Shown piece by piece: positions 1-64,000 of a stretch of DNA of 64,000 bases. Both the position numbers and the translations under genes were made by a program. Under the pieces are notes generated by a model. It had not been told where the DNA came from. It saw nothing but the letters and a program-made list of their open reading frames with translations, and ran no database searches. Source of the stretch: Impatiens glandulifera (Eukaryota; Streptophyta; Magnoliopsida; Ericales; Balsaminaceae); contig NC_061868.1 of the NCBI RefSeq assembly GCF_907164915.1, positions 19,339,819-19,403,818 on the forward strand. Direction: 5' to 3'. Positions within the stretch are counted from its first letter, which is position 1. Every line of letters starts with the position of its first letter.

Positions 1-401
1 GCACCTTCCGGTTGTCAACATCGGATCAGTAAATCATCATTGCTTTCCTCGTATTCTTCCGATCGGATCTTATCTTCTCTTATTCTTTCGAGACATGTCT
101 ATTTCGTCACCATACGTCATCTCTGCAGATAGAAGTGACCAGTTTTGTCTCTTACATAATATAGTTCGGCTGGAATGTGAAATTTTGTCTTTGCTGGCCG
201 GTCACCTGAGAGAGTAGAAACCGGTTCCTCTGATCTTGACTTGATCACTTGGAACTGATTTTCTTTGAAGTGTTTCAACAACCGGTTCATGATGCTCCAT
301 CCGATTCATACGATTTGATCTGCACCTGCACATGAAAGTTAACAATTGTTTAGTTTTTCTAGCCGGTTCCAAAAATTAACTTTACTTAATTTTTCTTATC
401 A
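1..401 (-). repeat. LTR remnant inserted in E1 gag (left edge)
   Basis: This stretch has no gag homology and abuts the E1 gag sharply. Read on the minus strand it begins TGATAAGAAAAATTAAG at 401 and is rich in CCGGTT words. It resembles the U3 end of the LTR family at 38839-40265, which also begins TGATAAGA on the minus strand. I infer the outer end of an LTR whose remainder lies left of the window. Its TSD cannot be tested here. It could instead be a deletion junction with unrelated DNA. Confidence 0.4.
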
Positions 402-1095
402 TTAGGGCAACTAGTGGCTCTTCTGCAGTCACCAGGGATTTGGTATTGATGGTGGATGAGGAGTGATCTTCTTCAATCCTTGAGTTCAACTCGAACTCAA
501 CAGCCTTGAGATCATAAATAAGATGAAAGAGCCCGATCTTTTTAAGGTCTTTGGACCCCCTCATATCCATGGTCTTTATTGCCCACTCTCTTGGTAATGC
601 TCGCATGACCTTGATAGAAATCTCCCTGTTGTTGTAGGTCTTACCAAGAATGGATAGAGTGGAGACAACCTTGCTGAACCTTGCGTCAAACTCAGTCATT
701 ATTTCTCTAGGACGCATTTTGAAGTTGTCGAACTGCTGAGTGGAAACCATAATTTTGTTCTCTTTGGTTTGGTCATTACCCTCACACAGTTGAGTGAGTC
801 TGTCCCAGATCTCCTTGGAAGTTTCACATTTGATGATGTAGTTGAACATGCTATCGTCAAGAGATCTGTACAGAACGTCCAATGCCATGTTGTTGAGGTT
901 ATTCCTCCTCTTATCTTCGCTGGTCCATTCAGATTTGTCCTTTTCGATTTTAATGGGACCATCTATGATAACACTCCACATATCATCATGAAGAGAGGAA
1001 GGATGAGCACAGACTCTCTACTTCCACAGAATATAGTTTTCTTTTGAAAACGTAGGGATTGCGGTGGCACTAGCATCTTTTGATATGGTCGACAT
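402..1095 (-). pseudogene. E1 copia gag (UBN2-type), broken
   Basis: Gag-like protein of a Ty1/copia element, the family that forms the virus-like particle. The natural start is the ATG ending at 1095 (MSTISKDAS...). A TAG follows about 26 codons later, in the conserved (D/N)W-K-I motif region. The frame then continues with WSVIIDGP, the EDKRRNNL block, KEIWDRLTQLCEG and the KIMVSTQQFDNFKM block typical of UBN2 gag. It ends at 402 where foreign DNA begins, so the zinc knuckle and all of pol are missing from the window. PBS and 5' LTR follow at higher coordinates. The assignment is strong. The gene is dead because of the stop and the interruption. Confidence 0.85.
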
Positions 1096-1125
1096 TTTTG
1101 GTGATGGCTTGAGAATAGAAACAGG

Positions 1126-1137
1126 GCTCTGATACCA
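1126..1137 (-). other. E1 primer-binding site
   Basis: The minus strand reads TGGTATCAGAGC, complementary to the 3' end of plant initiator methionine tRNA, the usual primer of Ty1/copia reverse transcription. It lies 2 bp inside the LTR edge at 1140, which fixes E1 as minus-strand with its body to the left. Confidence 0.9.
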
Positions 1138-1139
1138 CT

Positions 1140-2559
1140 TGTTAGGATCAGAGTAATCAATAGAGACGAGGGTCTAGCTATTGATGACAACTTATGAAAA
1201 ACGGTTTGATGGAAATCCTGTTAGGGATTAATATCACTTTCTTTTATTCACAAACCTTTGCAAACTCTTGAAGAGATTTAAGTGCGGAACTGTTTGCTCA
1301 GGTTTGAACATACGAACCAATGAGAGAAAGAAAGACAGAGTGTAACTGACACAACAAGTTGTTTATGGATGTTCAGAGAAAAATCTCTTACGTCATCCCT
1401 TATTTCATAACCGGAAGGATTTCACTATATTTCTTTGAATCAAATACCGTTTACTGGATAGCTAACACTCTGTTAAATAGAACAAGCTCTGTTCAACTTA
1501 CAATACGATTAAGAATATTTCTGAGCTAGACAGATTTTGATTCTCTCTTGAACTTGAAGATGTACAAATCAGTAAGTGCAAGAGTATGAGATTGATAATA
1601 GGTAAGGCTAGTAAGCTCAATACTTCGTAAGGCTCGTTGTAAGGTGTTTACCTGAACCGTTGTCCTTAAGGATCTATTTGTAGATTCAGGACACCAATGG
1701 TCGAATCATCTAGATGGACACGTGGCAAGCGCCTTCCTCCATAGTATAAGAGTACAACAGGCTCTATGCACAAGGATCGTGGCCGTACCAAATTGGTAGT
1801 GCACTAGATATTCTTCTAGAACTGTCCTTTACTGAACAAGTAGTGGGAGGAATATTCGTGTACGTGGCGTTCATTTATTGGATATAAATAGCTGGCATAC
1901 CGGACTTCACAAATGAGTGGAGCAGGAGTAGCGTACAGCTAGCAGATCGTGGGTACATGTATGCTAACTTCAAGAAGCTGCTGAAGCGAGGCATTAGACG
2001 TGCTACATTAGATTACCAAGTCTAAGAGAGTTAGACGTCGACGTCTAATAGCGAGATCCATTAGACCACCAAGTCTAATGGAGTTAGACTGCACGTGTAA
2101 CTACGTATCTGTTAGACTTTACGTCTAACTATGTATCTATTAGAGTGCATGTCTAACTACGTATCTGTTAGACTACACGTCTAACTACGCATCTGTTAGA
2201 ATGCACGTCTAATTACGTATATTTTAGACTGCACGTCTAACTACGTATCTATTAGACTGCACGTCTAACTACGTATTTGTTAGACTACTCGTCTAACTAC
2301 GTATCTGTTAGACTGTACGTCTAACTACGTATTTGTTAGACTGCACGTCTAACTACACATCTGTTAGACTGCACGTCTAACTACGCATTTATTAGACTGC
2401 ACGTCTAACTACGTCTAATGCATGTTTTATTTCATGTCTAATTTAGCATATTTTTGATGCACTTGCATAAAAACAATTAGACGACTTAGCTTCATTCTTA
2501 ATCAAAGTTTTACTAATACATCATTAAAATGACGTTAGTCAAACTAATTTGATCCAACA
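1140..2559 (-). repeat. E1 5' LTR (1420 bp, family A)
   Basis: It runs from TGTTAGGATC at 1140 to ATCCAACA at 2559, giving TG...CA ends. On the minus strand it starts TGTTGGATCAAATTAGTTTGACT, close to the E3 and E5 LTR starts (TGTTGGGTCAAATTATTTTGACT), so it belongs to the same family. It holds the conserved block at 1362-1406 and a 28-bp tandem array at about 2080-2425. The right edge cuts the integrase frame of E2, so E1 inserted into E2. The second TSD copy lies outside the window. Confidence 0.8.
2080..2425. repeat. 28-bp tandem array in E1 U3
   Basis: About 12 copies of a 28-bp unit, consensus CTACGTATCTG followed by TTAGACTGCACGTCTAA. Each unit contains an interrupted palindrome (GTTAGAC and GTCTAAC arms around 5 bp) and two ACGT cores. 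The same unit in opposite orientation fills the E3 LTR. It is diverged by point changes and is not a CRISPR array, because there are no spacers. Confidence 0.9.
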
Positions 2560-3365
2560 TCCTATTAGTGAATTTGGTTCCTTTATTACTTTTAATTTTG
2601 TTAACGTGTACATATTTCTCATTTTGTATTCTTCTAAGCATCTTAATCAGATTTGAAGTAGCTTGATTTTTATAAACGAAGAAAATAATCCATGTATATC
2701 TAGAATAGTTATCAATAATTACCATAGTAGAGTTCATTCCTCTTAAGTTGGTTACACTAATCGGTCCGAAAAGATCCATGTAAAGTAGTTTTAAGCATCT
2801 GCTGGATTGAATGTTTCCTTTACTTTTGAAAGTAGATTTCATTTGTTTACCCATTTGACATGAAACACATACTTTCTCTTTTGAAAACTTCATATTATGA
2901 ATTCATTGAACTAGTTCTTTTGTACAAATATAGTTGATTGTTTTAAAATTCAAATGATTTAGTGTTTTATGCCCAAGCTAGTTTTGATCATTTTTAGTAA
3001 TCATGCATACAGAGATAGAACATTTAACTTTCCAGTCTACTTTGTAAATGTTTCAAATCATATGCCATGTTAATAAGGTACTGCCCTGTTGATTCTTAAT
3101 TAAGCATGCTTGTTTTCGAAATTCAACGGTGTATCCTATGTCACACATTTGACTAATACTAATCAGGTTAAAGCATAAATTTACAACAAGTAATACATTA
3201 TTTATAGTTAAGTTGTCATGGACAATCTTACCCCTACCCACAACCTTACCCTTGGAGTTATCTCCAAAGATGATCTTTGAATCGGATTCCTTCACAATAT
3301 CAGTTAACAACTTGCCGTTTCCTGTCATGGGCCTAGAGCATCAGCTTTCCAAATACCATTTTGAG
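2560..3365 (-). pseudogene. E2 copia protease and integrase remnants
   Basis: Two blocks of a copia pol. At 3053-3365 is the aspartic protease region (MTGNGKLLTD, then FGDNSKG, then LISISQMCD). Its DSG active site has become ES followed by a stop, so it cannot be active. At 2560-3050 are the GAG-pre-integrase zinc motif (CVSCQMGKQ) and the integrase core start (LYMDLFGPI, NYSRYTWI, then KSNKGTKFTN, in which the second catalytic Asp of the usual RSDxGTEF is replaced by Asn). The frame stops where the E1 LTR begins at 2559, so the catalytic Glu, RT and RNase H are absent. Confidence 0.85.
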
Positions 3366-3431
3366 TCCTCCAATCTCTTAATCTGTTTGCCTTGAAAAAT
3401 ATAGCTATTTACACCTTTTTGGTACCCACAT

Positions 3432-5166
3432 TTAATTGGGTTCACGATTAATTAGTCCCTTAGAAATCCATACTCGAATTAATCGAATAATTTTCCTTGT
3501 AACTATCTTAATACTTCTACTTGTATCCGCCTTAACATCTCTGTGTCTGCCTTTGAACACCTCATTGTGTTGTGGTGATAATCGTTGATGGAACTTTTGT
3601 GACTTTCTGTCGTATTCTTGTCTAACCGACCGATTGACTTTTCTTCTCTCAATGTTAAACCATCGCAGCTTGTCGGTTGGTCCTACATATGTTGGTTCTT
3701 TTTCTAGTTTTGAATCGTGACTTGCTTCATTGTCGGTTGATGTTCTCTTGACAAAGTTTATAAATGGAAACTTGTCTTTACTGAGTTTCAACTCTTTGCA
3801 GTTAGATGATTTAGACTTATCTAGATTGCTATTGTCATAGCCTATACCAAACATGCAACTATAAGGTCTTTGATGACTTGTCATCTCGCTCACAGCATCT
3901 CCAGATCTCTTCTATGCATCAATCAGATATTTAGTTCTTTCATTTTCTTGAGTCAACGATTGGACTGTCTCCTTGAGCTTTTCATTCTCAAAGGATAGTT
4001 CAATTGTTCCACAAGTTTGAGAATTTAGCTGAATTGGTGTGAGATTAAATAGGTTCCTGTACTCAATGACCATGTCATTGGGTACAATAATCAAAGCTTC
4101 TCAAGTGAACTCCTTAGAGGCAAAGTCAAATACCTCTTCCTCGTTTGCCATAAGACATCTGATTCCTTCGTCATCACTATCTGATTCGTTATGCGCCCAC
4201 TGGATTCCACCATCATCAGCTAATAATTCCTTTTGGATCTCCTTACCTTGACTTTTACTAGTGATCTTCCCTTTGGTTCTGATCAGTTGACTTTATATCG
4301 TCCCTTCGTGGCTTCCTGCACTCCGACCTATAGTGACCTAGAGCATCACAATTAAAACAGCGAACATTAGCTTTATTACCATTAGAGTAGTTGCAGTTAT
4401 ATGAGTTGGTAGGTTTGTTCTTCTTCATGAACTTTCCGAACTTCCTGAGAGCATGGTCATCGCATCATCGTTGAACTGTTCAGCCGATTTGACAGGTACT
4501 GGAGTTGCTTCTTCTACGGAAGTCATTAGGGCTCTAGTAGCTGTTGACGTTGAGGCTTCATCTTCATTTCTTGAGTTCATCCCAAACTCATAAGCTTCTA
4601 GATCTTCGAAGACATTATGCAACTTCAACTTATTAAGACCTTTTGATTCTCTCATCACCATAGTTTTGACATCCCAAGTGCAAGAAAGCGACCTTAGAGC
4701 TTTGACAATTGTTTATTTGTTATCGTATTTCTTTCCAATAAGTGAGAGTTCATTCACAATGCTTGTAAAATGATCACCAAATTCCTTTATTATTTCTCTT
4801 GGGCACATCTTGATGTTTTCAAATTTTTGAGTAGCAACCATGATCTTGTTTTCCTTGGTTTGCTCGTTTCCTTCGTGAAGTTGGATGACTGTTTCCCATA
4901 CTTCTTTGCAGTAGTGCATTCTATGATTTTAGAATATGTGTTCTTGTCCAAGGTTTTTAGATGGCATATCTGCCAAGACCGTCAAGGTTGTTCCTTCTTT
5001 TGTCCTCCCTGGTCCACTCTCTCCTTTCCTTGTTAATTATAATTGGACCATCAAAGATGACAAACATCATCTCATCATCTATGGTGATTAGGTGCACTTG
5101 AATACATAGCTTCCAATAAAAAAAGTCTTCGCTTTCAAGCAGTGGAGGATTGTCGCTGTAAGACAT
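3432..5166 (-). pseudogene. E2 copia gag, broken
   Basis: Gag of the same element as the neighbouring protease. The preferred start is the ATG at 5166 (MSYSDNPPLLESEDF), just inside the PBS. Recognisable blocks are WTREDKRRNNL, KEVWETVIQLHEGNEQT, KIMVATQKFENIKM and FEDLEAYEFGM. A zinc knuckle of the CX2CX4HX4C type (CFNCDALGHYRSEC) lies at about 4310-4362. Several frameshifts and stops split it into at least six frames. The C-terminal part (3432-4094) is the low-complexity linker before the protease. Its closest relative in the window is the gag of E4. Confidence 0.85.
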
Positions 5167-5201
5167 GGTGACGTCTGGTTGCTTGAGTATAGAGACTAGT
5201 T

Positions 5202-5213
5202 GCTCTAATACCA
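5202..5213 (-). other. E2 primer-binding site
   Basis: The minus strand reads TGGTATTAGAGC, one mismatch from the initiator-Met tRNA complement. It lies 2 bp inside the LTR start at 5216. Confidence 0.8.
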
Positions 5214-5215
5214 CT

Positions 5216-5584
5216 TATTAGGATCGGAATCACCGAAGGAGACTGGGGGTCTCTATAGGATGAACGCTTACACACACGCCGATTGATACTAACCTTGTTA
5301 GAGGTTAATATTAGTCTCAATACTTCGTAAGTTGTCACAAACTTTTGAACAGAGTTCAAGTGCGGAACTGTTCGTTTTAACTTGAAGCAACACAAGCACG
5401 GTTTAAACATCAACAAGAGAACACAAAGTAAAAGAGAAACACAATACATGATTTATGGATGTTCAGATATAAAGCTCCTACGTCACCCCTTCTTCTCAAA
5501 CGTTGAGAAGGATATTCACTCAGAATATTCAAGCAGTTTATAGTACATATGTGGAACACCCGAGGCTTATTTACTAATCATTTT
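5216..5584 (-). repeat. E2 LTR, left part (interrupted by E3)
   Basis: The inner end of the E2 LTR (TATTAGGATC, a one-base variant of TGTTAGGATC) lies next to the PBS. It carries the conserved transcribed block at 5452-5496. The LTR is cut at 5584 by plus-strand E3 and resumes at 33314. A paralogous uninterrupted LTR in E12 (around 59160-59260) reads across the junction, confirming that the two parts belong together. Confidence 0.8.
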
Positions 5585-5909
5585 TATTGGGTCAAATTAT
5601 TTTGACTAAGTGTCAAAGTAGTTTGACTATTAGAATTTTGATGATGAATGTACATAAAACTCAATCTATGTCGTCTAATCGTTTTTGGTACATGTGTATC
5701 GAAAACAGGTTATATTAGACTAAGTCTTAATGAGGTTTGTTAGACTGATTGGGCATTAGATGCATTGAGTTAGACGTACAGTCTAACAGACGTAGTTAGA
5801 CGTACAATCTAACTGATACGTAATTAGACTTGAAGTCTAACGGATACGTAGTTCGACGTGCAGTCTAACGGATACGTAGTTAGACGTGCAATCTAACATA
5901 TACGTAGTT
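5585..5909 (+). repeat. E3 5' LTR, first part
   Basis: Matches the start of the 3' LTR at 30514 almost base for base, then enters the 28-bp TTAGACGTGCAGTCTAAC array, where E4 is inserted. The second part of the LTR lies at 29207-29420. Confidence 0.85.
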
Positions 5910-7184
5910 TGTTAGGATCTAGGTCGAGGCTGGCGGATCGGGGTCTGGCCGGTTAGCTTTTTTAACGGTTGGTGTTTAATCCGGTTAGAGATTAACACCG
6001 GGTTTCAATACTACACAAACTGTCACAAATCCTTGAACCGAGTTCAAGTGCGGAGATGGTTTGTTTCAGGTTGAAGCAACACACACACAGAATGAATAAA
6101 GATAGAATCTGGATAATATCGGTTTGGAGATTAGGAGGTCGGTTTAAGGTATAGTGAATCAGTTAGAACGGTGCAAGTTGGTTAGGGTGAGTCGGTTAGA
6201 ACGTAGAGCCGACATAAAGTAAAGAACAAGACAAAGGTTTTTATGGATGTTTGGAGATAAAACTCCTACGTTACCCCTTCTTCTCGAAACCGCGAGAATG
6301 ATATTCACTAAGGAATACACGAACACAATATGCGATCGAGACTTATTTGCTGCTCGATAAACACTCGTACAATTCTCACAGAAATTGTAATCTCACTTCA
6401 AATGCACACTTAAGCTTTTTAATCTTAAAGAGATAAACACAACTTGTAACTTGGGTTGTTGGAACTCTTAAATGTTGTATCTTGTAACTTATGAAACTCA
6501 AAGAACTGCATTTACTCCTCTTCAGCTCCTTCTTTTATAGGTGAAATGTGCCAACGGTCACATTTCTTCAACGGATACCTTCAGGGTAATACTTGAATCT
6601 GATTGGTTGAGCAGAGGTTCAGTATTGCAGTACTGGTGGTTTAAGCTTCCAAGGCATAGTTCAAACCGACTAGGTTTGTGTTTTACTTAATATAGCAACT
6701 GTCGGTTGGACAGTTGCCTGCACCTAGAAGGTTGTGCCTCCGACTTATCTGAGTGTTAAAAGATCTCTTCAGGCAATCTTCTGTAGCCTGCAGAGTATCA
6801 TCAGACTTGTATGGATATAGTAATGTTACAGTCTGTTCCTTTGATATCATCCTCTGCATATACCCAAAGTGTCTGTTTACACCGATTTGTAGATTGTACT
6901 TAGTTTGATAGTTCTGACTTCTTTCTTAAGTAGTCTCTTCATCGGTTTTCCGGTTGGATACTGCATTTCGGTTTGGGATGTCTACCGGTTGTTCATAGCT
7001 TTAGGTTAACCATATAGCTTTTCGGTTTTGGATACATCCTCTGCTTCTTCTAACCGATCTTGACTTCTTCATCGGTTGGATTCTTGATCGGTTAGAGTTT
7101 TGACCGTTCTTAGTTCTTAACCGATCTTGCACAGGAAATTTGTTTTTGTTAAGTTCTTATTTTAACCGGTCTAATTTATCTAAC
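5910..7184 (-). repeat. E4 3' LTR (1275 bp, family C)
   Basis: Pairs with 27933-29206 (1274 bp), and the two appear nearly identical by eye. On the minus strand it starts TGTTAGATAAATTAGACCGG and ends GATCCTAACA. U3 is rich in CCGGTT words. The conserved block lies at 6241-6283. The polypurine tract sits at its right edge. Confidence 0.9.
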
Positions 7185-7600
7185 AATTTCTTCCTTTTTG
7201 ATTATTTTATTTAAAATATTCAAAATCATGTAAGAAGTAAGAAGTAGGCCAGTTGTTTTAAAAATTTGTTTGGCCGGAATTTTGAAAAAGACTTAGAAAA
7301 AATTTTGGAAAAAATTTTTGGAAAAATTTGTCTTTGAAGAAAAATTTTATATCATCAATTTCTCCTTTTATGATTATTTTATTTAAAATATTGAAAATCA
7401 TGTAAGAAGTAAGAAGTAGGCCGTTGTTTTAAAATTTTGTTTGGCCGGATTTTTGAAAAAGACTTAGAAAAAGTTTTGGAAAAATTTGTCTTTGAAGAAA
7501 AATTTTATCTTATCAATTTCTCTTTTTTTGATTATTTTATTTAAAATATTCAAAACAATGTAAGAAGTAAATTGTAGGCCGGTTTCCAAAAATATTTTAT
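7185..7600 (-). repeat. Three tandem polypurine-tract modules in E4
   Basis: Three direct repeats begin at about 7184, 7357 and 7515 (about 173, 158 and at least 85 bp). Each starts AATTTCTCCTTTTTGATTAT, and its reverse is a purine run followed by TG. On the minus strand each is a PPT able to prime plus-strand DNA synthesis. The middle units share AAATTTGTCTTTGAAGAAAA. A single-unit version is part of the LTR at 40084-40265. Confidence 0.85.
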
Positions 7601-7659
7601 ATATATATAAACTTAAGAAATATAATAAAGTTAACATAAATAAAAGATAATTAAAAATT

Positions 7660-10391
7660 CTATTCCCTCTTCTTAGGCATGTATCTCTCCCGTAGGTATT
7701 CAGCCATCACTCCCTTTCCCGGATTGCAGGGATCGACGCCAACTCTGGAGGAAGATGCTTGATCGCCCGAGGTTTCGGTGAATGGTGAAACCTGTGAAGG
7801 AACCAAGGAACCAATCTGATTGGAACCGCCTCTAGATCCCGCCCTCTTTTTTGCATCGGTATATCCTCTTCCTCGACCTCTTCAACTTCTGGTGAAACCG
7901 GGTTGGGTGGAGGAGCAACAATCGGTTCAGTAATATCGTCCAGCAGCTATTGAGTCTGTTTAGCCGCTGCTTTCTTGGAGGCCTTTCTCTTTCTGGTTGC
8001 CGAACCGGTTGATGGAGTAGCCGCCTTTGATTTCTTATTGGCATCAGCGATATCTTCTAATATCAGATGTTGTTGGAATAGCCGAGCCGAATCCTCATTT
8101 GCTTGAACCGCTTTTTCCGGTGCGGCATTTTCCATCACTTGACAATGTTTAGCCATGGCTGCATCCTTCTGTTCCCTTTCCTTCTGAAGCCGTATTTTCT
8201 CGTCTTCGGCTTCTTGGATCTTTTGAGCTGCAATCTCGTTCTCTTTTTCAAGCGCTTCGTCGGCCGCTAGCTTGCCCGCGATCATCTCCGTCAACTGTTC
8301 GGATACCGCTTTTAGCTCGGCTTGGGTCTGGGCATGCTTTTCTTCAAGCGCTGCCATTTTTTCAAGTATTGAATTGGCCTTATTGCCGTATTGGAACAGC
8401 CCCTCTTCAAGAAATGTCATCCTTTGATCCATTGTCGTATGTTGTTGGGCGGTATTGTTGTGACCCTCTTCAAGAGTCATTAGCCTCTGATCCATTAAAT
8501 CGAGCCACTGGTCGGTTTGAGCAAGATCGTTCTCCAGATTTGTAGTTCTTTCTGTCGTGGAGCTGAACAGTTGGTCGGTCAGGCCGTAGTTATCTTCAAC
8601 GACTGTAAGCCGTTGAACCGCAGAGTTCAGTTTTTCACCGGTAGACTCAATTAACCGGTTGGATTTCTTTGCTCTTTCCTTCATTTTCTTCTGCCACGGC
8701 ATGATGGCATCATTACAAAATTCCTCGATTAAGTCAATGACCTTGTCCTTGGTTAGAGTAAGCGCCGGCGTTTTGTCGGTTTGTGGAGACCCGGGCCGAT
8801 CGGTGAACAGAGTATCCGTTTCGGTTTCAAATCTGTTGACTGTGGGTTCCGTTGGACGAGAGGCATTCTCGGCCTCATTCGGATTCGGACCGCTGTTGGA
8901 TTCGGAACCGTCATAATCTTGAGGATGAGATCTGGAAAAGTGTGAGGCCTCTTGATGACCGGGTTCCGATTCTAACCGTGTCATCTCATCGGTTAGCTCT
9001 CGTTCCTTAGCCGTTAACATTTCCAGCACTAATACATCAAGCTGGGTTTTCTCCTCTTTAGGGACATTCTTTTCACGAAGGTGACGGATGTGGTCGGTGA
9101 GTTCTATCAACCGGGCGTGTGGTTCAACCATCCTTCCTCTTCGAAGAGCGGTGACCACGCTCTTAGTCTTCGTAAAGTCGAGCATCGACCTTTCCATCTC
9201 CACCAGTTTTTCATATCCCTGATGAGCGGGATGCGCTGGTAACATGTCGACATAACAGACTTCATGTCGTTCTAGAGCCCATTGAAAGTAAATATTGCTC
9301 GCAACATGAGCCTGCTTGAAAAGTTGTTCTATTATTTGGGAGACAAGTTCCTCTCCCAGTTGTCGAACGTTGTCGTCCGCGGTTTCAAATACCTCCGGTC
9401 GCCTGGCTAAACCGGTTTCATCATTAACAGTTCTGGCCGGTTGTTCTTCATTGACGACCTTCCCTTCCCTTTGTCTAACCGATTCTCCTCGGTGTTATTA
9501 GAGTTGGTGCGGCTAGAGTTAGACCCGGAATTCTCCGGATTAGGATTGTCAGCTTGAATATTAGCTGATCCGGATGTGTGTGGAACCGCCTTGCTTCCGG
9601 ATTGTTCACCCGCCGGAGCCTTTTTCTTTCTACGCTGCGATTTCCTAGGACGAATGTTTGATTGTTTACCGGATGAGACCTTCACTCTGCCCGGTCGAAT
9701 CGTTGTTCCCAAGAAGTGAGAAGATCTTATTATCTTACTAGAGGAATAATAACACTCGGCCGGTTTCGGCATTTGAGTGGCGCATCAGCTTGCCGAGAGG
9801 AACGGGGTATCCCCAAGACTGTTTTGAAGACAAATCCACCATCTCACACAGATTGGAGAAAACAACCTTGGCCTAGTTGATCTTAATGCCTCTGACCAAG
9901 CCGGCCAGCATCTCAATTTTCAAACGTGTGAGGTTATCGTAGTTGCCTCCTCTTCCTTGGACCGATTTTGAGAGAATCTCGCAAAGTGGCCTGTATGCCG
10001 GTTTGAGGTCCATTTTCTTACCGGACACCATTATCAGTTGGTTAGTATCCGATACATCACACTGAACCGCAAGGAGTTCGTCCTCGTTCGTTTCCACGGA
10101 GAAGTCACTCCCTTCTGTCGGTAAGCGGAGAACTTCAACAACCGATTCTTTTGTAAGTTTAAACGGTTTTCCACCGACCGTTGCGGATATAATTCCTTCA
10201 TTGAGTACGGAAGTTTGGAAAAACTCTGTGACCGTGTCTTGATACTGGACGAACGGTTCATTCAGAAAGTTTTCAAGACCCGAGGCAGATATGAGATTTA
10301 GCACCTATTTAACCTCTATCGATCCGTTGGTTTGAATTTCTTCGAAATCCACTTGGAAGATGTGAGTGAAGAGGACAAAATCACGACCCAT
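7660..10391 (-). pseudogene. E4 accessory gene 1, long form
   Basis: Long accessory protein after pol, of unknown function. It starts at the ATG ending at 10391 (MGRDFVLFTHIFQVDFEE). The N-domain has QVDF, ASGLENFL, LPTEGSDF and the GIKIN-stop-AKVVF segment, where the family has NW. A disordered basic stretch follows (RPRKSQRRKKKAPAG), then a second conserved block (YEKLVEMERSMLDFTKTKSV) at about 9210-9150. After this comes a long coiled coil with repeated TxxLExxxxQxDQ heptads (8600-8300), and a basic end, MPKKRE. Breaks: TAG at about 10306, TAG at the NW motif (about 9870), two frameshifts (about 9770 and 9430), and a TAG near 7944 before the last 95 codons. The frame would be roughly 900 codons. 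The protein looks nucleic-acid-binding and self-associating, but that is inference. Confidence 0.75.
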
Positions 10392-10498
10392 TTAGCTTGG
10401 AGACACCGAAGCTGGAAAGATTAAGAGCTTAAGGATAAGTTGAATGCTAGAGAGAGAAAGTAGATTCGCAGAAGAAGGAAATAAAATGGCGAATGAAG

Positions 10499-10508
10499 GT
10501 ATTAATAG
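10499..10508 (-). promoter_or_regulatory. TATA-like element before accessory gene 1
   Basis: The minus strand reads CTATTAATAC about 110 bp upstream of the ATG at 10391, followed by a CT-rich leader (TTTCTCTCTCTAGC). This is weaker than the matches before genes 2 and 3. Confidence 0.35.
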
Positions 10509-10895
10509 GTAGCGACCTGGAATACGAACCGACGCGAACCGTCACATCAAGAAAGGGCGCCAATTTTCCCTCCAAAATGAGTTGGCGGTAAGTCTTTGGG
10601 CGGCAACCTTTTGGTGGGAGTTCTTTTGGCGGGAAGTTATTAGAGCGGTTAATCTTTTAACCGATGATTAAGGAGGCGGTGATTTAACCGGTGATTAGTG
10701 AAGCGGTAAGCGATTTTAACTGGTTGTGAATTTAAACCGATATTTGAACTTTATAATTTTGAACCGATTTTCGAATTTTATAATTTAAATTCATATTTGA
10801 TTAACGAAGAAGACATAATAATGAAATAATGATAGAACCGATATTAAGATCGGTTGGAAATACAAATACAAGGGTAAGATTAACCGTCCTAGAAC

Positions 10896-11590
10896 CTAAA
10901 TCATTCTAGAGATTTTGTCGTCCGCCATTTCCTCGTTTAGAATGTTTGAGGGATTCACCGGTATACCTGGTCCAAGATTTGGAATGCAGGCCCGAATGAC
11001 CCGGCTCAGTTGAGGAGCATAGCCGAACCGTTTCTTCGTTTCGACCATAGTTTTCAAGTTGTTAAAGATGACCGATGCCCAGTTGATGGGGGTATTGCTG
11101 ACGATATAGGTCATCATGTCGAAAGCTCTTCTAGAGTAGTTTTGATTTGGAGATTGGCAGATGATCGACCGGTTAACGATCTCATGCAGGAGTTGGATGT
11201 GGGGAGCAAGAGTGGCGTTAAGGCCGTGATTTTCCACCGGTGTTTTGGATCCGGAGAACAGTTCAGCGTAATCAACAGCTGCCCTGCCCACCCTTGAAGG
11301 AAAGTCCGAGAACTCCTCGGTTGGGAGATTAATACTCCCGACGAGTCCGCTCTCAGGGAGAATGATGGCATTGTTTTTCACGGTGGAGACAATGGCACGT
11401 TGAGCATATATGCATTGTTGAAAAATTCCAGTACCTTTGGAATAAACAGAGGTCCGGATTCTTCTAAGAAATTACGAAGTTCGGTTTCGTCTAGGGATTC
11501 AAAGATTAATTCCCTTGTTTCCACGTCTTCCATGTCGAGTAAAGAATCGAAATCGATGCAAAGATAGTTTTTGAGAGTGCGACGAGACAT
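10896..11590 (-). pseudogene. E4 accessory gene 2, short form
   Basis: Paralogue of the neighbouring accessory genes, N-domain only (about 231 residues). It starts MSRRTLKNYLCIDFDSLL at 11590. Motifs in order: CIDFDS, LRNFLEESG, VLEFFNNA, then after a frameshift AIVSTVKNNA, LPTEEFSDF, INWASVIFNNL and the end DDKISRMI. The frameshift sits in an ATATATG run near 11405. It is otherwise open. There is no coiled coil or basic tail. It is separated from gene 1 by about 504 bp and from gene 3 by about 416 bp, each spacer with a TATA-like site. Function unknown. Confidence 0.75.
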
Positions 11591-11668
11591 TTTTCAGATC
11601 TTGCTAAGAGAGATAGAGAGTAAAAAATATTTTGTTTTGAGGTGTATTGGGATGAGAGGGAGAGGTTT

Positions 11669-11676
11669 CTTAAATA
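11669..11676 (-). promoter_or_regulatory. TATA element before accessory gene 2
   Basis: The minus strand reads TTTCAAATCTATTTAAG, 80 bp upstream of the ATG at 11590. The same words (TTCAAATCTATTTAAG) stand before the accessory gene of E10 (49819-49826), although the two elements are otherwise highly diverged. This supports a conserved promoter. Confidence 0.6.
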
Positions 11677-12006
11677 GATTTGAAATGGGAGGGAAAGTAA
11701 GAGCATTTAATGTTAATATTCTTTTTTGTCTCATTAATGCTGGTGAATATTTATGTTTTCAAAACGCCTTAGGAAGTGGCGTTTTTGACCGGTTACGGAG
11801 ACCGAGGCTAAGAATCTAGTTGGGAATTAACTAAGTTTGTATAATTTCCATGCAGTGGGAATTCAAAGTTACTAGATTTTCATTAATGAAATGTGAATTA
11901 CATTGAACCGAAGGAAACATAAATTAAACCAAAAGGAAGCATAATCGAGTAGGATAAAAATAAAACCGGTGCGTGAGGCAAAATGACCGGTTGACCGAAG
12001 GAGTGA

Positions 12007-12748
12007 CTAATGGCCGGAAGAGGTGAGGTGTCGGTTCTTCTTCTTCCAAGCTTTCTCAAACCGCTCATAGAAGGAATCGACGGAATGCCTGGTCAAGACC
12101 TGTGATTGGTTCAGCCCTTCGCCTGGACAGAGCGGAACCCCGAGTTCGTTAAGTAGAGAGATGATTTGAGAAATGAAGCCTGTATGACGGGTATTGATCA
12201 TCCAGATCAGGATGTCAAACAGCAACCTAGACCAATTAACCGGAGTATCAGTTGTGATGGTGGTCATGATGTTTAAGATTGTGGGGCAGTAGGTGTTGGT
12301 TACATCCTTTCCCAATGTCCCTACCGATGATGTCGTTGAGAAGCTGATATTCAGCCCTCAACGATGACCGAGTTCCGTGGTCATCGACCGGAGAGTTGGA
12401 GAGAGAGAATTCCAGAGATATCTCGGCTTTCTTTTCAGCCGAGACATTTAGGTCAGTAAGACCTTCCTTCGGAAGGTCGAAGCACCGAGCGAAGTCTCGC
12501 TCGGAGAAGTCAAACACCTTTCCTCTTACCCTAGATTGGATAAGGGTATTAAAGAATGGGGTACCACGGAAGACTCTAACATTATGGAAAAATTCAGTAA
12601 CAGTTTTCGGAAAGATGACATGTTTGTCATCTAGGAAAGGCTTAAGACCGATACTTTCCAAGGACTTAATCATTTTGAATATCTCGTAGTGTTGTGTTCC
12701 ATGTGTCGAGTCAAAATCAACTTGAAGAATATTTTGGAACTGAGACAT
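12007..12748 (-). pseudogene. E4 accessory gene 3, short form
   Basis: Third tandem paralogue, first after pol. I prefer the ATG at 12748 (MSQFQNILQVDFDS) to the one at 12802, because a TATA box lies only a few bases from the latter. Motifs: LQVDFDS, GLKPFLDD, VTEFFHNV, RGKVFDFSERDFARCFDLPKEG (the GK before VFDF is typical), then after a frameshift near 12312 TPVNWSRLLFDIL and GVPLCPGEGL. It ends with a basic tail (FEKAWKKKNRHLTSSGH) at 12007. About 247 residues. No membrane segment or signal peptide is seen. Function unknown. Confidence 0.75.
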
Positions 12749-12806
12749 TTTTGTCTTAATGAGATGATGGGTTGATATTGTGGATATTTTTCTGATGTTC
12801 ATCTAA

Positions 12807-12814
12807 CTTATATA
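12807..12814 (-). promoter_or_regulatory. TATA element before accessory gene 3
   Basis: The minus strand reads CTAATATATAAG, about 60 bp upstream of the preferred ATG at 12748. Position and sequence fit a plant TATA box and decide the start codon choice. Confidence 0.5.
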
Positions 12815-13280
12815 TTAGTTAAAGGGTGATATAGGTGAATAGTATTATCTAGTGAATAGCAGGTAATTTAGTTTATTAACCATAGGATAAAACATCTTGC
12901 ATGAATTAGGTATGTTTACAGCCTAAGGGTGTGAGTCATAAGCCTGGACGGTGAGAGATATCACATCTTCACGTCTTTTGAGGCATGACTGTTTTGTTTT
13001 GAAAATGTATCTTTTTAGAACAGATACATCTAAACACATACAATTGTTCCATTTTTGTTAGAAAGCCAAATATTCCAGAATATATTATATTCAAACCGGT
13101 TGGTTTTCAATCATTGGTCCCGGGTAGTTAATTAGTGTAAGTATTAAGTAACTGGTTGGTTTACTGTAACTAATAAGCAAAGCGGTTCTTCAATAAATAC
13201 AATGGTAAATTCGGTTTTCGACATTTTAGGAAGAACTGCCGGTTTTGTCTGTCCGAACTGATTTTCCCTTTAGAGGTTAA
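12815..13280. other. Spacer between E4 pol and accessory gene 3
   Basis: No reading frame of note. AT-rich with several CCGGTT words near 13090-13260. It presumably holds the upstream promoter region of accessory gene 3. Confidence 0.5.
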
Positions 13281-13284
13281 AGGT

Positions 13285-14954
13285 TTAAGAAATGAGTTGA
13301 TTAATATCGGTTAAACCGAAGATGTTTCTGAAGTAAGAAAACTTAGCTTCCTGCAGAGGCTTTGTGAAGATATCGGCTACTTATTGATCTGTTGCTACAT
13401 ATTCTAGCCGGATATGCTTCTACATGACATGTTCCCGGATGAAATTATGCCTTATGTCGATGTGCTTGGTTCTAGAGTGTAAAATCGGATTGTATGTAAT
13501 TGCTATGGCACTTGTGTTGTCAAAGAAAATAGGAGACTCTTCGGCGGTGATACTGAAGTCCTTTAGTTGCTGTTGAATCCATAGGAGTTGTGAAAAACAA
13601 ATTCCGACTGCCAGATATTCAGCCTCTACGGTTGATGTAGCTACCGAAGTTTGCTTCTTGCTGTGTCATGAAACAAGCCGATCACCTAGGAATTAGCATG
13701 TTCCGCTAGTACTTTTTCTGTCAACATTACAACCTGCATAGTCTGCGTTAGAATAACTTGTGAGGTTAAAAGATGAGTCCTTTGAATACCACAGACCGAC
13801 TTCAGGGGTTCCCTTTAGGTATTTCAGGATTCTCTTAGCGGCTATATAGTGAGACTGTTTGTGATTAGCCTGGAATCTTCCACACACTCCGACTTCAAAT
13901 TGTATGTCTGGTCTACTTGTTATCAAGTATAAAAGTGAACCGATGATTCCATGATAAGCAGTCAGGTCTACTACCTGACCGTCATCATCTTTATCAAGCT
14001 TGATTGATGAGCTTATTGGCGTGGCGGCAGATGAGCATGTATCCATCCTAATTTTCTTTAGAAGTTCCTTTGTGTATTTGGACTGACTGATGAAGGTTCC
14101 TCCTTTGAGTTGTTTAACCTGAAGACCTAAGAAGAAGCTTAATTCTCCCATCATACTCATTTCAAATTTGTTAGTCATCAAGGTTGAGAATTTATCACAC
14201 AGCTTAGGATCGGTTGATCCGAAAATGATATCATCCACATATATTTGAACAAGTAGAATGTGTCCCTTTTTCTCAAATTTAAATAAAGTTTTATCCACTG
14301 AACCTATTGTAAAATCATGATGTATCAGAAATGCAGTTAATGTCCAAGCTCTAAGAGCTTGTTTTAAACCGTACAATGCTTTATTTAGACGATATACATG
14401 ATTAGGCAGGTCAACATTTTTAAAACCGGGTGGTTGTCAACGTATACTTCACGTAGGTCACCTTTTAAAAATGCACTTTTAACATCCATTTGGAAAACTT
14501 TAAAATTTTTGAACGTAGCAAAGGCTAGAAAAATCCTAATGGCTTCAATCCTAGCTACAAGAGCAAATGATTCTTCAAAATCAATGTCTTCTTCCTGTTT
14601 GTATCCTTGTGCCACTAATCTAGATTTGTTCCTCGTAACCAAACCGTCTTCATTGAGTTTATTTCTGAATACCCATCTTGTTCCTATGACTGGTTGATCT
14701 TTAGGTCTAGGGACTAGATACCAGACTTTATTACTCTCAAACTGGTTTAATTCTTCTTGCATTCCCAAGATCCAATCCGGATCCGACAATGCTTCATCCA
14801 CCCTTTTCGGCTCAATCTGGGATATGAAAGCGGAATTAAAGTATTCCTCCAGTTTTTGTCGCCTAGTTTGGACGGGTTTTGAAGGGTCACCTATGATAAA
14901 CTTAGTAGGATGATTTGTATTCCTTTTGAGATTTGGTTCAGAAATGTCTACCAA
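13285..14954 (-). pseudogene. E4 reverse transcriptase and RNase H
   Basis: C-terminal half of the copia polyprotein. RT blocks in order: [65 protein letters not shown] and the catalytic YVDD (in VQIYVDDIIFGS, about 14220-14250). RNase H follows with NADYAGC (Asp), TVEAEYLA (Glu) and FFDNTSA (Asp), ending near FRNIFGL. Breaks: a frameshift near 14430 between palm blocks and stops in RNase H near 13670 and 13420. The RT motif set is otherwise complete. The TAG near 13420 falls at the same codon as a TAG in E5. Confidence 0.9.
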
Positions 14955-15029
14955 ATCACCGTTTGTTTGATCAAGGCTAGACAGATCGGTAGGCTGATCA
15001 ATAGTGTCAGACCGACCGATTTCCTCAAT

Positions 15030-16101
15030 TTAAACCGAGGTGTCAGCTTCCTGCTGTATGGCAGCTTGATCCGGCTGGGTTTCAATAAAACCCATTTGGT
15101 CATGGACAAACCGTCTGAAAACCGGAACCTCATCTTCACTATCAGAGTGGATATTATTGTTTTCTAATCTGTTGTGTAGAACAAAGGATGATGCAAGGTT
15201 ACTTTCAACCGATTCATCGAATACAACATGAAGAGATTCTTCCACAGTTAAAGTTCTAGTATTATATACTCTATATGCTTTACTAACCGCTGAGTAACCT
15301 AGCATGATCCCAATATCGGATTTTGCATCAAAAGTAGATAAGTAATTTTTTCCATTTATGTGAATATAACATTTACAACCGAAAATTTTAAGATACCTAA
15401 TGTTAGGAATTCTATCAAAATACACTTCATACGGTGTTTTGTTATGAAATTTGTTAATGAAGGACCGGTTTTGTGTATAACATGCAATATTGATAGCTTC
15501 AGCTCAAAAGTTTTGAGCAACACCCGAATCGGCTATCATAGACCTTGCGGCTTCCTTGAGAATTCGGTTTCTTCTCTCAGCCAGGTCGTTCTGTTGAGGA
15601 GTTCTAGCACTAGACAACTCGTGTTTAATGCCAGATTCATCAAGAAATGCATTTAGAGTACTATTTGTAAATTCGGTTCCTCTATCACTCCTAATTCTGT
15701 TTATTCGTGTTGATTTTTCATTTTGTAAACGCTTAAGCAATGTAATTAAATTTGATGCGGTTTCACGTTTAGATGCCAAAAATGTGACCCATGTATACCT
15801 AGAATAATCATCAACAACGACCATAGTGTAAAGCATACCACCTAGGCTGGTGACCTAATTGGTCCAAATAAATCCATGTGAAGAAGATCTAAGCATCGGT
15901 TAGACTGAATGTGTCCTTTACTCTTAAAGAATGTTTGGTCTGTTTACCCATTTGACAAGTTGAACACACCTTATCCTTATTAAATACATTATCAAGAATT
16001 CCTTCAACTAGCTTTTTACCGCGGATATAGTTTAAGGTTTTGAGGTTTAAATGGTTTAGCCTTTTATGCCATAGCCAAGTTTGATCGGTTTTAGCTACCA
16101 T
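15030..16101 (-). pseudogene. E4 integrase
   Basis: Copia integrase, which inserts the cDNA into chromosomes. It starts with the HHCC zinc motif (HKRLNHLN ... CSTCQMGKQ, 16060-15940). The core contains VVDDYSRYTWV, RSDRGTEF and PQQNDLAERRNRIL, so the D, D and E residues are all present. After a TGA at FWAEAI (about 15505) the C-terminal part follows (NKTPYEVYFDRIPN, IFGCKCY, VVFDESVES). At least two frameshifts or stops separate the pieces. Confidence 0.9.
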
Positions 16102-16113
16102 GCAAATAGGATG

Positions 16114-16455
16114 CTACACTTCATTTCTCCAGTCTACCTTGTATATATTTCCTAACCTATTTCTGGTACCCTGAGAGTTTTTAACTAAGCATGCATGCCT
16201 AAGAAATTCTACAGTATATCCAGCATCACACATCTGACTAATACTTAGCAGGTTAAAATGTAGATTTTCAACTAAAAGTACATTATCAATTGTTAAATTA
16301 ACATGGACAATCTTACCCTTTCCCACAGTTCTACCTCTTGAGTTGTCACCGAAGACAATCATTGCATCGGTTTCTATTTTGATGTCGGTTAGAAGGTTGT
16401 TGTTTCCAGTCATGTGTCTGGAGCAACCGTTGTACAGATACCAATCAGAATTCCC
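16114..16455 (-). pseudogene. E4 aspartic protease
   Basis: Copia-type protease that would cut the Gag-Pol polyprotein. Recognisable blocks are CSRHMTGNNNLL, FGDNSRGRTVGKGKI and HFNLLSISQMCDAGYTVEF. The active-site motif WYLDSGCS of the family reads WYLYNGCS here (about 16420-16440), so the catalytic Asp is lost. This inactivation is independent of the one in E2. Confidence 0.85.
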
Positions 16456-16599
16456 AGCCGTTTCTTTATATCCTGCAAAATATACATATTTATAACTATT
16501 TGGTACCCACTTTTACTTTGGTCCACAATTGATTAGTCCCTTGGGTATCCAGACTTTGATAAGTCGGACAACTTTCCCGGTTATGGTTCTAACTAATTT

Positions 16600-17959
16600 C
16601 CTATACTCGGTTTGACATATTTCTGTTGTCCTAAGAGTGCCTTATTTTGTGGTGCCCTTTGGTTTACTCTATGTGGTCGTGGATAGGTTTGTTTACCGTT
16701 TGGCCGGTTGGCTTTCCTTCTCTCAGGATGAATCCATTTTTCGGAGTCATTGGACTTACATAGGTTATTTCTTCTTCCGGTTTTGAGTCACTCTGGTTGG
16801 TTGAAGAGCTTTTGACAAATCTTACAAAGGGAAGATTGTATTTTGTGAGCTTCATCTTGTCGGAATGGTTCTGGTTGTTAGATTTGTTGTTTTTGTATCC
16901 AAGACCCAATTTGCATTTGGGATGTCTTGTATACTTTAACAATTGGTTCACCATTTCACTGGATCTTTTCCATGCGGCTATTCGATACCTGGTTCATGCA
17001 TATTCCTCTTCGGTCAACTCTTGAACTGACTCTTTAAGCTGTTCATTCTTAGAGGATAGTTTAGGTGCTGCCTCGGTTTCTAAGATTTCATCAGGTTGAA
17101 TACTATTGGTTTCAGATTCTAACTGGGTTGGTGCTATGGGTTCGGTTTCAAAGTTAAGTCGGGTTAGTATTAAGGTTAATAGGTTCTTGTACTCTACTAC
17201 CATGTCATTTAGTGCATTAAATAACTCATCTTTAGTAAATTCTTTACAAGAAGTATCAAATATCTATTCCTCGTTTTCCATTAGACAGGTGAGTTCATCA
17301 TCGCTGTCACTATGAGCCCATAAGCTTCCTCCATCATCGGCTATCAGTGCTTTCTGAACTTCCCTTCCTTCACCGGTTTGTGAGTAGTTGTTTCTTTGGT
17401 TATAATCATCTGGTTTCCGATCATCCCGTCTTGGTTTTCTACATTCCCACATGAAATGTCTCAAACAATTGCAATTATAACATCTAATATTAGATTTATC
17501 ACCGTAGTTATAGTTGTTTGTCGGTTGGCTTTTTTTCATGAATCTGCCAAACTTCTGTGCAAGTATTGCCATAGCATCCTCAGTGAATTGTTCAGCGGTT
17601 CTGATCGGTGCAGGAGCAACCGGTTCTATAGATGTGACTAATGCCTTAGTAGCGGTTGAAGCTGATGTTTCATCTTCGATCCTAGATCTCATTTCAAACT
17701 CATATGCCTTTAGATCTTCGAATACATCGTGTAGCTTCATCTTGCTTAGGCAGTTTGATTCCCTCATCACCATCGTCTTCATATCCCATGCACTCGGAAT
17801 AGATCTTAAAGCTTTGATGATAATTTCCTTGTTATCATAATTCTTTCCAAGAGTTGATAGCTCGTTTATCACATTTGTAAACCGGTCACTGTACTCCCTC
17901 ATGGTTTCTCCTAGCTTTATCTTGATGTTTTCAAACTTCTGGTAGCCACCATTATCTTG
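16600..17959 (-). pseudogene. E4 gag, C-terminal part
   Basis: Continues the gag interrupted at 27564 by E5. It contains KFENIK after a one-base loss, NELSTLGKNYDNKE, FEDLKAYEFEM and a CX2CX4HX4C zinc knuckle (CYNCNCLRHFMWEC, about 17445-17490), followed by an acidic linker and a Gln/Glu-rich predicted coil (16994-17203). Stops at 17276 and in the linker separate it from the protease frame. Confidence 0.85.
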
Positions 17960-17964
17960 TTTTC

Positions 17965-20000
17965 TGTTGGGTCAAATTATTTTGACTAAGTGTCGAAATA
18001 ATTTAAACACTGAGATTTTGATGATGAAATAACTTATAAGTTTTGATACAGGTGTATTGAAACAATATTTCATAAGACTTGGATCTAATGAGGGTCATTA
18101 GACCGATTTTGGCTTTCATTGCATAAAATTAGACGTACAGTCTAACTCATTGGAGTTAGACGTGTAGTCTAATAGACGTATAATTAGACGAATAGTCTAA
18201 TAGATACACGAAATTAGACGTAAGTCTAATGCATAGAATTAGTCGTACAGTCTAACTCATCGGAGTTAGACGTGTATTCTAATAAATGTAAAGAATTAGA
18301 CGTAAGTCTAATGAATGCACGGAATTAGACGTAAGTCTAATAAAATTAGACGTACAGTCTAACTCATCGGAGTTAGACCTATAGTCTAATAGATGTAAAG
18401 AATTAGACGTAAGTGTAATGAATACATAAAATTAGACGTATAGTCTAACTCATCGAAGTTAAACGTGTAGTCTAAATAGACACAGAATAAGACGTAAGTC
18501 TAATGCGCTTATAATTAGACGGGTAGTCTAATTGATATTCGGAATCAGACGTACAGTTTAATTCAGTGGAGTTAGACGTGTAGTCTAATATATTTGCAAT
18601 TAGACGGGTAGTCTAATTTATGCGGAATTAGATGTGCAGCCTAACTTAATGAAGTTAGACGTGCAATCTAATAGAATGTGAAAGTTAGACGTGCGTTTAA
18701 CTCCTTCAGACAAGTATGAAGTAGAACCGTAGTTAGACGTGCAGTCTAACTCAGTGGAGTTAGACGTGCAGTCTAATGGTTATTGGATAATTAGACGTGT
18801 TGTCTAATTAGTGAAAGTTAGACGTGCGTATAACTCCTTCAGACAAGTCTGAGGTAGAACTGGAATTAGACGTGTAGTCTAACTCAGTGGAATTAGACGT
18901 ACAGTCTAACTCAGTGGAGTTAGACGTGCAATCTAATAGTTATTTGATAATTAGACGTGTAGTTTAATTAGTGAAAGTTAGACGTGCGTCTAACTCCTTC
19001 AGACAAGTCTGAGGTAGAACTGGAATTAGACGTGTAGTCTAACTCAGTGGAGTTAGACGTGCAGTCTAATAGTTATTGTAATTAGACGCGAGTCTAATTC
19101 TATTAGACCAGGCGGTCTAATAGACGTTTTTATATTAGAAGGAGATGACTTATTTCATTAGACTGATTTTCAAAATTTTTCTAACTGAAATACGTCTAAT
19201 GCTCAGTTTAAGCAGTACGCTTGAATCTAGCATTTCACCTACCCACGTGCTATAGTTGTACCCTACTTATGCTCCACTTTCTAGTGAAGATTAGTACAAC
19301 AACTATATGCATTCAATCAAGGAATGCCACGTAAGAGAATTTTCCTCAAATTACTTGTTTTGTAGGTACATCCCTGATGGAATATTCGGCGCACTACTAG
19401 TGATGTACGACCACGATCCTTGTGCTCAGAACCTGCTGTGTACAATGGAGGCTTTCCAATGGAAGAGTGCCCCGTATCATTCTTGAAGTTTCGACCGTTA
19501 GCTCCTGCTCAGTATTTAACCAATCCTAAGGACAACGGACGAAATACCTGTTACTTGCCAATCTTGCTTACTGAAACTACAGAGAATTCAAGCCTTTGAA
19601 TATCGTGAAGCTTCTTTCTGATTGTACTGTGTGTGAATCGAGAGAGAGAGATAGAATCAAAATAACTTTAGCTGAGTGATATTCTTCATCTTGTAATTGA
19701 ACAGAAAGTGTTCTGTTCAATAGTGAGCTATGTGTGTGTGTAAACTGTATTTGATTTTAATCATATTATAGTGAATCGTTCCGGTGGTTGGAAGAAGGGG
19801 TGACCTAGGAGAGTTTCTACGAACATCCATAAACAAACCCAAGTAAACAATTCCGTCTTGAATCTGTTTCAAGTGTTTACACAAGTTTGCGTAGAATAGA
19901 AAGCGAATTAAATCTCTAACATGATTTCTTTCTAACCGTTTTTCATAAGCCTTCATCCTTAGCCAGACCCCAGTCTCTATCGATAAAGCCGATCCTATCA
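17965..20000 (+). repeat. E5 5' LTR (2036 bp)
   Basis: TG...CA ends. U3 (about 18130-19140) is a long array of TTAGACG...GTCTAA palindromic words, with a 133-bp higher-order unit ending CTCCTTCAGACAAGTCTGAGG present three times (18701, 18834, 18994). Downstream is a TATTTAA-containing segment near 19513 and the conserved block at 19791-19834. Confidence 0.9.
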
Positions 20001-20002
20001 AT

Positions 20003-20013
20003 TGGTATCAGAG
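20003..20013 (+). other. E5 primer-binding site
   Basis: TGGTATCAGAG, a perfect match to the initiator-Met tRNA complement, two bases after the LTR end. Confidence 0.9.
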
Positions 20014-20049
20014 CTTTGTTTATATTCTCAAACATCAAAAACCCAAAGC

Positions 20050-20460
20050 ATGTCTTGCATCAATGAAATTCCTCTTCTGTCAAAGGACAACTACGATTGT
20101 TAGATGATAAGGATGCAAGATCACTTGACTGTTATTTACTATGATATGTGGAGTGTTATCACTGATGGCTCCATAAAGATTTCAAAGCCAAGAAGTGAGT
20201 GGACTACTGAACAAAAAGTGACCAACAACCTGGATAATGTTGCTAAGAATATTTTGTTCCAGTCAGTCAACATGAATATGTTCTGGGAGATCAAGTCTTG
20301 TTCCACTGCAAAAGAGATATGGGATAAGCTCAACCAGATCTATGGTGTAAATTCTCAAGCAAAGAAGAACCAGAAAGTATTCATTTGCAGTCAGAACAAG
20401 TCCAGATAGGCTGACAGCGATACAGAGCAGTCTCCAACTTAAAAAGAGAATGAAGCTGTA
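20050..20460 (+). pseudogene. E5 gag, shortened
   Basis: Starts at the ATG at 20050 (MSCINEIPLLSKDNYDC), with TAG where the family has Trp. The frame continues through WSVITDGSIKI, WTTEQKVTNNLDN and KEIWDKLNQIYG, then ends near 20410. About half of gag, including the zinc knuckle, is missing compared with E2 and E4, and the protease frame begins 60 bp later. This looks like an internal deletion. The element would need Gag supplied in trans. Confidence 0.85.
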
Positions 20461-20469
20461 ACTTGTCTG

Positions 20470-20862
20470 ATGGCAGATGACCAATCTAAGGTACAAATAA
20501 ATGAAGGACTGGAGGAATCTGTATGGTATCTTGATAGCGGATGTTCCAGGAATATGACAGGAAACAGACGGCTTCTCAATGATATATCAGACTGCTCTGG
20601 ACCTAAGATCACATTTGGTGACAACAAGAAGGGTAAGACCATGGGTAATGGTAAGATTATCCATGGTAACCTAACTATTAATGACGTGCTGCTGGTTGAC
20701 AATCTGTATTATAATTTTATCAGCATTAGTCAATTATGTGATAATGGTTTGTCAGTAGACTTTCAAACTCATGCATGTTTAGTTAAAGTCCAAGATGGAA
20801 ACATTTTATTGACTAGAAGTAGAGTAGGAATGACCAGAAATGGTTATGGCATAAACGTTTGA
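20470..20862 (+). pseudogene. E5 aspartic protease
   Basis: The active-site motif is intact (WYLDSGCSRNMTG), followed by FGDNKKGKTMGNGKI and the FISISQLCDNG block. It is open from 20470 to a frameshift at about 20860, beyond which the integrase zinc motif (HKRLNHLN) continues in another frame. Of the proteases here it has the best-preserved catalytic site. Confidence 0.85.
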
Positions 20863-21971
20863 ACCATTTGAATTTTAAAACCATCAACAACATTTGTTAA
20901 AACAATTTAGTTATTGGTTTACCCAAACTTCGGTTTTCAAAGGACAAGATATGCACTGCTTGCCAGTTAGGCAAACAGGGAAAATCATCGTTCAAAAGTA
21001 AAAGGAAATCACAATTCAGCCATATCCTAGAACCTTTACATATGGATCTTTTTGGTCCAATTCCTGTAAAGAGTATAGGAGGAATGAGATTTGCCTTAAT
21101 TATTATCGATGACTTTTCTCGTTTTACATGGGTTGCATTTTTACCATCAAAAGATAAAACTGCTGAAAACTTGATTAGGATATTTAAAGGGATTCATAAT
21201 CAGAAATCTTTAAATATCACATGCATCAGAAGTGATCAGGGAACTGAATTTATTAACAGATACCTATCATCTTATCTTAATGAGATTGGAATTAGGCACG
21301 AGTTGTCTAGTGCCAAAACTCCACAGCAAAACAGCATTGCTGAGAGAAGAGTGAGAACTCTGAAGGAAGCAGCAAGGTCTATGCTTGCTGAATCAGATGT
21401 TCCTCAAAGGTTCCGGGCGAAAGCCATTAGTACTGCTTGCTATACACAAAATCGGTCAATAATTAACAAACATTTTGATAAAACTCCCTATGAACTGTAT
21501 TATGGGAGAATTCCCACAATTTCTCACTTTAAGATATTTGGTTGTAAATGTTTTATCCATAACAATGGAAAGGTTTATTTGTCTGCTTTTGAAGCTAAAG
21601 CAGATTAGGGATACATGTTGGGATACTCATTAGTAAGCAATGCTTACAGAGTATACAACAAAAGAACACGGACTGTTGAATAATCCCTTCATGTAGTGTT
21701 TGATGAGCCTATTGAGAGCAAATCTAATGAATCCATTGATCTTGCTGACAGACTAAAAGCGACTAGTCTTGAGTCTGTAAGTGAAGAAGAAGAAACGTTG
21801 GACAAGCAGATGGATATATCTGATCCAGTGGCTGATCCGATTGAAATTCAACCAAACGTGCAAACTCCTGTTCAACAAGAAGTTGAGAGTTTGGATGTCG
21901 CGGTGTCACCGGTTCAGATGACCAATCCGATTGGTTCCAACTTCAGATGGAACAAAAATCATCCACCATAA
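20863..21971 (+). pseudogene. E5 integrase
   Basis: The HHCC motif (HKRLNHLN ... CTACQLGKQ) lies at 20850-20980. The core is at 21042-21608, with IIDDFSRFTWV, RSDQGTEF and PQQNSIAERRVRTLKEA, so D, D and E are kept. It continues with TPYELYYGRIP and IFGCKCF, a TAG at 21606, another stop at 21681, then an acidic linker rich in Glu and Asp (SVSEEEETLD) leading into RT. Confidence 0.9.
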
Positions 21972-22019
21972 CTGATAATCGGAAATCCTTTTTCTCCTCA
22001 AAGGATAAGACGTCAACTA

Positions 22020-23580
22020 ATGGATGAAATGGCCAATTCTGTATTTATTTCTCAAATTGAACCTAAGAAAATTGGTGAATCTATAGTAGATCCAGATTGG
22101 ATCAATGCTATGCAGGAGGAGTTAAACCAATTTGATAGAAATAAAGTGTGGTATCTTACTCCTAGACCAACTAACAAGTCAGTCATAGGAACAAGATGGG
22201 TCTTTAGAAACAAGCTTAGTGAAGATGGCTTAGTCATTAGAAACAAAGCTCGTTTAGTTGCTCAAGGATACAGACAAGAGGAAGGTATTGATTTTGATGA
22301 TTCTTTTGCACCGGTTGCAAGACTAGAGGCAATCAGAATCTTCCTAGCATATGCATCATTTAAGAATTTTAAAGTATTTCAAATGGATGTAAAAAGTGCA
22401 TTCCTAAATGGAAAATTAAGTAAAGAAGTTTATGTTGAACAACCCCCTGATTTTGTAGATAATGTTTTGCCAAATCATGTTTACAAGCTTAACAAAGCAT
22501 TGTATGGTCTAAAACAAACTCCTAGAGCTTGGTATGACACTTTAACCAATTTCTTGTTTGATCATGATTTTGTTGTTGGAACAGTGGATAAAACCCTATT
22601 TAGATTTACTAAAGATTCTCACATACTACTTGTTTAGATATATATTGATGACATTATTTTTGGGTCAACTAACCCCAAACTGTGTGAGAAATTTGCCAAG
22701 CTGATGCAGGATAGGTTTGAAATGAGCATGATGGGAGAACTTACATTCTTCCTTGGGCTTCAGATCCGTCAGCTAGAAAACGGAACTCTTATCAACCAGG
22801 CCAAATACACCAAAGAATTGTTAAAGAAGTTTGGTTTGGAGAACTGTTCTGCAGCAGCTACTCCAATGAGTTCTTTAGTTAAATTGGATAAAAATGAAGG
22901 TGGCCAAAGTGTCGATGTAACAACATATAGAGGACTCATCGGTTCTTTGCTATATGTAACTATTAGCAGGCCAGACATTCAATTTGCTGTTGGTGTGGCA
23001 GATTTCAGGCTGATCCTAAACTCTCTCATTTTACTACTGCTAAACGTATTCTTCAATACTTAAAGGGAACTCAAAATGTGGGACCGTGGTATCCGAAGGA
23101 TTCCAGTTTCAATTTAATTAGTTTCTCAGTTGCAGATTATGCAGGGTGCAAAATTGATAGAAAAAGCACAAGTGGAACTTGCCAGTTCTGTGGAGATCGT
23201 CTAATCACATGGTTCAGCAAGAAGCAGATGTCGGTCGCCACGTCTACAGCAGAAGCAGAGTATCTTGCAGTTGGTAATTGTTGCTCTCAAGTTTTGTGGA
23301 TTCAACAACAGCTTAGAGACTATGGAATTGAGGCTGATGAATCTCCAATTTTCTGCGACAACACAAGTGCTATTACAATCTCTTACAACCGAGTTCTGCA
23401 TTCTCAGACAAAGCACATTGAAATCAGGCATCATTTCATCCGAGAACACGTCAATTAGAAGCAAATTCGTCTTGAATATGTTCTTACAGATCAACAAACT
23501 ACAGACATTTTCACGAAACCTATACCGTAAGCTAAGTTTTCTCATTTTAGAAACATGCTAGGTCTTGTTGATCTTGATTG
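22020..23580 (+). pseudogene. E5 reverse transcriptase and RNase H
   Basis: RT blocks: [57 protein letters not shown], and the catalytic YIDD (in IYIDDIIFGST, 22645-22670). A TAG at 22635 sits a few codons before YIDD, where the family has Gln. A frameshift near 23000 separates RT from RNase H (VADYAGC, TAEAEYLA, CDNTSAI). A TAG at 23456 is at the same codon as in E4. It ends at FRNMLGLVDLD near 23580. Confidence 0.9.
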
Positions 23581-24327
23581 ACGTAATTACGTGCATAAAT
23601 TAAGGGGGAACTTATTATTCAAAACGCAACTAAACAGATATGAAAGACGGAGGTCTCAACCTGTCTTAAGGATTCAGAGTTTGAGAAACTTAGACGAACA
23701 TCTACCTTAGCAGTTTCATCTTTATATGAAATCATTGTCTTGGTTATTTTAACCTTCTTGGTTAGACGGATGCGTCTAATAGACGGATACGTCTAATAAA
23801 CGTTAGACGTTTTTATGTCATGAGCAAGAGGATGCTAACGTCTAACCAAACACATGTGTCTCACGTGATGTTATTGCATAATTAGACGTACACCTCTAAT
23901 AGACTGATTTTCAAAAGGAAGTTGAAAATGTGAAAAGGAGAATAAACGTCTAACTATTGGTGCAATTAGACTCTTCATCTTCCGGCTATTCGGACAACTG
24001 TCCTTTAATAATTTCTGATCAAGTATACTTTCCCGCCGAAAAATAAATCAGTCATTCCTCAAAAGAATTGAAGACACGTGTCTCTCAATATGCAAGGAAT
24101 GACTAATATTTCTGATAAATTTTGCTTGTACACTTAGTATTAAACGTTTTGTTTCATGCTAACATTAAATGCTGTGTTTATTGGGAACAATCATTAGTTT
24201 TCTTCTACATGATTAAAAACCCTAATATTGATAGGATCATTCACTCTAAAAGATAGAAGATCCTTGAAATCAATCTCTCTCTCTCTTTAGAAGTCGAATC
24301 GTTCTAACTCTTGTTCATCAAATCATA
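23581..24327 (+). other. Spacer and putative promoter of E5 accessory gene
   Basis: No reading frame. It contains scattered TTAGACG words (23761-23980), a palindromic G-box GACACGTGTC at 24073-24082, a possible TATA (TATTAAA near 24140) and a CT-rich leader (CTCTCTCTCTCTTTAG near 24275) before the ATG at 24328. Confidence 0.4.
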
Positions 24328-25086
24328 ATGTTGCCTTTCCGACCAAAATCGATTCAAGTGGACTTTCAATCCGTATCCACTTTACATTCTCCAGGAATGA
24401 ATAGGATGTTCGAATCGTTAAAAGCTTCTGGGCTGAGAAGATTCCTCACCCCTCATGAAACCTATCACGAACAGTTAGTTAACGAATTCTTCGAAACCGC
24501 TAGCTTCTTTCAAGACAGTGTTATTGTTGGTGCTGTAATGGGCCAGATGGTCTGTATTTCATAAGAATCTTTTGGTGCATTTTTCCATCTCCCAAAAGAA
24601 GGTATTGATGATTTCTCGACCACTCCTCCTAATCTAATGATTACGATGATAAAAGTATTTTCCGATTCCCCTAAAGTAGACATTCATGGAAAGAAAAACC
24701 TCCTAAAGGTTGAATATGCTCTCTTAAGCGATATCATATCGAAATCCCTTTTATCTAAAGAAACTTCTTACAAGTATTGTACGAAAGTCTTTCAGATAAT
24801 GGTGGCTATCACCAGTGGTGTTCCTTTGAACCGGACAAGCTTCCTTTTCGGGAATCTTGTCAGAATAGTTGTTGCTCGGAAGAAGATTTTCGGATTTGAT
24901 GGTCCTCTCATCTCTCTTCTTTGTTTCCTCCTGAACGAACCCGGTAAGATTTTTCCCCTTCCTTCGAAGATCCTGAACTACCAGAAAGTGGTAGATTACA
25001 TTCAAAGGGTGGAAACGCTTAAGTCGAAGAAAAGGAAAAGAGAAGACTCCAACTCCCCTCTAACTGTAGTCTTAGAGATCTCTTAG
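24328..25086 (+). pseudogene. E5 accessory gene, short form
   Basis: Same family as the E4 accessory genes, between RNase H and the PPT, on the gag-pol strand. Motifs in order: IQVDFQSV, GLRRFLTP, VNEFFETA, a TAA at 24562 (the only break), then FFHLPKEGIDDF, VEYALLSDIISKSL, VPLNRTSFLFGNL and a nuclear-localisation-like tail KSKKRKRED. About 253 codons. The family position NW is N-R here, so Trp is lost. No coiled coil follows, and the 25087-25356 spacer is empty apart from the PPT approach. Function unknown. Confidence 0.78.
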
Positions 25087-25356
25087 GTTGAAGTCTATCC
25101 TTTCCAGAAGTTATGACCAGGAAGAAGAAGAAGAATAGTGATTAAATGTCTTTTTAAAGTTATTTTGAATGTTTTCACGATGCTTTTGGTAAACTTATTT
25201 TGGTTACATTGAACAATGTTTTGAGTGTTTCTTCTGAAAACACTCATATGTGGTTAACTTGGATATTTTTGAATGATTTACTTGCATGCTAATGGTTTTG
25301 TTTATATGATGAATGCATGCTTTGATATATATATGCAGGTTTGTAATTTCTTCATC

Positions 25357-25369
25357 AAAAAGGGGGAAA
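25357..25369 (+). other. E5 polypurine tract
   Basis: AAAAAGGGGGAAA directly before the 3' LTR start (TGTTGGG at 25371), the priming site for plus-strand DNA. Confidence 0.9.
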
Positions 25370-25370
25370 T

Positions 25371-27563
25371 TGTTGGGTCAAATTATTTTGACTAAGTGTT
25401 GAAATAATTTAACCACTGAGATTTTGATGATGAAATAACTTATAAGTTTTGATATAGGTGTATTGAAATAATATTTCATAAGACTTAGATCTAATGAGGG
25501 TCATTAGACCGAATTTGGCTTTCATTGCATAAAATTAGACGTACAGTCTAACTCACCAGAGTTAGACGTGTAGTCTAATAGAGGTAAAATTAGACGAATG
25601 GTCTAATAGATACTCGAAATTAGACGTAAGTCTAATGCATAGAATTAGACGTACAGTCTAACTCATCAGAGTTAGAAGTGTAGTCTAATAAATGTAAAGA
25701 ATTAGACGTAAGTTTAATGAATGCACGGAATTAGACATAAGTTTAATAGAATTAGACGTACAGTCTAACTCATCGGAGTTAGACGTGTAGTCTAATAGAT
25801 GTAAAGAATTAGACGTAAGTCTAATGAATTCATAAAATTAGACGTACAGTCTAACTCATCGAAGTTAGACGTGTAGTCTAAATAGACACGGAATTAAACG
25901 TAAGTCTAATGCGCTTATAATTAGACGGGTAGTCTAATTGATATTCGGAATCAGACGTACAGTCTAACTCAGTGGAGTTAGACGTGTAGTCTAATATATT
26001 TGCAATTAGACGGGTAGTCTAATTTATGCGGAATTAGACGTGAAGCCTAACTTAATGAAGTTAGACATGCAGTCTAATAGAATGTGAAAGTTAGACGTGC
26101 GTCTAACTCCTTCAGACAAGTCTAAGGTAGAACTGGAATTAGACGTGCAGTCTAACTCAGTGGAGTTAGACATGCAGTCTAATGGTTATTGGATAATTAG
26201 ACGTGTAGTCTAATTAGTGAAAGTTAGACGTGCGTCTAACTCCTTCAGACAAGTCTGAGGTATAACCGGAATTAGACATGCAGTCTAACTCAGTAGAGTT
26301 AGACGTACAGTTTAATGGTTATTGGATAATTAGACGTGTAGTCTAATTAGTGAAAGTTAGACATGCATCTAACTCCTTCAGACAAGTCTGAGGTAGAACC
26401 GAAATTAGACGTGCAGTCTAACTCAGTGGAATTAGACGTGCAGTCTAATGGTTATTTGATAATTAGACGTGTAGTCTAATTAGTGAAAGTTAGACGTGTG
26501 TCTAACTCCTTCAGACAAGTCTGAGGTAGAACTGGAATTAGACGTGCAATCTAACTCAGTAGAGTTAGACGTGCAGTCTAATGGTTATTGTAATTAGACG
26601 CGAGTCTAATTCTATTAGACTAGGCGGTCTAATAGACGTTTTTCTATTAGAAGGAGATGACTTATTTCATTACACTGATTTTCAAAATCTGTCTAATTGA
26701 AATACGTCTAATGCTCAGTTTAAGAAGTACGCTTGAATCTAGCATTTCACCTACCCACGTGCTATAGTTGTACCCTACTTCTGCTCCACTTTGTAATGAA
26801 GATTAGTATAACAGCTATATGTATTCAATCAAGGATTGCCACGTAAGAGAATTTTCCTCAAATTACTTGTTTTGCAGGTACATCCCTGATGGAATATTCG
26901 GCGCACTACTAATGATGTATGGCCACGATCCTTGTGCTCAGAACCTGCTGTGTACAATGGAGGCTTTCCAATGGAAGAGTGTCACGTATCATTCTTGAAG
27001 TTTCGACCGTTAGCTCCTGCTCAGTATTTAACCAATCATAAGGACAACGGACGAAGCACCTGTTACTTGGCAATCTTTCTTACTAAAACTACAGAGAATT
27101 CGAGCCTTTGAATATTGTGAAGCTTCTTTCTAATTGTACTGTGTGTAAATCGAGAGAGAGAGCTAAAATAAAAACACCTTTACCTGAGTGATATTCTTCA
27201 TCTTGTAATTGAACAGAAAGTGTTTTATTCAATAGTGAGCTAAGTGTGTGTAAACTGTATTTGATTTTAATCATATTATAGTGAATCCTTCCGGTGGTTG
27301 GAAGAAGGGGTGACGTAGGAGAGTTTCTCTGAACATCCATAAACAAACTGATGTGTTGATCTTTTATGTCATCTTTTCATATTTCATCTTGTGCTTCAAA
27401 CCTAAGTAAACAATTCCGCCTTGAATCCGTTTCAAGTGTATACACAAGTTTGCGTAGAATAGAAAGCGAATTAAATTTTAACAGGATTTCTTTCAAACTG
27501 TTTTTCATAAGTCTTTATACTTAGACAGACCCCAGTCTCTATCGATAAAGTCGATCCTATCAA
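25371..27563 (+). repeat. E5 3' LTR (about 2193 bp)
   Basis: Matches the 5' LTR closely but is about 157 bp longer. The 133-bp higher-order unit occurs four times (26107, 26240, 26373, 26506, exact 133-bp spacing) against three in the 5' LTR. The conserved block is at 27301-27346. It ends CTATCAA beside the TSD. Confidence 0.9.
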
Positions 27564-27879
27564 TTTTCCTGGTTCTTTCATTTCCCTCATGAAGTTGAAT
27601 CACCGTTTCCCCTACTTCCTTTGAGGTTTTGCAATCTTTGACCTTGTAGAAGGTGTTTCTGTCCAAACCGTTGAAGATATGTTTTCTGGCGTGATTGTCA
27701 AGATTGTTTCTCCTCTTATCCTCAGATGTCCAATACTTTCTATCTTTATCAATTATTACCGGTCCTTTAGACAGAATGAGCGACATCTCATCAACCATAG
27801 TGATTAGGTGCAAGTGCATGCATATCTTCCAGTTGGCAAAATCATCCCCTTCTAGCATTGGAGGCTTCTCGAAAGTCAT
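27564..27879 (-). pseudogene. E4 gag, N-terminal part
   Basis: Starts at the ATG ending at 27879 (MTFEKPPMLEGDDFANWKIC). Blocks: NWKICMHLH, WTSEDKRRNNLDN, KTSKEVGETVIQLHEGNE. It is cut by E5 at 27563; the rest is at 17959 and below. One base is missing at the join relative to other copies, so the frame was already damaged when E5 landed. Confidence 0.88.
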
Positions 27880-27918
27880 GCTTGCTTGCTATGGGTTGCT
27901 TGAGTATTGAAATTAACT

Positions 27919-27930
27919 GCTCTAATACCA
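27919..27930 (-). other. E4 primer-binding site
   Basis: The minus strand reads TGGTATTAGAGC, one mismatch from the initiator-Met tRNA complement, 2 bp from the LTR. Confidence 0.85.
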
Positions 27931-27932
27931 AT

Positions 27933-29206
27933 TGTTAGGATCTAGTTCGAGGCTAGCGGACCGAGGTCTAGCCGGTTAGCTTTTTTAACGGTTGGTGTTT
28001 AATCCGGTTAGAGATTAACACCGGGTTTCAATACTACACAAACTGTCACAAAACCTTGAACCGAGTTCAAGTGTGGAGATGGTTTGTTTCAGGTTGAAGC
28101 AACACACACAGGATGAATAAAGATAGAATCTGGATAATATCGGTTTGGATATTAGGAGGTCGGTTTAAGGTATAGTGAATCGGTTAGAACGGTGCAAGTC
28201 GGTTAGTGTGAGTCGGTTAGAACTTAGAGCTGGTAGAAAGTAAAGAACAAGACACAGGTTTTTATGGATGTTCGGAGATAAAACTCCTACGTCACCCCTT
28301 CTTCTTGAAACCACGAGAAGGATATTCACTAAGAAATACACGAACACAATATCCGATAGAGACTTATTTGCTGCTCGATAAACACTCGTACAATTCTCAC
28401 AGAAATTGTAATCTCACTTCAAATGCACACTTAAGCTTTTTAATCTTAGAGAGATAAACACCACATGTAACTTTGATTGTTGGAACTCTTAAATGTTGTC
28501 TCTTGTAACTTATGAAACTCTCAGAAGTGCATTTACTCCTCTTCAGCTCCTTCTTTTATAGGTGAAATGTGTCAACGATCACATTTCTTCAACGGATACC
28601 TTCAGGGTAATCCTTGAATTTGATTGGTTGAGCAGAGGTTCAGTGTTGCAGTACTGGCGGTTTAAGCTTCCAAGGCATAGGTCAAACTAGCTAGGATTGT
28701 CTTTTACTTAGTATAGCAACTATCGGTTGGACAGTTGCCTGCACCTGGAAGGTTGTGCCTCCGACTTATCCCAGAGTGGAAAGATCTCTTCATGTAATCT
28801 TTTGTAGCCTGCAGAGTATCATCAGACTTGTATGGATATGACAATGTTACAGTCTTTTCCTTTGATATCATCCATTGTATATACCCAAAGTGTTTGTTTA
28901 CACCGATTTGTAGCTTGTACTTAGTTTGATAGTTCTGACTTCTTTCTTAAGTAGTCTCTTTATCGGTTTTTCGGTTGGATACTGTATTTCGGTTTGGGAT
29001 GTCTACCAGTTGTTCATAGCTTCAGGTTAACCGGATAGCTTTCCGGTATTGGATACATACTCTGCTTCTTCTAACCGGTCTTGACTTCTTGACCGGTTGG
29101 ATTCTTGACCGGTCAGAGTTTTGACCGTTCCTGGTTCTTAACCGATCCTGCACAGGAAGTTTGTTTTTGTTAAGTTCTTATTTTAACTGGTCTAATTTAT
29201 CTAACA
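27933..29206 (-). repeat. E4 5' LTR (1274 bp)
   Basis: TG...CA ends, partner of 5910-7184. Conserved block at 28261-28303. Its outer end (TGTTAGATAAATTAGAC on the minus strand) abuts the TSD TAGTT and then the interrupted E3 LTR. Confidence 0.9.
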
Positions 29207-29420
29207 TAGTTAGACGTGCAGTTTAATAGACGTAGTTAAACGTGCAGTCAAACAGAGACGTAGTTAGACGTGCAGTCTAACGGATACGTAGTTAGACGTG
29301 CAGTCTAATAGACGTAGTTAGATGTGCAGTCTAACAGACGTAGTTAGACGCGTAGTCTAACAGATGAGAGTTAGACGTGCAGTCTAACTCCTTCAGATTA
29401 GTCTGAAAAGATGTATAGTT
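29207..29420 (+). repeat. E3 5' LTR, second part (truncated)
   Basis: Resumes the 28-bp array broken at 5909 and follows the 3' LTR up to CTCCTTCAGATTAGTCTGAA near 29408. It then departs abruptly into accessory-gene sequence. The rest of the LTR, the PBS and all of gag-pol are deleted at this junction. Confidence 0.75.
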
Positions 29421-29430
29421 AGAACCCGTG

Positions 29431-30357
29431 ATGTCCATGCAAGTTCATACCCAAATAAGTCATATTCAGACCGTTCAAGCAAACTCGCAAGAAATATTAT
29501 CCAAAAAAGGATCTTCACTTAAAGGTACAAAGCTCATGAAGTCCGTGAATGCATTGATGGCAACTCTTCTGAAGAATGTGGCAGAAATTGGATCTAATAT
29601 GGTGAAAATCATGAAGACCTAGAAAGAGGACAAGAAGGAATTCGCTGATCTTCTTAAAACCCACAATGAAATGGAGCAGATACTAAAGAAGAACACGTAC
29701 GAGGTTCATATCGCCAACAAGACATATTCCAAATTTGAAAAGAACTTCTTCAAGCGATAATCTGAGTTGCTTGACTGTGAAAGAACAATCAATGTTGATC
29801 TTCAACGTGAGGTTATGGATGGAATAGGCTTGATTTGACATCAGATGGTTGAGGTTCAAGGCAACATGAGAAGAGCAGATGCTGAAAGATTAGAATATGT
29901 TGATTCCGTTTAAATGAATTTTAAGGCTGAAGAAGACGCTAAGGCTGTTGCTTAGAAAGAAAAGAATCTTATTTGTCAAGGTGAAGGCAATAGAGATAGA
30001 AGATGTGATGGTGTTTAAACTGGCACCAGGTCCAAGCGAAAGTCAACTAGTGATGATAGCGATAGACCAATTAAAAGAGGCGGAGGTCGCAGCGGTGATC
30101 GCGGTGGTAGAAGCACTAGCGGTGATCACGGTGACAGAAGCTCTAGAGGCACTCTTGGTAGCCAAAGTGATGGAGTCGCTCGTGGTGGAAGAAGTGATGG
30201 AACTGGTCATGGTGGCCGTTCTCTTACTCCCTTTCACAATCTGCTAACTGGTCAAAAGATGAGTGGTGAAGAACTCAGATATGAAGGATCTAATTTCACG
30301 ATCGACCCACTCATAGAAAAGGGAAGAACAATAATCTCCTTTCTCCTCCCTTGTTAG
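29431..30357 (+). pseudogene. E3 accessory gene, C-terminal remnant
   Basis: One continuous frame with about six stops and no frameshift. It encodes a charged coiled-coil stretch (LLKTHNEMEQILKKNTYEVH) followed by an arginine-glycine region (KRGGGRSGDRGGRS, then RSSRG and ARGGRSDG, 30070-30230). Position (before the PPT) and composition match the tails of the long accessory proteins in E4 and E10. The N-domain is lost in the deletion. A valine- and alanine-rich open frame over the RGG part is a shadow. Confidence 0.6.
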
Positions 30358-30500
30358 TTTATGAACTCTATTCCTTGAATTCTGTTTCTGAATACTGGTT
30401 ATGGAAAGTGTTTGTGTAAGATGGGTGAACAAGTTTAACTATTTCTTTATATGATGGGTTTTTAATTTGTTATCTATGAAAAGTTTTAACATCATCATCA

Positions 30501-30512
30501 AAAAAGGGGAAA
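30501..30512 (+). other. E3 polypurine tract
   Basis: AAAAAGGGGAAA immediately before the 3' LTR start at 30514. Confidence 0.85.
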
Positions 30513-30513
30513 T

Positions 30514-33313
30514 TGTTGGGTCAAATTATTTTGACTAAGTGTCAAAGTAGTTTGACTATTGAAATTTTGATGATGAATGTATATAAAACTCAATCTATGC
30601 CGTCTAATCATTTTTGGTGCAGGTGTGGTTATGTTAGACTAAGTATTAATGAGGTTCATTAGACTGATTGGTCATTAGATGCATTGAGTTAGACGTGCAG
30701 TCTAATAGACGTAATTAAACGTGCTGTCTAACAGACGTAGTTAGACGTGCAGTCTAACGGATACATAGTGTTAGATAAAATTAGACCGGTTAATAGAACT
30801 TAACACAAACAAACTTCCTATGCAGGAACGGTCAAGCAACAAAACCGGTCAAGCAACTCAATAGGCCAAATAACTCAACTGGTTAAGAAACTCCACCGGT
30901 CAAGTTATCAAACTGACCAAAAACTTGACAGAACAAGAAAGACAAGATCGGTCAAAACAGAAAGCCGGAAACACTAGATAGTCAGTCATTTAGAAGCCAA
31001 GGAATAACCGGAAGTCATCCGGTTAACACACATAACCGACCGACATAAAAAGATACTTCGAGTATCTATTGAGAATGATGCCAAAAGAACAGACTGAACA
31101 TTGCCATATTCATACAAGTCTGAGGAAAGTCTGCAGGCTGCAGAAGACCGTCCTACAAGATCTTTCCACTTCAGGATAAATCAGAAAGGCAATCTTCCAA
31201 GTACAGACAACTGCCCAACCGACAGTTGCTATATTGAGTAAAAGACAAACCTAGCCGGTTTGACCTACATACTGGAAGACAAGACCGCCAGGTCTAAAGA
31301 CTAGACCGCCAGGTCTGAAGACTAGACCGCCAGGTCTGAATCACTGAACCTCTGCTCAACCAATCAGATTCAAGGAAATGAAATGTGACCGTTGGCACAT
31401 TTTACCTATAAAAGAAGGAGCTGAAGAGGAGTAAGCGTGGGATTTTTTAGGATTACAAGTTCTGAATTTTCAATATTGTGCTCTATCTCTAGAAAGCTTA
31501 AAGCGCTTATTTGAAGTGTATTCTACAGTTTCGGTTAAAATTGTACGAGTGTTATCGAGTAGAAAATCAGTCTCGATCGGATTGTGTTTGTATTTCTTAG
31601 TGAATATCCTTCTCGCGGTTTTGAGAGGAAGGGGTGACGTAGGAGTTTATCTCCGAACATCCATAAAAACCTGTCTTGTTATTTACTTTCCGCCTGCTTT
31701 ACTTTATAACCTATCTGCACTAACCTACTAATACCGCTCCAACCGATTGAACATTACCTAAACCAAATTACTAAGTCTCAAAACCGACCCAGCAATTTCC
31801 AAACCTGTCCTATTCATATCCGGTTCTACCTATCTTGTATGTGTGCTGCTTCAACCTGAAACAAACCACTTCCGCACTTGAACTCGGTTCAAAGGTTTGT
31901 GACAGTTTGTGTAGTATTGAAACCCCGGTGTTAATCTCTAACCGGATTAATCACCACCCTTTGAGTGAGACGCGATAACAGGCCAGACCTCGGTCCTCCA
32001 GCCCCGACCTAGATCATAACACGTAGTTAGACGTGCAGTCTAACGGATACGTAGTTAGACGTACAATCTAACGGATACGTAGTTAGACGTGCAGTCTAAC
32101 GGATACGTAGTTAGACGTGCAGTCTAACAGATACTTAGTTAGATGTGTAGTTTAACAGATACGTAGTTAGACGTGTAGTTTAACAGACGTAGTTAGACGT
32201 GCAGTATAACAGATACGTAGTTAGACATGCAGTCTAACGGAGACGTACTTAGATTTGTAGTCTAACAGATACGTAGTTAGACGTGCAGTCTAACAGACGT
32301 AGTTAGACGTGCAGTCTAACTCCTTCAGATTAGTCTGAAGGGATGTGTTATTAGACGTGTCGTCTAATCCCATTAGACGAGGTGGTCTAATGCATCCTGC
32401 TATTAGACGGGGGCGTCTAACTTCATTAGACGAGTTCGTCTAAGTGAAATACGTTTAATGACATGCTTAAGCAGTTGCTTGAAGCTAGCACCCAGCTGCA
32501 CGCTACTCCTGCTCCACTTTCTAGTGAAGATCAGTACCACACTCAGTTGCAACCAATTTATTAATACCACGTAAGCAAATATTCTTCTCACTACTTGTTT
32601 TTGTAGGAATATCCTTAAAGAATATTTGGAGCACTACCAGATTGGTACGGCCACGATCCTAGTGCTCATAGTCTGTTGTGTACTATGGAGGCATTCCAAT
32701 GAAAGCTCGCCACATGTCATTATGGAAGATTTGACCGTCGGTACCTGCTCCTTATTTAAAGATCCTCAAGGACAACGGACGAACTTCCAGAAAAACACAA
32801 CGATTGTTAGAAGATAATTTGTTGAACATTGAGAATCATACGCGAATATTCAAACTGTTATTTTTAGAGAATTGCTTTCTTGTTTACTGTGTGTTTATCA
32901 AGAGAGAGTTAGAATCAAAGCATTGTTTTAACTGAGTGATATTCTTCATCATATTGTAAGTAGAACAGATTTTGTTCTATTCAATAGTGAGCTAATCGTG
33001 CAACTGTATTTGATTCAAAGTAACTTATAGTGAATCCTTTCGGTGGTTGGAAGAAGGGGTGACGTAGGAGAGTTTGCTCCAAACATCCATAAACAATCTG
33101 CTATGTCATTTTCATTCTTTCATCTTCTCATTCTTGGTTCTAAGCTTCAAACCTGAGCAAACGTTTCTGCACTTGAATCGTTCAAGAGTTTGTAAGGGTT
33201 TGTGCAGAATAGAAAGTGATTTAAATACTTAACAGGATTTCTATCAAATCGTTTGTCCCAAGTCATCATCAATAGCCAGACCCCCGTCTCTATTGGTGTT
33301 GTCGATCCTATCA
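30514..33313 (+). repeat. E3 3' LTR, interrupted by E6
   Basis: Starts TGTTGGGTC and ends CCTATCA. Without E6 and its TSD it is about 1542 bp. U3 carries the 28-bp TACGTAGTTAGACGTGCAGTCTAA array (30690-30768 and 32022-32330). The conserved block is at 33051-33094. Confidence 0.88.
30769..32021 (+). mobile_element. E6: solo LTR, family C, plus orientation
   Basis: Starts TGTTAGATAAAATTAGACCGG and ends GATCATAACA; flanks CATAG (30764-30768) and CGTAG (32022-32026) are a TSD with one change. Same family as the E4 LTRs but opposite orientation. It has three copies of a 21-bp unit ACTAGACCGCCAGGTCTGAAG at about 31270-31335 not seen in E4. Conserved block at 31628-31667. No internal sequence, so it is the product of LTR-LTR recombination. 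Confidence 0.88.
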
Positions 33314-35014
33314 GTTTTCGACTTCTTACTACGCTCACTCTGTTGAATAGAAATAGATTTTGTCAACTTACAACACTCACTACTTACACAGAATAAATGA
33401 ATTTGTGATACACGTGAAATTCTAACACTCACTGATTTTAAATGCTTAAGAAATATGGGAACGTGAGCAAAGATGGTTCAAAAGTTCTTGCAAAGTTCTC
33501 AGTTCATAAGGTTTTAAGGTGCTTAAGGTTGAGACAAGTGCTTAAGGTTGAGACAGGCGCTTAAGGTTGAGACATGTGCTTTATTCGGTAGAATTGAGTT
33601 CTCTTAAATAGGAATATGACAACGGTCATATTCTTCTTCTTCAACGGATATATTTCTTTGACAGTACATCGTTTCTTAGATCTGATTTATTGAGGATCGT
33701 TGTAGTAGATTCTTTGGATATCCTATGATCTTGTTTGATAAGAAGTCAACATGGCCATTAATTGGGTTAATGATTTCCGAGGAGCATATCATCATTCAGA
33801 TTTTTTTTTCTAATGATTTGGCTATCTGGAATAGTGTGACAAATATCTGCTCCAACTAGACTATTTTGGACTTATACCAAAATGGTAGTCTGATCTTCCT
33901 TTGGTAGGCTTCTACTTCCCAAAAGATTTCATCAGACTTGTATTAAAATGGAAATAATACAGTCTAATCATGTGAAGGCTCCTTTTTGTAATTGTCGAAA
34001 ATGTTTCGTGTTGCACTAAAAGGGAAACTATCGGGTGCTCTCAGTATAAATCTTTATTGGCATGAAATCGGTTCCGCCTCTTGGATCTGACCAGTTAAAC
34101 TATCGATCATATTACCGATTTATACTTTTTGTAAATAACCGGTCAAGTTACCGTTGCATGGACATTACCGATTCTACTTCCTAGGGTAGAAGCCAGTCAA
34201 ATAACCGATTTCGTGTTTTGTATAAGAACCGAATAATTTACCAGACTAACTACTGGACAAATGACCAATTCTACTTTGAGAAAAATAGATTAGTCTACCG
34301 ATCTTACTGATCAGTAAAACCGAATTCTTCTACCAAACCGATTGAAAAACCAGTTTCGCCGTCTTTATATAACCGAGGATTATACTGGTTATGCTTCTTT
34401 ATAATTGACTGAGGGGATGAAACCGATACTGAAGATATAATACTGGTCATACTGATGGTCGGTTTACCGATTTTGCTTCTTGACAAATAACTGATAAATT
34501 TATAGATCATATTGCTGAGCGGTAAAGCCGTTTTTCATTACCGAACAGATTTACTACTAGTTTCGGTTTTTTGACATATTATCAATAATTTTACCGAACA
34601 ACCTTCTAAGCGGTAAAACCGATTTCTTTCACCGAACCGATCCACTACCGGTTCCGTTTTTTATATAGATGGCCAAATATAAAGTCGATTAGATAAGACC
34701 GATTTGCGCTGTTTTTATAACATCGATCAATCAGGCTGAGCGATAAAACCACCTTTTATTTCCGAACCAAACATATAACCGGTTGCTCCTCTTTGGTAGA
34801 TAGCTTAACATAATGTCGATTTGTAAGACCGAAGGAGTAAAATATGAAGGAATAAATTACCGGTTGCGGTTTTACCGATTTCTGTATTTCCAGTTTTGAT
34901 AGAAACCGAACTTCTTTACTTTTCGGTGTCTTTTTATCCTGCACAAATGATGAATTTGGTTAAGTTCTTTAGATAATTAATCACTTACTAATTAATTATC
35001 TAATTTGTCTAAAA
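33314..35014 (-). repeat. E2 LTR, right part
   Basis: Continues the LTR cut at 5584; the sequence CGACTTCTTACTACGCTCAC matches the E12 LTR across the junction. U3 has degenerate ACCGATTT/AACCGGT words (34050-34900). The likely end is CTAAAA at 35014 (CTAACA mutated), followed by a PPT-like TTTCTCCTTTTTTGATTATT, which is odd for an LTR whose PBS lies on its other side. Confidence 0.65.
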
Positions 35015-35129
35015 ATTTCTCCTTTTTTGATTATTTAATCTGAATATTCAAAACATGTAATCGTTGGCCGCTTAAATTAATTTTGATTCAAAATTGTTTG
35101 ATTTATAGTGATTTGGTTTCAAGAAGTGA
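35015..35129 (-). other. PPT-like module next to E2 LTR
   Basis: ATTTCTCCTTTTTTGATTAT and ATTCAAAACATGTAATCGTTGG match the PPT modules of E4 and E12. Either it is the end of another internal region sharing this LTR, or an extended LTR that includes one PPT module. Confidence 0.5.
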
Positions 35130-36340
35130 CATTAGAGGTCACTGAAACAAGAATCATATTGATCTAATCTAGACACCAACTTGATAGGGTGAGCCAATTT
35201 ATAATATATCAATCGCTTTGTCATCCATGTAAGTTCCCAAAATACTTCTGCTAAGGAGTAATTTATCTCGTAATCTTTCATCCTCTTACTAATATAGTAT
35301 ATGGAGACCTCAACTTTCTCCTCATTCTCTAGAGCCAATATTCTTTTCATAGACGTATCTATCATTGTGTGGTAAATGATTAATGGGGAATCAGCCAATA
35401 TTCTTTTCATAGACGTATCTATCATTGTGTGGTAAAGGATCAATGGGACATCAGGCCTTAGAGGCATGAGAATGGGAGGTTACTACAGTAGCTCTTAAAC
35501 TTTTTAAACGCATGTTGATAAGTGTCTTCCCAAACAAAATCTTGATTCTTTCTGAGCATCTTGAACAACGGTTCACAAGTGAGTGTCAATTTGTTAATGA
35601 AGGGGCTTATATATTGTATCTTACTTAAAAAACGTTAGACTTCTCTTTCATTGTGAGAACATGAATTTCTTTATTCCATTATATCATACTTGGATCAATC
35701 TCTATTCCACATTGGGTAATAAAAGACCTTGCACTTTTTTGGGTTCAATAGTAGTCCTAGCCTATTTCGTTCTCATAGTTCTGAAGATGCTATTCTCGGT
35801 CTCTAGATTTCACAATCATATAGTCCACATATAACTCTACTTCTTTGTGGATTATATTATCTAGTATCATAGTCGCGACTCATTAGTAAGTAGCTTTGAC
35901 ATTCTTGAGGCCAAAGGGAATGACCTTATAACAAATTGTTTTAACCTTTGTGATGAACATAATCTTCTCATTGTCTTTGGGAGTTATGAGCACTTCATTG
36001 TACACAAAAAACTTGTCCATAAATAATAATAAATCGTGATCCGCATCATGATCGGCTAGGATGTCAACGTGGGGCAATAGAAAGTTGACTTTGGGACACA
36101 CATTGTTAAGTCTCAATAGTCTATAGAAACCCTAACATTGCCATCTTTCATTGGTTATCGGCACGACATTGTCGACCCATTATAGATACTCTACAACTTC
36201 TAAAAATTCTGCCTCAAGTTATTTCTGAATCTCATCCTTTATTTTCTCAACCACATTTTCTCTCATTCGTTTGACTTTTTGTTTTTGACTAGCTTTACAT
36301 CATGATAGAGGAAAATGTGATGTTGAACAATTTCGGAATC
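35130..36340 (-). pseudogene. E7: Ty3/gypsy RT and RNase H remnant
   Basis: At 36116-35883 is an RT segment whose blocks match gypsy RT (LPHVDILAD, FMDKFFVYNEV, KVIPFGLKNVKATY). Upstream lie EYLQWVDNVVPI and NVRVSIDY in other frames. At 35467-35132 is RNase H (VEVSIYYISKRMKDYEINYS). The family catalytic YxDD region between the two pieces is not readable, and many stops are present. A 60-bp duplication lies inside RNase H at 35334-35454. Confidence 0.8.
35334..35454. repeat. 60-bp tandem duplication
   Basis: GCCAATATTCTTTTCATAGA and the following 40 bases occur twice with exactly 60-bp period, few differences, adding 20 codons in frame to the gypsy RNase H fragment. Confidence 0.85.
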
Positions 36341-37379
36341 AATGCTTGACATATCTATATATCACCACACAAAAAAAACTTTGTTTAGTTTTAAAAGTTC
36401 AATTAAATTGTGAAGTTACTTTTTAATTAAACTTTGTCCTATCAAGATTATTTGAGGATCATCGTTAGTGTTCAAATTGACTTCTATTGTTTTTCCTACC
36501 GAAGATATTTCATTTTCGTTCTCAATAAAACGTTTTATTATGAACATTTATGAATCGTGAGATGAATCATATAAAATATCTATGTACTCAAAAAATAATT
36601 TTTTTATTTAAAACATCGCTAAATTCGTCTTGTTACTTGAATTATTAAAAAGGAGAGAGAGTTAAATCTTGACAATTATCAAATAGGGGAAGAAATAAAA
36701 AAAAATTATTACAAAAGGGAGGGTATAAAGCTTTTCATTGATTTTTTTTGGAAACGACATTTTCTATTACTAATTTCCCTATGTCACGTTTTTTGACATT
36801 CATAGTGTGAGACGTCATTGCTTGTAATTATCTTAGTCATTAAAGATCAAGTCCCTGGGTGATTACATCATTGAGTTGTCGGGTTGTTACATGTTATCCA
36901 TCTAGCATATGCTTTGGTTAGATGAATAGCTTTATTAATCTTTCTAGAGAGCTCTTCCAATACACTACCTTCCTCCTTATCATGAAAATAGAAAGGTTAG
37001 GTATAAAAGGATATTCAAGGAAATTTTGGAAACTAGAATGAAGTTTGTGGTGTATAGGGTTTAAAAGGGATTCTCGTAACTCAAAACAAAATACCTCCTC
37101 CTTATCTTATAAATTGCCTATTTAGCGTTGGAGGAATTGTAATGTGTAACGTTAATAACTTACCTCTTCTGCATTTTCTATAGATTTTTGCACAAACCCT
37201 AAACTAAATGTATCATTCTTCCATTCTAACATAACAAAACTCTAACACTTGTATTGTGGATATCTAAACCCTGTATATTCAGAAATTATTGTGTCATGTG
37301 CCTAATATTCCAAATAGGAAATCCAAATATACGAAAATTAGGTTGTTAGAACAATTAGATGCTTTAAATATTGGGTTGA
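36341..37379. other. Unassigned, probably gypsy internal
   Basis: AT-rich, no convincing frame. It lies between the gypsy RT and protease-like remnants, so it is probably decayed pol or an insertion in it. Confidence 0.3.
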
Positions 37380-37720
37380 CCTCGAAACCATTGAACTCTC
37401 TCTCTTGAGATAACCCATGAATGTCGTCATGTAGACCTAACCATCAACTATTATCGTTTGGCCTTCTTGAAGAAATTTCATATTTTGATGGAGCATGAAA
37501 TACACCACCTTAGATTGGTGCAACTAACACAAAAGTTATACGACGTGTGTATGTTGATAACACAAAAGTCCATACCGAAGGGAACTCTCGCCACTTTTAT
37601 GGTGATCTTGAAATTTCTCATTATCTCTCTCCAATAGATATTGAAACCCTTAATGCATAAATATGATTGGATGATCCTTTTCTTGCTTACCCAAACATTT
37701 TCCAATGTCCTCATTGGGAA
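37380..37720 (-). pseudogene. Gypsy protease-region remnant (tentative)
   Basis: In one frame MDFCVINIHTSYN resembles the gypsy segment FQVMDIxxSYN that precedes LLGRPWIH. A frameshift later LHQNMKFLQEGQTIIVDG resembles the following LHQKLKFxxEGQ block. Together with RT at 36340 this places a minus-strand Ty3/gypsy element here. The match is weak and the frames are broken. Confidence 0.45.
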
Positions 37721-38838
37721 AATTTTGAGGGAAGAGCATTTTCTACCAAAGTTAGGAGGATAGCCTTCTATTCTATGTGGGTTAATATGAATAGGGCCTT
37801 GGCGTGACTAGGCCCTACCCCAAATTGGCAAGTTCTTGTCGTCAAATGTAATGGTGTGGCAACTCGGGTCTACTAAAATAAAATTCATTAAGTCTTCGAT
37901 AATCGTGTTAACCGATATTTTAGATACCCTACTTTTACACCACCCAAATATATTAAAAATAAATGTATTTGGTCTAGTATAATGAACATACTTGAATACT
38001 AGACAGAAAGAATTAAGATAAATAATTAATTCGCAAATCGACCCTCTTTAGTTTATTTTGGGTTAACTAAAATGCAACTTTTTATAAAAGCTCAAATTTT
38101 AAAAAATCAAAGACCTTGTCGACGATCAGATCAAAACGGATGACTTTTGAGTTTAATAGTGTTTTTTATGTTTTTTCGAAAAAACACTCTGAAGGGTAAA
38201 AGAAGAAAAAAAAATTAACCAAATGATCGTCGATACTCCGTCGTACACTGCAGCACGTGGCGGTCAACGCCGAAGAGAAGCTCACATGTGCCGAGAGAAG
38301 TGACAGTCAAAGGCATTGGTTATACCAAGTCAAATCGGTTAAGTTAACCCCGATCAACATGACTCAACCTAGGGTTTAACATGCCTAGCTTAGTCAAATT
38401 ACCTGTAAAAGGGTGCCAAATTTAAAATTTCAGACGCAACATTATTATCTTCCTCCAAAAGTGGTTAGGGTCTTTATCGCAGCGGTCAACGAATACTCGG
38501 ATCATGAAGAAACCCATGGAGGTGTTCTTCATTTAGTCATTCGAGAATTTTGAAAAATTCGGCTACGCACCATTTTCTTTAAAAAAAATCCTCTAAGGTG
38601 CAATAATCAACCAATATAAGTGATTCTCGTTGTGTTGGAAAGCTGAGAAGATCCTCTACGATTTCTCTTAGTTCGATTTTCGAAATGATATATTAAAATC
38701 CTTGATATTTCAAACAAAGCAGGATCTCTATCATGAAGTCCAAAATTGACAACTCTTTGTTCAAAAAAAATTCATTCATAGAGTTTTAGTGCTCTAGAGT
38801 TGTTTTTTCAACCTTTTGCATCAAGATAAGACATACCC
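37721..38838. other. Unassigned
   Basis: No gene seen. A somewhat GC-richer patch with CAGCACGTGGCGG lies at about 38250. It ends at the TSD of E8; removal of E8 joins it to 40271. Confidence 0.3.
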
Positions 38839-40265
38839 TGTTAGGATCTAGGTCCGGGCTGGCGGACCGGGGTCTGGCCGGTTTACTCAACAGTTGGTGT
38901 TTAATCCGGTTAGAAATTAACATTGGGTTTCAATACTACACAAACTGTTACAAACCCTTGAACCGAGTTCAAGTGCGGAAGTGGTTCGTTTCAGGTTGAA
39001 GCAACACACACGGGTTGAATAAAGATAGGTTTGGATAAAGTCAGTTTGGAATTTACTAGGTCGGTTTGAGGTTCAGTGAGTCGGTTAAAAGGATGTAGAT
39101 CGGTTAGAGTGGTATATGTCGGTTAGTGTGAGTCGGTTAGAACATAGAGCCGACGGAAAGTAAAGAACAAGACAGATTTTATGGATGTTCGGAGATAAAA
39201 CTCCTACGTTACCCCTTTTTATCGAAACCGCGAAAAGGATATTCACTAAGGAATACACAAACACAATATCCGATCGAGACTTATTTGCTGCTCGATAAAC
39301 ACTCGTACAATTCTCACCGAAATTGTAATCTCACTTCAAATGCACGCTTTAAACTTTGAATCTTGTAGAAAGATAGTCTTGTAATTAATAACTCTTAGAA
39401 CTTGTAGCTAGTGGAGCTGGTAACTGCATTTACTCTTCTTCAACTCCTTCTTTTATAGGTGAAATGTGTGCCAACGGTCACATTTTATCTCCTTGAATCT
39501 GATTGGTTGAGCAGAGGTTCAGTATTTCAGACATAGCGGTTTAGACTTCCAATGCGTAGGTCAAACCGGCTAGGTTTGTCTTTTACTTTATGTAGCAATT
39601 GTCGGTTGGACAGTTGCCTGCACCTGGAAGGTTGCGCCTCTGACTTATCCCAGAATGGAAAGATCTCTTCAGGCGATCTTTTGCAGCCTGTAGAGTATCA
39701 CCGGACTTGTATGGATATGGCAATGTTATAGTCTGTTCCTTTGTTATCATCTTCCGCGGATACTCAAAGTATCTGTTTGCACCGATTTGTAGATTGTACT
39801 TAATTTGATAGTTCACACTTCTTTCTCAAATAGTCTTTTCATCGGTTTTCCGGTTGAGTGCATTTCGGTTTAGGATGTCTACCGGTTGTTCATAGATTCA
39901 AGTTAACGGGATGACTTCCGGTTTTGGTTACATCTTTTGCCTAGTCTTCTAACCGGTCTTGTTTTCTTGATCGGTTGGATTCTTGGCCGGTCAGATTTTT
40001 GACCGATCCTGGTTCTTAACCGTTCCTGCACATTGAGTTAGTTTTTATTAAGTTTTTATTTAACCGGTCTAATTTATCTAACAATTTCACCCTTTTTGAT
40101 TATTTTATTTAAAATATTCAAAACCATGTAAAAAGTAAAATGTAGGCCGGTTTTTTTTAAGAGTTTCTTTGGCTGGATTTTTGGAAAAGACTTAGAAAAA
40201 TTTTTAGAAAATTGTTGGAGAATTTTTGGAAAAGTTTGTTTTTGAAGGAAAGTTTTATCTTATCA
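38839..40265 (-). mobile_element. E8: solo LTR with extended U3 (family C)
   Basis: TSD TACCC is perfect (38834-38838 and 40266-40270). The first 1245 bp match the E4 LTR up to CTAACA at 40083. The insertion, however, continues for 182 bp, including the PPT-like CCCTTTTTGATTATT, and ends CTTATCA at 40265. So here the LTR start on the minus strand is TGATAAGATAAAAC, one PPT module further out than in E4. Conserved block at 39178-39221. Confidence 0.88.
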
Positions 40266-41374
40266 TACCCTGATTGAATGGCATCGGTCTAGGTGTCATT
40301 CAAAGTATAAGAGATTGTCCTTGTCTACACAAGTTGATGTATGGACACTCATTTGTCCCATAACCTAATTGAAGATAGGCTTCATTTCTCATAGTCATAA
40401 CTTTGGCTACATGGGACCATTTTGATCATGTTTCTTTTGACACTAAGAAAGATACACAATTTGATCTATAGTCCATGCTAGATCGCACGTAAACCAACAT
40501 AATCACTTTGGAGTCATGTGTAGTTATTTAGTTATTCAATGAGCTACAAGCCACCTCAGTTGGTGAATTTTCTACCAAGGTTGTAGCCAAGGTATGTGTG
40601 AAACTAACCCAACTGGTTTCATCCCCTAATTTGACCGAAGTTGATAAGGAGAGCCTTAACCAACTCATTATCTATTAAAGTCAAGTTAAAGGAGGCTAAC
40701 ACTTGAATAATATTTTCAATTGTAAATAACATTATTCACGATCAATCATTTGACTAAAAATTTAAACCAAAGTTGTAGTTCATTCTTTGTTCTTTGCAAA
40801 ACACCCAAGTAGTGCCCAATTGTCCCAAAGACGTTGCCCAATTTTACATTTAACCAAAAATCCCATAAATTTTTAAATGACAAAAGTAACCTCAAACATC
40901 CATATAAATTGGGTGTTTTGTTCCCATTTGACATAACTAGATGGATACTTCTTAAATTCAGAGAAAGAAGATTTCTAGCTGCCTATAGTAACCGCTTCCT
41001 AATGTTGAAGAAAATTGTCTTTTTGGACTTCCTTCTACACTCCAGAGCCTCTTATTCGTTCTAGTGTTTCCAACAGCTTCATAACTTCATTCGCATGTAA
41101 CCAAGAAGTTGTAAGGAATATATCTACATTAAATTAATTTCACTAATTAAAATCCGATTATTTGCTTGATTTTTGTTGTTATTCTGTTTTTACCGATCGT
41201 TTGTGATTGTGATGATGCTTATTGCTTATTAAGTTTGGTAAACATTAGACGCTAGTCTAGGCTTAGATGCTAAGATCAATCTTAATATGTTGATTAAATT
41301 TCTCTAGCAAACATTTGTCTAATTCGACATTGGCTATTTATAACTTTAACTCCATGATTTATCACATAAGAAAC
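40266..41374. other. Unassigned flank
   Basis: Possibly ancient repeat or intergenic DNA. Short open frames around 40750-41060 on both strands resemble nothing I know and have no coding character. Confidence 0.3.
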
Positions 41375-41861
41375 TGTTAGGGTCTCCAAATTAAGGCCTC
41401 GGTCCTAGAATAATTTCAAAAAACCATTCTCCGCACCCTTTCTCGGTCCTATTGTGCACATGGGCCAGATTTTTATTTGTTGTTTTAATATTTTGTTTTG
41501 CTTTCTTTTTCTATTTTACAAACTGAATTATGTTATTTTCTAGTAGTTGTTGTAACTGAATATTCTAGGACAAGACATCACCTATATAAGGCTGATCTTT
41601 CTTCCATAAGGACCATGAATGGAATAATGAAAATATGAACTTCTCCCCCATTTGTCTATTATTATTTATTATGGACTGTTTGGTATAGACCAATAATATT
41701 TCTCCTCTCACCCTTGGCTCTTCTATCCCCTCATCCCAAATTCTCTATTAAAAATCTTATGCTTCCCTTTGTTTATAGAATTTCCACATGGTCCTAGAGA
41801 TCAAGAATTGATTCTTGAGATCAAGAACCCATAAACACACCTTAAGAAACAAGTCGTAACA
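41375..41861 (+). repeat. E9 5' LTR
   Basis: 487 bp, TG...CA, starts TGTTAGGGTCTCCAAATTAA. A TATATAAGG TATA box at about 41583-41591. A degenerate PBS (TGGTAACAAAGC, compare TGGTATCAGAGC) follows near 41867. Confidence 0.9.
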
Positions 41862-41918
41862 TTCTTGGTAACAAAGCAAGAAGGTCCTCGAATGAAAGAA
41901 ACACGATAGAAAACAAAG

Positions 41919-42755
41919 ATGGATACTCTTAAAACCCTACTCGAAGGCCTGACCCAACAATATGCCTCAATGCAAACTTCCCTACAACAACACATGACCG
42001 AACTGGTTACTGTGCACAATGTCTTTTATCAAAATATGGACAGAAGGTATACCGCTGGAAAAAGCTTGACAAACATTGAAAGTGGTGCGTTTAATACTTC
42101 TTATGTTAATACTACTTACTACCTTCCTCCAACCCGGCTTACAAATGTTAATATTCCTGAATTTGATAGGACTTATTTGGAAGGCTGGCTCATATTTGTC
42201 GAGCAAGTCTTTAAGGTGGGCAAGACGAATGATGTCACAAAATTGGACATTGTCTGCACTCACTTTTCAAAAGAGGCAAGAACGTGGCATGACTCATATT
42301 TGCATAATCGCAACCATATGGAAGCCTTGACGTGGGATGTATTCAAGAGAGATCTCTTGCTGCAATTCGGTCCTCCTATACACGACACTCCCATGAGACA
42401 ATGCATGAACTTGAAACAGGTCAGTGCTGCCCAAGAAGAAACTTACGGGTCCCTAATGAGAAGCAGGCCCTTGTACAACGCTGAACCGATGGTGCTGCCC
42501 AAACCATGTAATGTTAACACGGCCTGGCCGAGCACAAACCGGACAACCGATCCCAAGGAAGACTTGTGTTATACTTGCAATGAATATTGTGAGCCCAATC
42601 ATAGGTGCAAATCCAAAATATTCATGGCCTTGGCTAATCAGAAAAAGTCCAAGAAGTCCATGAACACGTCCAAGAATCAGGTTTTTTACCCACCTTTGCT
42701 GCTTGAGACAGGGGATGAACATGTCATTTCTTTGCACACATTCACGGTCCAGTAG
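41919..42755 (+). CDS. E9 Ty3/gypsy Gag
   Basis: Open 278-codon frame, the only long intact retroelement gene in the window. A helical N-terminus (LLEGLTQQYASMQTSLQQHM) is followed by the retrotransposon gag core (IPEFDRTYLEGWLIFVEQVF, then EARTWHDSYL, DVFKRDLLLQFGP). Near residues 208-225 is a zinc-knuckle-like CYTCNEYCEPNHRCK, the gypsy form ending in GHKC in relatives. A spacer with charged KKSKKSMN follows. The usual Gag is longer (about 350-450), and part between LKQVSAAQEE and SLMRSRPLY appears shortened. The start is the first ATG after the PBS. Confidence 0.8.
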   Translation: MDTLKTLLEGLTQQYASMQTSLQQHMTELVTVHNVFYQNMDRRYTAGKSLTNIESGAFNTSYVNTTYYLPPTRLTNVNIPEFDRTYLEGWLIFVEQVFKVGKTNDVTKLDIVCTHFSKEARTWHDSYLHNRNHMEALTWDVFKRDLLLQFGPPIHDTPMRQCMNLKQVSAAQEETYGSLMRSRPLYNAEPMVLPKPCNVNTAWPSTNRTTDPKEDLCYTCNEYCEPNHRCKSKIFMALANQKKSKKSMNTSKNQVFYPPLLLETGDEHVISLHTFTVQ

Positions 42756-43342
42756 GGTACCCCTCGGTTGAAGGTTAACGTAATACAAGGAAACCATCTA
42801 GAAAAGATCTTGTAAAATTATAATGTTGTTCCTATGGTACAAATAAAGAGTAAGAACTTATGCCAAATTGTTTCACTTGTTTTGGAAGACACTCCTGAAA
42901 ATTTCCAGCACATAATCAAAGGGGTCAACCAGCTATTTCAACAACCCAACAACCGACCACCAGCCATGAAGGTAATTAGAAGACATGGTTGTGTTGTTTC
43001 ACATGTGTTTCTGGTCCGGTAAAAGGACTTAGCTTGGTTGTTTGAAGACATTCTAGAGTATAATCGGAAGGAAAATTGTCCTTTTGCTGCACCTGGCGTG
43101 CTGAGCCGAAGGAAGGACTGGATCTGGATATTTGATAACACCCTAGTGCTTGATCGGAGCCGGAAGACCGAAGGATTTTAAAGAAATGCGGTCCTACACT
43201 CTGACACTTGCTGGACCTGCTGAAAATCCGACCGGACAACAAGAGAAAAGAGTTCTCTTTGAAGATAGGGGCATGCGCATTAGAGACTCGCCAGACCACG
43301 GTCTTTTTCGTCGAGGGCGACGAATTTTGAAGGGGGAGATAA
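42756..43342 (+). pseudogene. E9 pol remnant and PPT
   Basis: Short frames hold FQHIIKGVNQLFQQPNNRPP, which resembles the segment just before gypsy RT (FxxPTxLPP), and then unrelated scraps. RT, RNase H and integrase are absent, so a large deletion joined pol start to pol end. The polypurine tract AGGGGGAGATAA is at 43331-43342. Confidence 0.55.
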
Positions 43343-43829
43343 TGTTAGGGTCTCCAAATTAAGGCATCGGTCCTAGAATAATTCTAGCAACCTTTCTCGG
43401 CACCCTTTCTCGGTCCTATTGTGCACATGGGCCAGATTTCTATTTAATATTTTAATATTTTGTTTTGCTTTTCTTTTCTATTTTACAAACCGAATTCTAT
43501 TATTTTCTAGTAGTTGTTGTAACCGAATATTTTGGGGCAAGACATCACCTATATAAGGCTGATCTTTCTTCCCTAAGGACCATGAATGGAATAATGAAGA
43601 TATGAACTTCGCCCCCATTTGTCTATTATTATTTATTATGGACTGTTTGGTATAGACCAATAGTATTTCTCCTCTCACCCTTGGCTCTTCTATCCTCTCA
43701 TCCCAAATTCTCTATTAAAAAGCTTCAGCTGCCCTTTGATTATAGAATTTACACCCGGTCCTAGAGATCAAGAACTTGATTCTTGAGATCAAGAACCCAT
43801 AAACACACCTTACGAAACAAGTCGTAACA
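43343..43829 (+). repeat. E9 3' LTR
   Basis: 487 bp, same length as the 5' copy, with scattered differences such as GGCCTC/GGCATC near the start and TTTTTATTTG/TTTCTATTTA further in. Confidence 0.9.
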
Positions 43830-43834
43830 GAAAC

Positions 43835-44683
43835 TCTCCTAATACGGTTATCTAAAAATTTAGCCTAATTATAAAAAAAACCGGGAGCTAAGAAGGTCTT
43901 TGTCCTTCGGTTTCATTCCTTGTAGATTTTTCTAAACTCAACTAAGAATATTGGGACTCTATTACGAGCCACAGGCGTTGGGAGAAGCAATATTTGAGCG
44001 AAGACAAAGAACGCCTTGATTGATTTGGAGCACGCATGGTGATGGTGACGACCAGCTTGCCTTCGGATCAGAGCTTCCTGCTCAAGAATGCCGAAGAAGA
44101 AGGAAACTAAGAATATGTAGAGGCAGACATGAGTGCCATTCCATTGGCCATTATTTGTTTAGGTGGATCCTCTTTTGGGTAAAGTCATATTTAATAGTTA
44201 CAATAGTGTCATCGCATCAAAAGACAAAGTTAGTTATATAACTTTGTATTCTTAGTCCTCTAGTTTTTGAATTCCTTCTAATGTTAGATATAAATTTTTC
44301 CTTCCTTCAATTTGAACCACCAACTTTCAATTTTAATTATAATTAAAATTTGTAGGCCATCGGACATTCTGGCCACCCGCAAATTATTAAGTTTGCTTGG
44401 TTTTCTCATTTATACCTAACAACTTCTCTAATTAATTTAGACCTTTATATGAATTTGAAAAAATCTCAAAAAGTACAAGATTGGTCAACATAAATAAAAA
44501 AATTACCACAATTTTTAAGATATGTTTGAAAACTTCCTTAACTTTATGATGTCATAAAGTGAGTTTTACAATTTAAAAAATCACAAATTTAATTCTTGCA
44601 TACTTCAAAAAATATTCTTGACCACTACAAAATGTTTTTAAAAGTTTTGTAACACGTTTGGTAAAACACTCAACTTGACAATG
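43835..44683. other. Unassigned flank
   Basis: AT-rich; a short frame at 44020-44241 has no recognisable domain. It ends with the TSD copy CAATG (44679-44683) of E10. Confidence 0.3.
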
Positions 44684-46066
44684 TGTTGGGATCGACATCA
44701 ACAACAACCGGTGGGGTTTGAGTATTATTGAACGACTATCGACTTCCAATTCAGTTTTAACCCTATTAGAGGTTAAGAATTATTTATATTCTCGTGACAA
44801 ATTTTCGCGAGCTATTGAATCGGATTCAAGTACATAATTACTCGATAGATTTGGAGTGTATTGATGCAAGATGAATAAGACATTAAGAAATGGACACGGA
44901 GTTATTTATGGATGTTCGAAGATAAAAACTCCTACGTCACCCCTTCTTCTGTTACCAGAAGGATACACTAGAAGACTTTAACTTGTATAGACTCTATAAA
45001 AACTCGGTCAGAAACCTAGGACTTAACAATGCATGTTCTGAACTCCTATCTCTCACTATCCTGATCAGACACCCTCTATTCAACTTACAACGCTTAATAT
45101 TCTTAACAGATATTACAACAATTTCTCTTTTAGCTTATCTTAATGAAAAGTACAGAGTATACGAATTACAATTGGGATAGTGAGAGAGTAATCTTGAATA
45201 AAATCAATAATGTGTTCAACGTCTTCTTGATTAAGATCAACATATAAATATGAGTCACAACCGCTTTGCATTCAATGATGGCGTATTGTAGAGCTTTGTG
45301 TGCTGATGTAGCGTAGATCTAACTGAGTGTTGTAGCCGCACTTGAGTATCGTAGCCCTACTCGAATGGCGTGTGACTATTGAGCTTCTTAGAAGGTTTGT
45401 ATAAATGACAATTAATTCAACGGTCGAATCTGAATATTCACATGTGACATTACTCTGTTGATTATTGTGCGTGCTGATGTTGTAGTCTGCCGATTGTCGG
45501 CGATGAGAAGGGAAGATGAGCGGGAGTTGCTTTAGTCTACTGTTAAAGCCTAGATGTCAGCTAGCGCTTCTTCAAACCAGAGCGTCTATTGAAGCCTAGA
45601 CGTCTGCTAGCGCTTCTTTAGACTAGAGGGTATGTTGAGTACTAGACATCTGCTCGCGCACTTCTTCAAGAGCCCATAAGATGAAGTATGGATTACATCT
45701 GCACGCGCACTTCTTCACACAACCCGTATGATGAAGTTCAGAATACGTCTGCTCGCGCACTTCTTCAGACAACCCATCTAATGAAGTTCAGACTACGTCT
45801 ACTCGGGCATATCTTCACACAACCCGTCTAGTGCTTGCTTCAGACTACATCTGAAGACATACGTCTTTTAAGTTATACCTACACAAAGACAAATTACACA
45901 ACTTAGTTCTTGTTCAGACTACAAGTTAGTTTTTTTCAGACCACATCACTAAACTATGTCATATTAAATTAAACTTATTCACCTAAGTTTATTAACATGT
46001 TTTTCCTTAACTAATTATTTCTATTTTAATTAGTTTTCCTTTTTCTTTAATTAATTTAATCTAACA
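44684..46066 (-). repeat. E10 3' LTR (1383 bp, family D)
   Basis: Conserved block at 44904-44950. U3 holds a 50-bp tandem unit (ACTTCTTCAGACAACCCGTC, then TGATGAAGTTCAGACTACGT, then CTGCTCGCGC) at about 45530-45870. Its right edge CTAACA is followed by the PPT. Confidence 0.9.
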
Positions 46067-46081
46067 ATTTCCCCCTTTTTG
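46067..46081 (-). other. E10 polypurine tract
   Basis: ATTTCCCCCTTTTTG; on the minus strand a purine run AAAAAGGGGGAAAT directly before the LTR start. Only one PPT copy is seen here. Confidence 0.85.
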
Positions 46082-46251
46082 ATGATGTTAAAACTAAGTT
46101 AAAAATCAAATTATTAACAAAAGATTAAAAGATTAACCAGTATATTTATAAAAATAAAATACATAAAATAAATGAAGTTTAAGATTCCTCCCTTTTCATT
46201 CTTGAATATTCATCCTTGGAGACCTCTTTCGCCGAGTATAAGATCTATCAG

Positions 46252-49200
46252 TCAACCTCCTCCTCGACCACCTCCACGACCACCTCCTCGATCTTCTTGG
46301 AAGCTACCACGATCACCTTGGACTGGTTTCTTTTGGAACGGGTGCCACGAACACTTGTTCTCCCTCGATTGCTACCTTCCCCCTTTTAACATCATCAGGG
46401 TTAGAAACAACAAGGGTGGTGTCTTTAGAAGCTTCTTCAGCCTGAAAGCGTCGAGCGATCGCGTCAACATCTTCGATTCACTCAGCTTCAATAGAGTTGA
46501 GAGATTTGGAGATTTCGATCATCTGATGATTGACAATTTCAATTGAAAATCTTGTCAAATTGTGACGCTCAAGATGAAGAAACTAGGACTTGTCATGAAG
46601 CTTAGAGTTCTGCGTGAGCAAGTATTTTTGCATCTTGAACATCTGGGTTCAGAGCGTCGCCACTTCATGCGTAGTCTTCAACAAGTCTTTATTAGTAATT
46701 CCTTGAGTCGATACTATGTCAGGATTTGCTGAGGAGTTCGTTGCAGATTGCTTCTCAAGATTTTCTAGCCTGGAAGAAATAGAGTGGATGCTCTGTTGCA
46801 TCGGAGCCAGAGCTTCCATGATGAATTTGCAGAAATTCAAAGTTCTTGGAGAAGCCTCCTCAGAAGAAGATGGGGTAGACGAGACGATATGGGAGCCTAC
46901 TGGAATAGAGCGAATTGGATCAGGATAAAACTTACTTGTATGGATCGCTCTAGTTCCTTTTTAGAGAAGAGATTTGAGGAATATTGATCAATACTCGAGA
47001 CTCACGGCCTGCTCCTTCAATTTCATTGCGCAGATCTCTATCGAAACCTGATAGTTCTTCAGAAAAGACAGGTTGATTGGGTAGAAATTCCTTGGATTGA
47101 GATTGGAAGAATTTCTTAGATTTTGGGGAGTCAAACTGCTTCTCTTCAGATGTTTGCCCATCTGATGAGACGATCTGAACATCGGCCTTGGGCGTCTATT
47201 CAGATGGAGGAGAAGAAGCTAAGAAGCCTCTACTTTAAACGCTTTCTTGGAACAGACATGTTCCCCCTCAGCAGACCGGGTCTGCATTTGTTCGGATGTA
47301 GGGGAAACATCAGATGATGTTTCCCTCTGAGCAGACGAAGGCTGCTGCTTAGACTTTTGAGAATGCTCTTTCTCAACATGAGGGATTGATTGATACGCTT
47401 CATAGAGACAGAGCATCTGATCATCAAAGTGAAAAGGATAGAATCGCCTTTTTTCAACTGACGAGTTATGTTGCTCGATGACATGAAGAGCCATCTTCTC
47501 TTCAACCACCGAGAATAGCTGCCCTAGAAATGGGATTAGACTCACCTTGATTAAATGGCATCTCATCAATATATGACATCTTCTCATCCTCGTCCGAACA
47601 GTTCAACTCTGCTTGAGGCGCTCTGTCTCGAAGAGCATCAAAATGAGACGACTACGTGTCGTGGACATATTGGAGAGCCATAGAACAGTAGGAGTCCATG
47701 AGTAATTGAAGACATTCAAGAACCTTCCCATCTTTTTGAGTAGTTTTGTCTGAAGGATTAAAGTTTTATTTCCTTTGGAAGACGATGGAAAAAAGAGCGT
47801 GCCCTCTAGCATTTCCTACAACGAGCTATCTTCACTTGAGAGCCTCGTTGACACCTTGGGTCTTGGCCCATGAGAGGAACAATTTCTCCATTTTCAGCAG
47901 TTCTTTCCAATTTTTCGCCACTTTAGAACCTGGGTTAACATCACTAAACCTTGTGTGAAACCTTGTTCATAGTCATTTATCAAACATCTCGATTTTCACA
48001 AACGTCGTAGACTCACATTTCTCCAGGATTAGATTTAGTTTCTAATTAACTTCAGACGACATTTCAAGAATGTAGTCAGCTGCGTCTTTTCCCTCCCCTG
48101 TAACTTTGGCAGGTTTGGGATTAGAAACAGGCTCTCTGAATGCAATGCCATGAGCCCCTCGGGCAGCTATTAACATAGAGAATGGAGAAACATTCCTAGA
48201 AAAGGCATATGCTGGAAAGGCTATAGCAGGACCCATATCCGTATGAACGAGTGCTAATTCGTGGATCTGCCGAGCATCTGGACCTACAGTTTCTTCACAA
48301 TTAGCAGCAGAAGACGCAGGCATAGCCTCCTTCTCTACTACAGGTAAAGTAATAGACGACTCTTTGGCAGGAGATAAAGTCGTCTGAACATATACTTGAA
48401 CACCATCTTGACTAGCAGCTTCATAGACCACTAGTGCGATAGGGGAAACATCAGCGTCTTCCCCTGTTTCTTCTCAACATGAATGCCAATTGTCTCAGCA
48501 GTTGGCTCATCAATAGATTCCAACACGGGAATAGCAAAGGTCTCTTCGGCCAAAGAAATACTGGGATTTACCTCGGAGGTCGTATGATCGGTAAGAACAA
48601 CATTCGTCTATCTAGCAAGGGAAGCCTCCGTCTGACCAGCTCTACAGACGTTGGTTCAGATTGAATAGGGGAAGACGCCTCGACTAGTACCTTAGATTGA
48701 CTAGCCAAAACATCGGGTAAAGGAGATGGATGAGAATAGAGGAACAGTAGCAACAAGGGCTTCCTCCGTCCTAAAACCTTTTTGGAATGGAGTCGACTTC
48801 GACAGTATCTCCAATAGGCTCCCCTTTCTAACTAGAGGAGCTTGCGGAAGATTCCATTACCGACATCTTCATTCTCTTCGTAAGGGTCTTACGATTGGAG
48901 GTCGCATGACGCTTGGACTAAGTGGAAGACTAACAATCGTCTGTTGACCGAAGAGGCAGATTTTGTTTCTTTAATGATCTTCATTCGAGCAATATGGTTC
49001 CCAACCCTAGAACTAGTCATTATTCTATTTACGTTAATGGTGGCACCTTTGCCTACAGGCACCTTCAGATGCTCTAGAATCCAACTGATTTGGACTGAAA
49101 AGCCCACACTTTTCTTGCTAAGTGGAGATACCATCTGGAAAAGGGTAGAGAAAAGGACGGACGCCCAGTTGAAAGCTTTCCCTTTTGTTATAGCCACCAT

Positions 49201-49679
49201 CATCTCGAATCTATCTTGGGTGTAGGCATCGAACGACCTTGCTTTCCCTTGAATAGATTTGGCATAAATGTCGTTGAGAATACAGTACTCATATTTGAGG
49301 TACTTCTTTCTCCCGTTAATGTTCATAGGACTTCCGATGTCAAAAAGGAAGGTACGCATCTCCGAGATAACCTCGGTCGGAATCTCTTCAGTAAACGTGT
49401 GGCCTTCTGCCGGAAGCCTAAGAAACTCGGCAAAGAAGGCTTTGGATATAGAGATTTCAGTACCCTTCACAGTTGCTAAAATAGAATCTCCTTCGCATGA
49501 TCAAAGAACGCACGCACCTCCTGGTCGTGAAGAATAAAAGGTCCGCCAAGAAACTTTCTAAGGCCGAAAGCCTCCAGGAATCTAAACATTTCCACCATCG
49601 CCGGCAACCCAGATGCGTACACCAAATCAAAGTCCACCTGCATGGTGTTTTGAGCGAAGGCAATAGTTTTCTTACACAA
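46252..49679 (-). pseudogene. E10 accessory gene, long form with RGG tail
   Basis: Starts MCKKTIAFAQNTMQVDFD at 49679. N-domain motifs: MQVDFDLV, GLRKFLGG, AFFDHA, a one-base frameshift near 49490, then ILATVKGTEISIS, LRLPAEGHTF, YEYCILNDIYAKS, RFEMMVAITKGKAFNWASVL, open to 48889. After this come degraded frames: an acidic, Ala/Pro-rich linker (48431-48042), the second conserved block (NWKELLKMEKLFLSWAKTQG, about 47910-47840), and a coiled coil (IMEALAPMQQSIHSISSRLE, 46820-46700). A perfect DRGGGRGGGRGGG tail follows, stopping at 46252. The RGG box suggests RNA binding (inference). Confidence 0.75.
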
Positions 49680-49818
49680 TTAAGTTTAGAAAATCTTAGG
49701 GTTTAGAAAATAGACTAAGAAGACAATTAAGTATCTAGAGAGAAAACGGAGCGAAATAAGATTTAGGGTTTTAGAAATCTCAAATATAGCGTAAAATATT
49801 TTAGACGTTCAAGACACC

Positions 49819-49826
49819 CTTAAATA
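49819..49826 (-). promoter_or_regulatory. TATA element before E10 accessory gene
   Basis: The minus strand reads TTCAAATCTATTTAAG, the same words as before accessory gene 2 of E4, about 140 bp before the ATG at 49679. A G-box ACACGTG lies next to it (49837-49846). Confidence 0.55.
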
Positions 49827-49849
49827 GATTTGAATCGACACGTGCCCCA

Positions 49850-51200
49850 AAGGACATCATTAAAATTAACCGTCATTTTAAGATTAACAGACTTCATTAA
49901 AGGTCATCATTAACCGTCATCATTAACAGAACATCATTAAATATTCCTTCCATTTAATTTGAAATGTGATTGTTTACTATATAAGAGGGAAGGTAAAAAG
50001 GCAGCGCATTAAAATTAGGACAGTTCTCTCACTTGTCTTAAGATGAGGCGTCTGAAGAGCGCACATAGACAGACGTCAATCTGTTCTATCTATATACCTT
50101 GCGTTTAAGCTTAGTAAGACGTCTATTGGAAAGGCGTCTATTAACACACGGCAACAGACGTGTCAGTAGGCATATGCCTTACATTTAGACGTCTAACCAC
50201 GCTTAAGTTGCAATCTTCTTAATCATAGCTCGTCTAATATACATTCTCTTTAGACGACTGATCTGATTAGTCCGATTTGAGACATCCGTCTTAATACTTA
50301 TGTCCAATCAAACAACAATTGTTTACTCTCAATTTGTGCATACTTAATTAAATTAATTTAGGTCTAAAATACCTAAAACATTTATAAAGAAAGCAAATGG
50401 AGTTTTTCTGTACACAAGGTGCCCTTTAAATAATTTTGAAACGATATAGGTTTCAAAAATCATCATTTGCAAAACCGTCATTTAAAAGAAATGACGTCAT
50501 TGATTAAAAATCATCATTTACGAAGTAAAGACATCATTAGAAATAACAGGCATTTGATAAATAACATGGAGTGTTGGTCACATCTTAATACATGAAAGCC
50601 ATGTGTCTTCATGTTATTTGTTAATAATGTGACTGTTCACTTTTTAAAGGTAGGAGTGAAACGACAGCGTTTTGATAAGATTGATATAGTTGTTCCCCAT
50701 TTGGCTTAAGAAGAGACGTTTAATGAGCACTGAGACAACCGACTAGCTGTGTTGTTCACATGCCTTCCCTTTCAACGTAGATAGACGTTTGTTAGGGAGA
50801 GCGTCAACTCGCATGGGGAAAGACGTCTAACCAAAAAATGTTTGCTCGCGCAAGGTGTATAACCAAATAACATCTACTCGCACGAAGCAAGATGTCTATT
50901 TGAAAGACATCTGCTCGTGCGGAACAAGATATTTATTTGGAAGACATCTGATCGCGCACAGCCTTAGTTGTATTAGTAGGCGTCTACCCAACATCCTAAT
51001 GTCTGACTAAGTTCAAATTTCAGACAGCTTAAGCTTAGCTTGTTTAGTGTGCAGTGTCATCATACAACCGCTCTTTCAATACAATTTTGAACATCTGTTT
51101 CAACATGTCTGGCTATCTACTGTATTTCAAGTTCCCCCTAAATTTATGCATAAAATATTTTTATAAAATGAATGATAAATTTAGTTTAGAAAGGGGTTCT
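49850..51200 (-). repeat. Duplicated promoter region upstream of E10 accessory gene
   Basis: The stretch at about 49810-50260 recurs in diverged form at about 50410-50900. Both copies carry a TTAAATA site, runs of CATCATTAAA, a TGTGACTGTTCAC-like segment and AGACGTCT words. The second copy has no accessory coding sequence. I read it as the promoter region of a deleted second tandem gene. Confidence 0.45.
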
Positions 51201-51229
51201 CCCTAAATTTATGCATGAAATTATTTTGT

Positions 51230-52782
51230 AAAATGAACAATAAATTTAGTTTAAATCAAGAAGTCCCAGGATATTTCTAAAATAAGAAAACTTAGTCTCT
51301 AGAACTGGCTTTGTGAATATATCTTCCACTTGAAGGTATGTTGGCACGTATTCCAATCAGACGTGTTTTTGTGCCATGTTATCTCGGATGAAGTGATGGT
51401 GAATGGCGATATGTTTGGTCCGAGAGTGAAACACCGGGTTGGATGTGATCTCTATCGCACTAGTGTTGTCATAAAAAATGGGAGACTCGTCTTCCTGGAT
51501 GTCGTAGTCTCTCAATTGTTGTTGAATCCAAAGCGATTGAGCACAGAAACTCCATGCGGAAAGGTATTTCCGCTTCTGCTATATACGTGGAAATGGACGT
51601 CTACTTCTTGTTAAACCAAGAAATCAGACGGTCACCCAAGAACTGACAGGTTCTGTTGGTGCTCTTCCGATCAATTTTGCACTCTGCATAGTCTGCATCA
51701 AAGTTACTTATTAAGTTGAGACTGGAATCCTTCGGATACCACAGTCCAACGCATTGAGTTCCCTTTAAATATTTTAAGACATGCTTGGTAGATATATAGT
51801 GGGATAGTTTAGGGTTAGCTTGAAATCTCCTGCAGATGCCGACGACGAACAAGATGTACTGGCTGTTAGGTAGAGTAGCGAGCCTATAATTCCTCGGTAT
51901 GTCGTGATGTCTACATTCTGACCATCTTCATTCTTGTCCAGCTTGTTAGATGAGTTCATGGGTTGGAGGCAGTTGAGCAGCTCTCCCAAATATCTTTAGC
52001 GGTTCCCTCGTGTATTTGTCTTGGTTGATGAAGATTCCATATTTAAGTTGACGCACTTGAAGGCCTAGGAAGAATGTCAGCTCACCCATAATGCTCATCT
52101 AAAACTTGTAGTGCTTGACCTTAGAGAACTTTTCACAGAGTTTGGAGTAATGTCATCAACATATATCTGAACAAGTAAAATATGAGAATCCTAAACAAAT
52201 ATAAATAGAGTTTTATCCACTATGCCTATTTCGAAATCATGTTAAATAAAAACTTTGTTAAGGTGTCATACCAGCTCAAGGAGCTTGCTTGAGATCAAAA
52301 AGTGTTTTGTCTAACTTAAACACATTATTAGGCAACGAATGATCTTTAAAACATGGAGGTTATTCGACATACACATCTTCATTAAGAATTCCATTTAGAA
52401 AGGCACTATTGACGTCCATTTGATCAACTATGAAATTTTTGAAAGCGGAGGAAGCTAGGAATACCCTTATAGCTTCAAGCCTTACTACAGGGGCGAAAGA
52501 CTCCCCAAAGTCAATTCCCTCCTCCTATTTATATTCTAGAGCTACTAGCCTAGCCTTGTTCCTCACAACTAGGCCATCTTCGCTTAATTTGTTTCGAAAT
52601 ACACAACTAGTTCCAATAATCGATTGATTTTCAAGTCTTGGAATTCGATACCATATTATGTTCCTTTCAAACTGATTTAGTTCTTTTTGCATTACATTGA
52701 TCCAATTGGGATCAAACAGTGCTTCATCTATTTTCTTAGTTTCTAATTGTGATATAAATGTTGAATTAGTCATCTCATCCAT
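51230..52782 (-). pseudogene. E10 reverse transcriptase and RNase H, decayed
   Basis: RT blocks [26 protein letters not shown] and [11 protein letters not shown] are readable. YVDD survives (near 52165) but is followed at once by a deletion. RNase H pieces DADYAEC, then IAEAE in a broken frame. More than ten stops and shifts. It ends near 51230. Confidence 0.85.
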
Positions 52783-53025
52783 TAGTTGATGTCTTGTTCT
52801 AATAGGAGCAGACGGGTTACCAATAATGGATTCAGGCGGGTGGTTCTTGTTCCATCTAAAGTTAGGTCCAAGAAGGTGAGATGTCTGATCAGTTGGGCCC
52901 GCAACATCTAGACTGTCAGTAGCCTGCCAAATTATAGTCTGGGCGTTTGATTATGCATCATTCGGATTAGCTGGTTGATTAGACGACCTGTTTCTTACAA
53001 CCTGAGTTTCATCATCACTATCATA

Positions 53026-53930
53026 TTAAAGGTTAATATCTTCTAATTTGTTAGCAACTTCGATGACTTTGTTAGAATTGATTTCAATAGATTCGTCAAA
53101 TATTATGTGTCTGGACTCTTCAATAGTTAGAGTTCGTTTATTAAATACACTATATGCTTTACTAACTGCTGAATATCCTAGCATTACACCATCGTCTACT
53201 TTGACATCAAAAGAAGTCAAATAATTCTTGCCATTATTATGAATATAATAGTTACACCCAAAAATCCTAAAATATGCAACTTTAGGGGTTTTTCCATAAA
53301 ATATTTCATAGAGTGTTTTATTCAGGCATTTATTGATCATTGATTTATTTTTAGTGTAACACGCTGTGTTTATGGCTTTCGCCTAAGAAACACCAGAATT
53401 ATCAACCATTGATCTCGTCGCTTCCCTTAGTGTTATATTTCTCCTTTCAGCAATGTCATCTTGATGTGGAGTTCTGGCACTATAAAACTCGTGTCTTATA
53501 CCAGACCCCTCAAGGAATAGTGACAGACGTCAGTTGGTAAACTTAGTACCTCTGTCACTTCTTATTTTAATTATTGTTAAAGCCTTTTCATTTTTTAGTG
53601 TTCTAAGTATATTGATTAGTTTTTCAGCCGTCTGATCCTTAGAAGCTAGAAAAATAACCCAAGTAAATCTAGAATAGTCATATATTATGACAAGAGTATA
53701 TCTCATCTCACTTATACTTGTTACTGGAATTGGACCGAAAAGAGTAAACCATTTATGAATTCTTTTGAACACATATTGTTTATGGTTTTGAAATTTAGAT
53801 GGTTTAGTCACTTTGGCCCTGTGCATTTAACTACATCAGTTAATAGATGTCTGTTGATGATTATATGTCTAGAGCATCCACTGTCCAGGTACTAGACCAA
53901 TTCCTACAAGCAGCTTTCCTATTTAACCTA
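53026..53930 (-). pseudogene. E10 integrase and protease remnant
   Basis: Integrase core with FGPIPVTSISEMRYTLV, YDYSRFTWV and RSDRGTKF, and the C-terminal NKTLYEIFYGKTP with IFGCNYYIH. The protease keeps only the start (YLDSGCSRH, near 53880) and is fused by a deletion to the integrase zinc-motif region, whose CX2C half is lost. Confidence 0.8.
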
Positions 53931-55497
53931 CAAATAAACATTTTACGTCTTTGGTCCCCAAAATTAATTGGGTCCATGGTTCCTCAGTCCCTTAGGAATC
54001 TAGATTTGTTGTTAGACTAGGAATATGCCTTTCTGTCTGCTAATGACTTCTTAGCATTATGAGATTGTTTTTGGTAAAACTTCCTTGACGTTCTATCAGG
54101 TTTTTCTTTGTCACACCGGTTGGCTGTTAACCTCTCAGTCTTCATCCAACTATCAGTTGACTTTTCATATGTTATCACATCTCTTGAAGCTAATACATCA
54201 CAATTGTGATTAGTTCATGTATCAGTTAAGTGTCCCTTGACAAATCTTATAGTCTTAAGCTCGCCTTTTACTGGGTTCCGATTGTGATTGGAGTTGTCTG
54301 GGCAGTCATAGTCAAATCCCAAACCAGATTTGCATACGGTCGGTCTTTGCCGAGTAATCAGCTTTTGACGACTTCCCTAGACTTAGTCCATGAACTAACT
54401 ACATAAGTAAGTCTTTGGTTTTCTAAAGATATATTTTTGATAATTTCCTTGAGTTTTTCATTCTCAGATGAGAGCTCACTCATGTTGTTTACCAAAGATT
54501 CTGATTAAGTATCTTGAGATGATATTATCAAACGTCTGTTTCAACTTTATCTCATAAAAGGCATCTGATAGCTTCTTGTACTCAATAACCATGTCATTGA
54601 GTGCATTTATCAACTCATCCCTTAAAAACTCTTTAGAAGAGAAATCAGATACCTCATCAGTGTCATCCATGAGACACTAAAGTCCTTCATCATCTTCACT
54701 TTCGGACGAAGAGCTTTCGTCTGAGCTGTCAGCCCATTTTCTCTCCCTTTCCTCAGCTACTAGGGCCTTCTTCTCCTTCTTCTTCTTATCTAAGGGCTTT
54801 TTGCCGTCTCTCATTGGCTTCTTGCCGTCTACTTTAAAGTGTCCTGGTTTATCACAATTAAAAGCACTTTAAATTAGACATAGACTAATTTCTATAATTA
54901 TAATTGTTTGAATTTGAACTTGAGTTAAGAGAAGATTGGATTTTCTTCATAAATCTGCCAAATTTCTTCACGAAAAGTGACATGGCGTCTTTGCTAATCT
55001 TCTTAGCCGTCTTTTTGATAGTAGCAATAGGTGACTCTTTAGTGGTCACCAAATCTTTAGTAATGGTTGAGGTTGACTGCTCCTCTTCGTTCCTCTAGTT
55101 TAGTTCAAACACGTAAGCTTTTAGATCTACGAAGAGATCGTGTGCTCCTCTTCATAGACAAAGTCTTTATATCCCATTCTCCGGGAAGAGCCTTTACCAT
55201 ATTTATATTAACTTCTCTGTTACTATATGTTTTTCCCAGCGTGGAAAGCTCGATGATGATTCTTGTGAACATTTCTTCGAAATTCGTCATAGTTTCTCCA
55301 GACTTCATCTTTATGCTATCATATTTTTGTGTGACAACCATGAGTTTGTTCTCTTTGGTCTGGTCGTCGCTTTCACACAATTGGGTCAGCTTTTCTCAAA
55401 TCTCTTTAGCGGTGGAATAAGATTTGATTTTGTTGAACATATATGTGTCCAACATTTTGTATAAGATATCCTTAGCCACATTGTCGAGATTGGCTTT
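53931..55497 (-). pseudogene. E10 gag, main part
   Basis: Continues gag from 57180. From the E11 edge: NLDNVAKDIL, then KENKLMVVTQKYDSIKM, ELSTLGKTYSNRE, a degraded zinc-knuckle region near 54850 and a long linker with a Ser/Asp/Glu-rich stretch (54660-54740). Several frameshifts. Confidence 0.8.
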
Positions 55498-57179
55498 TGT
55501 TAGGATCGCTGTTAACATTAAGACGGGAGTCTGACTACAGTTAACAGCTTATGACTTTCAATTCGATTTTAACTCAGTTAGAAGTTAAAACATGTTTATA
55601 TTCTTCACAAATCTTTGCAAACTCTTGAACAAGTTCAAGTGCAGAACAGCTTGTTGGATTTGAAGCGTCAGATAGATGAATGCAAGAAACACAAAATAAA
55701 GAACACAGAGAGTTTTATGGATGTTCGGAGATAAAACTCTTACGTCACCCCTTCTTCCTAAACTGGAAGGATATTCATTAGAATACTTTGAATTAGTATA
55801 GTGACTACACAATCCCAGTCAGAAAACACATGACTTAACAACCGCCTACTTATGAACTTCTCGTTAACTCTCTGTTGAACAAAATATCTTCTAATCAACT
55901 TACAATACTGAAATTTCACATAGAAAGAACAATAGGTGGATTACAGAATGATTTTAGGGAGAGTGAATACAACACTTGGTGAATCTTAATTCATATAGAG
56001 CTTTTTGGAAAATAAGAATTCAGTAAGCGTGCAAGTAAGCAAGTTTAGCAAGTAATCAGTCAAGCAAGTTATTCGATGAAAAAGAGAGTTCAAAGGTGAT
56101 TCTTCCTTTGTCTTTGGATATCTATTTATAATAGAAGTACACCAACGTCGAATCTTCTTCTTGGGACAGGTGTCCTCAAACTGTTGGATGGCCTCCAATA
56201 GTACAGGATAGTACAGAAAGGATATTATCGTTGGGATCGTGGTTGTACCAGACTGATAGTGCGTCGAATTTTCTCAAATATCGTGTTGTATTGGAAAGGT
56301 ACAACGAGGGCAATTTGAATAATAATAACGTACGTGGAAGTTATTCATTCATTGTTTGAGCTGAATTATCAGACTGTTGAATACAAGAACAGCAGACGAG
56401 TTAAGTATGTAGTTAGACGCTCATTCAAATGTTTGATGAAGGTTAGACGACGTCTGACTACGCTTCTTCGTCAGATCGTGTCTAAGAAAGTTAGAATACG
56501 TCTAATTGTGCTTCTTCTTTAGATCGCGTCTAAGAAGGTTAGACTACGTCTAACTGCGCTTCTTCTTATGACCACGTCTAAGAAGGTTACACGACGTCTA
56601 ATTGCGCTTCTTCTTTAGGCCACGTCTAAGAAGGTTAGACAACGTGTAACTGCGCACTTCTTAGCCTACATTTAAAGGAGTAAGACGACGTCTACTCATG
56701 CACTTCTTAGACCACGTCTAAAGGAGTTAGACAATGTCTACTCGTGCACTCCTTAGACCACGTCTAAAAGAGTTAGACGACGTCTACTCACGCACTCCTT
56801 AGACTACGTCTAAAGGAGTTAGACGAAATCTACTCGTGCACTCCTTAGACCACGTCTCAATGAGTGAGACGACGTCTACTTGCGCACTCCTTAAACCGCG
56901 TCAAAATGAGTTAGAAGACGTCTACTCGCGCACTCTTTAAACCAAGTCTGAAGGAGTTAGACGACGTCTACTCGCGCACTCCTTAGACACCGTCAGAAGG
57001 AGTTAGACGATGTCATATAAACATACTTCTTTTAGATTTGTACCTGCAAAAGGTAAATTACCCCAACTTAGTTTTATTCAAACCACGTCATCAAACTATG
57101 TTGTGCATATTCTCTTAAGTTAATTAATTATTTCTTTCTTAATTAATTTTCTCTTTTCTTTATTTAATTTAATCCAACA
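55498..57179 (-). mobile_element. E11: solo LTR (1682 bp)
   Basis: TGTTAGGATCG to ATCCAACA, TSD GCTTT perfect (55493-55497 and 57180-57184), inserted in the E10 gag. Conserved block at 55713-55757. U3 carries about 12 copies of a 46-bp unit (AAGGAGTTAGACGACGTCTA then CTCGCGCACTCCTTAGACCA) at 56440-57010. No internal sequence. Confidence 0.9.
56440..57010. repeat. 46-bp tandem array in E11 U3
   Basis: About 12 diverged copies, each with TTAGACGACGTCTA (palindromic GACGTC) and a second AGACCACGTCT. There are no unique spacers. Confidence 0.85.
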
Positions 57180-57406
57180 GCTTTCCTCTTGTCTTCGGTT
57201 GTCCACTCATATCTTGGCTTTTCAATCATTTCAGGGATGCCCTCTGCTGATGTTGTGGTTTTTCTGTTCTTTAAGATCTTCATAGGACCGTTAGTGATGA
57301 CATACCACATGTCACCGTCTTGAGCGGCCAAATGAGCTTGCATTCTGATTTTCCAATCATCATAGTCCTCCTTTCTGAACATAGGGATCTTGTTAATGAT
57401 AGACAT
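57180..57406 (-). pseudogene. E10 gag, N-terminal part
   Basis: Starts at the ATG ending at 57406 (MSIINKIPMFRKEDYDDWKI). Blocks: YDDWKIRMQAHL, MWYVITNGPMKI, then a longer insert (NRKTTTSAEGIPEMIEKPRY) and WTTEDKRKA. It is cut by E11 and continues at 55497 (NLDN). Confidence 0.85.
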
Positions 57407-57440
57407 ACTTATGTTTGTGGCTTAGAGAGTAGAAAACCTC

Positions 57441-57452
57441 ACTCTAATACCA
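57441..57452 (-). other. E10 primer-binding site
   Basis: The minus strand reads TGGTATTAGAGT, two mismatches to the initiator-Met tRNA complement; 2 bp from the LTR. Confidence 0.8.
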
Positions 57453-57454
57453 CT

Positions 57455-58733
57455 TGTTGGGATCGGCATCAACAACAACCGGTAGGGTTTGAGTATTTTT
57501 GAATGACTATCGACTTCCCATTCGGTTTTAACGCTGTTAGAAGTTAAGACATGTTTCTATTCTTGTGACAAATCTTCGCGAGCTCTTGAATCGAATACAA
57601 GTGCAGAATTAATCGCTAGATTTGAATCTTATTGATGCAAGATGAATAAGACAGTAAAAAATAGACAGCAATTTCTCTTTCATCTTATCTTAATTGAATG
57701 TACAGAGTATACGAATTACAATTGGGATGGATAGTGAGAGAATAATCTTGAATAAAGGAAGTAATGTGTTCAATGCCTTCTTGATTAAGATCCACTTATA
57801 AATATGAGTCACAACCGCTTTACATTCAATGATGGCGTGTTGTAAAGCTCTGCGTGCTGATGTAGCGTAGTTCTACTTTAGTGTTGTAGCCGCATTTGAG
57901 TATTGTAGCCCTACTTGAATGGCGTGTGACTTTGGAGATTCTTAGAAAGTTTGTATAAATGATGCACCAAAAATAATGCAACGGTCAAATCTGAATATTA
58001 ACATGTGAAATTATTCCATTGATTATTTTGCGTGTTGATGTGACAGACCGCTTGACGGGCGATGAGCAGGGAAGATGGGTGGGCGCTGCTTTAGTCTTCT
58101 ATTGAAGCCTAGACGTCAGCTAGCACTTCTTTATACTAGAGCGTCTGTTGAAGCCTAGACGTCTGCTAGCGCTTCTTCAGACCAAAGCGTCTGTTGAGTC
58201 TTAGATGTTTGTTCGTGCATTTTTTCAGATAGTCCGTCTGATGAAGTTTAGACTACGTCTGCTCGTGCACTTCAGACAACTCGTATGATGAAGTTCAAAC
58301 TATGTATGCTCGCGCACTTCTTCAAACAACTCATATGATGAAGATCAGAATACGTCTTCTCGCGCACTTCTTCAGACAACCCGTTTGATGAAGTTTAGAC
58401 TACGTCTCATCGCGCACATCTTCAGACAACCCATCTGATAAAGTTCAGATTACGTTTGCTCGTGCACTTCTTTAGACAACTCGTCTGCACCTGCACGCGC
58501 TTGCTTCAGACTGCATCTGAAGACATACGTCTTTTAGATTGTACCTATACAAAGGCAAATTACACAATTTAGTTCTTGTTAAGACTACAACTTAATTTTA
58601 TTTAGACCATATCATTTAAACTATGTCATATTAAATTAAACTTATTCACCTAAATTTATTAAGATGTTTTTCCTTAACTAATTATTTCTCTTTTAATTAG
58701 TTTTCCTTTTTCATTATTTAAATTAATCTAACA
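57455..58733 (-). repeat. E10 5' LTR (1279 bp)
   Basis: Partner of 44684-46066, but it lacks about 220 bp near 57660 that in the 3' copy (about 44895-45110) includes the conserved block. The 50-bp array at 58090-58500 is longer than in the 3' copy. It ends CTAACA beside the TSD. Confidence 0.88.
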
Positions 58734-58830
58734 CAATGTCATAAATAGAGTTCTATAACTCAAAATATTCCAAACAAATTTAGGGCACTTTTAGAATAAT
58801 ACCTAATTTGGTAGTGTCATAAATGATGTT

Positions 58831-60639
58831 TGATGGATCGGGATCGCCGAAGGAGACAGGGTCTCGCAACGTTGAACGATTACACACACACTGTTCGATA
58901 ATAACCATGTTAGAGGTTTATTATCTCGTCTCCACCTTACACAAGTCGTCACAAACTCTTGAACCAAGTTCAAGTGCGGAAGTGTTTTTTTTCGATTTGA
59001 AGCAATACGAAAAGATTAGGATAATGTGAAGAAAACACAAGACACAAAATTTATGGATGTTCGGAGACAAAGCTCCTACGTCACCCCTTCTTCTCAAACC
59101 TTTGAGAAGGATATTCACTAGAATATTCAGTATGTTTATAACACGTATGCAAACTCAATCGAACAACTAGGGCTTAGTTACTGTCTATTTTCGACCTTCC
59201 AATACACTCACTTTGTTGAACAGAAACGAATTCTGTCATTTTACAATGCTCACCACTCACACAGAATAGGTAGTATTGTAATACACTTTTAGAACTTTAA
59301 CACACTATGAGGCTTACAGAACTTTTAGAGCTTGAAAAGTTTGATAGCAAGGGATTGTCCTCCAGAGCCAGTTGTTCGAAGATCAAAGGTGAAAAGGTGT
59401 TGAAGTAGATTAACTTATGTCTTCTTAAGTAGACAAAAATATCAACGGATACATTTGTTGTTCAACGGCTATATCTGTTTCATAAGACCACTGTCTTGAT
59501 TTTGATTGGTTGGAGTTCAGAATAGTACATCGTATAGGATATTCTTTGATCCTGTATGTACTTTGAATAATATTAAGCCAAATTCTCATTAATGCGATTT
59601 CAATCTCCAAGGAGTTTATGATTCAGACTGTTTGATCTGTCCCTGATTCTGGTTCTACTATTGTTAGAAGATCATCACCAGTCTTTGCACTTAAATGGAC
59701 ATGCTTATCTGGAAAATGTAGAGTTAACATCTGATATTTCCGGAAATATCTATATATATGTTCCCTAGGCTGACTAAGTATGGAAATTTTGAAATATCAG
59801 GTGCCAAAATGTGAAGTGCCAAAATGTAGAATGTCGGATGCTTTTGCAGAAAGTTGATCTGTAGAAAACTGGAATGTCTAGAAAGCCGATTTTTACCAAA
59901 AACTGGAATGGTCCAAAAGCCGATATTTCCCAAATGCCGGAATGGTCCAAAAGCCGATATTACCCAAATGCCGGAATGGTCCAAAAGCTAATTTGGTTCA
60001 AATTCGATTTACTTCAAAAGTCGATATGCACCAAAAGTCTATATGCACCAAAAGTCGATATGCACCAAAAGCCGATATGCTTCAAAAGCCGATATGCACC
60101 AAAAGCCGATATGCTTTAAATGCCGATATATACCAAAAGCCAATATGCTTCAAATGCTGATATTCACCAAAAGCTAATATAGACTAAAAGACTGTTTGGT
60201 CCAAAAGCTGATATACTTTAAATATCGATTTAGTTTAAAGGCCGATATTTCCCAAATACCGCAATGGTCCAAAATCCAATATTTCCAAAATCCGATATGC
60301 ACCAAAAGCCGATATGCACTAAAAGCCGATATGCTTCAAATGCTAATATGCACCAAAAGCCGATATGGGCCAAAATCCAATTTGGTCCAAAAGCCAATTT
60401 GCTTTAAATGTCGTTTGGTCCAAATGTCGTTTTCAATTTTGGGTATCTTTAATTTAATACTGCACAAGATTTACACGGTTAGGCTCTTTATTTAATAGTT
60501 AATTAATACTGATATTTAATTAACTATTTTTATTTAATAATTTCTCTATTTTTCATTATTTAGAATAAATATTCAAAATCTAGTCAATTCATAATTGTTG
60601 GCTAATTATTCAAGGTTAATTAGCTAATTTGATCTAACA
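58831..60639 (-). repeat. E12 3' LTR (about 1.8 kb, family E)
   Basis: The inner sequence GGATCGGGATCGCCGAAGGA matches the E2 LTR; the exact left end is uncertain (58827-58831, TGTT-TGAT-GGATC). Conserved block at 59050-59093. U3 contains a 17-bp array. The right end is CTAACA at 60639 before a PPT, if the second of three PPT modules was used. It serves as the empty-site paralogue for the E3 insertion. Confidence 0.75.
59880..60430. repeat. 17-bp tandem array in E12 U3
   Basis: About 30 diverged copies of CCAAAAGCCGATATGCA with variants (CTTCAAAAG, ATTTCCCAAAT). Open frames across it are repeat artefacts. Confidence 0.9.
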
Positions 60640-60730
60640 ATTTCTCCTTCTTTGATTATTTAGAATAAATATTCAAAGTCAGTGTTCTATTTCTCAATAA
60701 TTTCTCCCTTTTTGATAGTTTTTACTTTTA
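60535..60730 (-). repeat. Three polypurine-tract modules of E12
   Basis: AATTTCTCTATTTTTCATTA, AATTTCTCCTTCTTTGATTA and AATTTCTCCCTTTTTGATAG start at about 60539, 60639 and 60700, the first two followed by TTAGAATAAATATTCAAA. Same arrangement as at 7185-7600 in E4, with different sequence. Confidence 0.75.
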
Positions 60731-60912
60731 AAGAAAAATTATCAAAACCATCAATTTATAATAAAGTCGTCATCATGTGACTTCCCTATTTAATAAACAG
60801 AACAATAAGAGTTATAAGTAAACGAAACCAGATGTTCAAAAACAAAGGAAAAACTTTGAGTTTAAATTTGAAAAGTAGAGAAAAAAAGAGCATAAATAAT
60901 AAAAGAAAGGTT

Positions 60913-63900
60913 TTAGCGTCTCCCTCTTTTCTTTTCAGATTTTGCGGCTCTCTTTGCCATGTCTTTTCTTAGCCAAGACATGAAGGTACTAGGTGGTTCT
61001 CCGGCAATACCTCTGCGACCCCTTCCCCCTGATGGAATATGATTTACTTCAATGACAGATCCATCACCCCGGCGCAGCCTTCGATTGGATCGAGTGCTAC
61101 GTGGAACTTCCGATTGAGATGTGTCAGGTTTAGATTGAGCGATTATACATTTAGTTTTCATTTGAGATAAAGGCAACTGATTTTCCTCAGCCTCAGTTCG
61201 ATTAGCTGCCTCGATTTGTTTAGCACCCTCAACGGCTGCATTTTCCTAATCTTGAAGGCGTTAAGCCAAGGCCTCATGTTCTCTTAGTTTCTCAACATCA
61301 GCAGCACTTTGAGACATGGCCATCTCCCTTATTTGTGATGTGAGAACTTCAACGTAAGATTTAGTCTCGGTCTGAATGGTGAAGGTTTTATTGAGTAGGG
61401 GTCGCATTTGACTCAGCTCTTGTCACGTCTCTTGTCATATTTTTGCTAGTTCTTGGTTCTGAGCAGTTGAAGATGATGCGTGCAATTTCTCCATTTGATC
61501 CAGGCGATTCTAGATTGATTCTTGCTATGGATCCAACGCCTCCAAGACAATTTGTCGTATATCTTGCCTAGATGTTTCCTCGGAGTTTGATCGAGTTGAA
61601 TCACATGAGTTAAGAGGGATAGATTGTAACAGAATGGTCCGATGAGCACCCACCTGCAGCGACATTTCCGGACCAACCGGTTCTTCAAGGTTCTCATCCA
61701 TGTTCTATTAATTATGAGTGGATACCTCTTTAGATTTAGAAGATTTACCCGATGTAGATTGAGCAGGAGTCGGCTATTTTCAGTGTGGAGCTTTAATTTC
61801 CACTTCAATAACCGGTTGTTCTAGAGGAGGAATTTCAACACTAGTTGGTTCAGGATTCTCGACTTGATAAAAGGATGCAGGATCTTTGTTCGCTTCGGAT
61901 GATGGAACCGAGTTGCCTTCATCTTGCCCATCCTCGTTCTCATTTCCTTTAGATGGAGAGTTGAAAAGGCATGATTCTGTTATGTCGGAAGAAGTTGGTT
62001 CGGTTTGCTCATGACAGGGCTCACAATCCTATCTTGACATACCACCATAATTCTCTTTGACACAAGGTCCTCTTACCTCATAGCCATCAAAAAGGTTCAC
62101 GTTCTTCGGAGGGAGTCCAGATTTGCTTTGATGTACGAGCCTCTTCAATAGACATATGTTCGGTTTTAATAGATTGAATTTCGCCTTAAGGAGGCGGCAT
62201 CACCTCAATAAAATCTAGGGGCTCGTTCTCATCGTCATGGTTTAAGTATGTTTACTGAGGAGGAATCCCAGATTCTTTTGAGGTTTCAACCCCATCCATA
62301 TACCGAAGAGTAGTGGAGACATACCTCTCTAGTAGCCAAGTCAGATGATTGATCACCTCCGCATCTGTTTTAGCTGGTTTGGAGGAAGGATGAAAGTTAG
62401 ACTAGCATGCCTTTATAGTAGGAAAAACCATGCGGCCCCTTTCATAAGACTCCACGAATTCACCTCTTCTGAGAGCTGTGGCGACTATTCTTGTTTTGGA
62501 AATGGAGAAGAATGATTCGTCCAATGCTAATAGTTTTTCCCATTTCTAATCGGTTGCTAAGTATGGGAACACTTCACCAAAATTATTTTCCAATAAGATG
62601 TTCGCCCAAGAGTTGAAAACGTCAATTTTTATCATGGCCTCAGCTTCAAACTGTTCAAGAATCATCTGAATGGACGTATGTGCCTCTGGTCTGACATTAA
62701 GAGGCGATTCAAGAGAAGGAGGAGCGATTCCTTTGTCTGGTTTGTCTTTGTTTGGCTTGCCTGTGATTGGATCTATGTATGGCTCAGCGGCTTCTTCTTA
62801 TTCCAGTTCTGTAATAGGTTCTCTGATCTCAAGTTGCATTAACGTTCTCATTGCAGCAAAAGAGCAGAAGGTTTCAACCGATGCCCTTTTCAATGAATGA
62901 TAATTTGGAGGAGGTATGTGGAATAAGATTCCTTGAGGGAATGTCGGAGTGGGAATGAATCTTTCATTAACGGCTGTGTTAGGCATTTGATCAGGAGACA
63001 GAATTTCTTTCTAAATGGCTATATTAAAGTTGTACTGACAGGTTACAACTACTTCGGACTGATCGGTGTCATCAACATCTATCCAATTGGTTTAAAAAAT
63101 ATCATTTGAACGGTCGATTTAAGGTTCGACTAACCAATCGGTTTCACGATTATCTGACCAACCGGTAGCATAAAGATTAGGATGGTCGGTTTGTAGTGCA
63201 TCAAGATGATCGGTTTGATCATCTTCTAACTAGTCGGTTTCTTGTACCTCTTGTCGGTCGGTTTGTAAAACCGTCAGCTGGTCGGCTTGGGGACCTTCAT
63301 CTTGCCGAATGGTTTACAAAACCTCCAACTGCTCGGTTTCACGAACATTTGTCTAATTTGTGTCGATATTAACTTCCGATTGAGCCTATAAAATTGCATG
63401 CTCAATCGTAGTAGTTTGTCGACTTATACTTTCCACCTGGAATAATGAAGCATTAAACGAAAGGGGAGTGGGAATATTTACCTCAAGTCGGACTTTCTTT
63501 CGAGATGAAGTAATTTTTCCAGTCTCCTCAGCTCTAGTTCTAGCAACATTGTTGGTGCTCGTAGCGGACTCAATCCCAAATCTGAGTCTCTTATAAGATT
63601 CCGTGCAAGAGGCTATGTGTACTCGTTTCAGATCGCTCACTGACTTTCTTTCTTCCAGTTTTGCAACGATAGATCTACTTCTGCTAGTTTGTTTTCCAGA
63701 AGCCTCGGAGTTAGACTCCTTAGCTTTAGTCGTCCTGGACATATAATGACCAACAGTGACAGTATATAGAATTTTTTTAGGGCTTAAAGTAGTACCTAGA
63801 CTGGTAGGAACGTATAGATGTTACAAAATCCATCTAATCTGTATTGAATATTCAAGCCTCCTTTTGGTATGGGTGGACACCATTTCGCTGAGAGTGATGA

Positions 63901-64000
63901 ACAGAACACGCCCCCAGTTGATGTTATCACCCCTAACGATGGCGCTCATCATTTCGAACTTTGATTGAGTGATTGTGTCGAAATTTCTGCCTCTTCCTTG
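60913..64000 (-). pseudogene. E12 accessory gene, long form (runs off the edge)
   Basis: The right edge holds the end of the N-domain (RFEMM-like KFEMMSAIVRGDNINWGRVL, about 63970-63900, Trp kept). Then come a basic linker (63742-63386, RSRSIVAKLEERKSVSDLKR and KITSSRKKVRLEV) and the second conserved block (KWEKLLALDESFFSISKTRI, about 62560-62480). Next is a long acidic, Pro/Ser-rich region in broken frames with a Gln-rich coil near 61500. The basic Gly/Arg end (RRGDGSVIEV, GGRGRRGIAG, KKRGRR) stops at 60913. Many stops are TAG. Function unknown. Confidence 0.7.

What the first reader, a model, noticed from the sequence alone, without database searches (positions are those of the whole stretch)
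7660..12748. Three tandem accessory genes in one copia retrotransposon
E4 carries three paralogous genes between RNase H and the 3' LTR, on the gag-pol strand. All share xVDF, GLxxFL or an equivalent, LPxEx and (I/V)NWxxxxF motifs in the same order. Related genes occupy the same place in E5 (24328-25086), E10 (46252-49679), E12 (60913-64000) and, as a tail remnant, E3 (29431-30357). So at least five elements with quite different LTRs carry this gene, in one to three copies. I know copia elements with one envelope-like ORF after pol (Sirevirus type), but not this family or tandem amplification of it. It resembles repeat-derived hypothetical proteins I recall from Lamiales drafts and, loosely, the 'putative plant transposon protein' domain; neither link is verified.
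Basis: partly seen in the sequence, partly recalled or inferred. Interest (0 to 1): 0.9.

Follow-up and report, generated by a model that had tools for sequence, protein, structure and literature searches.

The report
Tandem accessory genes in copia retrotransposon
A plant jumping gene carries three old, diverged copies of one extra gene beside its copying genes; one extra gene is known at this spot, but the papers searched do not describe related copies in tandem, and the copies hint at a fast-changing gene family of unknown use.

Summary
The observation largely holds. E4 is one copia element (matching target duplications, LTRs 93% identical) with E5 nested inside. Between RNase H and the 3' LTR, on the coding strand, lie three homologous, now broken genes. 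Leave-one-out profiles recover all six copies in the window (three in E4, one each in E5, E10, E12; best E 5e-12 to 2e-40). E3 shows no such domain, so four elements carry it, not five.

The place is that of the sense 3' extra ('envelope-like') ORF of SIRE-lineage copia elements; E5 and E10 show Sirevirus junctions. The domain is distantly related to Pfam PF20167, in consistent register but below its cut-off; that family is published in a gypsy Athila extra ORF.

New here: tandem copies of two architectures, short single-domain genes (E4 copies 1, 2; E5) and long two-domain genes (E4 copy 3; E10; E12), apparently split before these elements diverged. Leaders look promoter-like. Eight scanned domain pieces show no membrane segment, so a soluble, perhaps nuclear, accessory protein is likelier than an envelope; function is inferred.

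No outside relative was found, though the protein database holds plant copia proteins. Verdict: new variant of a known kind.

The parts
27933..29206 (-). E4 5' LTR; PBS at 27919-27930
   Evidence: LTR pair 1188/1275 identical; TAGTT on both sides of E4
5910..7185 (-). E4 3' LTR
13301..17964 (-). E4 gag-pol pieces, copia type; the gag end is interrupted by nested E5
   Evidence: copia families (RVT_2, Retrotran_gag_2, rve, SH3_retrovirus, Pol_BBD) among the 31 ORFs scanned, which does not name the member
12010..12748 (-). E4 copy 1: short single-domain gene, one frame break
   Evidence: (6.3e-19 and 5.1e-12 leave-one-out)
10899..11590 (-). E4 copy 2: short single-domain gene, one frame break
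   Evidence: 2.3e-31 and 1.3e-6
7950..10392 (-). E4 copy 3: long gene; N-terminal domain about 10392-9741, second conserved stretch about 9270-9110, charged tail with basic end (ORFs 9410-9784 and 7950-9494). That these frames are one gene is inferred
   Evidence: (4.7e-12, 1.5e-5, 0.43)
11591..12006 (-). leader between copies 1 and 2: TATA-like box at -86, CT-rich stretch, CCGG-type half-boxes
10393..10895 (-). leader between copies 2 and 3: TATA-like box at -115, CT run, CCGG-type half-boxes at LTR density
7186..7660 (-). E4 3' junction: purine tract + AT next to the 3' LTR; repeated unit (7175-7423 resembles 7346-7581)
   Evidence: the purine tract departs from the Sirevirus octamer
17965..27562 (+). 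E5, copia element nested in E4; LTRs 17965-20000 and 25371-27562; PBS 20003; PPT octamer 25361-25368
24328..25083 (+). E5 accessory gene, short type, one in-frame stop
   Evidence: 8.8e-30, 6.1e-15
23581..24327 (+). E5 leader with 10 LTR-type half-boxes (2 in 3.6 kb of gag-pol, 0 in the gene)
44684..58733 (-). E10, copia element; LTRs 44684-46066 and 57455-58733; PPT octamer 46069-46076; CAATG on both sides
46290..49643 (-). E10 accessory gene, long type (low end set by eye); domain 49643-48964, second conserved stretch 47966-47655; broken
   Evidence: (1.5e-40, 2.2e-10)
60916..64000 (-). E12 accessory gene, long type, cut by the window end; domain part 64000-63824 (to 63716 with X at a stop), second conserved stretch 62545-62255
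   Evidence: (7.5e-18)

Best explanation
These are sense 3' accessory genes (the 'envelope-like' or eORF-3'F position) of SIRE-type copia retrotransposons in a plant. They form one fast-diverging protein family distantly related to Pfam PF20167. SHOWN: one element carries three copies; there are two architectures, a short single-domain protein of about 230-250 residues and a long protein with a second conserved stretch and a charged, basic-ended tail; E4 holds two short genes and one long gene. SUPPORTED, moderately: the short/long split predates the separation of E4, E5, E10 and E12, so the ancestor already carried a small gene cluster and members were later lost. INFERRED: each gene is transcribed from its own internal promoter in its leader (boxes shared with the LTR, TATA-like box, CT-rich untranslated stretch). 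The products are soluble and probably nuclear (basic tails), acting as accessory factors in the element's cycle, most likely by modulating transcription or host silencing. Conflict with the host would explain rapid divergence and duplication.
For: Homology of all six copies by leave-one-out profiles, no seventh in the window. Codon positions 1, 2 and 3 are 48%, 55% and 31% identical, pooled over 24 piece pairs of 50 or more codons, 2001 codons. PF20167 in one register on copies 1, 2, 3 and E10. 4 of 31 scanned ORFs matched it at E<=0.02; these are domain pieces, so 4 of 8 domain pieces and 0 of 23 others. Copy 3 with E10 and E12: C-block branch 65/87 (bootstrap/SH-aLRT); middle block copy 3 + E10 89/88; a shared second stretch (seed from copy 3 finds E12 at 9.3e-6 and E10 at 0.024; pairwise down to 5.8e-8). 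Sirevirus signs: octamer + AT + TG exact in E5 and E10; E5 half-boxes 54 and 60 in the LTRs, 10 in the 747-bp linker before the gene, 2 in 3566 bp of gag-pol, 0 in the gene. Leaders: TATA then CT run in 3 of 5 (1 of 1000 shuffle sets reach 3), CT run within 110 nt of the ATG in 4 of 5 (3 of 1000 reach 4). None of the 8 domain pieces scanned reaches hydropathy 1.6 (highest 1.40; 3 shorter pieces were not scanned); basic clusters lie near the end of the E5 product and the copy 3 tail.
Against: No relative outside the window: 0 of 1386 and 0 of 43 candidates, although the database holds plant copia RTs. PF20167 is below its curated cut-off and absent from both E5 pieces, the E12 piece and the copy 1 C-part. 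Trees have 5-6 rows and moderate support; the N-block tree does not separate the types and joins E5 with E10 (45/10). AlphaFold models are poor (pLDDT 56 and 48), so no fold was assigned. E4 and E12 lack the exact octamer, and the inverted repeat is weak in E10 and E4 (17 and 40 of 300 shuffles as good). Leader motifs were chosen after reading the leaders; only 5 of 15 leader pairs share a stretch. Published Sirevirus env-like genes are said to share membrane and coiled-coil segments (PMC3414828, passages), which these domains do not show. Plant env-like genes have been called far more degenerate than pol (PMC1142308, passages), a sign of weak constraint. Nothing here tests nuclear entry, transcription or silencing. 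All copies are broken.
Confidence: 0.55

Rival explanations
1. Envelope or cell-to-cell movement gene: the proteins act like retroviral Env or help particles pass plasmodesmata, as the name 'envelope-like' suggests.
For: Same place and strand as the Sirevirus env-like gene (PMC3414828, passages; PMC7264820, section 4). Some tail segments have heptad-like stretches (E10 segment 46652-46960: 4 of 200 shuffles reach its score; copy 3 tail 13 of 200), though many segments were scanned and most show nothing unusual.
Against: No membrane-like segment in the 8 domain pieces scanned. Short-type genes have no tail at all. Two tail segments pass 1.6: one E10 segment (47222-47602, 1.62) and one E3 frame (2.13) not tied to the gene.
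Confidence: 0.15
2. Recent tandem triplication inside E4 only, by template switching or unequal recombination.
For: Three copies head to tail with LTR-type boxes in the spacers; copies 1 and 2 group in the middle block (92/88) and weakly in the N-block (70/53); E10 has part of its leader twice (31 of 40 nt alike, 0 of 200 shuffles as good), so this region does duplicate.
Against: E4's copies are 24-32% identical at the protein level (one 40-column comparison is 12%) against RT identities of 61-72% between the elements. Copy 3 groups with E10 and E12 and shares their second stretch.
Confidence: 0.1
3. Independent captures: each copy was picked up separately from host genes or other elements (for example gypsy Athila), not duplicated within the lineage.
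For: Partial PF20167 similarity occurs in an Athila extra ORF (PMC11728184, passages); Neumann et al. suggest that eORFs in general were acquired independently from multiple sources (PMC6317226, passages).
Against: All copies share one domain, one place and one strand, and 5 of 15 leader pairs share a stretch.
Confidence: 0.2
4. Chance ORFs or low-complexity resemblance.
For: All copies are broken; the region is AT-rich.
Against: Leave-one-out E-values down to 1.5e-40; positions 1 and 2 kept while position 3 is near saturation.
Confidence: 0.01

Closest known systems
SIRE / Sirevirus eORF-3'F ('envelope-like' gene), Ty1/copia
   Same: Place between RNase H and PPT, sense strand, LTR-type boxes before the gene (clear in E5), rapid divergence
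   Different: Passages seen speak of an env-like gene or eORF-3'F in an element, not of several homologous ones; here up to three, of two architectures. No membrane segment found in the domain. Sequence relation to SIRE1-type env-like proteins not tested (no reference sequence at hand).
PF20167 Transposase_32, 'putative plant transposon protein'
   Same: Consistent register over most of the 177-position profile in four pieces
   Different: 27.8 bits at best against a 45-bit cut-off; not a member by Pfam's rule
Athila 3' extra ORF of sunflower (Athila 14 ORF(+), PMC11728184, passages)
   Same: Sense 3' extra ORF with partial PF20167 similarity and predicted nuclear localisation
   Different: Ty3/gypsy element, one 487-aa ORF. 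The same paper remarks that plant elements may have three additional 3' ORFs encoding env-like proteins, without saying in the passages seen that they are homologous
Retand / Grande extra ORFs (TRP28, PF04195; PMC11963269, passages)
   Same: Extra ORFs between pol and 3' LTR, proposed regulatory role
   Different: Antisense, different Pfam domain, gypsy

Membership tests
Sirevirus / SIRE lineage | PPT octamer AGGGGGAG (terminal A in ToRTL1 and Tnd-1) exactly 10 bp before the 3' LTR, then AT/TG | tested here: met
   The terminal-A form is exact in E5 (25361) and E10 (46076-46069); E4 and E12 keep a purine tract + AT/TG but not the octamer (rule from PMC2829016, passages). AGGGGGAG itself was not searched
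Sirevirus / SIRE lineage | Several identical PPT copies in the linker, on average four, mostly near the 3' LTR | tested here: inconclusive
   AGGGGGAA: 7 in the window. E5 has one more, at 23603 before the gene; E10 has upstream ones at 46377, 47261 and 51132; E12 one at 61023 in its tail; E4 none
Sirevirus / SIRE lineage | Symmetrical repeat boxes in the LTR and at the 5' side of the env-like gene | tested here: met
   Clear in E5 (54 and 60 in LTRs, 10 in linker, 2 in gag-pol, 0 in gene), though its box lacks the usual CGG-CCG core; partial in E4 (9.6 and 13.9 per kb in the two spacers, 7.3 before copy 1, 12.6-14.1 in LTRs, 5.8 in gag-pol, 7.2 in the copy 3 tail); weak in E10 (10.5 in linker, 5.8 and 8.6 in LTRs, 7.1 in gag-pol)
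Sirevirus / SIRE lineage | Inverted repeat around the PPT/LTR junction | tested here: inconclusive
   E5 1 of 300 and E12 2 of 300 shuffles reach the score; E10 17 and E4 40 of 300
Sirevirus / SIRE lineage | RT/INT clade position | not tested
   No labelled SIRE reference RT at hand; E4, E5, E10 RT pieces are 61-72% identical to each other
PF20167 Transposase_32 | Score above the gathering cut-off (45 bits) | tested here: not met
   Best 27.8 bits (copy 3), 25.8 (E10)
PF20167 Transposase_32 | Collinear similarity over the profile | tested here: met
   Profile 4-64 (copy 1), 91-157 (copy 2), 4-139 (copy 3), 37-177 (E10) in agreeing register (one search read with the alignment)
Retroviral envelope | Membrane-spanning segment | tested here: not met
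   Highest 19-residue hydropathy in 8 domain pieces 1.40; simple Kyte-Doolittle scan; 3 pieces under 60 residues not scanned; one E10 tail segment reaches 1.62
Retroviral envelope | Fusion or receptor-binding activity | not testable with these tools
   needs experiment

The most novel reading that the evidence does not exclude
Many of the seemingly unrelated 3' extra ORFs of SIRE copia elements are one ancient, very fast-evolving accessory gene family (PF20167-like) that is amplified in tandem inside elements, with short and long forms each driven by its own internal promoter, and that is shared with gypsy Athila elements. This would answer the published question of fast evolution versus independent acquisition in favour of one family in conflict with the host.
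Probability: 0.35. Interest if true: 0.65.

Novelty: new variant of a known kind. Interest (0 to 1): 0.5.

Why it matters
Neumann et al. 2019 sorted SIRE 3' extra ORFs into 19 groups with little mutual similarity (blastp above 1e-10) and left open whether they evolved very fast or came from different sources, and whether they function at all (PMC6317226, passages). Here several paralogues sit in one element at 24-32% identity, and a profile unites them with genes of three other elements. A result that tempers this: by plain blastp (set to a database of one million residues) five of the six copies are still linked by at least one pair below 1e-10; only copy 1, best 1.1e-6, would fall outside. 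So this window shows the route from one family to separate groups, not the full split. Short forms (about 230-250 codons) lie near or below that survey's 250-codon cut-off and could be overlooked. A domain shared by copia and gypsy extra ORFs would make a common accessory function testable.

Tried and rejected
Protein database: alignment A1 (early, with partly out-of-frame ends) gave 1386 candidates, 0 at E<=0.01; the E10 domain piece gave 43 candidates, 0 at E<=0.1. The better alignment A3 was not used for that search: of the three allowed, one went to an RT control, which gave 7999 hits of 8000 scored, with plant records among the 120 listed. Viral contigs: 3 pattern matches, no relative; a first try with A1 had no usable stretch. 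PDB sequences with A3: best E 0.12 and 0.34, judged chance. AlphaFold2 with A3 and A4: mean pLDDT 56 and 48; no fold search was made because matches of such models mean little. Pfam of 10 tail pieces: none at E<=0.1. Weak Pfam hits taken as chance: Vac_Fusion, DUF294, DUF7118, DUF3117, HEAT_DAAF5, PDH_C, Macoilin. E3 as a carrier: rejected. A short-type remnant before the E10 gene: looked for, none, though part of its leader is duplicated. G-box (CACGTG) as a common leader element: in 2 of 5 leaders only (E5, E10). Papers: searches listed none that I recognised as describing several homologous sense 3' ORFs in one copia element. Only open-licence papers are held, I saw listings and passages and read one review section, so this is weak evidence of novelty; PMC11728184 does mention 'three additional 3'aORFs' in plant elements. 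Recalled only, from no call: that Gesneriaceae (Dorcoceras) drafts hold similar repeat-derived hypothetical proteins; that melon 'envelope-like' proteins carry PF20167.
Full report
What was checked. The window is plant DNA packed with nested copia elements. Self-comparison gives E4 on the minus strand, LTRs 5910-7185 and 27933-29206, 1188 of 1275 positions identical, flanked by TAGTT on both sides. The primer site lies at 27919-27930 with one mismatch. E5 (plus strand, 17965-27562) sits inside E4, at its gag end; TTTTC flanks it on both sides with the right copy one base out. E10 spans 44684-58733 with CAATG on both sides. So the three genes of the finding belong to one element; the self-comparison (repeats of 200 bp or more) shows no second LTR pair among them.

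The genes. Pieces were translated as they stand and aligned. Profiles made without the copy in question find it again in each of six cases, the best piece at E 4.7e-12 to 1.5e-40 against 1401 six-frame segments. Of 12 pieces, 11 score below 1e-4; a 28-residue piece of copy 3 scores 0.43. The best segment outside the chosen pieces (0.0021 to 0.42, listed in 5 of 6 runs) is the stretch right after the E12 domain, probably its end; one other segment reached 0.48. The full profile finds no seventh copy. Identities among E4's copies are 24-32%, apart from one 40-column comparison at 12%. Over 24 piece pairs of 50 or more codons, 2001 codons, positions 1, 2 and 3 are 48%, 55% and 31% identical. The alignment was made on protein, which favours positions 1 and 2, and the pairs are not independent; still, a recognisable protein with position 3 near saturation argues for long selection on the protein before decay. 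Every visible copy is now broken: one in-frame stop in E5, two in the copy 3 domain, one in E12, frame breaks in copies 1, 2 and E10.

Two architectures. Copies 1 and 2 and the E5 gene end shortly after the domain (about 230-250 codons in all). Copy 3, E10 and E12 go on for hundreds of codons, with a second conserved stretch in the same order: copy 3 tail against E12 6.4e-7 and 5.8e-8, against E10 1e-3 and 9.9e-5, E10 against E12 about 1e-7. A seed from copy 3 alone finds E12 at 9.3e-6 and E10 at 0.024; the joint profile of the same call contains its hits and is not independent. Block trees (5 or 6 rows): C-block copy 3 with E10 and E12 65/87, copy 1 with E5 81/90; middle block copies 1 and 2 together 92/88, copy 3 with E10 89/88; the N-block is unresolved and joins E5 with E10 (45/10). 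I read this as an old short/long split that predates the elements, on moderate support. RT pieces of these elements are 61-72% identical, while domain pieces are mostly 22-43% identical (53% for E10-E12), so the accessory genes change much faster.

What family. Profile and protein positions agree across the four within about three residues, by my own reading. In a scan of 31 ORFs, 4 matched it at E<=0.02 (that these are the domain pieces follows). Both E5 pieces, the E12 piece and the copy 1 C-part did not match. All scores are under the 45-bit cut-off, so this is a distant relative, not a member. The same Pfam family is reported, as partial similarity, in a sense extra ORF of a sunflower Athila (gypsy) element with predicted nuclear localisation (PMC11728184, passages).

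What place. E5 and E10 show the Sirevirus PPT rule exactly, in its terminal-A form; E4 and E12 only loosely (rule from PMC2829016, passages). In E5 the LTR half-box recurs in the linker just before the gene (10 in 747 bp) and hardly in gag-pol (2 in 3566 bp), gene (0) or downstream (0). That paper reports such extra boxes at the 5' side of the env-like gene. In E4 the spacers hold 9.6 and 13.9 boxes per kb, against 12.6-14.1 in LTRs, 7.3 before copy 1, 5.8 in gag-pol, 7.2 in the copy 3 tail and 2.7-4.6 in the domains: a weaker case. Neumann et al. report such an ORF in 74% of SIRE elements, in 19 groups with little similarity (PMC6317226, passages). The MASiVEdb paper says that the env-like genes share little sequence apart from membrane and coiled-coil segments, and names internal promoters among expression routes (PMC3414828, passages).

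How it may work. A TATA-like box followed by a CT run occurs in 3 of 5 leaders, with 1 of 1000 shuffle sets as good; a CT run within 110 nt of the ATG occurs in 4 of 5 (3 of 1000). The motifs were picked after seeing the leaders. Of 15 leader pairs, 5 share a stretch that at most 3 of 200 shuffles match: copy 2 with E10 (16 of 16 nt) and with E5 (14 of 14), copy 1 with E5 (30 of 35), copy 3 with the upstream E10 leader, and the two E10 leaders with each other (31 of 40); the other 10 show nothing. Hydropathy finds no membrane segment in the 8 domain pieces scanned. Basic clusters lie near the end of the E5 product and of the copy 3 tail. I therefore prefer a soluble, probably nuclear accessory factor over an envelope; modulation of transcription or silencing is inference.

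Limits. No relative outside the window was found, and the control shows that the database does hold plant copia proteins. The search needs shared 5-letter words and limits length, so this does not prove rarity. By plain blastp five of six copies still link below 1e-10, so the window alone does not explain the 19 published groups. The own-genome search did not complete. Structure models were too poor to use.

Noticed in passing
window 41369-43829: Direct repeats 41369-41861 and 43337-43829 (92.5% identical) enclose one 281-aa ORF that looks gag-like: perhaps a gag-only non-autonomous LTR element.
   Followed up: no
window 5584-5909 and 29207-30513: E3 is scrambled: an LTR start with its repeat array joins, across the E4 insertion, to a Gly/Arg-rich coding tail and a second LTR start, with no gag-pol between, as if the arrays in the LTR and before an accessory gene had recombined.
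   Followed up: partly
window 49644-50720: E10 carries part of its leader twice (31 of 40 nt alike, 0 of 200 shuffles as good) but only one accessory gene was found.
   Followed up: partly
window 38839-40265 and 31046-32021: Two further stretches resembling the E4 LTR (about 82% and 79%).
   Followed up: no
window 59913-60395: The E12 LTR region holds about 28 copies of a 17-bp unit, a different box from the palindromes of E5.
   Followed up: no
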